Source: a virus
Length of the DNA stretch: 36,639 bases
IMG/VR virus record: IMGVR_UViG_3300032331_000283
Span: 1-36,639 of that record
Reading direction: 5' to 3' (one strand)
Part shown: positions 1-36,639 of the stretch, one piece after another
Numbering within the stretch: the stretch's first letter is position 1
Layout: each line of letters starts with the position of its first letter
Program-made: the position numbers and the translations under genes
Notes under the pieces: generated by a model
Databases searched by the model: none
Seen by the model: only the letters and a program-made list of their open reading frames with translations
Told to the model about the DNA's origin: nothing

Positions 1-1
1 A

Positions 2-700
2 ATAGAAGATAATTTATTATATCAAGATTTTTCTTATGTAATAAGTGTTGGACGTTCTATTAATGACTGGCGTAATAGTTTTAAAAAGACTATGCACCCA
101 GCAGGATTTTATTTTCAAAACCAGGTGTTATTGTCATCACGTATTTCTGCAAAAGCACAAGCTATACAACAAAATTTATTAGATATTCTTAAAAACGTAT
201 ATTTTATTGGCACATATTTCCGTAGAAAACTAGGAACACTTACTGATGGTACTACTTTAAATGATAGTCCAACTTTAGGTTTACCTCTTTCACTGAATAC
301 TCCTACAACATTATTTGCAAGCACTAGACGAGAAACAACATTGAGAACTGAGTTATTATATTCATTAGAATTAACTCCTCAATTAAATATAAGAGATGAA
401 AATATAGATTACAGAAGATTTGGATATGCAAGTGCTGGTCCACGTATGAGAAATATAAATCGTTTTGGTTTTACTACATTTAGTGGAAGTGGCAATGCAC
501 AATCTGGTAATGTAGGTAATAATCATACAACTGCAACGTATATATCGCCTATGACAATGGCAAATTGGGCTGATTTTAGAATTATAGGTACTAAAAATAC
601 AGATATTGATGGTGAATTAACACAAATACAAGACATTAACGTTAATAATCTAAAAACATATATTGCTTTACCAACAGAAATTACAGTAACTCAACCATAA
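2..700 (+). CDS. C-terminal part of a large baseplate/tail structural protein (5' end outside window)
   Basis: The reading frame is open from base 2, well before the first ATG at 92, and reads through YQDFSYVISVGRSINDWRNS into the rest, so this is the 3' end of a longer gene whose start lies outside the window. The YQDFSYVI...W segment followed by a conserved HPAGF motif resembles the repeated C-terminal segment of large baseplate or virion structural proteins in marine T4-like phages, which often lie just before gp8. It could be the gp7 equivalent, but I cannot assign it by sequence alone. The last 100 residues are polar, with no membrane segments. It ends 46 bases before gp8, with a late promoter box in between. 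Confidence 0.7.
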   Translation: MEDNLLYQDFSYVISVGRSINDWRNSFKKTMHPAGFYFQNQVLLSSRISAKAQAIQQNLLDILKNVYFIGTYFRRKLGTLTDGTTLNDSPTLGLPLSLNTPTTLFASTRRETTLRTELLYSLELTPQLNIRDENIDYRRFGYASAGPRMRNINRFGFTTFSGSGNAQSGNVGNNHTTATYISPMTMANWADFRIIGTKNTDIDGELTQIQDINVNNLKTYIALPTEITVTQP

Positions 701-716
701 CCACATGATTATCGTG

Positions 717-724
717 TATAAATA
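717..724 (+). promoter_or_regulatory. T4-type late promoter core TATAAATA upstream of gp8
   Basis: Exact TATAAATA in the 46-base gap between the upstream structural gene and gp8, 22 bases before the gp8 ATG. T4 late promoters consist of this octamer at -10 read by the gp55 sigma-like factor. A Shine-Dalgarno-like AAGGAAAA follows near base 736. It probably drives the operon running through gp8, the giant DUF4815 protein and the following fibre genes. Confidence 0.75.
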
Positions 725-746
725 TAATTAGAATTTAAGGAAAACT

Positions 747-2213
747 ATGCCAGCAATTATAACAAATAAATTTAGAAAACACAATAGTGATCAGTTTTAT
801 GAATCTTTTTCTGAAGCTTCACCAAATACTTATTATCTAGGAATAGGAAGACCACAAACTTTTAGAACATCAACAAGACCTGATGGAAGAACAGAAAATG
901 AAGGTACGGACCTTTCACCAATTACACCAATAGATTCAGTTAAAGATGAATTATACATCTATGATGATCTTTTAGCTGTTAAAAAAGTATCAAGTTCTGA
1001 CGTGTCTTATGTTGTTCCTAGAAGAAATTGGGTATCAGGACAAATTTATGATTATTACAGGCCTGATTATGGCAATAGAATTACAGGTACAACAACAACA
1101 TTAACTGCTAACAGTGGTGCATCAAATTTATTTGATTCTTTATTTTATGTCTTAACACCTTCTTATAACGTTTACAAATGTTTAGATAATAACAATAATA
1201 TTGCTTCTACAATACAACCAACAGGAACTTCAACATCTGTTTTAACAACAGCTGATGGTTATAAGTGGAAATATATGTACACTTTAGATGCTTCTCAACA
1301 AGCAAATTTTTTATCAACAGATTTTATGGCTGTTTCAACAAACTCTACAGTTTCATCAGCTGCTGTTGATGGTGGAGTTCACGTAGTAAAAATTAAAACA
1401 GCAGGTACAAGTGGAACAAACGGAACATATACAAATATTCCTATCAGAGGAGATGGTACTAATGGTAGAGTTACAGTAATAATTGGAAGTAACGCTGTTA
1501 CTTCTGTTGCTGTTACTAACGTAGGTTCAGGTTACACTTATGGTTATATAACTGTTGCCGATATTATTTCTGCTGGTGGTTCAGGTTTAACAGGAGTTGA
1601 ATTAGATGTTATGATTGAACCAATAGGCGGACACGGATTTGACGCTGTAAAAGAATTAGGTGGATATTTTATAATGATGAATACAAATCTTCAAGGTTCT
1701 GAATTAGCTAATAGTGCTGACTTTGATACAAATAACGATTTTAGAAAAATTGCTTTAATACGAGATCCAAAATCTGGTGGTTTAGCTGCATCAACATCTA
1801 CACTAAGAGGAACTAAAGCACTTAGATTTGCTTCTTCTCCAACTCCAGGAACTTTTCAAGTTGATGAAAAAATAACTCAAGCAACAACAGGTGCAACAGG
1901 AATTGTTGTAAGTTGGGATTCAACAAATAGAATTTTATATTATATACAACCAAGATTCAGTAATGAAGGTTTAGATAGTAATGGAAACAAAACAGCATTT
2001 TCAGGAACATACGGTATTACAGGGGCAACATCAGGTGCTACTGGAACGCCAGCAAGTGCAACTGAAACTGTTAACTATGTGTCATTTACTTCCGGATATT
2101 CTGATCCTGAAATAGATACACACAGTGGTGATGTTTTATACGTTGAAAATAGAGCGCCAATAACAAGAGCATCAGACCAAACTGAAAATATTAAATTAAT
2201 AATTGAGTTTTAA
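747..2213 (+). CDS. 8: Baseplate wedge protein gp8
   Basis: This is the T4 gp8-type baseplate wedge subunit, which assembles with gp6, gp7, gp10 and gp53 into the wedges around the baseplate hub. The N-terminus MPAIITNKFRKHNSDQFYES and the following SEASPNTYYLGIGRP are characteristic of gp8 in marine T4-like phages. At 488 residues it is longer than T4 gp8 (334). The extra length is a glycine/threonine/serine-rich beta region at about residues 215-275 and 375-445 (GTSGTNGTY, ATTGATGIVVSW, TSGATGTPASA), typical of added surface domains. The start at 747 is set by AAGGAAAA eight bases upstream. It is followed after eight bases by the next structural gene. Confidence 0.88.
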   Translation: MPAIITNKFRKHNSDQFYESFSEASPNTYYLGIGRPQTFRTSTRPDGRTENEGTDLSPITPIDSVKDELYIYDDLLAVKKVSSSDVSYVVPRRNWVSGQIYDYYRPDYGNRITGTTTTLTANSGASNLFDSLFYVLTPSYNVYKCLDNNNNIASTIQPTGTSTSVLTTADGYKWKYMYTLDASQQANFLSTDFMAVSTNSTVSSAAVDGGVHVVKIKTAGTSGTNGTYTNIPIRGDGTNGRVTVIIGSNAVTSVAVTNVGSGYTYGYITVADIISAGGSGLTGVELDVMIEPIGGHGFDAVKELGGYFIMMNTNLQGSELANSADFDTNNDFRKIALIRDPKSGGLAASTSTLRGTKALRFASSPTPGTFQVDEKITQATTGATGIVVSWDSTNRILYYIQPRFSNEGLDSNGNKTAFSGTYGITGATSGATGTPASATETVNYVSFTSGYSDPEIDTHSGDVLYVENRAPITRASDQTENIKLIIEF

Positions 2214-2221
2214 GGAAAGAT

Positions 2222-5200
2222 ATGCCAAGTCCAACAGACTTTAACCTTTCGCCTTATTTTGATGATTACGATCCTACAAAAAAATATCATAGGATTCTTT
2301 TCAGACCAGGATATGCAGTACAAGCAAGAGAGTTAACACAGTCTCAATCAATACTACAAAATCAAGTAGAAAGATTATCAGATCATCTTTTTGAAAAAGG
2401 TGCAATGGTTATTCCTGGTGAAATTGGATTTGATTTAAATTACTCTGCTGTAAAACTTACTTCTAAAACTTTTACTTCAATAACAGATTATGTTGGTTTA
2501 ATATTAACAGGTGTAACTTCAGGTGTGGTGGCTACTTGTGTTAATTCTATAGCAACTGATGGAACAGATCCTGATACTTTATATGTAAAATATAGTTCGA
2601 CAGGAACAAACAATACTTCGGTTTCATTTACAAACGGTGAAACCATTAACGCTACAACATCAACTAATCCTACTATTTTAGCAACAGCAGTTGTTAATTC
2701 TACTGCAATAGGTTCGGCGGCTAGTATTGCTAATGGTTCTTATTATATTAATGGTTTTCATATATCAGTAGTTGCTCAAACAGTTGTATTGGACAAATAT
2801 TCAAACACACCAAGTTATAGAGTTGGTTTAGAAATTACAGAATCTTTTGTAACACCAAATGACGATCTTTCGTTAAATGATAATGCTCAAGGTTCCACAA
2901 ACATAAACGCACCAGGTGCTCATAGATTTAAAGTTGATTTAACATTGTCTAAAAGAGCTTTAACATCATCTGCTGATGCAAATTTTGTTGAATTATTAAG
3001 ATTAAAAAATGGTATTAGAGCAAATCAAGTTACTAGTACTGCTTACAGTGTTTTAGAATCTACTTTAGCAAGAAGAACTTATGATCAAGCTGGCGATTAT
3101 ACAGTAAAAGATTTTGATATAGATGTTAGAGAACATTTATTGGCTGGAAATAATAGAGGTATATATTCATCAATTGATGGTGGAGATACAACTAAGTTAG
3201 CGTTAGGATTATCTCCGGGAAAAGCATACGTAAAAGGATATGAGATTGAAAAAATTGGTACTAATTATGTTGAAGTAGATAAAGCTAGAGATTACGATAC
3301 AGAAAGCAATTTTAGAACAAGATTTGATGTTCAAAACTATGTTAATGTTACAAACGTTTATGGTACACCAGATATTGGATATGTTTCCGGCGATACAGAA
3401 GCATTTAAAAACGTAAATCTATTTGATACTGCAACAGCTGTTAGAGGAACTCAACAATCAACTACAGGCGTTACAGTGCCACAAATTGGTAGAGCAAAAT
3501 CAAAAGGTTTTGAATTAAATAACGGAATAGCAAGTTCTTTCATATTTGCTAGTTCTAGTTTAACATCAGCAGTTTACAAACATTATCTATTTGATATAGA
3601 AATGTTTACTCATTTAAATATAACAACTGCACCTTCATTTACAAATGGAGAAAAAGTAACAGGCGGCACTTCAGGTGCGATTGGTTATGTTCAATCGTTA
3701 ACTTCAACTAAATCTGCAACTATATCAGCAGTTACAAAAGCAAATCCAGGTGTTGTAACAGCAACTGCACACACGTTTAAAGAAGGACAACAAGTTACAA
3801 TTTCAAGTGTTGGTGGTATGACACAATTAAACAGTAATGTTTACACTGTAAGAAATCCTGAAACAGATACTTTTGAATTATATGATGTTGATGGTTTAAC
3901 TAAAATAGATACTACAGGTTATACAACTTATACTTCAGGTGGTACAGCAATTCATGGTGTTATAGTTCTTAATAACGTTATTGGTACATTTTCAGCTGGA
4001 GAAACAATTACAGGTGCAACATCCGCTGTAACAGGTGTTATACAAAGAAATGCTGTAGGATTTAATGGCGTACAATCGTTCAATTTTAATCAAGTTAAAC
4101 AAATTGGTATGTCAGGTTCTCCTACATTTACTGCCAATACATCAACTGATGCAAGTTTTGGAGATAATTATCAAATATATGGACAAATATCAATTGCAAA
4201 TAATGGAACAACTGTAACAGGATTCGGTTCTTTATTTAATACAGAATTAACAATAGGAGATTCTATTATATTTACTACAGATGCTGGAACTTCAATTACA
4301 AGAATTGTAGAATCTATACAGTCAAATACAAGTTTACAACTTTCTATTGCCGTGGGCGCTGGCGATGTATCTACAAAAACAACAGCTGTTAGACTTAGAA
4401 GTTTTTTACAAGGAGGAAATAAAAATACTTCTATATTTAAATTACCTTATACTAGAATTAAAACACAAAAGACAGCTAAAAATTCAAATCTGTCAGATAC
4501 AAATTTTTATGTAAGAAGAAACTATACGGCAAATTTATCAAACGGTGCTGCTACAATAACAGCAGGAACAAACGAAATATTTACTGGTGCTGCTGAAAAA
4601 GATTTTATTGTTTCTGTAATGACTACAAGTGGTTCTGCTGTTGCAGGTAACGTTTTAAGTATATCTGGTAATAATGGTAATGGTAACCCAATATTCACAT
4701 TAGGTGGTTCTCCAACAGGAAAAACATTAACATTGGATTTTGGTAGTGCTTATGGTACTGCTAAAATTAAAGTTCTTGCTACAGTTTCAAGAGGTGTTGC
4801 AAATTCTAAAACAAAAACATTAAATACTGGTTCTACAATTTCTGTTTCATCTCAATCAACTATTGAATCGGGTTTAATTGGTTTAGGGAAAGCAGACGTT
4901 TATCAAATTAATTCAGTTTATATGTCTCCTGATTTCAGTACACCAGCTACTACAAGCCATACAAATATTACAAATAGATTTACTTTAGATACAGGACAAA
5001 GAGATAATTTTTATGATATAGGAAGACTTAAAATAAATTCTGGCGCCTTAACGCCTACTGGCCGTTTATTAATTAATTTTAATTATTTTTCACATGGTTC
5101 AGGAGATTATTTTGACGTAGATTCTTATTCAATAGATTACACAAGCATACCTTCTTATACTTCTGATACGTCAGGTGTTTCTTATGACCTTAGAGATTGT

Positions 5201-8200
5201 TTAGATTTTAGACCAAGAGTTGATGAAGCTTCTACTATAAGAAGTGCAACACAAGATAGACAATATAGTGGAACAGGATCTTCAGTAATTGATGTTATAC
5301 AATTTAACTCAGATATAACTTCTGATTTTGAATATTATTTACCAAGAGTAGATAAAATATTCTTAGATAACCTTGGTAATTTTAAAGTTGTAAAAGGTGC
5401 AAGTTCTTTATCACCTCAATTACCTAAAAACTTAGATAATGCTATGCAATTAGCAACTGTATTTTTAAATCCTTATACTTTAGACACTAATGATTTATTA
5501 ATTCAGAAAGTAGATAATAAACGATATACAATGAGAGACATTGGTCGCTTAGAAACAAGAATTTCAAATGTAGAATACTACACTCAATTATCTCTATTAG
5601 AGACACAAACTCAAAATTTACAAATACAAGATGCACAAGGATTTGAAAGATTTAAAAATGGATTTATTGTAGATAATATGACAGGTCATGGAGTTGGCGA
5701 TCCTACAAATTTAGATTATAAAGTTGCTATGGATATGTCAAACGGTATTATGAGACCTATGTTTAATTCTGAGTCTGTTCAATTTATAGAAGCGGCAAAT
5801 GATGGAAGTGCAATTACAGATTCTATAAGATCAAATTCTAACTATAAAAAAACAGGTGCATTAATTACTTTACCTTATACTGAAGTTTCTTCTATTGAAC
5901 AGTCTTATGCAAGTCATTATGAAAATGTAAATCCATTTAGCGTATTTACATGGGCAGGCTCTGTTACTTTAGATCCTCCTAGCGATGAGTGGAAAGAAAC
6001 AAATAGAGTTCCTGATTTAATAGTTAATCAACAAGGTTCTTATGATACTCTTTTGAATACTTTGGGCAACCCTAATTTAGCAAGTGTTGAAATTGATACT
6101 ATATGGAATGAATGGCAAGATACGTGGACAGGAACTTCTGTTGAATCTACTTCAGCTACTGGTGGTAGAGATAGTGGTGGAGGAGGACGTAGAGCTATTG
6201 TACGAGATGTAATAACTACAACTGCACAACGAGTAGCACAAACAAGAACAGGTATTAGAAGTGCATTAGTTCCTCAAATAGTACAAACAGCTTTAGGCGA
6301 TAAAGTATTGAGTGTTGCTTTTGTTCCTTTTGTTAGAAGTAGAACCATCAATTTTACTGCTACAAGAATGAAACCAAATACTAAAGTTTATCCTTTCTTT
6401 GATAATGTTGCTATTACTTCTTATGTAACACCTACAGGTGGTTCTTTAGGTGGCGATTTAATAACTGATGATAATGGTGCTCTTTCCGGTTCTTTTACTA
6501 TTCCAGATCCTACTGTAGATTCAAATCCTAGATGGAGAACTGGTAAAAAAATATTTCGTTTAACAACAAATTCAACTAATGGCGACACAAGTGTGGAAAC
6601 TTCAGCTGAAGGTGATTATAATGCTCAAGGTTTATTAAACACTGTTCAAAATACTATAATATCTACAAGAGAATCTACATTAGCAAGACAAACAGTAACA
6701 GATAATCAAAACATTGTTAGAACATCTACAAGAACAACTACCGAAGTTATTGGATGGATTGATCCTATTGCACAAACATTTTTAGTAGATGATTCTGGTG
6801 GAATTTTTGCAACTTCTATTGATATTTTCTTTAAATCAAAAGATACAAATATACCCGTAACATTACAAATTAGAGAAGTTGTAAATGGTTACCCATCAAG
6901 AACGATTGTACCATTTGGTGAAGTTGTGTTAAATCCAAGTTCTGTAAATATTTCTGATGATGCTACTATAGCTACTAAATTTAGTTTCCCTTCTCCTGTT
7001 TATTTACAAGAGAAAACAGAATACTCTTTCTGTTTATTAAGCAATTCAAATAGTTATAATGCTTTTGTTGCAACTATAGGTAAAACTCAAATAGGTTCGG
7101 ATAGAACAATATCCGTAAACCCTTATGCTGGTGTATATTTCAAATCGCAAAACGGTTCAACATGGACAGCAGATCAAACAACAGATATTAAATTTAAAAT
7201 CAATAGAGCAGAATTTGAAAACACGACAGGTACAGTTACATTAGTAAATGATGTTCTACCTTTAAGAACATTACCAAATAACCCATTAAGAACAACAAAC
7301 AGTTCAGGTGTTATTAGAGTATTTCATAGAAACCATGGTATGCACGGAATAAACAATAGTGTTACAATTGCAGGAGTTCCAGCAGGAACTTATAATGGTA
7401 TTGCACATACAGCAATAAATGGAACATATACGAGCATTTCAAACGTAACTTTAGATAGTTATGATATTACAACTGCTGGCACAGCAACTGCATCAGGTGA
7501 TGTTGGTGGAACTTTAGTAACAGCAACTCAAAATAGATTATTTGACGTAGCCAACTTAAGCATTCAAACGTTAACTGTTCCTGGCACAACTATTAATTAT
7601 AACATGTTAACAACTACAGGAAAATCAATTCATGGATCTGAATCTGAATTTGTAACAACAACCGTATCTAATGCTTTAAGTATAACTTCAGGAAATAATA
7701 TTTATTTTACATCTCCTCAAATGGTAGCAAGTCAAATAAATGAAACTAATAATATAGGTGGTTACAAATCTTTATATACTAATTTAACTTTATCAACAAC
7801 AAATACTAAGGTTTCTCCAGTTATAGATACATCAAGAATGAGTATGATCGCTGTTCAAAATAGATTGAATCAACCAACGTCTGGTAATACACCAAATTTT
7901 ATTGAAGATACTGCTCCTACAGGTTCTTCTTCGTCAGGAATTTACGTAACTAAACCAATTGTATTAGAAAATATTTCAACAGCAATTGATTTAAGAATTA
8001 CTGCAAACGTTAGAACGTCATCATCTGTTAAGGTATATTACAGAGTTACAAGTTCTTCGGAAGTTAGAAACGTAAACGATTTAGCGTGGACACCGTTTAA
8101 TACAGATGGATCTTCTGATTTGTCTGTAACTCCTGCTCAAGATGATTCTACTTTTAAAGAATACAAATATTCAGATAATAATATTACAGGATTTACGGCA

Positions 8201-8287
8201 TTTCAAATTAAAGTGGTATTAAAAGGAACTAACTCAGCATATCCTCCTCTTGTTAAAGATTTAAGAGGAATTGCTTTAGCATTATAA
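2222..8287 (+). CDS. Giant DUF4815-type baseplate/tail fibre structural protein
   Basis: A 2021-residue virion protein. The N-terminus (SPYFDDYDPTKKYHRILFRP, then AVQARELTQSQSILQNQVER) is the hallmark of the DUF4815 family in marine T4-like phages, found where T4 has baseplate wedge gp9/gp10. Around residue 500 lies a beta module (VVTATAHTFKEGQQVTISSV ... DTFELYDVDG) of the type often labelled an E1 FCCH-like domain in phages, and a related NHGMHGINNSVTIAGV module lies near 1700. Near 1510 a conserved IDPIAQTFLVDDSGG segment leads into a carbohydrate-binding-like beta region. A Gly-rich linker (SGGGGRR) is near 1320. AAGGAAAG precedes the ATG. I infer a structural and perhaps receptor-contacting role; which T4 baseplate protein it replaces is uncertain. 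Confidence 0.82.
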   Translation: MPSPTDFNLSPYFDDYDPTKKYHRILFRPGYAVQARELTQSQSILQNQVERLSDHLFEKGAMVIPGEIGFDLNYSAVKLTSKTFTSITDYVGLILTGVTSGVVATCVNSIATDGTDPDTLYVKYSSTGTNNTSVSFTNGETINATTSTNPTILATAVVNSTAIGSAASIANGSYYINGFHISVVAQTVVLDKYSNTPSYRVGLEITESFVTPNDDLSLNDNAQGSTNINAPGAHRFKVDLTLSKRALTSSADANFVELLRLKNGIRANQVTSTAYSVLESTLARRTYDQAGDYTVKDFDIDVREHLLAGNNRGIYSSIDGGDTTKLALGLSPGKAYVKGYEIEKIGTNYVEVDKARDYDTESNFRTRFDVQNYVNVTNVYGTPDIGYVSGDTEAFKNVNLFDTATAVRGTQQSTTGVTVPQIGRAKSKGFELNNGIASSFIFASSSLTSAVYKHYLFDIEMFTHLNITTAPSFTNGEKVTGGTSGAIGYVQSLTSTKSATISAVTKANPGVVTATAHTFKEGQQVTISSVGGMTQLNSNVYTVRNPETDTFELYDVDGLTKIDTTGYTTYTSGGTAIHGVIVLNNVIGTFSAGETITGATSAVTGVIQRNAVGFNGVQSFNFNQVKQIGMSGSPTFTANTSTDASFGDNYQIYGQISIANNGTTVTGFGSLFNTELTIGDSIIFTTDAGTSITRIVESIQSNTSLQLSIAVGAGDVSTKTTAVRLRSFLQGGNKNTSIFKLPYTRIKTQKTAKNSNLSDTNFYVRRNYTANLSNGAATITAGTNEIFTGAAEKDFIVSVMTTSGSAVAGNVLSISGNNGNGNPIFTLGGSPTGKTLTLDFGSAYGTAKIKVLATVSRGVANSKTKTLNTGSTISVSSQSTIESGLIGLGKADVYQINSVYMSPDFSTPATTSHTNITNRFTLDTGQRDNFYDIGRLKINSGALTPTGRLLINFNYFSHGSGDYFDVDSYSIDYTSIPSYTSDTSGVSYDLRDCLDFRPRVDEASTIRSATQDRQYSGTGSSVIDVIQFNSDITSDFEYYLPRVDKIFLDNLGNFKVVKGASSLSPQLPKNLDNAMQLATVFLNPYTLDTNDLLIQKVDNKRYTMRDIGRLETRISNVEYYTQLSLLETQTQNLQIQDAQGFERFKNGFIVDNMTGHGVGDPTNLDYKVAMDMSNGIMRPMFNSESVQFIEAANDGSAITDSIRSNSNYKKTGALITLPYTEVSSIEQSYASHYENVNPFSVFTWAGSVTLDPPSDEWKETNRVPDLIVNQQGSYDTLLNTLGNPNLASVEIDTIWNEWQDTWTGTSVESTSATGGRDSGGGGRRAIVRDVITTTAQRVAQTRTGIRSALVPQIVQTALGDKVLSVAFVPFVRSRTINFTATRMKPNTKVYPFFDNVAITSYVTPTGGSLGGDLITDDNGALSGSFTIPDPTVDSNPRWRTGKKIFRLTTNSTNGDTSVETSAEGDYNAQGLLNTVQNTIISTRESTLARQTVTDNQNIVRTSTRTTTEVIGWIDPIAQTFLVDDSGGIFATSIDIFFKSKDTNIPVTLQIREVVNGYPSRTIVPFGEVVLNPSSVNISDDATIATKFSFPSPVYLQEKTEYSFCLLSNSNSYNAFVATIGKTQIGSDRTISVNPYAGVYFKSQNGSTWTADQTTDIKFKINRAEFENTTGTVTLVNDVLPLRTLPNNPLRTTNSSGVIRVFHRNHGMHGINNSVTIAGVPAGTYNGIAHTAINGTYTSISNVTLDSYDITTAGTATASGDVGGTLVTATQNRLFDVANLSIQTLTVPGTTINYNMLTTTGKSIHGSESEFVTTTVSNALSITSGNNIYFTSPQMVASQINETNNIGGYKSLYTNLTLSTTNTKVSPVIDTSRMSMIAVQNRLNQPTSGNTPNFIEDTAPTGSSSSGIYVTKPIVLENISTAIDLRITANVRTSSSVKVYYRVTSSSEVRNVNDLAWTPFNTDGSSDLSVTPAQDDSTFKEYKYSDNNITGFTAFQIKVVLKGTNSAYPPLVKDLRGIALAL

Positions 8288-8294
8288 AGGTTTT

Positions 8295-8513
8295 ATGAAA
8301 TTAAAAGTAGAAGGATATGATTATCTAGCAAGAGATTCAAGATCAAATGCTATTATTAATACTTCTAAAAATGATTATCAACTTTATATTAATAGAATTA
8401 AATCACGTGAACAACAAGGCGATAATATAAGAAATGTTATTAAAGATGTTAATTTATTAAAACAAGAATTACATGAAATCAAAGCTTTATTAAAGGAAAT
8501 GGTTAAAAAATAA
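8295..8513 (+). CDS. Small coiled-coil protein of the baseplate operon
   Basis: A 72-residue protein between the DUF4815 giant and the first fibre gene, with an AAAGG ribosome site before the ATG. The N-terminal half (LKVEGYDYLARDSRSNAIIN) carries the Arg-Asp-x-x-x-x-A-I-x-N pattern of a small conserved protein found at this place in marine T4-like phages. The C-terminal half (VNLLKQELHEIKALLKEMV) has hydrophobic residues at heptad spacing and is a probable coiled coil, so it may be an assembly factor or bracket for a fibre. Its stop codon TAA overlaps the next start (TAATG), which argues for translational coupling. Function unknown. Confidence 0.7.
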   Translation: MKLKVEGYDYLARDSRSNAIINTSKNDYQLYINRIKSREQQGDNIRNVIKDVNLLKQELHEIKALLKEMVKK

Positions 8514-9817
8514 TGACTGCTAAAACCGTACTTACAACTGATACACTAGAAACGTTTAGAACTACGTTTAATAGTTTATCTACAAATGATATTGGCGATC
8601 CTGCTACATTAACATCTACTGCTACTAATTTGGTAGGAGCCGTTAACGAAATTAAAGCAGAAGAAGTTACTTTAACAGGAACACAAACCGTAACTAATAA
8701 AACTTTAACAACTCCTAAGATTGCTACTATTTTAACAAATAGTGGTGCAAATACTGTTACATTACCTTTAGCAACTGATACTTTATTAGGTAAAGCAACT
8801 ACAGATACTTTAACTAATAAAACTTATGATACTGCCGCAACAGGTAACGTATTTAAAGTAAATGGAAATTCTATTACTGGTTATACTGGTTCTGGTGCTA
8901 CTGTTGTTTTATCAACAGGTCCAACAATCGGAGGACATCCTACTGTTGAAGGAGTAACTTCTACTGGTGCTACAGGAACAGGAAAATTTGTATTTGACAC
9001 AGCTCCAACTTTAGGTTCACCAATTTTAACAACACCAAAATTATTAAATAATGGTTACATTGCTGATGATAATGGTAATGCACAAATTAAATTTATTACA
9101 ACAGCTTCTTCTGTAAATCAATTATCGGTTACAAACTCAATCACAGGTTCTGGTCCTTCAATATCTGCTACAGGAACAGATAGTAATATAGTTTTAAATT
9201 TAGTACCAAAAGGCACATCAACTGTAAAAGTTCCTTCTGGTTATAAAGATAGAGCAGGATTTGCTGCTGATTCTCTTGCAACAAAAGAATACGTAGATAC
9301 AAAAACTTTTTCAGGAGCTATTGTTAGTGAAACAACGATAACCCCTTCAAATGTTAATATTACATTAAACAACGTTGAAATTACAGATACAATAGGAAAT
9401 TTTTCTTGTAATAATCCTGGCAGAACATTAGTTGTTGATCAAACAATAACTATCAGTGGTACACTTACGGGTACAGGATCTATTACAGATTATTCTTCTC
9501 CTAAAACTTATTACATTATAGAAACAAATGGATCAACAACATTTAAATTATCAACTAAAAATTTAAGAAATTCAATGGTAGATGGTGGTGCAGTTCTTGT
9601 AACAACTGCTGGTACTACAGTAGGATTAACTTGTGTAGCAAGCACCTATCAAACTAGTTTCAACGTAACTTATGCTTATAGTAACGTTGCTGTGTATTTG
9701 AACGGAATTAAACTAGTTGGTGGTGGAAGAGACTTTACAGCAAACGATCAAGCAACTGTTGTATTAAATAGTCCAGGAGCTCTACCAACAGACGTAATTC
9801 AATTCGTAACTTACTAA
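8513..9817 (+). CDS. Tail fibre-like protein with TLTNKT repeats and C-terminal fibre tip domain
   Basis: A 434-residue fibre protein. Residues 55-110 carry short repeats (TGTQTVTNKTLTTPKI, TDTLTNKTYDT) common in beta-helical phage fibre shafts. A GYTGSGAT element is near 125, and an ATKEYVDTK motif, a common junction in phage fibres, is near 260. Residues about 285-375 hold one copy of a beta repeat (NFSCNN ... TITISGT ... YYIIETNGSTTFKLS) that recurs in three copies in the gene at 20565. The C-terminal 45 residues (VAVYLNGIKLVGGGRDFTAN) form the tip module also seen at the ends of the proteins at 15225 and 20565. The gene starts inside the previous stop (TAATG). Probably an adhesin or fibre subunit. 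Confidence 0.75.
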   Translation: MTAKTVLTTDTLETFRTTFNSLSTNDIGDPATLTSTATNLVGAVNEIKAEEVTLTGTQTVTNKTLTTPKIATILTNSGANTVTLPLATDTLLGKATTDTLTNKTYDTAATGNVFKVNGNSITGYTGSGATVVLSTGPTIGGHPTVEGVTSTGATGTGKFVFDTAPTLGSPILTTPKLLNNGYIADDNGNAQIKFITTASSVNQLSVTNSITGSGPSISATGTDSNIVLNLVPKGTSTVKVPSGYKDRAGFAADSLATKEYVDTKTFSGAIVSETTITPSNVNITLNNVEITDTIGNFSCNNPGRTLVVDQTITISGTLTGTGSITDYSSPKTYYIIETNGSTTFKLSTKNLRNSMVDGGAVLVTTAGTTVGLTCVASTYQTSFNVTYAYSNVAVYLNGIKLVGGGRDFTANDQATVVLNSPGALPTDVIQFVTY

Positions 9818-9821
9818 TAAA

Positions 9822-10163
9822 ATGGCAGCTATAGCAAATTTAACAATAGACGCAGGTGCAACTTTCTCCAGTGATGTTGATGTTTTAGCTGATGATGGTA
9901 GTGTATTCAGTTTAGTAGGATATACGGCTGAAGCAAAAATGACTAAAGGATATTCCGAAACATATCCTAGAGTTTATTTTGATATTACTGTTTATGAAGC
10001 TGATGGTATCGTAAGTATAAGTTTAGATCCTGCTGACACCATTCAACTAGAAGAAGGCCGTTGGGTTTATGATGTTCACATAACAGAAACAGCAACTGGC
10101 GCTGTAACACGTGTTGTTGAAGGTATTATTACTGTTTATCCTTCTGTTTCAGGTATCGCTTAA
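9822..10163 (+). CDS. Small beta-sandwich virion protein, function unknown
   Basis: A 113-residue acidic protein, predicted to be all beta, four bases after the previous fibre gene. The pattern (ANLTIDAGATFSSDVDVLAD ... GYTAEAKMTK ... GRWVYDVHIT ... VVEGIITVYPSVS) matches a widespread short protein of marine T4-like phages and is reminiscent of the N-terminal domain of BppU-type baseplate proteins, which act as adaptors between baseplate and receptor-binding proteins. That similarity is my reading of the pattern, not a search result. Its stop codon shares the bases TTAA with the stop codon of the convergent glycosyltransferase gene on the other strand, so no spacer exists between the two transcription units. 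Confidence 0.6.
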   Translation: MAAIANLTIDAGATFSSDVDVLADDGSVFSLVGYTAEAKMTKGYSETYPRVYFDITVYEADGIVSISLDPADTIQLEEGRWVYDVHITETATGAVTRVVEGIITVYPSVSGIA

Positions 10164-11374
10164 GATTCGTATTTAAATACCGCTTTATTTTTACCAGTTT
10201 TAATTTCTTTAAAACCGTTTTCTATTAAATAATCACCTATTTTTTTAATATCATAAGTAGTTACATCATCAAATATAAAGACACATTCTTTTGCTTTTCT
10301 AGGTAAAAAGAAATCAACTTCTTTCATAACACTAACAGTATCGTGTGGCCCATCAAAATGCACCAAATCATATTGTGTTAACATTATTTTATATTCGTTG
10401 TAGATAGGATAACCATCTGCATATCTTTTGAAAAATTCTGTATCTTCTAAACAAACAAGATGAAACTCAGGATATTCTTTTGTAAAGTTTAATAACGCTT
10501 CTTTTTTCATATCGTTTGTATAATCACACTTAGTTTGTGGTGCTTCATCTGAATAAGCATAAACAATATTTCCATAAGGATCAATACCCAAATGATTTAG
10601 TTTTACTTGTGGATGATATTTTCTAAATGAATCTATTATAATCTTACTTCCCATTCCAAGTCTTACACCTATTTCGGCAGTTACACCAATAGGATTTTTT
10701 AATAACTTAACTGCTTCTTCTAAAGATTCATATTCATGGCTATCGCCATTAAATGTTGCAGGTTTTTCCTTATTGATAACATCTGTAATTTTAAATGTAT
10801 TAGCACCAATATGATCACAAAGCACTGTTGTATCAGCGAATATTTTAAATCCTCTAATCTTTGCTTTTCTACAAAAATCTACATCTTCTGATACTGTATT
10901 TTTATGATCTAAAGCTGAATGGTAAACATATTGAGGATAACCTATAGTTTTAAAAACTTCCGATTTAATTAGAACACAGCCCATACCAGCTGCTTCTATT
11001 TCTAAGAAAGGAACGTTTTTAATATTTTCATAAGGTATATTTGAACAACCACCAAATTGGTTCTTCTCATATATTTCTATAACATGTCTATCGTGGTGTC
11101 TTTGTCTATATAAACCCGATACCATATCTACATTATGACTTAAAAGTTTTTTAAGAGTATCTGGTGCAAATACAATATCACTATCTACAGAAAACAAATA
11201 GTCGTAATGAGTTGCCCAATGAGCGATAAGATTTCTTATTTGATCTACTTGATAACCATAAAAAAATTGAAATTGGGTTTTATAGCCCTCAGGAACTTCA
11301 AGATTATATATTGCTCTCATTGTTTCTGGTTCAATATATTTGTTTGTAGGTATTCCTATTAATATTGTTTTCAT
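10160..11374 (-). CDS. Two-domain glycosyltransferase plus SAM methyltransferase-like protein
   Basis: A 404-residue fusion. Residues 1-200 form a GT-A type glycosyltransferase: MKTILIGIPT start, RNLIAHWA, the metal/nucleotide-sugar motif DSD at 64-66 (FSVDSDIVF), and a SEDVDFC acidic motif at 162-168 near the acceptor side. Residues about 215-404 form a class I methyltransferase-like fold: glycine-rich motif EIGVRLGMGS at 234-243, an acidic strand LVHFDGPHD, and a FIFDDVTTYD segment, as in Methyltransf_24-type proteins. It overlaps the upstream glycosyltransferase gene by four bases (ATGA), with AGGAT about nine bases before the ATG, so the two are one translation unit. Likely substrates are phage surface proteins or host-derived glycans; this is inferred from place only. 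Confidence 0.78.
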   Translation of the reverse strand: MKTILIGIPTNKYIEPETMRAIYNLEVPEGYKTQFQFFYGYQVDQIRNLIAHWATHYDYLFSVDSDIVFAPDTLKKLLSHNVDMVSGLYRQRHHDRHVIEIYEKNQFGGCSNIPYENIKNVPFLEIEAAGMGCVLIKSEVFKTIGYPQYVYHSALDHKNTVSEDVDFCRKAKIRGFKIFADTTVLCDHIGANTFKITDVINKEKPATFNGDSHEYESLEEAVKLLKNPIGVTAEIGVRLGMGSKIIIDSFRKYHPQVKLNHLGIDPYGNIVYAYSDEAPQTKCDYTNDMKKEALLNFTKEYPEFHLVCLEDTEFFKRYADGYPIYNEYKIMLTQYDLVHFDGPHDTVSVMKEVDFFLPRKAKECVFIFDDVTTYDIKKIGDYLIENGFKEIKTGKNKAVFKYES

Positions 11375-13401
11375 TGTGTTAATATCCTATTTGCATTTTT
11401 AGTTTGTTCTGTTGAATTTACTTTATAATCATTTAATGAACTCATATCATTATAATTATAAAATATATCTTGTACTACTTTAATTTTGTTTGGATCTGCT
11501 TTTTCTATTACTGTATAGAATATAGAACCATCACCACCTGCTTTGTACCAATTTCCTTTTTCATCTTTAAAATTTCCATCATTTACATTATGCAATAGAT
11601 ATGCTTTAAATGTTCTTAAATGAGTATAAGGCATATTCCAATTAAATTTATATTGTCTATATTTCTTTTCTTTTTTAGTTTCTTGTAAATAATTTTGAGA
11701 TATCAAAGGTATTTTATCTACCATTGAATAACATGAACCATAAGTAAATTCAGTTGTACCATCATAAAGATTATTGTAAAAATGAAATATTTGATTGTCG
11801 TTTACTAGAGAATCGTCTCCGTCTAAGAACATTACAATATTGTCCATTTGAGAATATTTAATTATAGCTTCTATTTGATTTCTCACTGCACCTTTATTTT
11901 CTGTATTTTTAATTACGATTACTTTATCACTTTCATATCTTTTAGCAATATCATAAGTATTGTCTGTAGAACAATCATCAATAACAATCATTAAGTAATT
12001 ATCATAATCTTGTGTAATAACAGACTTAATACATGTTTCAATATATTGACTGGCATTATATGCAGGTGTAACTATAATCATTTTTTGTTGAGTGTTTCTA
12101 GGTATATAATTTTCTTCATAATTTTCAAATCTTCTACCAAACACAGTTTTAACTCTTGCATTAATATAACTTACTTGTTTATATTCTTCTTTTGAAAGGT
12201 ATGCACCTAATTTTTTATAGATATGTTGTTTCCATTGTAATGCAACAGAATCCCAACCTACAATATCTTTTATAATATTACAAGCATACATTTTTTGTTG
12301 ATGTAGATATCTATCAACATTTGCTCTTAAAACCATATTTACAAATTTATCTTCTTGTTGCTTTTTGTCGATAAATCTAAAAAGACTATTTGGTTCAATT
12401 GCATAATCCATTAAATAACAGGCCTGTTCAACGGCCGTTTCTTCTAATGCACCAAAACGAGTTGTAATTAAAGGAGTATTGTAAGCAATAGATTCCAACG
12501 TTGAAATACCAAATGTTTCAGGAAATGCACCAGGAAATAACATGAAACTTGCTTTGGCCATTAATTCTGCTATTTCTGATTGTTTAATAATACCAGTAAA
12601 CTCTACATCTAGTTTTTTATATTTTTCATCAGCAACCAATTCTCTCCATTTTTTTTCTTGTTCATCGGGAGCAGCATTTTCTCTAAATCTATAATATCCA
12701 CCAATTACTTTTAATTTAGCTTGAGGTATATTTTGTTTAATTCTTTCCCACATATTCTCAACCAGAGGCAACATGCCTTTTGTAACAGAAGCATTGTAAA
12801 CATATAGATAAGGATCTTTTTTTCTTATATCTACTTCGTTTTTATAATATATAATACCGTTACGTGTCATAAAAACTTTTTTCTTTAATACTTCAAAGTT
12901 TCTTTTTCTTCCATGATCACAATTTGTAACATAAGACGTATGAAAATCTGAAAGTGTAAATATTTCATCTAAATCACCATGTACCAGCATATCTTCTAAT
13001 ATATGATCACCATACATTGAAAATGTATCGTGCATCCACATGGCTTTTAATTTAGCATTAGCTTTTATTTTAGAATATCTTTGAGGTTTAAAACGTTCAA
13101 ATTGATTATATAACTGTTCGGGCACAAAAGGTATTACTGTTCTGGAAGATATAACAACATCAAAATTAAAATCATTTTTATAGTCTAATATTGTATGATC
13201 AATATATTGAACATTATCAAATATTCCTTCTTTAGATTCTTTATCTATGCAGTTATTAAATACTGTTACTTTGAAATTCTTTTTAGCTAGTTCTTTTGCA
13301 AGTAAAATAACGGCTGATTCTGATCCACCTAGACCTCTTTTATTTAAGGTATCACCATCATAGGTCAATCCAATAATGTCAATAATCGCTATAGAAATCA
13401 T
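11371..13401 (-). CDS. Bifunctional glycosyltransferase: GT-B (GT4-like) domain fused to GT-A (GT2-like) domain
   Basis: A 676-residue protein with two complete transferase modules. The N-terminal half is GT-B: GLGGSESAVILLAKELAK near residue 25 (GT4-type N-lobe) and the C-lobe LFPGAFPETFGISTLESIA with ALEETAVEQA near 290-330, where the Glu-x7-Glu pattern fits a retaining GT4 enzyme. The C-terminal half from about residue 440 is GT2: IIVTPAYNASQYIETCIKSV, VIDDCSTDNTYDIA, and FLDGDDS, the DxD metal site. It leads a two-gene minus-strand operon with the glycosyltransferase-methyltransferase. Its start is 29 bases from a divergent late promoter palindrome; no clear ribosome site is visible. It probably assembles a short glycan on virion proteins. 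Confidence 0.83.
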   Translation of the reverse strand: MISIAIIDIIGLTYDGDTLNKRGLGGSESAVILLAKELAKKNFKVTVFNNCIDKESKEGIFDNVQYIDHTILDYKNDFNFDVVISSRTVIPFVPEQLYNQFERFKPQRYSKIKANAKLKAMWMHDTFSMYGDHILEDMLVHGDLDEIFTLSDFHTSYVTNCDHGRKRNFEVLKKKVFMTRNGIIYYKNEVDIRKKDPYLYVYNASVTKGMLPLVENMWERIKQNIPQAKLKVIGGYYRFRENAAPDEQEKKWRELVADEKYKKLDVEFTGIIKQSEIAELMAKASFMLFPGAFPETFGISTLESIAYNTPLITTRFGALEETAVEQACYLMDYAIEPNSLFRFIDKKQQEDKFVNMVLRANVDRYLHQQKMYACNIIKDIVGWDSVALQWKQHIYKKLGAYLSKEEYKQVSYINARVKTVFGRRFENYEENYIPRNTQQKMIIVTPAYNASQYIETCIKSVITQDYDNYLMIVIDDCSTDNTYDIAKRYESDKVIVIKNTENKGAVRNQIEAIIKYSQMDNIVMFLDGDDSLVNDNQIFHFYNNLYDGTTEFTYGSCYSMVDKIPLISQNYLQETKKEKKYRQYKFNWNMPYTHLRTFKAYLLHNVNDGNFKDEKGNWYKAGGDGSIFYTVIEKADPNKIKVVQDIFYNYNDMSSLNDYKVNSTEQTKNANRILTQ

Positions 13402-13429
13402 TTTAAAAAAATTGTTATAAAGTTATAAT

Positions 13430-13441
13430 TATTTATAAATA
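13430..13441. promoter_or_regulatory. Palindromic divergent late promoter TATTTATAAATA
   Basis: The 12 bases TATTTATAAATA are a perfect palindrome. They contain TATAAATA on the + strand at 13434-13441, reading toward the collagen-like gene at 13499, and TATAAATA on the - strand at 13430-13437, reading toward the glycosyltransferase gene whose ATG ends at 13401. The two late boxes thus overlap by four base pairs in the only 97-base divergent gap of the window. It should fire in both directions, though probably not at the same moment on one molecule. Confidence 0.72.
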
Positions 13442-13498
13442 TACTATAACATAATGTAACTGTATTGTCAATCAAATAGAATTAAATGTAAATTATAG

Positions 13499-15148
13499 AT
13501 GGCCATAATAAAAGGACCCACACAACAAGTAAAAGTAACACTTCCTTCAAGAGCTAGTGGATCAATAGGTTACACAGGATCACAAGGTTATACAGGATCT
13601 GGTGGAACTGGAAATGGTTACACAGGTTCACAAGGATATTCAGGTAGTTTAGGTTACACAGGTTCACAAGGACAAATAGGTTATACAGGATCTGGTGGAA
13701 CTGGAAACGGCTATACAGGTTCTCAAGGTTCAACAGGATTTACAGGAAGTTTAGGTTACACAGGATCGGCTGGAGTTGGTTATACAGGATCAAAAGGTAC
13801 TGATGGAACAATTGGTAGAGACGGGTACACAGGTTCTTTAGGATTTACCGGTTCAGCAGGAGTTGGTTACACAGGCTCCACAGGCACTGGTTACACAGGT
13901 TCACAAGGTACTATTGGTTATACTGGATCAGCAGGCGCTGCTAATACAGGAAATATTACATTTAACACAAATACAATTTCAGCAACTTCAGGAAATATTA
14001 TACTTGATCCTCCAGGAGCAGGAGTTGTAGATGTTAATACAAGTAGAATTATAAACGTAACAGATCCTTCTTCTGATCAAGATGCTGCTACAAAAGCGTA
14101 TGTTGATTCTCAGGTGTCTGCTGTTGGTGATGGTTACACAGGTTCACAAGGTATAGTTGGTTACACAGGATCAAAAGGCGATCAAGGAAATTTAGGATAC
14201 ACAGGATCGGCTTCAACAGTTGCTGGTTATACAGGATCAGCCGGTGCTGGTTATACAGGTTCACAAGGAAATTTAGGTTATACTGGATCAATAGGTACTC
14301 CAGGTTCAACAGGTTATTCTGGGTCAGTTGGTTACACAGGTTCAAAAGGCCAATTACAAATCACAACTTCAACAACTCCTCCAGAAAGTCCTGATTACGG
14401 AGATATTTGGATTGATTCTGCTACAGGTATACAATATTTTTATATTACTGATGGAGATTCAAATCAGTGGGTTGAAGATTCAAATGTGGGTGTAAGAGGG
14501 CCTATAGGTTTTACAGGTTCACAAGGAGAATCAGGAATAGCAAATTTAGGAAGAAAATTTAGTTGGTCTGCTCCAGCTGATGGAACACCTACAACAGGTG
14601 GAACAACAACAGGTACAATAGCAGGTTCTAATGCGTCTTTTTCTAGTACTTCAATTGGTGTTCAATTCACACAAGGCGCAACTCAAAATGGTAGAGTTGT
14701 TTGGAATTTAACGGATATAGATTTTACTAGAGATTTAAGTGTAGATATTTCTTTTTATCAATCTGGTGCTGACGGCATTTCTTTTGGTATAGGAGGTACA
14801 AATGCTTTTTCAAATTCTCAACCTTATACAGTTACTAATAATAGTTTATCGTTTTGGTATAAAACAAATACAAACAAAACACAATTTTATAAAAATGGTA
14901 CAGCCAATGGAAGTGAAACTGATTATATAGCTGGATTGACTTATGAAGATTCTTGGGTTTCATTAAAATTAGTATTAAGGACAATTTCATCTACTCGATA
15001 TGCTTTTGTATATCATCAAGGTGTTTTAATAAATTCATTAGATATTACGTCTTGGTCGCCTACAGGAAAATATATATTTGTAGGAGCTTGGTCAGGTGCA
15101 GCTGTAGGATCGCATGCTGTTAATGCTGTTTCTATTGATTATATTTAA
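13499..15148 (+). CDS. Collagen-like tail fibre with C-terminal lectin-like domain
   Basis: A 549-residue fibre. After a 20-residue head come GYTGSQG-type Gly-x-y stretches at about residues 21-155 and 210-283. They are separated by a junction domain (GNIILDPPGAG ... RIINVTDPSSDQDAATKAYV) that also ends the protein at 19219. A small globular module (ITTSTTPPESPDYGDIWIDS) follows, shared with the 1204-residue fibre. The last 190 residues form an all-beta domain (WNLTDIDFTRDLSVDISFYQ, ADGISFGIGG, LKLVLRTISSTRYAFVYHQG) with the look of a concanavalin/L-type lectin jelly roll, so a glycan-binding tip is plausible. The collagen triplets are broken in places (GTGN, GVGYT). No Shine-Dalgarno is evident before the ATG. 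Confidence 0.75.
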   Translation: MAIIKGPTQQVKVTLPSRASGSIGYTGSQGYTGSGGTGNGYTGSQGYSGSLGYTGSQGQIGYTGSGGTGNGYTGSQGSTGFTGSLGYTGSAGVGYTGSKGTDGTIGRDGYTGSLGFTGSAGVGYTGSTGTGYTGSQGTIGYTGSAGAANTGNITFNTNTISATSGNIILDPPGAGVVDVNTSRIINVTDPSSDQDAATKAYVDSQVSAVGDGYTGSQGIVGYTGSKGDQGNLGYTGSASTVAGYTGSAGAGYTGSQGNLGYTGSIGTPGSTGYSGSVGYTGSKGQLQITTSTTPPESPDYGDIWIDSATGIQYFYITDGDSNQWVEDSNVGVRGPIGFTGSQGESGIANLGRKFSWSAPADGTPTTGGTTTGTIAGSNASFSSTSIGVQFTQGATQNGRVVWNLTDIDFTRDLSVDISFYQSGADGISFGIGGTNAFSNSQPYTVTNNSLSFWYKTNTNKTQFYKNGTANGSETDYIAGLTYEDSWVSLKLVLRTISSTRYAFVYHQGVLINSLDITSWSPTGKYIFVGAWSGAAVGSHAVNAVSIDYI

Positions 15149-15182
15149 TTAAAAAAAATAATTACATGAAAGAAAAAACTTT

Positions 15183-15190
15183 TATAAATA
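15183..15190 (+). promoter_or_regulatory. T4-type late promoter core TATAAATA before the long collagen-like fibre
   Basis: Exact TATAAATA in the 76-base gap after the first collagen-like gene, 34 bases before the ATG at 15225, with AGAGAG as ribosome site. The gap is otherwise plain AT-rich sequence without a terminator hairpin. Confidence 0.72.
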
Positions 15191-15224
15191 ATACTAAGAA
15201 TAACAAATTAATTAGAGAGAATTA

Positions 15225-18200
15225 ATGCCAGCTATAAATTTCCCTTCAACAGGTTTAACACCAAATGTAACTACATATACATTAGGTAATCGTACTTGGT
15301 TATGGAATGGAAACGCTTGGCAATTACAAACAACTGTAGCAGGTTACACTGGTTCACAAGGTGATATCGGTTACACTGGTTCTCAAGGAACAACAGGTTT
15401 TGTTGGTTCAAAAGGTGATTTAGGATATACAGGTTCACAAGGTATTCAAGGAAATCAAGGTAACGTTGGTTACGTAGGTTCACAAGGTATTCAAGGAAAT
15501 CAAGGTAACTTAGGTTACACAGGTTCACAAGGTGATATCGGTTATACAGGTTCATTAGGTTATACTGGTTCACAAGGTATTCAAGGTAACGTTGGTTACG
15601 TAGGATCTAAAGGTGATATAGGATATTCTGGTTCACAAGGTATTCAAGGAGATTTAGGTTATACAGGATCAAAAGGCGATCAAGGTATTCAAGGTTATTC
15701 TGGTTCACAAGGTATTCAAGGAGATTTAGGTTACACAGGATCAAAAGGTGATATAGGATATTCAGGTTCAAAAGGTGATTTAGGTTACACAGGATCAAAA
15801 GGAGATACAGGACTTGGATTTAATATTGCAAAAATTTATGCTTCAGTTGCAGCTTTAACAGCAGACACTTCGCCAACAGGAATTGTTGCTGGAGAATTTG
15901 CTATCATTAACACAAATGATGTTGAGAATGCTGAAGATGGAAGATTATATTTATGGACAGGATCAGCTTACTCTTATGTTTCAGATTTATCAGGTGCTGC
16001 CGGCATACAAGGTCCTCAAGGTAATGATGGTTACGTAGGTTCTCAAGGAAATTTAGGTTACACAGGTTCTAAAGGTGATATCGGTTATTCTGGCTCAAGA
16101 GGTTACACAGGTAGCCAAGGTATTCAAGGAGATTTTGGTTACACAGGATCACAAGGTGTAATTGGTTATTCTGGTTCACAAGGTGTAATTGGATTTACAG
16201 GATCAAAAGGTGATCAAGGAAATTTAGGTTACGCAGGTTCACAAGGTATTCAAGGTGTTATAGGTTACACAGGATCACAAGGTGTAATTGGATTTACAGG
16301 TTCACAAGGTGATCAAGGTATTCAAGGAAATTTAGGTTACACAGGATCAAAAGGTGATCAAGGAAATTTAGGTTACACAGGATCTAAAGGCGATATAGGA
16401 TATTCTGGTTCGCAAGGTATTCAAGGAGATTTAGGTTACACAGGATCAAAAGGTGATCAAGGAAATCAAGGTAACGTAGGTTACACAGGTTCACAAGGTA
16501 TTCAAGGCGTAATTGGTTACACAGGATCAAAAGGCGATCAAGGAAATTTAGGTTACACAGGTTCTCAAGGTATTCAAGGAGATTTAGGTTACACAGGATC
16601 AAAAGGCGATATAGGATATTCTGGTTCACAAGGTGTAATTGGTTATACAGGATCAAAAGGTGATATCGGTTACACAGGTTCAAAAGGCGATATTGGTTAC
16701 ACAGGATCACAAGGTGATTTAGGTTACACTGGATCTGCCGGTGTTGATGGCGATACATATCACACATTAGCAACAGGTTCATTTACATTAGGAACTTCAG
16801 GTAACGATTCTGTTACTTTAACTACAACTAATGTTGATTATTCTCCAGGACAAAGTATTATTCTTGCCGCTACTGCAAATGCAGGTTCTCATCAACATGC
16901 AACTGTAGTTTCTTATGTACAAAATACAGGTGTTTTAACATTTAATAAAGATACAAAAACAGGAACAGGAACTTACTCCGCTTGGGAAGTTAATTTAGAT
17001 GGTGCTATAGGTATTCAAGGTTACACAGGATCAAGTGGTTACACAGGTTCACAAGGCGTAATTGGTTATACAGGATCACAAGGTGATTTTGGTTACACAG
17101 GATCAAAAGGTGATATCGGTTATTCTGGTTCACAAGGCGTAATTGGATTTACAGGTTCTCAAGGTATTCAAGGTGTAATTGGTTACACTGGTTCAAAAGG
17201 CGATCAAGGAAATTTAGGTTATACAGGATCAAAAGGCGATCAAGGAAATCAAGGTAACATAGGTTACACTGGTTCACAAGGTATTCAAGGTGTAATAGGA
17301 TATTCTGGTTCGCAAGGTATTCAAGGTGTAGATGGTTACACAGGATCGCAAGGTATTCAAGGTGTAATTGGTTACACAGGTTCAAAAGGCGATCAAGGTA
17401 ATATAGGTTACACAGGTTCAAAAGGTGATATTGGATATTCAGGTTCACAAGGTATTCAAGGTGTAGATGGTTATACAGGTTCACAAGGTATTCAAGGTAT
17501 TCAAGGTTATTCTGGTTCGCAAGGTATTCAAGGTGTAATTGGTTACACAGGATCAAAAGGCGATATTGGATATTCAGGTTCGCAAGGTATTCAAGGTGAT
17601 ATCGGTTATTCTGGTTCACAAGGTGTAATTGGATTTACAGGATCAAAAGGTTATACAGGTAGTCAAGGTATTCAAGGAGATTTTGGTTACACAGGATCAA
17701 AAGGTGATTTAGGTTACACAGGATCAATTGGTTATACAGGATCACAAGGTGATATCGGTTACACAGGTTCACACGGTGTAATTGGTTATACAGGTTCTAA
17801 AGGTAACACAGGTTTAGGATTTAACATTGCTAAAATATATACTTCAGTAGCATTATTAACTGCTGATACTTCTCCAACAGGAATTGTTGCAGGAGAATTT
17901 GCTATCGTAGAAACAGGTAATGTAAATGATTCAGAAAATTCAAGATTATACTTATGGACAGGTTCAGCATATAGTTTTGTTTCTGATTTATCAGGAACAT
18001 TAGGTTACGTAGGTTCACAAGGTGTTATAGGTTACACAGGATCACAAGGTGTAATTGGTTACACAGGATCTAAAGGTGATATAGGATATTCTGGTTCGCA
18101 AGGTATTCAAGGAGATTTAGGTTACACAGGTTCGCAAGGTATTCAAGGTAATATCGGTTATACTGGTTCACAAGGTGTTATAGGTTATTCAGGAAGTTTA

Positions 18201-18839
18201 GGTTACACAGGATCAAAAGGTGATATTGGATATTCAGGTTCACAAGGTTACGTAGGATCTCAAGGCGATATTGGTTACACTGGTTCACAAGGTATTCAAG
18301 GTGTAATAGGATATTCTGGCTCAAAAGGAGATACAGGATATGTTGGTTCACAAGGTGTAATTGGTTATACTGGTTCACAAGGTGTTATAGGTTATTCAGG
18401 AAGTTTAGGTTACACAGGTTCAGAAGGTTACGTAGGTTCAAGAGGCAATTTACAAATCACAACTTCAGCAACTCCTCCGGGCGGTGCTGTTGTAGGTGAT
18501 ATTTGGATTGATTCAAATTCAGGCGTTCAATACTTCTACAGTTATGATGGAGATTCATATCAGTGGGTTGAATACGGTAATTTAGGAGTTACAGGTTACA
18601 CAGGATCAAAAGGCGATAACGTAACTGCAAGTGCTTACTCTACTTACACATTAACAGGTAATAATTCTACTAATACAATTACTATCAACGGTGGTAATAA
18701 TGTACATAGTATTTTAGTTTTCAAAGATGGTGTGTATTTAAGACCAACAACTGATTACACGGTATCAGGATCAACTTTAACATTAATTTCCACTCCTACA
18801 AGTGGTGTAATAATATCTGTAAGACAGTTACCAATTTAA
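15225..18839 (+). CDS. Giant collagen-like tail fibre protein (four collagen stalks)
   Basis: A 1204-residue fibre. Residues 1-39 are an attachment head (FPSTGLTPNVTTYTLGNRTW, WNGNAWQLQT) duplicated in the gene at 18859. Four long collagen-like stalks follow at about residues 40-195, 257-509, 593-862 and 924-1074, built from GYT, GSQ, GSK, GIQ, GDx and GNx triplets with almost no proline (one GPQ seen). Between them lie globular inserts: GLGFNIAKIYASVAALTADT appears twice (about 196-256 and 863-923), and a DTYHTLATGSFTLGTSGN domain is at 510-592, with a relative in the gene at 19219. The end holds a DIWIDSNSGVQYFY module and a tip domain (ILVFKDGVYLRPTTDYTVSG). Probably a trimeric adhesion fibre. 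Confidence 0.82.
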   Translation: MPAINFPSTGLTPNVTTYTLGNRTWLWNGNAWQLQTTVAGYTGSQGDIGYTGSQGTTGFVGSKGDLGYTGSQGIQGNQGNVGYVGSQGIQGNQGNLGYTGSQGDIGYTGSLGYTGSQGIQGNVGYVGSKGDIGYSGSQGIQGDLGYTGSKGDQGIQGYSGSQGIQGDLGYTGSKGDIGYSGSKGDLGYTGSKGDTGLGFNIAKIYASVAALTADTSPTGIVAGEFAIINTNDVENAEDGRLYLWTGSAYSYVSDLSGAAGIQGPQGNDGYVGSQGNLGYTGSKGDIGYSGSRGYTGSQGIQGDFGYTGSQGVIGYSGSQGVIGFTGSKGDQGNLGYAGSQGIQGVIGYTGSQGVIGFTGSQGDQGIQGNLGYTGSKGDQGNLGYTGSKGDIGYSGSQGIQGDLGYTGSKGDQGNQGNVGYTGSQGIQGVIGYTGSKGDQGNLGYTGSQGIQGDLGYTGSKGDIGYSGSQGVIGYTGSKGDIGYTGSKGDIGYTGSQGDLGYTGSAGVDGDTYHTLATGSFTLGTSGNDSVTLTTTNVDYSPGQSIILAATANAGSHQHATVVSYVQNTGVLTFNKDTKTGTGTYSAWEVNLDGAIGIQGYTGSSGYTGSQGVIGYTGSQGDFGYTGSKGDIGYSGSQGVIGFTGSQGIQGVIGYTGSKGDQGNLGYTGSKGDQGNQGNIGYTGSQGIQGVIGYSGSQGIQGVDGYTGSQGIQGVIGYTGSKGDQGNIGYTGSKGDIGYSGSQGIQGVDGYTGSQGIQGIQGYSGSQGIQGVIGYTGSKGDIGYSGSQGIQGDIGYSGSQGVIGFTGSKGYTGSQGIQGDFGYTGSKGDLGYTGSIGYTGSQGDIGYTGSHGVIGYTGSKGNTGLGFNIAKIYTSVALLTADTSPTGIVAGEFAIVETGNVNDSENSRLYLWTGSAYSFVSDLSGTLGYVGSQGVIGYTGSQGVIGYTGSKGDIGYSGSQGIQGDLGYTGSQGIQGNIGYTGSQGVIGYSGSLGYTGSKGDIGYSGSQGYVGSQGDIGYTGSQGIQGVIGYSGSKGDTGYVGSQGVIGYTGSQGVIGYSGSLGYTGSEGYVGSRGNLQITTSATPPGGAVVGDIWIDSNSGVQYFYSYDGDSYQWVEYGNLGVTGYTGSKGDNVTASAYSTYTLTGNNSTNTITINGGNNVHSILVFKDGVYLRPTTDYTVSGSTLTLISTPTSGVIISVRQLPI
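15342..18446 (+). repeat. Collagen-coding DNA repeat field (GGTTACACAGGATCAAAAGG and variants)
   Basis: Four blocks (about 15342-15810, 15993-16752, 17001-17811, 17994-18446) consist of near-identical 9-base triplet-of-codons units such as GGTTACACAGGATCACAAGG, GGTATTCAAGG and GGTGATATAGG. Identical strings of 20 bases or more recur many times. Shorter fields of the same units occur at 13559-13940, 14129-14350, 18972-19070 and 19386-19580. The repeats are in frame throughout, so length changes by recombination or slippage in units of nine bases would keep the fibre readable. The open minus-strand frames here are shadows of the repeats. Confidence 0.85.
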
Positions 18840-18858
18840 TTAACAAAGGGGTGAAAAC

Positions 18859-19161
18859 ATGCCAATAAATTTCCCTTCATCTGGCTTAACTGCTAACGTA
18901 TCAACATACACATTAAACGGCCGTACTTGGTTATGGAACGGTTATTCTTGGCAATTACAAACACAAGTTGCCGGTTATACAGGCTCTCAAGGTTACACAG
19001 GTTCAAAAGGTGATATAGGTTATTCTGGTTCACAAGGTATTCAAGGAGATTTAGGTTACACAGGTTCAGTTGGGCCTACTACAGCTTATGTTTTTGATGG
19101 TGGTAGTCCTACTTCAAATTATTCAGGTGGTCCTGCATTTGATTGTGGAGGAATTAATTAA
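18859..19161 (+). CDS. Mini collagen-like fibre, paralogue of the giant fibre head
   Basis: A 100-residue protein. Its first 39 residues (FPSSGLTANVSTYTLNGRTW, LWNGYSWQLQT) copy the head of the 1204-residue fibre. Only about ten collagen-like triplets follow (residues 39-68), and it ends with YVFDGGSPTSNYSGGPAFDC, a DGG...DxGG end motif common at the C-termini of phage fibre and virion proteins. The stop codon is clean, and a strong AAAGGGGTG ribosome site precedes the ATG, so this looks like a functional short form rather than debris. It may cap or initiate fibres with the same attachment point. It sits 19 bases after the giant fibre gene. Confidence 0.7.
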   Translation: MPINFPSSGLTANVSTYTLNGRTWLWNGYSWQLQTQVAGYTGSQGYTGSKGDIGYSGSQGIQGDLGYTGSVGPTTAYVFDGGSPTSNYSGGPAFDCGGIN

Positions 19162-19190
19162 AATAAATGAAAAATATAAATTTTATTATA

Positions 19191-19198
19191 GATAAATA
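19191..19198 (+). promoter_or_regulatory. Near-consensus late promoter GATAAATA
   Basis: GATAAATA, one mismatch to TATAAATA, 20 bases upstream of the ATG at 19219, in a 57-base AT-rich gap. Position and spacing match the exact boxes elsewhere, but the first base differs. Confidence 0.5.
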
Positions 19199-19218
19199 TA
19201 AAGAGAATTTAAATTAAT

Positions 19219-20190
19219 ATGGCAAATATTCAATTACAATTTAGACGAGGTACTTCAACCCAATGGACTGCTAATGGTACAGTAGTTTTAGCATCGGGAG
19301 AAATGGGTATTGAAACAGATACAGCCAAGTTTAAAATTGGTGATGGTACTACTACTTGGAATAGTTTGCCTTATGGTGGTATTCAAGGTTACACAGGTTC
19401 TCAAGGACCTGCCGGCGGTTATACAGGTTCACAAGGTAATATTGGTTACACAGGAAGTTTAGGTTATACAGGATCAGCTTCAACAGTTGGTGGTTACACA
19501 GGTTCACAAGGAGATATTGGTTACTCTGGTTCGAGAGGTTACAGTGGTTCACAAGGTACAACTGGTTATACAGGATCTTCAGGAGACAAATATCAAACAG
19601 TTTCTACAACATCATTCACATTAGGAACTTCTGGCAATCAAACAATAACAGTTGGTACAGGATTAAACTTTTCAACAGGACAAAGTATTTCTATTGCTTA
19701 TGACGTTAATAATATTCAATACGCTGATGTTAGTTCTTATACATCAGGAAGTGGTTCATTAGTTTTTCAAAAAACTGCTATTAAAGGATCAGGAACTTAT
19801 GCAGTTTGGACTATTAACTTAGATGGTGCTGTTGGTGCTTTAGGTTATGCAGGTTCTAAAGGAGATACTGGTTATACAGGATCTACTTCAACTACTCCTG
19901 GTTATACAGGTTCGGCTGGTTACACAGGTTCACAAGGTGATATCGGTTATACAGGATCGGCTGCTACTGGAACAATAACATTTTCTAGTAACACAATGTC
20001 TGGTGCCTCAAATACTGATATTAAAATATCACCTAATGGTACAGGAAAAATTGATGCTGATACTCATAGAATTATAAACGTAACTGATCCATCAAGTTCA
20101 CAAGATGCTGCTACTAAAAATTATGTAGATACTGCAACTTCTGGAACAGCTACATCAGGTTTTTCTTTGGCTATGGCTATTGCGTTATAA
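19219..20190 (+). CDS. Collagen-like fibre with major-tropism-determinant-type N-terminus
   Basis: A 323-residue fibre. The N-terminal 55 residues (IQLQFRRGTSTQWTANGTVV, LASGEMGIETDTAKFKIGDG) belong to the phage fibre head family seen at the N-terminus of Mtd and many tail fibres. Collagen-like GYTGS stretches follow at about 57-118 and 212-252. They flank a domain (YQTVSTTSFTLGTSGNQTIT ... WTINLDGAVG) homologous to the third globular insert of the 1204-residue fibre. The C-terminus carries KIDADTHRIINVTDPSSSQD and ATKNYVDTA, the same junction module as in the gene at 13499, here used as the end. There is no C-type lectin tip. Likely a side fibre or adhesin. Confidence 0.75.
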   Translation: MANIQLQFRRGTSTQWTANGTVVLASGEMGIETDTAKFKIGDGTTTWNSLPYGGIQGYTGSQGPAGGYTGSQGNIGYTGSLGYTGSASTVGGYTGSQGDIGYSGSRGYSGSQGTTGYTGSSGDKYQTVSTTSFTLGTSGNQTITVGTGLNFSTGQSISIAYDVNNIQYADVSSYTSGSGSLVFQKTAIKGSGTYAVWTINLDGAVGALGYAGSKGDTGYTGSTSTTPGYTGSAGYTGSQGDIGYTGSAATGTITFSSNTMSGASNTDIKISPNGTGKIDADTHRIINVTDPSSSQDAATKNYVDTATSGTATSGFSLAMAIAL

Positions 20191-20195
20191 AAAAG

Positions 20196-20203
20196 GATAA
20201 ATA
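20196..20203 (+). promoter_or_regulatory. Near-consensus late promoter GATAAATA
   Basis: GATAAATA five bases after the stop of the preceding fibre gene and 19 bases before the ATG at 20223. It has the same single mismatch as the box at 19191. An AGGA ribosome site lies between. Confidence 0.48.
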
Positions 20204-20222
20204 TTAACAGGAATTAAAATAA

Positions 20223-20546
20223 ATGGCACAAAATTTTAGAAGATATATAGCAAGAAACGTAGGTACTTCAGCTGTTACTTTAGTAACGGCAACCACTTAC
20301 AATACTGTTATAGGAATTAAAATTGCCAACACAACGGCAAGTACACAAGCTTTAGTTGATGTTTATATAACAACCGGCGGTAATAATTATTATCTTGGTA
20401 AAACTATACCAGTGCCGGCAGGTTCTTCGTTAGAACTTATTGAAGGTAAAGTAGTTATTCAATCAGGAGATGTTCTGAAAATTGTTTCTGATACTGCTAC
20501 GTCAATAGACGTTTGGGTATCAACAGTTGACGACATTTCAGCTTAA
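20223..20546 (+). CDS. Small virion protein of marine T4-like phages
   Basis: A 107-residue beta-rich protein. The opening MAQNFRRYIARNVGTSAVTL, the middle VIGIKIANTTASTQALVDVY and the end LKIVSDTATSIDVWVSTVDD match a short virion protein that recurs, often in several copies, in marine T4-like phages. Its make-up (small hydrophobic beta core, PAGSSLELIEGK turn) is similar in style to the small protein at 35094, so it may be a decoration or fibre-associated protein. It lies between two collagen-type fibre genes. The role is inferred. Confidence 0.65.
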   Translation: MAQNFRRYIARNVGTSAVTLVTATTYNTVIGIKIANTTASTQALVDVYITTGGNNYYLGKTIPVPAGSSLELIEGKVVIQSGDVLKIVSDTATSIDVWVSTVDDISA

Positions 20547-20564
20547 AGGAATTAGGAGAAGAAA

Positions 20565-22010
20565 ATGGGATATGTAGGATATACACCAGCAGCAGTAGGT
20601 TACGCAGGATCAAGAGGTGCTACCGGTTACACAGGATCAGTAGGTGCTACAGGTGTTGGTTACACAGGTTCAGCTGGCGGAGGAAATTTTTCAGAAACTA
20701 CTTCAATAGGAATAAATACATTATCAAGCGTTCAAATTACAGGAACAGCAGGACAAATTTCTTTTACTGCTAATCCTACAAATCCAATAACTGTAAATGA
20801 TCTTATTACTCTTTCAGGAACTGAAATGGGTACTCAAACATTACAAAGTATTTTTATTTCAGGTAATAATGGTCAATTTGGTTGTCAAGCATCAGACGCT
20901 CCTATCGTTGTAGGACAAGCAATTACAATTTCAGGAACAAAAGGTGGTTCAGGTTCTATTACAGGTTATACTAATCCAGGTCCAAAAACTTATTACGTTA
21001 TTACTACAGATGGTTCATCATCATTCACATTATCAGAAACGCCAGGCGGTTCAGCAATTACTACAGGAACAGGTGTTCCTAGTGGATTAACTTTTACAAA
21101 TACTGTAGGTCAAATTTCTTTAACAACAGTTGCCGTTGCAGATACAGCAGGTAATTTTACATGTGCTGCTTCTTCTGTTCCTTTAACAGTAGGTCAACTA
21201 GTACAAGTTTATGGAACTAATTCTGGTTCATCTTCTATTACTGGATATTCTTCAGCTAATGCTGGTCAAACATATTACATCATTGCAACTAATGGTACTA
21301 CAACATCAAATAATGGAACAACTCTTGGTGCTACCACATTCCAATTATCATCATCATTAGGTGGTTCTGCTATTACAACAACTGCAGGAAGTACAACAGG
21401 CCTTTCTTTCTACGTAAGAGGTAGTGGTGCATTACAAAATTATACTGGTACAACAAAAACTTATTATGTAAAAACTACTAATGGTACATCAACAGCTGTG
21501 TTATCTGAAACGGTAGGTGGTGATGCTATTAGTTCAACAATAGGTACTCCGTTTGGTGTAACATATACTTGTAATCAAATAGGATTAAGTTCAATAGCAA
21601 CAACAGGAACTGCTGGCCAGTTTTCTTGTAGTGCTTCATCAAGACAATTATCTAATGGTCAAAAAGTTAGACTTTATGGAACAAATAGTGGTTCAGGAAC
21701 AATTACAGGATATTCGGATCCAACAATTTATTATATCATTGCAACAAATGGTTCAACAACATTTACATTATCAACAACTAAAAATGGATCAGCAATAACT
21801 ACAACTGCAGGTACTTTAACAGGTCTGTCAGCAGTAGTTGATACTGGCCAGAACTTAATTAGTTTTGCTTATACTGTAGGTAAAGCTATGGTGTATGTTA
21901 ATGGTGTTAAATTAATTGCAGGTGTTGATTATACGGCATCAACTGGTTCAACAATAGAATTAGTTAATGGAATTTATGCAAATGATTATGTTACATTACA
22001 GAGTATGTAG
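20565..22010 (+). CDS. Fibre protein with short collagen-like head and repeated beta domains
   Basis: A 481-residue fibre with an AGGAG ribosome site. Residues 1-40 are a short GYxGS-type stretch (YAGSRGATGYTGSVGATGVG). Then come at least three copies of an approximately 90-residue beta repeat, starting near residues 100, 192 and 349: GQFGCQASDAPIVVGQ, GNFTCAASSVPLTVGQ and GQFSCSASSRQLSNGQ. Each runs on to GSxSITGYS, TYYIIATNGSTTF and GSAITT. A partial copy (KTYYVKTTNGTSTAVLSE) sits between. Each complete copy has one cysteine at the same place. The last 45 residues (AMVYVNGVKLIAGVDYTAST) are the shared fibre tip. The same repeat occurs once in the gene at 8513. Confidence 0.72.
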   Translation: MGYVGYTPAAVGYAGSRGATGYTGSVGATGVGYTGSAGGGNFSETTSIGINTLSSVQITGTAGQISFTANPTNPITVNDLITLSGTEMGTQTLQSIFISGNNGQFGCQASDAPIVVGQAITISGTKGGSGSITGYTNPGPKTYYVITTDGSSSFTLSETPGGSAITTGTGVPSGLTFTNTVGQISLTTVAVADTAGNFTCAASSVPLTVGQLVQVYGTNSGSSSITGYSSANAGQTYYIIATNGTTTSNNGTTLGATTFQLSSSLGGSAITTTAGSTTGLSFYVRGSGALQNYTGTTKTYYVKTTNGTSTAVLSETVGGDAISSTIGTPFGVTYTCNQIGLSSIATTGTAGQFSCSASSRQLSNGQKVRLYGTNSGSGTITGYSDPTIYYIIATNGSTTFTLSTTKNGSAITTTAGTLTGLSAVVDTGQNLISFAYTVGKAMVYVNGVKLIAGVDYTASTGSTIELVNGIYANDYVTLQSM

Positions 22011-22013
22011 ATG

Positions 22014-22021
22014 TATAAATA
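22014..22021 (+). promoter_or_regulatory. T4-type late promoter core TATAAATA before the Cys-tailed protein gene
   Basis: Exact TATAAATA three bases after the preceding stop codon and 40 bases before the ATG at 22062, with ACAGGA as a likely ribosome site. It starts the transcription unit for the Cys-rich-tailed protein and the unknown 260-residue protein. Confidence 0.72.
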
Positions 22022-22061
22022 TAACAAGAAAATAAAATTTTAATTATAAACAGGATTACAA

Positions 22062-22667
22062 ATGGCAGATACAAAAGCAAGAAAACTCGCAAATATAATA
22101 GATACTTCAGGTAATATAGTATCTCCTAACGCCGGTTCAAATGCAAACAGATTAGGTATAAAAGATCAAAACGGTGTAGATTTAGCACAAAAAGCTAGAG
22201 CTACAGTATCGGCAAATATAACTACAGATACTCTTGCAGGATCTCTGGCTAGTATAAACAGTGGTGTAAATTGTGCAACAGCTCTTGCTAATGGTTACAA
22301 AAATTCGGTTTACGGACCTGACGGTTCTTCACCAACATATGTGGATGCTAATGGCCAAACACAACCTCAACCTTATTCTATACCAGAACCTCCTAATGGA
22401 AACTGGTGGACTTGGGCAGGTTTAGGATTCACTGGCACACCAACTTCAAATTGTCAAAATAATGGATCGTATGATGGTGCTGGTGGTAATACAAATAGTT
22501 TTCAAGCAACAGGTGAATTTAATACAAACGTATTTGGTTCATACACAAGTGTGGATGAACTTGGTGGAACATATCAATACAGAACAGTAACTAACTGTAA
22601 CTGTAGTTATGCTTATAACTGTAGAACAAATTGTAACTGCAACTGCGCTTGTGCGTGTGCGTGTTAA
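22062..22667 (+). CDS. Virion-type protein with a cysteine-alternating C-terminal tail
   Basis: A 201-residue protein. The N-terminus (MADTKARKLANIIDTSGNIV) is the kind of head found on fibre and virion proteins of marine T4-like phages. The middle (residues 60-175) is Asn/Gly/Thr-rich with a PEPPNGNWWTWAG segment. The last 24 residues hold nine cysteines, in NCNC, YNC, NCNCNC and ACACAC order, ending at the stop codon. Two more Cys occur upstream (VNCATAL, SNCQNN). Such a tail could bind metal, form disulfides, or be a substrate for modification. A radical SAM-SPASM enzyme gene starts 861 bases downstream, so a modified-peptide reading is attractive but unproven. It has its own late promoter. 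Confidence 0.7.
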   Translation: MADTKARKLANIIDTSGNIVSPNAGSNANRLGIKDQNGVDLAQKARATVSANITTDTLAGSLASINSGVNCATALANGYKNSVYGPDGSSPTYVDANGQTQPQPYSIPEPPNGNWWTWAGLGFTGTPTSNCQNNGSYDGAGGNTNSFQATGEFNTNVFGSYTSVDELGGTYQYRTVTNCNCSYAYNCRTNCNCNCACACAC

Positions 22668-22695
22668 TTAAAAGATTAATTAAGAGGAAATAAAA

Positions 22696-23478
22696 ATGGC
22701 ATTAATATTAGCAAGTTATGTAGATCCATTACCAATACTTGATAACTATACAGATTCTTTATTAGGAGTACTTCCTGAATATAGATCAGCTAAATCTTTG
22801 TCCGAACAAATTATAGATACAAACGTTGTTAAGGTTGTTAAAAATAATAGTAATGAAATCGTTTTAACTCTTAATTATCCTCATTTAAAATCTAAAACTT
22901 ATACTATAGGTAGTTCTATTTTTAAAGCAAGAACAAGATATGAACTGTACATGGATAATAAAGGTAATTACGTTCTTGCTGATATTTCAGATATACAACA
23001 AGATTCAATCTATAGAGTAAAACTTACTTCTTTAAAACAAGTTGATAAAACTCCTATAGCAAAAATATATTTTCACGATTCAGCTACTCAAGGATATGTT
23101 TTAATTAATAGACTTGCTGTTTCAAATGAAACATTTACAAAAGTTGATAGAAATACAGCATTTACACATTTATTGTTAACTGATTTTCCTTCAGTTCAGG
23201 ATATAATTGATACTGATTTAAATAAAAAACAAATATTACTTGCATTAAGTGAATTAAATTCTATAGTTTCTTTAGAACAACAAGTTGATTTGTTAACAAC
23301 ATTAGTTTCTAATTTAATCAATAGTCAAGAACAACCTGCTTGGGCTGCTAATTTTTTAAGTAAAGTAGCAACAAGCAACGTAACTACTGTTAGAAGTGCT
23401 ACTGATATTATTACAGATTTAGATTCTAATAAGAAAAAAATAAGAGCTGCACAAAAAACATATTTAGATAATAAGTAG
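22696..23478 (+). CDS. Unknown protein between the Cys-tailed protein and the radical SAM enzyme
   Basis: A 260-residue protein I do not recognise. It starts 28 bases after the Cys-tailed gene, with a GAGGA ribosome site, and is likely co-transcribed with it. Residues 1-150 look like mixed beta structure (LTLNYPHLKSKTYTIG, TRYELYMDNKGNYVLADISD). Residues 165-215 look helical with regular leucines (ILLALSELNSIVSLEQQVDL), a possible oligomerising helix. The C-terminus is basic. There are no cysteines, no signal peptide and no membrane segment. By place it could be an adaptor or chaperone for the Cys-tailed protein or a virion component. Confidence 0.6.
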   Translation: MALILASYVDPLPILDNYTDSLLGVLPEYRSAKSLSEQIIDTNVVKVVKNNSNEIVLTLNYPHLKSKTYTIGSSIFKARTRYELYMDNKGNYVLADISDIQQDSIYRVKLTSLKQVDKTPIAKIYFHDSATQGYVLINRLAVSNETFTKVDRNTAFTHLLLTDFPSVQDIIDTDLNKKQILLALSELNSIVSLEQQVDLLTTLVSNLINSQEQPAWAANFLSKVATSNVTTVRSATDIITDLDSNKKKIRAAQKTYLDNK

Positions 23479-23492
23479 TTATTATTAAGATA

Positions 23493-23523
23493 TTGACATT
23501 TCTTGCGAAATGTGTTATATATA
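23493..23523 (+). promoter_or_regulatory. Promoter with embedded inverted repeat before the radical SAM gene
   Basis: TTGACA at 23493-23498, a 17-base spacer and TATATA at 23516-23521 form a sigma70-like promoter with a perfect -35. The spacer region holds a perfect inverted repeat, ACATTTC-TTGC-GAAATGT (23496-23513), which could be an operator or RNA hairpin. TATATATA at 23516-23523 is also one mismatch from the late box. Either way, the start codon is only four to six bases downstream, so the transcript may be leaderless. Confidence 0.5.
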
Positions 23524-23527
23524 GATT

Positions 23528-24997
23528 ATGACAAATGCGACTGAATATAATTTTCATTCTTGGAAAAATAAGAATAAACCTATAGAAGAATTAAAAATCG
23601 TAAAAAAATACGATACTACTAATCCTCCAGAATACAAACTGCACTTACAATATCCAAAAGGTTGGAGAATATTAACATATAAACCTCACACTTCAGAATT
23701 GTTTGATGAAACTGGTCAGCCTTATAATCTTTCTTCAATAAATTCAGAATACAAACAAGGCCATTTCCATGAGTGGATTCCTAATTCACCAACCAATCCC
23801 GGTAAAAAGAGTAATAAACCAGTAATAGTTAAAATACAAATGGGATTGAAGTGTAATTATTCTTGTAATTATTGTAATCAAGCAACACAAGTTCCAAATT
23901 CTTTTCAAGGCAATCCAAAAGAAGCACAAGATTTTTTAGATAATTTAGATACATGGTTTAAAGGTGATGGTAATAAAACTCGTTGGGAATTTTGGGGTGG
24001 AGAACCATTAGTTTATATTAAAGTATTAAAGGTATTAGCAGAAGGATTAAGAAAGAAATTTCCTAAAGCTGAGTTCAATATAATTTCAAATGCTTCTATG
24101 TTAACAGAAGAAATTGTTGATTGGTTAGATAGTTTGGATGTTCAATTAGGTATTTCGCATGATGGTGAATCTTATAAAATTCAAAGAGGTGAAGATGTAC
24201 TTGAAAAGCCTGAAAGTTTAAAAGCAATTAAATATGCTTATGATAAGTTATTTCCAAAAGGCAGAATAGGATTTAATTGTGTTCTTACTACTAATAATTA
24301 TAGTATGCACAAAGTAAGAGAATGGATAGCAGATAAAATGGGAATAAGTCCTTTTAACGTTCCTCTTTCTTCAGAAGAAATTATGTTACCTTATGATGAT
24401 TCTGGTATGATGTTATGTCCTACGTCATTAATAGAACAACAAAAATTAAGAGAAACTATATTTACAGAGGCATTTAGTGGAAAGATATGGGGAGTATCAA
24501 CTATATTTGATAAGATAGATGATTTCTTTAAGTCTATTACTACACAAAGACCATTTACAGTACTTGGTCAGAAATGTGGTATGGATAATCCTGATATTAT
24601 TGCTGTCGATTTAAAAGGTAATTCTATGACTTGTCAGAATACAAATGCTAATTTAGAAAAACATAATATAGGTAAGATTTCAGATATAGAAGCAATAGAA
24701 ATGAAATTGGTGCATCATTTTAGAACTAGAGAAGAATGTGTTAGATGTCCTGTGGTTCAATTATGTAAAGGTGCTTGTTTATTTTTAGAAGGTAAATATT
24801 GGACAACTGCCTGTGATGTTTCGTATCATTACAATACGGCCATGTTTGCAGCTGCATTATTTAAATTAACTGGTGGTATTTTAAGATATATTGATGGAAC
24901 TCCAAGGAGAGATACACAAGAAGAAAGATTTGAAGTTATTTCCGAAGATTTGGTTAACGATATAGTTAAAGATCCGTCTAAGTATTTTAATTATTAA
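23528..24997 (+). CDS. Radical SAM enzyme with complete SPASM domain (peptide-modifying type)
   Basis: A 489-residue enzyme. Residues 20-95 form an N-terminal extension. The radical SAM cluster motif is C109-x3-C113-x2-C116 (GLKCNYSCNYCNQ), with GGEP at 157-160 for SAM binding. The C-terminal SPASM domain is complete: C350, G364-x4-C369, C404-x2-C407-x5-C413-x3-C417, then C429, which would hold two auxiliary Fe-S clusters. SPASM enzymes (AnSME, PqqE, sactipeptide and other RiPP maturases) modify peptides or protein side chains, so this one should act on a protein. A 2OG oxygenase gene follows one base later. No ribosome site precedes the ATG. Substrate unknown; the Cys-rich tail encoded just upstream is the nearest candidate. 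Confidence 0.87.
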   Translation: MTNATEYNFHSWKNKNKPIEELKIVKKYDTTNPPEYKLHLQYPKGWRILTYKPHTSELFDETGQPYNLSSINSEYKQGHFHEWIPNSPTNPGKKSNKPVIVKIQMGLKCNYSCNYCNQATQVPNSFQGNPKEAQDFLDNLDTWFKGDGNKTRWEFWGGEPLVYIKVLKVLAEGLRKKFPKAEFNIISNASMLTEEIVDWLDSLDVQLGISHDGESYKIQRGEDVLEKPESLKAIKYAYDKLFPKGRIGFNCVLTTNNYSMHKVREWIADKMGISPFNVPLSSEEIMLPYDDSGMMLCPTSLIEQQKLRETIFTEAFSGKIWGVSTIFDKIDDFFKSITTQRPFTVLGQKCGMDNPDIIAVDLKGNSMTCQNTNANLEKHNIGKISDIEAIEMKLVHHFRTREECVRCPVVQLCKGACLFLEGKYWTTACDVSYHYNTAMFAAALFKLTGGILRYIDGTPRRDTQEERFEVISEDLVNDIVKDPSKYFNY

Positions 24998-24998
24998 T

Positions 24999-25541
24999 AT
25001 GGAACATCTATTTACAACGCCTGTAAAAATAGTAAAATTAAACTATGAGGAAATAAATCCTATTATAGGTAGAGCCCAATCTCTTAAATTTAAAAAGAAT
25101 TTTAATGAAAATTTACCTAAAGACGAAGCTAATAAAATAGAAAAAATATTTAATAATGAAGCTGAATTATATCTGAAAGAATTAACAGGTAAACAAATTG
25201 ATCTAAAATTAAAACAAAGTTGGACAACAGCAACTTTAAAATATCAATTTCAAACACCACACGAACATTCTGGTAATACTGTAATAGGTGTTTATTATGT
25301 ACACACTAATGAAAAGTCTGGTGATATATTATTACATGATCCTAGAGGAGCAAATTCTTTTATACCTTCATTTGAAGATGGTTTGAGTGGTAGAAGTTAT
25401 CATAGAATTACACCAAAGGTTGGTGATTTACTTTTATTTCCTGCATATATTATACATTCTGTGGAACCTAATTTAAGTGATGAAACTAGAATTAGTTTGG
25501 CCATGAATTTTGTATATAAAGACTTTGATCAATTCAGATAA
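24999..25541 (+). CDS. 2-oxoglutarate/Fe(II)-dependent oxygenase
   Basis: A 180-residue oxygenase of the 2OG-FeII_Oxy_5 type: SWTTATLKYQFQTPHEHSGN, with H88 and H90 as candidates for the first iron ligand, then VIGVYYVHTN, the DPRG segment at 114-117, GDLLLFPAYIIHSV with the distal histidine H153, and ETRISLAMNF with R164 for 2-oxoglutarate. Such enzymes hydroxylate protein side chains or small molecules and are frequent in marine T4-like phages. The gene starts one base after the radical SAM stop codon, so the two are very probably co-expressed and may act on the same substrate. The acidic member of a classical HxD motif is not obvious; the family often shows HxH here. Confidence 0.8.
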   Translation: MEHLFTTPVKIVKLNYEEINPIIGRAQSLKFKKNFNENLPKDEANKIEKIFNNEAELYLKELTGKQIDLKLKQSWTTATLKYQFQTPHEHSGNTVIGVYYVHTNEKSGDILLHDPRGANSFIPSFEDGLSGRSYHRITPKVGDLLLFPAYIIHSVEPNLSDETRISLAMNFVYKDFDQFR

Positions 25542-25573
25542 GTAAAATAGTCGTTTTCTCTTGTTTTTTTTAT

Positions 25574-25581
25574 TATAAATA
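25574..25581 (+). promoter_or_regulatory. T4-type late promoter core TATAAATA before gp13
   Basis: Exact TATAAATA 21 bases before the gp13 ATG, after a T-rich run (25556-25571) that lacks a clear hairpin. It would start the neck operon gp13-gp14-gp15. Confidence 0.74.
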
Positions 25582-25602
25582 TAGTAATAAAACAGGTATA
25601 AA

Positions 25603-26415
25603 ATGGCTACTCCATCAACAAGAGAAACATTAAAACAATACGCTTTAAGATCATTAGGTAAACCCGTTATAGAGATTAACGTGGATAATGATCAATTAGA
25701 AGATAGATTGGATGAGTCTCTACAATTCTATGCTCAACACCATTATGATGGTATTCGTAGAACATATCTTAAATATAAATTAACAGAAGAAGATAAGACA
25801 AGATTAAAGGCCTCTATACCTAGTACTGAAGTGGCCACTAAAAACGGAGTTTCTTCTACATGGTACGAAGCAAACAATTATATTGTGGTTCCTGAAACTG
25901 TCATTTCTGTTGTTAACATTTTACCTTTTTCTGATAAAGCAAATCTAAACATGTTTGACGTAAGATATCAATTACGTTTAAATGACCTTTATGACTTTGC
26001 TTCAACATCAATTATTAACTATGATATGGTGTTAAGACATTTAGATTTTTTAGATATGATTTTAGTTGGTATGAAACCATTAAGATTTCAACAACACGAT
26101 AACAGATTATACATTGATATGGATTGGACTAACGATATGCAAGTAAATGAATACTTGGTTATAGAGTGTTATCGTAAATTAGATCCTAATACCTATACAG
26201 ATGTTTACAACGATATTTGGTTAAAGAGATATGTAACGTCTCAATTTAAAAGACAGTGGGGATCCAATTTATCAAAATTTGGTGGAGTAACTATGTTAGG
26301 TGGAGTTACATTAAATGGTGCAAAAATATTTGATGAAGCTCAAACAGAAATTGATAAACTAGGAAAAGAAATAAGAGATTCTTACGAAATTGCACCAACA
26401 TTTATGATAGGATAA
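25603..26415 (+). CDS. 13: Neck protein gp13
   Basis: T4 gp13-type neck (head completion) protein, which with gp14 forms the connector that seals the filled head and accepts the tail. The N-terminus (TPSTRETLKQYALRSLGKPV, then DNDQLEDRLDESLQFYAQHH) is highly characteristic, as is the middle region YRKLDPNTYTDVYNDIWLKR and the Gly-rich KFGGVTMLGGVTLNGAKI near the end. At 270 residues it is close to the family length (T4: 309). ACAGG precedes the ATG. gp14 follows after three bases. Confidence 0.92.
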   Translation: MATPSTRETLKQYALRSLGKPVIEINVDNDQLEDRLDESLQFYAQHHYDGIRRTYLKYKLTEEDKTRLKASIPSTEVATKNGVSSTWYEANNYIVVPETVISVVNILPFSDKANLNMFDVRYQLRLNDLYDFASTSIINYDMVLRHLDFLDMILVGMKPLRFQQHDNRLYIDMDWTNDMQVNEYLVIECYRKLDPNTYTDVYNDIWLKRYVTSQFKRQWGSNLSKFGGVTMLGGVTLNGAKIFDEAQTEIDKLGKEIRDSYEIAPTFMIG

Positions 26416-26418
26416 TGT

Positions 26419-27213
26419 ATGGTTGTAATGAATCCATATTTTCAGTCCGGTAACGGCATAGGAAATTTTTCAGAACAAAGACTACACGAAGATTTAATAA
26501 TAGAAGGTCTTAAAATCTACGGAAATTTAGTTTATTATATGCCAAGAACATTGGTTAATAAAGATATTATTCTTGGTGAGGACGTTGCAAGTAAATATAA
26601 AGGCGCATTTCCTTTGGAAGCTTATTTTGAAACTACGGAAGGTTTTTTAGGACAACAAGAAGTAATTAATAAATTTGGTTTAGAAATACGTGAAGATACT
26701 ACGTTTATGATTTCTAAAAGAAGATTTGAAGAATTGGTAAGTTCTCGTACTACATTAATTGCACAAGGTAGACCTAACGAAGGCGATATAATTTATATGC
26801 CTTTAATGAACAGTTTTTTTGAAATATCATTTGTAGAAGATCAACAACCGTTTTTTGCATTAGGCAATCTTCCATGTTACAAACTTAGAGTAACTCGTTG
26901 GGAATATTCAAATGAACAATTAGATACAGGTGTTCAAGCAATTGATGATAAAGAAGCAGCCTTTACATTAAATCAATTAGATCATCATACATTATTAGAA
27001 GATAGTTCTGGTTCTTTATTATTAGAAAACGCTACTGTAAATAATGATGATGAATACTTCTTATATGAAGAAACACAAACAGGCGTTATTAATTCACCTT
27101 ATGCTGACAATTTAGGGTTTGATACGGAATCTGGTTTTGGTACACCAACAACTTCAGATGATATATTAGATTTTAATGAATTAAATCCTTTTGGTAACCC
27201 AGGAATATATTAA
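26419..27213 (+). CDS. 14: Neck protein gp14
   Basis: T4 gp14-type neck protein, partner of gp13 in the head-tail connector. The core MNPYFQSGNGIGNFSEQRLH and DLIIEGLKIYGNLVYYMPRT is typical, followed by GAFPLEAYFETTEGFLGQQE. The open frame starts at 26419 (MVVMNPYFQ), but the family usually begins at MNPYF, so 26428 is an equally good or better start. Total length of 264 or 261 residues matches T4 gp14 (256). The acidic C-terminus (DDEYFLYEE, DDILDFNELNPFGNPG) is typical of marine relatives. Its stop overlaps the gp15 start (TAATG). Confidence 0.92.
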   Translation: MVVMNPYFQSGNGIGNFSEQRLHEDLIIEGLKIYGNLVYYMPRTLVNKDIILGEDVASKYKGAFPLEAYFETTEGFLGQQEVINKFGLEIREDTTFMISKRRFEELVSSRTTLIAQGRPNEGDIIYMPLMNSFFEISFVEDQQPFFALGNLPCYKLRVTRWEYSNEQLDTGVQAIDDKEAAFTLNQLDHHTLLEDSSGSLLLENATVNNDDEYFLYEETQTGVINSPYADNLGFDTESGFGTPTTSDDILDFNELNPFGNPGIY

Positions 27214-27983
27214 TGTTCGGAACATTTTTTTATAACGAAGGTCTTAGAAAATTAACAGTTGCTTTTGGTACTATCTTTAATGATATACAAGTTAAAAAGG
27301 CAGATGCTAACGGTAAATTGGTTCAAAGTATTACTGTTCCTTTGGCATATGGACCAAAGGAAAAATTTTTAGTTCGTTTAGACCAACAAAAAGATTTACA
27401 AGACAGAGAGTTTGCAATTGTATTGCCTCGTATGAGTTTTGAAATATCTGGTATTGTTTATGATCATACAAGAAAGTTATCACGTGTTCAAAAATATAGA
27501 ACAACTAAAACAAACACTGGCGCTTCTCTAAATTATAATTACGCTCCTGTGCCGTATAATATAAATTACACATTAAATATATTCACAGCTACAGCTGAAA
27601 ATGGATTACAAATTGTAGAACAGATATTGCCTTACTTTCAACCGGACTACACTGTTACATTAAATTTATTACCAGAGTTAGATATTAAAAGAGATGTTCC
27701 TATAGTTTTAAATAGTGTTGGTTATGAAGATAGTTATACTGGCAATTTTGATCAAAGAAGAGCCGTTATATATACATTAAATTTTACTGCAAAAACATAT
27801 CTATTTGGTCCTTCTTCTACTAATAAAGTTATTCTTAAAACACAATCAGATGTACATGGCACTATTGATACTACTACTAGTATAGTTGACGAAAGAATTA
27901 CAATAGTTCCTGAACCAACAGATGCAAAAGCAAGTGATGACTTTGGTTTTACAACAACTATAGAAGGCCCAATAGATAAGTAA
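27213..27983 (+). CDS. 15: Tail completion and sheath stabilizer protein gp15
   Basis: T4 gp15-type protein, the terminator ring on top of the contractile tail that stabilises the sheath and joins tail to head. Signature segments are MFGTFFYNEGLRKLTVAFGT, PLAYGPKEKFLVRLDQQKDL, VLPRMSFEISGIVYDHTRKL and DIKRDVPIVLNSVGYEDSYT. At 256 residues the length is as in T4 (272). The start overlaps the gp14 stop by one base, indicating coupling. The C-terminal 30 residues are acidic and variable. Confidence 0.92.
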   Translation: MFGTFFYNEGLRKLTVAFGTIFNDIQVKKADANGKLVQSITVPLAYGPKEKFLVRLDQQKDLQDREFAIVLPRMSFEISGIVYDHTRKLSRVQKYRTTKTNTGASLNYNYAPVPYNINYTLNIFTATAENGLQIVEQILPYFQPDYTVTLNLLPELDIKRDVPIVLNSVGYEDSYTGNFDQRRAVIYTLNFTAKTYLFGPSSTNKVILKTQSDVHGTIDTTTSIVDERITIVPEPTDAKASDDFGFTTTIEGPIDK

Positions 27984-27989
27984 TTATAT

Positions 27990-27997
27990 AATAAATA
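27990..27997 (+). promoter_or_regulatory. Near-consensus late promoter AATAAATA before gp16
   Basis: AATAAATA, one mismatch to the late box, ends five bases before the gp16 ATG. If used, the transcript would begin at about the start codon and be leaderless; no Shine-Dalgarno is present. It could equally be chance in AT-rich sequence, with gp16 read from the gp13 promoter. Confidence 0.38.
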
Positions 27998-28002
27998 GTA
28001 TT

Positions 28003-28479
28003 ATGACTAAAATTGAAGATAAAGTAAATGAAATATTAGGTATTGAATCTACAGAAACACCTACATTAGAATCTATAATTAAAGTTTCTAATCCTCCTGT
28101 ACCTAGAATAGAAGATCCTAATAAACCTGATATAGATAACGATTACAAATTTAGCAGAGACAATTATTATGATCTTATTCAAAAAGGTCAAGAAGCTATT
28201 GAGGGTATATTAGAGATTGCAAAAGAAGGACAACACCCAAGAGCTTATGAGGTTGTTGGACAGTTAATAACAAATGTTAGTCAAACTGTAGATAAACTAC
28301 AAGATTTGCAAAAAAAATTAAAAGATTTAAAAACTGCAACTAAGTCGGCATCGCCTCAAATCAAAAATGCTTTGTTTGTTGGTTCTACGGCTGAATTACA
28401 GAAGATGTTAAAAACAAAAAATGAAGATATTAAAAGCGAAAAAAGATCACCTGAAGAAACAGACGTTTCAGATAAATGA
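28003..28479 (+). CDS. 16: Small terminase subunit gp16
   Basis: T4 gp16-type small terminase protein, which recognises the DNA concatemer and regulates the gp17 motor. The central helical segment YYDLIQKGQEAIEGILEIAK, EGQHPRAYEVVGQLITNVSQ and TVDKLQDLQKKLKDL is strongly conserved in T4-like phages and forms the coiled-coil oligomerisation core. The N-terminus (MTKIEDKVNEILGI) is the usual short helix. At 158 residues it is the normal size (T4: 164). The C-terminus is overlapped by the next, ParB-like frame. No ribosome site is visible. Confidence 0.9.
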   Translation: MTKIEDKVNEILGIESTETPTLESIIKVSNPPVPRIEDPNKPDIDNDYKFSRDNYYDLIQKGQEAIEGILEIAKEGQHPRAYEVVGQLITNVSQTVDKLQDLQKKLKDLKTATKSASPQIKNALFVGSTAELQKMLKTKNEDIKSEKRSPEETDVSDK

Positions 28480-28708
28480 TTTGACTTATATTAAGTCAAG
28501 TGATCCTTTAAAAGAATTGTTGAATGGCGAAGATATGAATGATCCTATTGAGATTATAAAACATACTATTTCAGAACAACCTAGAATGGGTGGTGCAGGC
28601 ATGCCTTATATAGAAAAACAATATAGTGTTTATAAAGGAAGTCAAAGAATACAGGCCGCATTACAATTAGGTTATACACATATAGAAGGAATTATAATCA
28701 ATGAATGA
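28421..28708 (+). CDS. ParB-like small protein nested between the terminase subunits
   Basis: A 95-residue frame that overlaps the end of gp16 by 59 bases and gp17 by 8 bases. The C-terminal part (YSVYKGSQRIQAALQLGYTH, IEGIIINE) has the ParB/sulfiredoxin-like GxxRxxAAxxLGYxxI pattern, and IKSSDPLKELLN precedes it. The true start is uncertain: ATG at 28421, TTG at 28481 just after the gp16 stop, or ATG at 28535; none has a good ribosome site. Small ParB-like folds bind or cut DNA or bind CTP, so a role at packaging is possible, but the function is unknown. The overlap on both sides argues it is translated with the terminase. Confidence 0.65.
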   Translation: MKILKAKKDHLKKQTFQINDLTYIKSSDPLKELLNGEDMNDPIEIIKHTISEQPRMGGAGMPYIEKQYSVYKGSQRIQAALQLGYTHIEGIIINE

Positions 28709-30353
28709 AAAAAATTCAGTTTACCTTGGTAACCCAAATCTTAAAAAGGTAAATGTTCCTGTAGAATTTACACAAGAACAAATACAAGAGTTTGATAATT
28801 GTTCTAAAGATCCTTTATATTTTATTAAAAATTATGTAAAGATAGTTTCTTTAGATGAAGGTTTGGTGCCATTTGAGATGTACGACTTTCAAAAAGACAT
28901 TATTGGAACAATGCACAATAATAGATTTACTATATGTAAGTTACCTAGACAGTCTGGTAAATCAACAATTATTGTAGCCTATCTTTTACATTATGCTTTA
29001 TTTAATGCAAATTCTAACGTTGCTATACTTGCAAATAAATCATCAACTGCAAGAGATATACTGGGCCGTTTACAATTAGCGTATGAGAATATACCAAAGT
29101 TTTTGCAACAAGGAGTATTAAACTGGAATAAAGGTAGTATTGAATTAGAAAATGGTAGTAAGATTGTTGCTGCTGCCACATCTTCAAGTGCCGTTCGAGG
29201 AGGTTCTTATAACATCATATTCTTGGACGAGTTTGCTTTCGTACCTGCAACTATTGCCGAGCAATTCTTTAGTTCAGTGTTTCCTACTATATCATCTGGT
29301 AAAAATACTAAAATGATTATCGTATCTACGCCACACGGTATGAACATGTACTATAAGTTATGGACTGATGCTGTTAATAAACAAAACGATTATGTTCCTA
29401 TAGAAGTGCATTGGTCAGAAGTTCCTGGTAGAGATGAGAAATGGAAAGAAAATACAATAAGAAATACAAGTCAAGAACAATTTAACCAGGAGTTTGAATG
29501 TGAATTTTTAGGTTCCATTGATACTCTTATATCATCTACTAAAATAAAAGTTATACCTTATGCACCACCTCTACAATCACAAGGTGGACTAGATGTATTT
29601 GAAAAACCTGATAAAAATAAAATGTATGTATGTACTGTTGATGTAGCCAGAGGTATGGGAAAAGATTTTTCTGCATTTATAATATTTGATGTTTCTCAAA
29701 TGCCTTATAGAGTTGTGGCCAAATATCGTAACAATGAAATTAAACCTATGGTGTTTCCAAATGTTATACAACAAACATGTAAAGGTTATAACAACGCACA
29801 TATTTTGGTTGAGGTAAATGATTTAGGTGGCCAAATATCTGACGCATTACAGTATGATTTAGAATATGATAATTTGTTAATGACAACTCAAAGAGGTAGA
29901 GCTGGTCAAGTATTGGGTTCTGGTTTTAGTGGTAGAGGAAGTCAATTAGGTATTCGTATGACTAAACAAATTAAGAAAGTTGGATGTTCTAATTTAAAAA
30001 CAATTGTGGAATCTGATAAAATTATTATTAATGATTTTAATATTATAGAAGAAATGTCTACCTTTTCACGTCAAAATAATTCATGGAAAGCAGAAGAAGG
30101 ATGTAATGACGATTTAATGACTTGTCTTATTATATTTGGTTGGTTGTCAAATCAGACATACTTTAAAGAATTAAGTAATTCGGATGTTCGTTCTAAGTTG
30201 TATGAAGAACAATCTAATATCATAGAACAAGATATGGCGCCATTTGGATTTATTGATGATGGCATTAATACACCAGAATCTCAACCTTTTAAAGATGAAT
30301 ATGGAGAAATATGGCATCCAGTTCATATAAGAAAAGGTGAGGATTTTCAATAA
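28701..30353 (+). CDS. 17: Large terminase subunit gp17 (packaging ATPase and nuclease)
   Basis: T4 gp17-type terminase motor. The N-terminal ATPase has Walker A PRQSGKST at 82-89 and Walker B IIFLDEF at 172-178 with the catalytic Glu, then the coupling motif IIVSTPHG near 207. The C-terminal RNase H-like nuclease has CTVDVARGMGKDFSAFIIFD with the first acidic residue, LVEVNDLGGQISDAL with the second, and NDDLMTCLIIFGWL near the end with the third. At 550 residues it is slightly shorter than T4 (610), as usual in marine phages. The start overlaps the previous frame by eight bases. It translocates DNA into the prohead through gp20. Confidence 0.95.
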   Translation: MNEKNSVYLGNPNLKKVNVPVEFTQEQIQEFDNCSKDPLYFIKNYVKIVSLDEGLVPFEMYDFQKDIIGTMHNNRFTICKLPRQSGKSTIIVAYLLHYALFNANSNVAILANKSSTARDILGRLQLAYENIPKFLQQGVLNWNKGSIELENGSKIVAAATSSSAVRGGSYNIIFLDEFAFVPATIAEQFFSSVFPTISSGKNTKMIIVSTPHGMNMYYKLWTDAVNKQNDYVPIEVHWSEVPGRDEKWKENTIRNTSQEQFNQEFECEFLGSIDTLISSTKIKVIPYAPPLQSQGGLDVFEKPDKNKMYVCTVDVARGMGKDFSAFIIFDVSQMPYRVVAKYRNNEIKPMVFPNVIQQTCKGYNNAHILVEVNDLGGQISDALQYDLEYDNLLMTTQRGRAGQVLGSGFSGRGSQLGIRMTKQIKKVGCSNLKTIVESDKIIINDFNIIEEMSTFSRQNNSWKAEEGCNDDLMTCLIIFGWLSNQTYFKELSNSDVRSKLYEEQSNIIEQDMAPFGFIDDGINTPESQPFKDEYGEIWHPVHIRKGEDFQ

Positions 30354-30373
30354 AGCGTCAAAAATACGTCTTT

Positions 30374-30381
30374 TATAAATA
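30374..30381 (+). promoter_or_regulatory. T4-type late promoter core TATAAATA before the tail sheath gene
   Basis: Exact TATAAATA in the 126-base gap between gp17 and gp18, 98 bases before the gp18 ATG, the longest leader in the window. The leader contains a 23-codon frame and a short inverted repeat CGTAT-GAATA-ATACG (30412-30426), followed by a strong AAGGAGA ribosome site. Confidence 0.74.
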
Positions 30382-30390
30382 GATACACGT

Positions 30391-30462
30391 ATGATAACTT
30401 TTGACTATGGGCGTATGAATAATACGAGTTTTGAATTATATATGTTAAAATTAGCTAATTAA
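30391..30462 (+). CDS. Possible 23-residue leader peptide upstream of gp18
   Basis: An ATG nine bases after the late box opens a 23-codon frame (begins MITFDYGRMNN, ends YMLKLAN) that stops with TAA 17 bases before the gp18 ATG. It has no ribosome site of its own and would be near-leaderless. It may be chance, but a similar mini-frame follows the late promoter before gp20. If translated it could affect gp18 expression. Low confidence. Confidence 0.2.
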   Translation: MITFDYGRMNNTSFELYMLKLAN

Positions 30463-30479
30463 ATAAGGAGAAAAACCGA

Positions 30480-32408
30480 ATGGCATTTCAAATATCACCA
30501 GGTGTTCTCGTACAAGAAAGAGACTTAACTAGAATAATTCCGGCTGTATCAACTAGCGTTGGTGCAATTGCTATGGAAGCTTCTAAAGGTCCAGTTGACG
30601 AAATTGTTACAGTTGCTAGTGAATCAGAATTATCTTCAACATTTGGTACTCCAAATGATACTAACTTTGAAGATTGGTTTTCTGCTGCTAACTTCTTACA
30701 ATATTCTAATGCTTTAAGAGTAGTACGAACATCAAACACAGGATTAAAAAACGCTACTGCAAATGGTAGTGGATTATTAATTAAAAATTATAACGACTGG
30801 AAAGAAAACTATTCTTCAGGTCAAGGATCAGTAGGTTACTTTGCTGCTAAAACAGCAGGTACTTGGGGCAATACTTTAGCAGTATATACTTGCACAACAG
30901 CAACTGGTTATCAACAAGATGCTATAACTACAGTTAATGATGCTTCAACAGCTGTTGGAGACAAAACAGTAATATTAACATCAGCATCTAATATTGTTGT
31001 AGGCGATGTACTAGAATTTAGTGCTACGTCTGCTGGAACTGATTATGATGGTTACAAATATAACGTAACTGCTATAAACACTAATACTGTAACTATCACT
31101 AGACATCACGATGGAGATTATGGTTTACAAAAAACTATAACTAACGGTGCTAACGTAAGAAGAAGATGGAAATTTTACGATCAAGTAAATGGTTCTCCAG
31201 GAACTTCACCTTACGCTTCTCAAAAAGGTGGTTCTAATGATGAGTTACACGTTGTTGTAGTTGATGAAAAAGGATATATTACTGGAATAGCTGGTTCTGT
31301 TTTAGAATCTCATTCTAAATTATCTAAAGCATCGGATGCTAAATCCCCACAAGGCGATAGTAATTATTATGTCAATCATATAAGCGATCGTTCAATATAC
31401 GTTTATTGGATGGATCATAATACATCTGGATCGAATTGGGGACAAACAGCATTCAATAATAACTTTGAAACTAGTCCTACTTCAAACACTGTCAGTGTTT
31501 TATCTGGAGGTTCTTTAGGTTCTACAGCAACTACAGCTCAACACAAAGCTGCTTTAGAAAAGTTCCTAGATACAGCAACAGTAGATGTTGGTTTATTAAT
31601 AGCAGGTCAAGTATCAAATGTAACAGATATTGATAATATTGTATCAATTGCTGAAGATAGAAAAGACTGTATAGCGTTTGTATCTCCTAGAAGATCAGAC
31701 GTTGTTAATATATCAAATACTAATACTCAACTGTCTAACGTATTAGATTTATATTCAACTATGAGATCATCATCTTACGTGGTGGCTGATAGTGGATACA
31801 AATATATGTACGATAGATATAATGATACGTACCGTTGGGTGCCTTTAAATGGTGATATCGCAGGCTTATGTGCTAGAACGGATCTAGTAGCAGATGCTTG
31901 GTATTCTCCAGCAGGTTACAACAGAGGTAATATTAGAGGTGCAGTTAAATTGGCGTTCAATCCAACACAAGATCAAAGAGATGATCTTTACAGAAACAGA
32001 ATCAATCCAGTGGTAACTTTCCCTGGTCAAGGTACTGTTTTATTTGGAGATAAAACCGGCTTGACATCACCATCTGCCTTTGATAGAATAAATGTTAGAA
32101 GATTGTTTATCATTTTAGAAAAAGCAATATCTACAGCTGCCAAATACCAATTGTTTGAATTTAATGACGAGTTTACTAGAGCAAACTTTAGAAATATCGT
32201 TGAACCATTCTTACGAGAAGTACAAGGTAGAAAAGGTATTACTGATTTCAAAGTAGTATGTGATGAAACTAATAACACAGGCCAGATAATTGATGGTAAT
32301 AACTTTGCAGCAGACATTTACGTTAAACCTGCTAGAAGTATTAACTTTATCACATTGTCTTTTATAGCAACCAGAACCGGCGTTTCCTTCTCGGAAGTAG
32401 TCGGCTAA
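30480..32408 (+). CDS. 18: Contractile tail sheath protein gp18
   Basis: T4 gp18-type sheath subunit, polymerising around the tube and contracting at infection. The start MAFQISPGVLVQERDLTRII and the following VSTSVGAIAMEASKGPVDEI, then FLQYSNALRVVRT, are typical. The C-terminal conserved part has WYSPAGYNRGNIRGAVKLAF, LYRNRINPVVTFPGQGTVLF, RINVRRLFIILEKAIS and FEFNDEFTRANFRNIVEPFL. The middle (residues 130-300) is the variable outer region. At 642 residues it is close to T4 (659). It has a late promoter and an AAGGAGA site, fitting its very high copy number. Confidence 0.95.
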   Translation: MAFQISPGVLVQERDLTRIIPAVSTSVGAIAMEASKGPVDEIVTVASESELSSTFGTPNDTNFEDWFSAANFLQYSNALRVVRTSNTGLKNATANGSGLLIKNYNDWKENYSSGQGSVGYFAAKTAGTWGNTLAVYTCTTATGYQQDAITTVNDASTAVGDKTVILTSASNIVVGDVLEFSATSAGTDYDGYKYNVTAINTNTVTITRHHDGDYGLQKTITNGANVRRRWKFYDQVNGSPGTSPYASQKGGSNDELHVVVVDEKGYITGIAGSVLESHSKLSKASDAKSPQGDSNYYVNHISDRSIYVYWMDHNTSGSNWGQTAFNNNFETSPTSNTVSVLSGGSLGSTATTAQHKAALEKFLDTATVDVGLLIAGQVSNVTDIDNIVSIAEDRKDCIAFVSPRRSDVVNISNTNTQLSNVLDLYSTMRSSSYVVADSGYKYMYDRYNDTYRWVPLNGDIAGLCARTDLVADAWYSPAGYNRGNIRGAVKLAFNPTQDQRDDLYRNRINPVVTFPGQGTVLFGDKTGLTSPSAFDRINVRRLFIILEKAISTAAKYQLFEFNDEFTRANFRNIVEPFLREVQGRKGITDFKVVCDETNNTGQIIDGNNFAADIYVKPARSINFITLSFIATRTGVSFSEVVG

Positions 32409-32430
32409 TTTAGAATAGGAGAATAAAAAA

Positions 32431-32958
32431 ATGGCAAACATTAATGACTTCAAAGCTAAACTTTCTGGCGGCGGCGCTCGTGCTAACCAGTTTAAGGTAG
32501 TAATGCCTTTTCCAGGTTATGCTCAAGTTGGTGGAGAAATAGAAGATCTTGCTTTCTTATGTAGAGCAACTACTATACCTGCAATGACACTTGGTGAGGT
32601 TGACGTTAAGTTTAGAGGTCGATCAATCAAAATCGCAGGAGATAGAACATTTGCGGATTGGACTGTTACAGTTTATAACGATTCAAACTTCAAATTAAGA
32701 AATGCTTTTGAAAGATGGCAAAATGGTATTAACAATATGACAGATAACGAAGGATTAACAAATCCTGCTGATTATCAAGTAGATGCGTTTGTCGATCATT
32801 TAGATCGTAACGGAAATACTGTTAAATCATACACACTTAGAGGTGCTTTTCCAAAAGACATAGGTGCTATTGATTTGACGTATGACGAACAAACAGCAAT
32901 CGAACAATTTGTTGTTACATTTTCGTACCAATTCTTTGAAACAAATACTACTACATAG
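32431..32958 (+). CDS. 19: Tail tube protein gp19
   Basis: T4 gp19-type tube subunit, stacked in hexameric rings inside the sheath. The start MANINDFKAKLSGGGARANQ, the LCRATTIPAMTLGEVDVKFR segment, the GRSIKIAGDRTFADWTVTVY motif and the end EQFVVTFSYQFFET are all typical. At 175 residues the length is as in T4 (163). It follows the sheath gene after 22 bases with an AGGAG site, and the unit is closed by a strong terminator 14 bases after the stop codon. Confidence 0.95.
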   Translation: MANINDFKAKLSGGGARANQFKVVMPFPGYAQVGGEIEDLAFLCRATTIPAMTLGEVDVKFRGRSIKIAGDRTFADWTVTVYNDSNFKLRNAFERWQNGINNMTDNEGLTNPADYQVDAFVDHLDRNGNTVKSYTLRGAFPKDIGAIDLTYDEQTAIEQFVVTFSYQFFETNTTT

Positions 32959-32972
32959 TAGTTAATATTAAG

Positions 32973-33000
32973 AAGAGCCGCCTAAAAGCGGCTCTTTTTA
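32973..33000 (+). terminator. Rho-independent terminator after gp19
   Basis: A perfect 9-bp GC-rich stem, AAGAGCCGC (32973-32981) with GCGGCTCTT (32988-32996), a six-base CTAAAA loop and a following T run. It is the only clear intrinsic terminator I see in the window and separates the tail operon from the portal operon. Confidence 0.93.
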
Positions 33001-33004
33001 GACT

Positions 33005-33012
33005 TATAAATA
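33005..33012 (+). promoter_or_regulatory. T4-type late promoter core TATAAATA before the portal gene
   Basis: Exact TATAAATA four bases after the gp19 terminator, so the portal unit starts anew here, 65 bases before the gp20 ATG. An ATG lies five bases after the box (see the mini-frame at 33018). Confidence 0.75.
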
Positions 33013-33017
33013 ATATT

Positions 33018-33074
33018 ATGAAACAAACACATCACACAGCTTTCTCTAATACAGTTGATGTAAAAAGGATATAA
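33018..33074 (+). CDS. Possible 18-residue leader peptide upstream of gp20
   Basis: ATG five bases after the late box opens an 18-codon frame (MKQTHHTAFSNTVDVKRI) ending with TAA three bases before the gp20 ATG. The gp20 ribosome site (AAAAAGGA) lies inside its last codons, so translation of it could couple to gp20. No ribosome site of its own; it may be chance. Confidence 0.22.
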   Translation: MKQTHHTAFSNTVDVKRI

Positions 33075-33077
33075 ATT

Positions 33078-34598
33078 ATGGCCGATCTATTTGGATTTTC
33101 AATCACAAGAAAAAAACGAGAACAAGACCCTAAACAAAGTTTTAGTATACCTACTGCTGATGATGGTGCAACTACCGTCTCTGCTGTTGGTGGTGCTTTT
33201 GGACAATTTTTAGATTTAGAGGGTACGGCTAAAAACGAAGCAGATTTAGTAAGACGTTATAGAGAAATTTCATTACATCCAGAATGTGATTCAGCTGTAG
33301 ATGATATCGTTAGTGAAGCTATTGTTGTAAATGAAACTAAAGATTCTGTACACGTAGATTTAACTAACTTAGCATTTGGATCTGAAGTAAGAAGAAAAAT
33401 AGAAGAAGAATTTAAAAACGTATTACTTTTATTGGATTTTAATACAAAAGGACACGACATATTTAGAAGATGGTATGTAGATGGTCGTATGTATTATCAA
33501 AAAGTTATTGATAGAGAAAATCCTAGAAATGGTATTGTAGAATTAAAATACATTGATCCTAGAAAAATTAAAAAAGTAAGAGAAGTTAAAAGAGCACGAG
33601 GAGCAAACTTAGATATAACTACTGAATTTGAAGAATATTACATATATAATGAAAGAGGTGTTTCAGGCGGAACTTCAAGTTCTGGTATTAGAATATCTGC
33701 TGATGCAATTGCTTATTCTAATTCGGGATTAATAGATCAAAATAGAAATCAAATATTATCATATTTACATAAAGCAATTAAATCAGTTAATCAATTAAGA
33801 ATGATTGAAGATGCTATGGTAATTTATCGTATCGCCAGAGCTCCAGAAAGAAGAATATTTTATATAGATGTAGGCAATCTTCCTAAACTTAAAGCTGAAC
33901 AATATTTAAGAGATGTTATGGCAAGATATAGAAATAAACTTGTTTATGACGCAACTACTGGTGAGATTAGAGATGATCGTAATTACATGAACATGTTGGA
34001 AGATTATTGGTTACCTCGTAGAGAAGGCGGTAGAGGAACAGAGATCACTACATTACCAGGCGGCCAAAATTTAGGAGAAATTGCTGATATAGAATATTTC
34101 CAAAAGAAATTATATCGTTCTCTTAACGTTCCAGTTAGTAGATTAGAAGCATCTTCTGGATTTAATATGGGTAGAGCTGCTGAAATTAGTAGAGATGAAG
34201 TTAAATTTACTAAATTTGTAGGTAGATTAAGAAAGAAATTTACTGAATTGTTTAGTGATATATTACGTACTCAATTAATATTAAAAGGTATTATTGCTGA
34301 TGAAGATTGGTCAACAATTGCTAGTACTTTAAATTATGACTTTTTAACGGATGGTCATTTTGCTGAATTAAAAGAAAGTGAAATGATGAAGGATAGAATA
34401 GCTTTATTACAAAGTATGGAAAGTTATATAGGCAAATATTTTTCAAATAATTATATACGTAAGAATATTTTAAAACAATCAGATAGAGATATTGAAGATA
34501 TTGATGCTCAAATTGGAGAAGAAGGTTCTGATAAAGACCTTTTAGATACTCAACCTGATGTTAAACCTAGTGTTAAAAAATCTAAACCTTTAGTATAA
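33078..34598 (+). CDS. 20: Portal vertex protein gp20
   Basis: T4 gp20-type portal, the dodecamer at the head vertex through which DNA enters and the nucleus of prohead assembly. Typical segments: LVRRYREISLHPECDSAVDD, DFNTKGHDIFRRWYVDGRMY, LKYIDPRKIKKVREVK, IYRIARAPERRIFYIDVGNL, TTLPGGQNLGEIADIEYFQK and RAAEISRDEVKFTKFVGRLR. At 506 residues it matches the family (T4: 524). This is the g20 gene widely used as a diversity marker of marine T4-like phages. The C-terminus is charged. Confidence 0.96.
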   Translation: MADLFGFSITRKKREQDPKQSFSIPTADDGATTVSAVGGAFGQFLDLEGTAKNEADLVRRYREISLHPECDSAVDDIVSEAIVVNETKDSVHVDLTNLAFGSEVRRKIEEEFKNVLLLLDFNTKGHDIFRRWYVDGRMYYQKVIDRENPRNGIVELKYIDPRKIKKVREVKRARGANLDITTEFEEYYIYNERGVSGGTSSSGIRISADAIAYSNSGLIDQNRNQILSYLHKAIKSVNQLRMIEDAMVIYRIARAPERRIFYIDVGNLPKLKAEQYLRDVMARYRNKLVYDATTGEIRDDRNYMNMLEDYWLPRREGGRGTEITTLPGGQNLGEIADIEYFQKKLYRSLNVPVSRLEASSGFNMGRAAEISRDEVKFTKFVGRLRKKFTELFSDILRTQLILKGIIADEDWSTIASTLNYDFLTDGHFAELKESEMMKDRIALLQSMESYIGKYFSNNYIRKNILKQSDRDIEDIDAQIGEEGSDKDLLDTQPDVKPSVKKSKPLV

Positions 34599-34603
34599 AA
34601 ACA

Positions 34604-34611
34604 TATAAATA
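34604..34611 (+). promoter_or_regulatory. T4-type late promoter core TATAAATA before the gp67-like gene
   Basis: Exact TATAAATA five bases after the gp20 stop codon and 18 bases before the ATG at 34630, with GAGGA as ribosome site. Confidence 0.74.
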
Positions 34612-34629
34612 GTAGAAAGTGAGGAAATT

Positions 34630-34863
34630 ATGAGTGAACAAGTTAAAAATTTTATTGACAAATTGTCATTAGGACAAGCGGCTGAAGCTGGTGAGGCTTT
34701 TAAAGACGCTTTAAGAGATAAAGTAGGTGATGCTTTAGAAGCTAAAAGAAAAGAATTAGCTGGTGTGTTGTTTCAAGCACAACCACATAGTGATGCTAAA
34801 CCTGAAGTTTTATCTCCTGCACCTAGAACGGAACCTGTTGTTGATGAAAAACAAAGTCAGTAG
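34630..34863 (+). CDS. 67: gp67-like prohead core protein
   Basis: A 77-residue protein directly after the portal gene, where T4 has gene 67. The N-terminal segment SEQVKNFIDKLSLGQAAEAG, EAFKDALRDKVGDALEAKRK is a helix with the FKDALRDKVxxALxAKRKE pattern typical of the gp67-type prohead core protein in marine T4-like phages. The second half is Pro/Ala/Glu-rich (PEVLSPAPRTEPVVDE) and may be cut by the gp21 protease. It acts inside the scaffold before maturation. Its end overlaps the start of the next gene by 20 bases. Confidence 0.72.
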   Translation: MSEQVKNFIDKLSLGQAAEAGEAFKDALRDKVGDALEAKRKELAGVLFQAQPHSDAKPEVLSPAPRTEPVVDEKQSQ

Positions 34864-35092
34864 TTTAGTAAAAAAGAATAGAGTTTCAGATTCAAAGTCT
34901 TATGAAGAATTATCACCTCTTTTAAAAGAGACTGTTAAGGATCTCATTAAAAATATAGATAATGGACAAAAAGATATTATAAAAAGATTTGAAAATTCGG
35001 TGGAAAAAGTTTGTAAATCACACAATGTAAATCAACATGATTTGTATTGTTATTTTGAAAAAGAAATAAACGAACAATTAGGAGTAAAATAA
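34844..35092 (+). CDS. Small helical protein after gp67, possible prohead core or assembly protein
   Basis: I place the start at ATG 34844 (82 residues, MKNKVSSLVKKNRVSDSKSY), overlapping the gp67-like gene by 20 bases; an upstream ATG at 34763 would overlap by 101 bases and gives a Cys/His/Leu-rich extension that reads like out-of-frame sequence. The protein is charged and mostly helical (ELSPLLKETVKDLIKNIDNG, KDIIKRFENSVEKVCKSHNV). T4 has gene 68, another prohead core protein, at the matching place, but I cannot show homology. It is followed by the small surface-type protein gene after one base. Confidence 0.6.
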   Translation: MKNKVSSLVKKNRVSDSKSYEELSPLLKETVKDLIKNIDNGQKDIIKRFENSVEKVCKSHNVNQHDLYCYFEKEINEQLGVK

Positions 35093-35093
35093 A

Positions 35094-35345
35094 ATGGCAA
35101 CATATATTGCTAAAGGCGCATTGGTAACTAATCCAAGTGATAATGATATAGGATCAGCACAATTTGTTTATTGTGTGGCAACATCAACTGCACAAACTGT
35201 TATAGTAAAAGACGTTGATACTAATACATTAGGAGAAATTTATTTAGCATTAGCTGGTGATTCAGTTTGTGTTGAAAAAGCACCATCAGACACTATAACA
35301 TTATCTGCTGGTAAAGTTAGTGCTGTAGGTTCACCTAGAAGTTAA
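35094..35345 (+). CDS. Small beta protein, possible capsid or virion decoration
   Basis: An 83-residue protein with an AGGAG ribosome site. The pattern is IAKGALVTNPSDNDIGSAQF, VYCVATSTAQTVIVKDVDTN, LGEIYLALAGDSVCVEKAPS, ending in AVGSPRS. It is a compact beta-type domain of small virion proteins. The next gene encodes the same domain with a long insert: both end in VGSPRS and share FVxCxATS, LGELYL and EKxPSD. Position between prohead core and protease genes suggests a head or neck surface protein, but a fibre-associated role is possible. Confidence 0.6.
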   Translation: MATYIAKGALVTNPSDNDIGSAQFVYCVATSTAQTVIVKDVDTNTLGEIYLALAGDSVCVEKAPSDTITLSAGKVSAVGSPRS

Positions 35346-35362
35346 TATAAAGAATATACAAA

Positions 35363-36184
35363 ATGTCAAACACATCAACTTTTATATCAAAAGGTGTTGC
35401 AAGTAATTTGACAATAGCAAGTGGGGACACTCTCACAAAAAATGTCAATCCACCACATTCTAATACTGAGATTGTCTCTCCTTACTCGGCTATTTGGAGT
35501 TTGAATTATTCAGGTGCTTTGGGAGCAACAGACAGTGTTTCATACAAACTGTATGTAACATCTTTGGGAATAGGATCTGCTTTCACACTGACCAGTCATC
35601 AAACAGGTGATTATGCAGTAACAGCAGGCAACTTCTTGTATGATGAATATGGAACCAGTATTGGCATCATCAAGGGCAACACTACAATAGACAATTATAT
35701 GGCAAAAGCCGCAGCAGTTTGTGGTTCATTGTCCAATAGTATAATAACTGCTGCAACATACAAAGGAACGTGGAACGCTTTTACCGATACTCCCGAGCTT
35801 ACTGATGGTGTTGGCATCTTGGGAGATGCTTATGATGTAACCACTTCTGGAACCAGCGGAGCCTATCCTGAATACGTTGAACAAGACTGGCGCATCTATG
35901 ATGGTTCTGTTTGGCAAAGAGTTGATAAAACAAACACAACAGAATGGACCATAAACCCTACAAGTATATCAGGTGTAAATGTTGATAGAGCTCGTTTTGT
36001 ACATTGTACAGCAACATCAAACACAACTACAATACGTGTAATAAATGAAAGTAATGAAATTTTAGGAGAATTGTATTTACATAGTATTGGAGATTCGATA
36101 ACTATTGAAAAATCTCCAAGCGATTATGTTGTACTTGTAAGTGGTGGTGTAAAAGCACATGCCGTTGGATCACCGAGAAGTTAA
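35363..36184 (+). CDS. Paralogue of the small beta protein carrying a foreign-looking insert domain
   Basis: A 273-residue protein. Its first 15 residues (NTSTFISKGVASNL) and its last 70 (ARFVHCTATSNTTTIRVINE, LGELYLHSIGDSITIEKSPS, ending VGSPRS) correspond to the start and body of the 83-residue neighbour. Between them lies an insert of about 185 residues. Its second half has the phage adhesin module pattern YKGTWNAFTDTPELTDGVGI ... GDAYDVT ... WRIYDGSVWQRVDK, seen in many tail fibre-type proteins. The insert DNA (about 35405-35965) is clearly richer in G+C (29 of 60 bases at 35761-35820) and uses codons such as CTC, GAG, GGC and ACC that neighbours avoid. A recombination-derived surface domain is likely. 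Confidence 0.65.
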   Translation: MSNTSTFISKGVASNLTIASGDTLTKNVNPPHSNTEIVSPYSAIWSLNYSGALGATDSVSYKLYVTSLGIGSAFTLTSHQTGDYAVTAGNFLYDEYGTSIGIIKGNTTIDNYMAKAAAVCGSLSNSIITAATYKGTWNAFTDTPELTDGVGILGDAYDVTTSGTSGAYPEYVEQDWRIYDGSVWQRVDKTNTTEWTINPTSISGVNVDRARFVHCTATSNTTTIRVINESNEILGELYLHSIGDSITIEKSPSDYVVLVSGGVKAHAVGSPRS

Positions 36185-36190
36185 TATTTG

Positions 36191-36198
36191 TATAAATA
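36191..36198 (+). promoter_or_regulatory. T4-type late promoter core TATAAATA before gp21
   Basis: Exact TATAAATA six bases after the preceding stop codon and 21 bases before the gp21 ATG, with a GAGGG ribosome site between. Confidence 0.74.
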
Positions 36199-36219
36199 GT
36201 AAGTAACTAAGAGGGAAAA

Positions 36220-36639
36220 ATGAGACTAATTAGAGAAGAAATAAACGACGCTCAATACATTATAGAAGAAGTTGACGGTGGTAAGAAAAACTATTCAATT
36301 AAAGGTATCTTTTTACAAGGAGATATTAAAAACCGTAACGGTAGAGTGTATCCAACCAACGTACTTCATAAAGAAGTTACTAGATACAATAAAGAATTTA
36401 TCAATAAAAATAGAGCATTCGGCGAACTAGGTCATCCAGAAGGACCAACTGTTAATTTAGAGAGAGTATCTCATATGATTAAGAAGTTGTATCCAGAAGG
36501 AAAAAACTATATCGGTGAAGCAAAAATTATGGATACTCCATACGGTAAGATCGTAAAAAATCTTATTGATGAGGGTGCTAAACTTGGTGTTTCATCAAGA
36601 GGTATGGGTTCCTTAGTACAAAAAAATGGCCATCACTAT
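36220..36639 (+). CDS. 21: Prohead core protease gp21 (3' end outside window)
   Basis: T4 gp21-type prohead protease, a serine protease that cuts scaffold and capsid proteins before DNA packaging. The 140 residues present show the typical start (MRLIREEINDAQYIIEEVDG), GIFLQGDIKNRNGRVYPTNV, the AFGELGHPEG motif with candidate catalytic His72, and LGVSSRGMGSL with candidate nucleophile Ser125/Ser126. The frame is open to the last base, so the C-terminal part lies outside. GAGGG precedes the ATG. The place after portal and core genes is as in T4. Confidence 0.93.
   Translation, partial: MRLIREEINDAQYIIEEVDGGKKNYSIKGIFLQGDIKNRNGRVYPTNVLHKEVTRYNKEFINKNRAFGELGHPEGPTVNLERVSHMIKKLYPEGKNYIGEAKIMDTPYGKIVKNLIDEGAKLGVSSRGMGSLVQKNGHHY

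Follow-up and report, generated by a model that had tools for sequence, protein, structure and literature searches.

Radical SAM maturation is known for peptide natural products and for a few enzymes. In CteB, a SCIFF/ranthipeptide maturase, the open-site cluster is reported to bind the substrate Cys (PMC8326336), and thioethers are also installed on a protein subunit by QhpD, a SPASM enzyme that matures quinohemoprotein amine dehydrogenase with the aid of a monooxygenase (PMC8326336; PMC7876137). In phages, the available part of the pelagimyophage paper places 'radical SAM cassettes' where the locus described here also lies, with tail fibres before neck protein gp14, and reports that an aspartyl/asparaginyl beta-hydroxylase is also core in pelagimyophages; that part neither connects the cassettes with a Cys array nor proposes a substrate or function for them. 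We analysed a 36,639-nucleotide stretch of viral DNA, hereafter the window (IMG/VR record IMGVR_UViG_3300032331_000283), which contains the following features.

22014..22021, + strand: T4-type late promoter TATAAATA, upstream of the array-protein gene (exact match; kept in L001, L003 and L004)
22062..22667, + strand: array-bearing tail-type protein, 201 aa (ORF; 70 related loci in IMG/VR)
22305..22592, + strand: conserved core domain (PPNGNWWTW..YDGAGG..DELGG), N-terminal to the array (alignment)
22593..22664, + strand: Asn-Cys array NCNCSYAYNCRTNCNCNCACACAC, the presumed site of modification, C-terminal in the 201-aa protein (composition, L004 comparison)
22696..23478, + strand: partner protein p260, 260 aa (ORF; phrog_1023-like)
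23493..23521, + strand: sigma70-like promoter TTGACA-N17-TATATA, directly 5' of the enzyme start codon (sequence)
23528..24997, + strand: radical SAM/SPASM enzyme, 489 aa (ORF, profiles, alignment, AlphaFold2 model)
24999..25541, + strand: 2OG-Fe(II) oxygenase (PF13759), 180 aa, accessory (ORF, Pfam)
25603..27213, + strand: T4-like neck proteins, head-tail adaptor Ad2 and head closure Hc2/gp14, as context (Pfam/profile matches)

The four ORFs proposed in the earlier note were recovered as it described them, including the single base between the SPASM stop and the 2OG start, a gap shared by L001-L005, and the nine Cys that it had counted in the last 24 residues of the 201-aa protein were confirmed. 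The separate start signals that it had assigned to the Cys gene and the enzyme do differ, since the T4-type late promoter at 22014 precedes the former and TTGACA-N17-TATATA the latter; among the nearest relatives, the second signal is kept in L001, L002, L003 and L005 and nearly so in L004.

The enzyme had been described as a complete radical SAM-SPASM protein with canonical Cys spacing, and this description held. The radical SAM motif (C109-x3-C113-x2-C116) and the seven SPASM Cys (350, 369, 404, 407, 413, 417 and 429) are all invariant in an alignment of 64 sequences, and the latter follow the pattern CX9-15GX4C - CX2CX5CX3C - C (C350-x13-G364-x4-C369; C404-x2-C407-x5-C413-x3-C417; C429). 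Matches to Pfam Radical_SAM PF04055 (E=1.5e-8, 35.4 bits, cut-off 29.5) and to the SPASM domain TIGR04085 (28.2 bits, cut-off 27) were obtained, and the protein is a member of the SPASM subfamily of the radical SAM superfamily. Loss of function was dropped because dN/dS is 0.03-0.07. The AlphaFold2 model (pLDDT 91) is closest in fold to CteB (Z 24), with anSMEcpe also ranking near the top (Z about 20); its N-terminus is strand-rich, without the helices of a full RRE domain, and the CteB alignment begins at CteB residue 1.

At the level of named families, the best NCBIfam scores include the CcpM (65.5 bits of 500) and PapB (62.7 of 340) models, far under the curated equivalog cut-offs that would place the window enzyme among the SCIFF/ranthipeptide maturases (CteB, PapB, CcpM). 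It shares with these maturases the SPASM fold and, presumably, a Cys-rich substrate, but its candidate substrate is a phage tail protein without a leader peptide, and its scores lie under all curated cut-offs; the phage arrays also lack Cx3D/E spacing, save 2 of 120. The QhpD model likewise stopped at 64.7 bits, against a cut-off of 453, and whereas QhpD acts on an enzyme cofactor subunit with a flavoprotein helper, the window pairs a candidate virion protein with a 2OG oxygenase. Within annotated phage records, the enzyme found counterparts only in two Achromobacter phages, JWF (NC_029075) and 2-1, apart from weak matches to Campylobacter and gut entries, and the 201-aa Cys protein matched none.

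Within enzyme-containing loci, CxCxCxC occurred in 129 of 6238 sense ORFs compared to 6 of 6589 antisense ORFs, and chance low complexity was dropped as the origin of the array on the strength of this control. Asn precedes the array Cys in 516 of 769 cases, and 488 of 670 array spacings equal 2, giving the CxC alternation. Comparison of the window with L004 revealed 23 of 24 identical residues in the array versus 131 of 177 in the remaining protein; the array is nearly invariant whereas the core domain diverges. The array was found on at least five apparently unrelated protein families, either at the extreme C-terminus or immediately ahead of a Hint domain. Six loci carry it in triple tandem, and L084 has two array-enzyme pairs. 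Small NCNCHC proteins were considered as relatives of the array and dropped, no SPASM gene being seen nearby in their short flanks.

The earlier note had paired the Cys tail with the SPASM enzyme from position; this pairing withstood the refuting condition named there, with co-occurrence in both directions, and was supported by presence or absence in phages whose neck gene is related. We recovered enzyme relatives from no fewer than 546 stretches of IMG/VR and from some 80 loci in bacterial genomes, the latter mostly prophage-like and including loci of Limnohabitans and Thalassobacter stenotrophicus. After dereplication, 89 SPASM loci had enough flank, and an array protein was present in 87 of them, 86 times upstream on the same strand; the loose array pattern gave chance opposite-strand matches in 18 of the 89 loci, and the arrays themselves were inspected individually. 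Among the two loci lacking an array is a prophage in which the end of the fibre is gone. In the reverse direction, searching by the DNA pattern alone, an in-frame NCNCNCxC with the enzyme downstream was recovered in 18/19 among the matches listed that had at least 5.5 kb of DNA. Searching with the core domain only, we found the array on all 49 untruncated cores and the enzyme at every locus with at least 3 kb downstream. Of the phages that carry a relative of the neck gene, 5 (close relatives of each other) had both array and enzyme, 36 had neither and none had just one. Clustering of the enzymes at 50% identity gave 11 clusters, of which 8 had full flanks and 7 of these 8 had arrays. No clear case of an array without the enzyme was found among the loci examined. 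Neighbouring genes can, of course, be inherited jointly even if neither product acts on the other.

We propose, with a probability of roughly 70%, that the locus encodes a phage modification system for tail proteins in which the SPASM enzyme acts on the Asn-Cys array, most likely by forming thioethers, with the 2OG oxygenase as an accessory. That the array is the substrate is, judging from sequence, very probable; thioether chemistry on its Cys is a more tentative element, to which we give slightly less than an even chance. The proposal as a whole draws on CteB as the nearest fold, the seven auxiliary Cys and the CteB open-site cluster that is reported to bind the substrate Cys. The enzyme (23528-24997) would recognise the C-terminal array (22593-22664) of the neighbouring tail protein and modify its Cys, most likely by cross-linking them to nearby residues through carbon-sulfur (thioether) bonds, either in a single chain or between fibre chains. 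The 2OG oxygenase, where present, would probably hydroxylate, plausibly at the Asn/Asp between array Cys, and the tail tip would end up stiffened and chemically unusual, perhaps for stability or host-surface binding. The likeness to a RiPP locus put forward in the earlier note is retained as an analogy, as the system would work like RiPP maturation, but not as membership: the candidate substrate is the 201-aa, virion-type tail protein, neither a leader peptide nor a protease or exporter was seen, the latter two being absent among the recurrent neighbours.

Other chemistries on the array were weighed against this proposal. The enzyme might, like an anSME, oxidise the array Cys to formylglycine, giving tail-tip aldehydes capable of bonding with the host surface; the position of anSMEcpe among the closest folds, the annotation of phage JWF gp030 as an anaerobic sulfatase-maturating enzyme, and the fact that a Cys-only reaction would account for Cys alone being universal are consistent with this. 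We nevertheless consider it unlikely, given that the seven auxiliary Cys are conserved and that a long alternating array is unnecessary for formylglycine; moreover, anSME identity was rejected, despite the related fold, because the substrate motif [CS]x[PA]xR lies near 1 of 120 arrays and TIGR03942 scored 29.6 bits, far under its cut-off of 349. It is rather improbable that the array is instead a metal- or disulfide-binding fibre tip, with Cys stacked in a trimer, whose site the SPASM enzyme loads or matures without cross-linking. The CxC alternation would suit a beta-strand with Cys on one face, the array lies at the C-terminus of fibre-like proteins, and T4 gp37 offers an analogue in its HxH iron tip; such tips, however, need no SPASM enzyme, yet array and enzyme are almost never apart.

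The enzyme could also act on c2 or p260, encoded between the array and enzyme genes, or on a host molecule, with the array merely linked. Proteins of the c2 or p260-like type are present in 79 of the 89 SPASM loci, but the array is more constant (87/89) and sits on unrelated proteins. With no Cys in p260, no conserved Cys column in either the c2 or the p260 family, and no clear array-without-enzyme case found, we regard this explanation as very unlikely.

The role of the 2OG oxygenase is less settled than that of the SPASM enzyme. The 180-aa protein belongs to the 2OG-Fe(II) oxygenase family PF13759 (2OG-FeII_Oxy_5; E=1.8e-19, 70.4 bits, cut-off 27), as do 31 of 60 2OG-type neighbours of the enzyme, and NCBIfam names FlmE and FlmC as a SPASM and a 2OG family. 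On sequence grounds, it is evenly balanced whether the oxygenase modifies the same array. It is a serious possibility, though a minority one, that it stands outside the system as a 2OG gene that T4-like marine phages carry anyway in the host-recognition region: at the same spot, at least four 2OG genes are found in Pelagibacter phages Mosig and HTVC008M, neck-gene relatives without array or SPASM still carry the window's 2OG family, and the minimal loci of JWF, 2-1 and Burkholderia paludis lack a 2OG gene. Against this, 56 of the 89 SPASM loci have a 2OG gene, drawn from several families and in many cases outside T4-like phages, and an aspartyl/asparaginyl beta-hydroxylase (PF05118) lies near the L086 array. 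A second radical SAM gene occurs in 11 of the 89 loci and appears to substitute for the oxygenase in 10, with 1 locus carrying both versus about 7 expected (relatedness uncorrected); the two are nearly exclusive of each other. Membership of the oxygenase in the system, as first suggested, is supported by its frequency in SPASM loci and weakened by the second radical SAM enzyme elsewhere and by 2OG genes without the enzyme in related T4-like phages.

The phage tail tip decides host range. Sequence-based receptor prediction would overlook modification of the array, as would recombinant tail-fibre work, in which a fibre made without its enzyme would stay unmodified. In open-licence PMC papers, we found no link between a radical SAM enzyme and a phage tail array beyond the unexplained pelagimyophage cassettes; description elsewhere is possible, and the tail-tip remodelling that hundreds of phages and prophages very probably carry out appears undescribed. 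The proposal also points to a function for phrog_1802, a family of phage radical SAM proteins whose only label is 'radical SAM domain-containing protein'.

We further suggest, at even odds, that the array is a transferable C-terminal module for any tail protein, cross-linked by the SPASM enzyme, diversified by the 2OG or second radical SAM enzyme, and in some phages exposed as the mature end by Hint self-cleavage; on the same footing, this phage-borne virion chemistry would extend over tailed phages of Proteobacteria and probably of other hosts. If such a portable module is widespread, many phages would tailor their tail tips with carbon-sulfur cross-links or hydroxylation. Were this reading true, virions would mature in a way not seen before, and phages might thereby have a further means of attaching to their hosts. 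The likeness to Hint/BIL autoprocessing domains is limited to some relatives: about a dozen array proteins have a Hint domain straight after the array, where cleavage at the junction is predicted, but there is none in the window's 201-aa protein or in most array proteins. Hint Pfam scores were 47.5 for JWF gp028 (Hom_end_hint E=3e-12) and 43.8 for L038, above the cut-off of 32.1, with several others below.

The partner p260 combines a beta-rich N-terminus with a long C-terminal helix; its model is of low confidence (pLDDT 68) and gave no convincing structural match among viral models. The p260 family adjoins 11 enzyme representatives and includes gp029 of Achromobacter phage JWF.

ORF calling and reading of the window sequence bore out the four open reading frames and the motifs described in the earlier note, which are arranged as follows:

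22062-22667, 201-aa tail-type protein with nine cysteines in its final 24 residues
22593-22664, Asn-Cys (NCNCxC-type) array at the C-terminus of that protein
22696-23478, 260-aa partner protein (p260)
23528-24997, 489-aa radical SAM/SPASM enzyme
24999-25541, 180-aa 2OG-Fe(II) oxygenase (PF13759)

The enzyme was assigned from Pfam and NCBIfam profile matches (top PHROG phrog_1802, E=3.5e-51), while profile searches with the 201-aa protein gave no family match at E 0.1 in Pfam, PHROGs or NCBIfam. The p260 protein matched phrog_1023 weakly and shares a family with gp029 of Achromobacter phage JWF. The 36.6-kb virus record (GC 33%) carries T4-like neck genes, among them Hc2, whose product shares 54% identity with its counterpart in Pelagibacter phage Mosig (Kyanoviridae). 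PMC7029224 describes a host recognition cluster in pelagimyophages, with tail fibres ahead of the neck genes, and the window locus occupies the same place.

The proposal that the cysteine-tailed protein and the SPASM enzyme belong together was upheld by queries made from several directions. The array protein alone retrieved 70 loci, and the enzyme (36-99% identity) was present in nearly all of those with sufficient downstream DNA. With the enzyme alone as query, IMG/VR yielded at least 546 relatives and the GTDB genomes 84; of 130 representatives taken from these (<90% identity), 89 had flanks of 4.5 kb or more upstream and 1.5 kb or more downstream. An array protein was found in 87 of these 89 loci, in 86 on the same strand and upstream at a median of 2.5 kb; the two misses were L270 and L256, the latter with a fibre that has lost its end and a 2OG gene that is cut. 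Clustering at 50% identity reduces the enzymes to 11 groups, which limits the independence of these loci; arrays occurred in seven of the eight groups with full flanks. Among the matches listed for the enzyme-blind DNA pattern NCNCNCxC, 19 in-frame arrays were followed by 5.5 kb or more of sequence, and the enzyme accompanied 18 of them, the sole exception being a 71-aa ORF that looks spurious. When the conserved core domain ahead of the array was the query, every untruncated core (49/49) terminated in an array and the enzyme was present at all loci with at least 3 kb downstream. Of the relatives retrieved by a neck-gene query, blind to both array and enzyme, 41 had 3.5 kb or more of upstream DNA; five of these carried both features and 36 neither, after one hydrophobic CxCxC match was discounted (Fisher p 1.3e-6, though the five positives are close relatives). 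The SPASM enzyme and the Asn-Cys array on phage tail proteins thus form a genuine and widespread pairing, undescribed within the open-licence literature searched, though possibly described elsewhere.

The arrays themselves are regular. Across 99 distinct arrays, drawn from 120 proteins, cysteine was preceded by Asn in 516 of 769 cases, by Ala in 85 and by Asp in 60, and Cys-Cys spacing was 2 in 488 of 670 steps. The array ended within four residues of the C-terminus in 97 of the 120. About a dozen proteins carry a Hint domain immediately after the array, whose last Cys takes the expected Hint nucleophile position (JWF gp028, L088:5709-7160, and loci L038, L085, L213, L215, L219, L220, L227, L255, L303 and L343); the predicted self-cleavage would leave the array as the mature C-terminus there too. 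In L046, L086 and L119 the array is followed by another C-terminal domain (xxICTxLYxxG...), which measures some 160-170 aa in L086 and L119 and had no Pfam match in L046 and L086. Compared over the 110 residues ahead of the array, the proteins sort into five groups with several members each plus four singletons, with similarity undetectable between groups. Six loci (L183, L323, L330, L334, L335 and L339) combine a single SPASM gene with three short tandem tail-type ORFs of about 90-170 aa, every one of which has an NCNCxCNC array at its end, and the L084 contig holds two separate array-protein/SPASM pairs (4156-5861 and 7172-10495). Between the window and the related locus L004, 23 of 24 array residues are kept, against 131 of 177 elsewhere in the protein. 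A portable C-terminal signal shared by unrelated proteins has the look of a substrate tag, and the array is very likely the substrate of the SPASM enzyme.

All ten cluster cysteines of the enzyme are invariant in the alignment. Its AlphaFold2 model (pLDDT 91) best matched the thioether maturase CteB (Z 24, rmsd 4.1, 351 residues), followed by ChlB, the sulfatase-maturating anSMEcpe and TigE (Z about 20). The enzyme has seven auxiliary cysteines, and according to a review (PMC8326336) one cluster in the SPASM domain of CteB has an open coordination site able to bind a substrate Cys; this makes it plausible that the enzyme binds array cysteines and forms thioethers. It scored far under the cut-off of every curated NCBIfam maturase family and therefore represents a separate branch. 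Purifying selection on the enzyme is strong (dN/dS 0.03-0.07), and the array protein is under much weaker constraint (0.4-1.5).

The earlier note had counted the differing start signals against the pair. The difference is real, a late promoter preceding the array gene and a TTGACA-N17-TATATA element, kept in the nearest relatives, ending six bases ahead of the enzyme ATG. A separate, possibly earlier start would be compatible with an enzyme ready before the late proteins, so the signals are no evidence against pairing. Inclusion of the 2OG oxygenase in the candidate system fared less evenly. A 2OG gene is present in 56 of the 89 full-flank loci, in two or three copies in 21, yet the window's 2OG family also occurs in neck-gene relatives lacking SPASM and array, and Mosig and Pelagibacter phage HTVC008M have four or more 2OG genes at the equivalent place, which argues against a link between the array and the 2OG gene of the window. 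The 2OG neighbours span several families (PF13759 in 31 of 60 scanned; the rest other 2OG families or no match); the aspartyl/asparaginyl beta-hydroxylase of L086 (PF05118, 32.6 bits, cut-off 22.6) would fit hydroxylation of the array Asn. A second SPASM-type radical SAM gene, mostly shorter (332-388 aa), occurs in 11 full loci and coincides with 2OG in one, about seven being expected without correction for relatedness; the minimal loci, JWF among them, lack both. Of the 89 loci, 79 encode a p260-like protein or c2, a protein that recurs beside the enzyme and has a conserved, probably Ig-like C-terminal region. The alignments of both families lack a conserved Cys, so a structural or chaperone role is likelier for them than one as Cys substrates.

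Several further loci were recorded. In L071, L080, L290, L313 and others, a second SPASM-type gene (about 335-340 aa) lies between c2 and the main enzyme. L301 and L306 encode a 399-aa protein after the enzyme, about 1.3 kb past the SPASM start, which by eye could be ATP-grasp-like; the L306 copy had no Pfam match. ORFs of 56-79 aa with a KCxNCNCNCHC stretch (L099, L100, L101, L106, L117, L147 and L202) may encode metal-binding proteins; their short flanks showed no SPASM gene. In L105, L188, L113 and L198, array-like proteins (QCNCNCNCDC, ACNCNCNCNC) accompany radical SAM genes of greater divergence (117-159 bits), which suggests that the system reaches beyond the present set. Within the window, two minus-strand ORFs (404 and 676 aa; 10160-13401) oppose the otherwise plus-strand structural region, and the adjoining ORFs at 35094-35345 and 35363-36184 share the ending ...VGSPRS (KVSAVGSPRS and KAHAVGSPRS).
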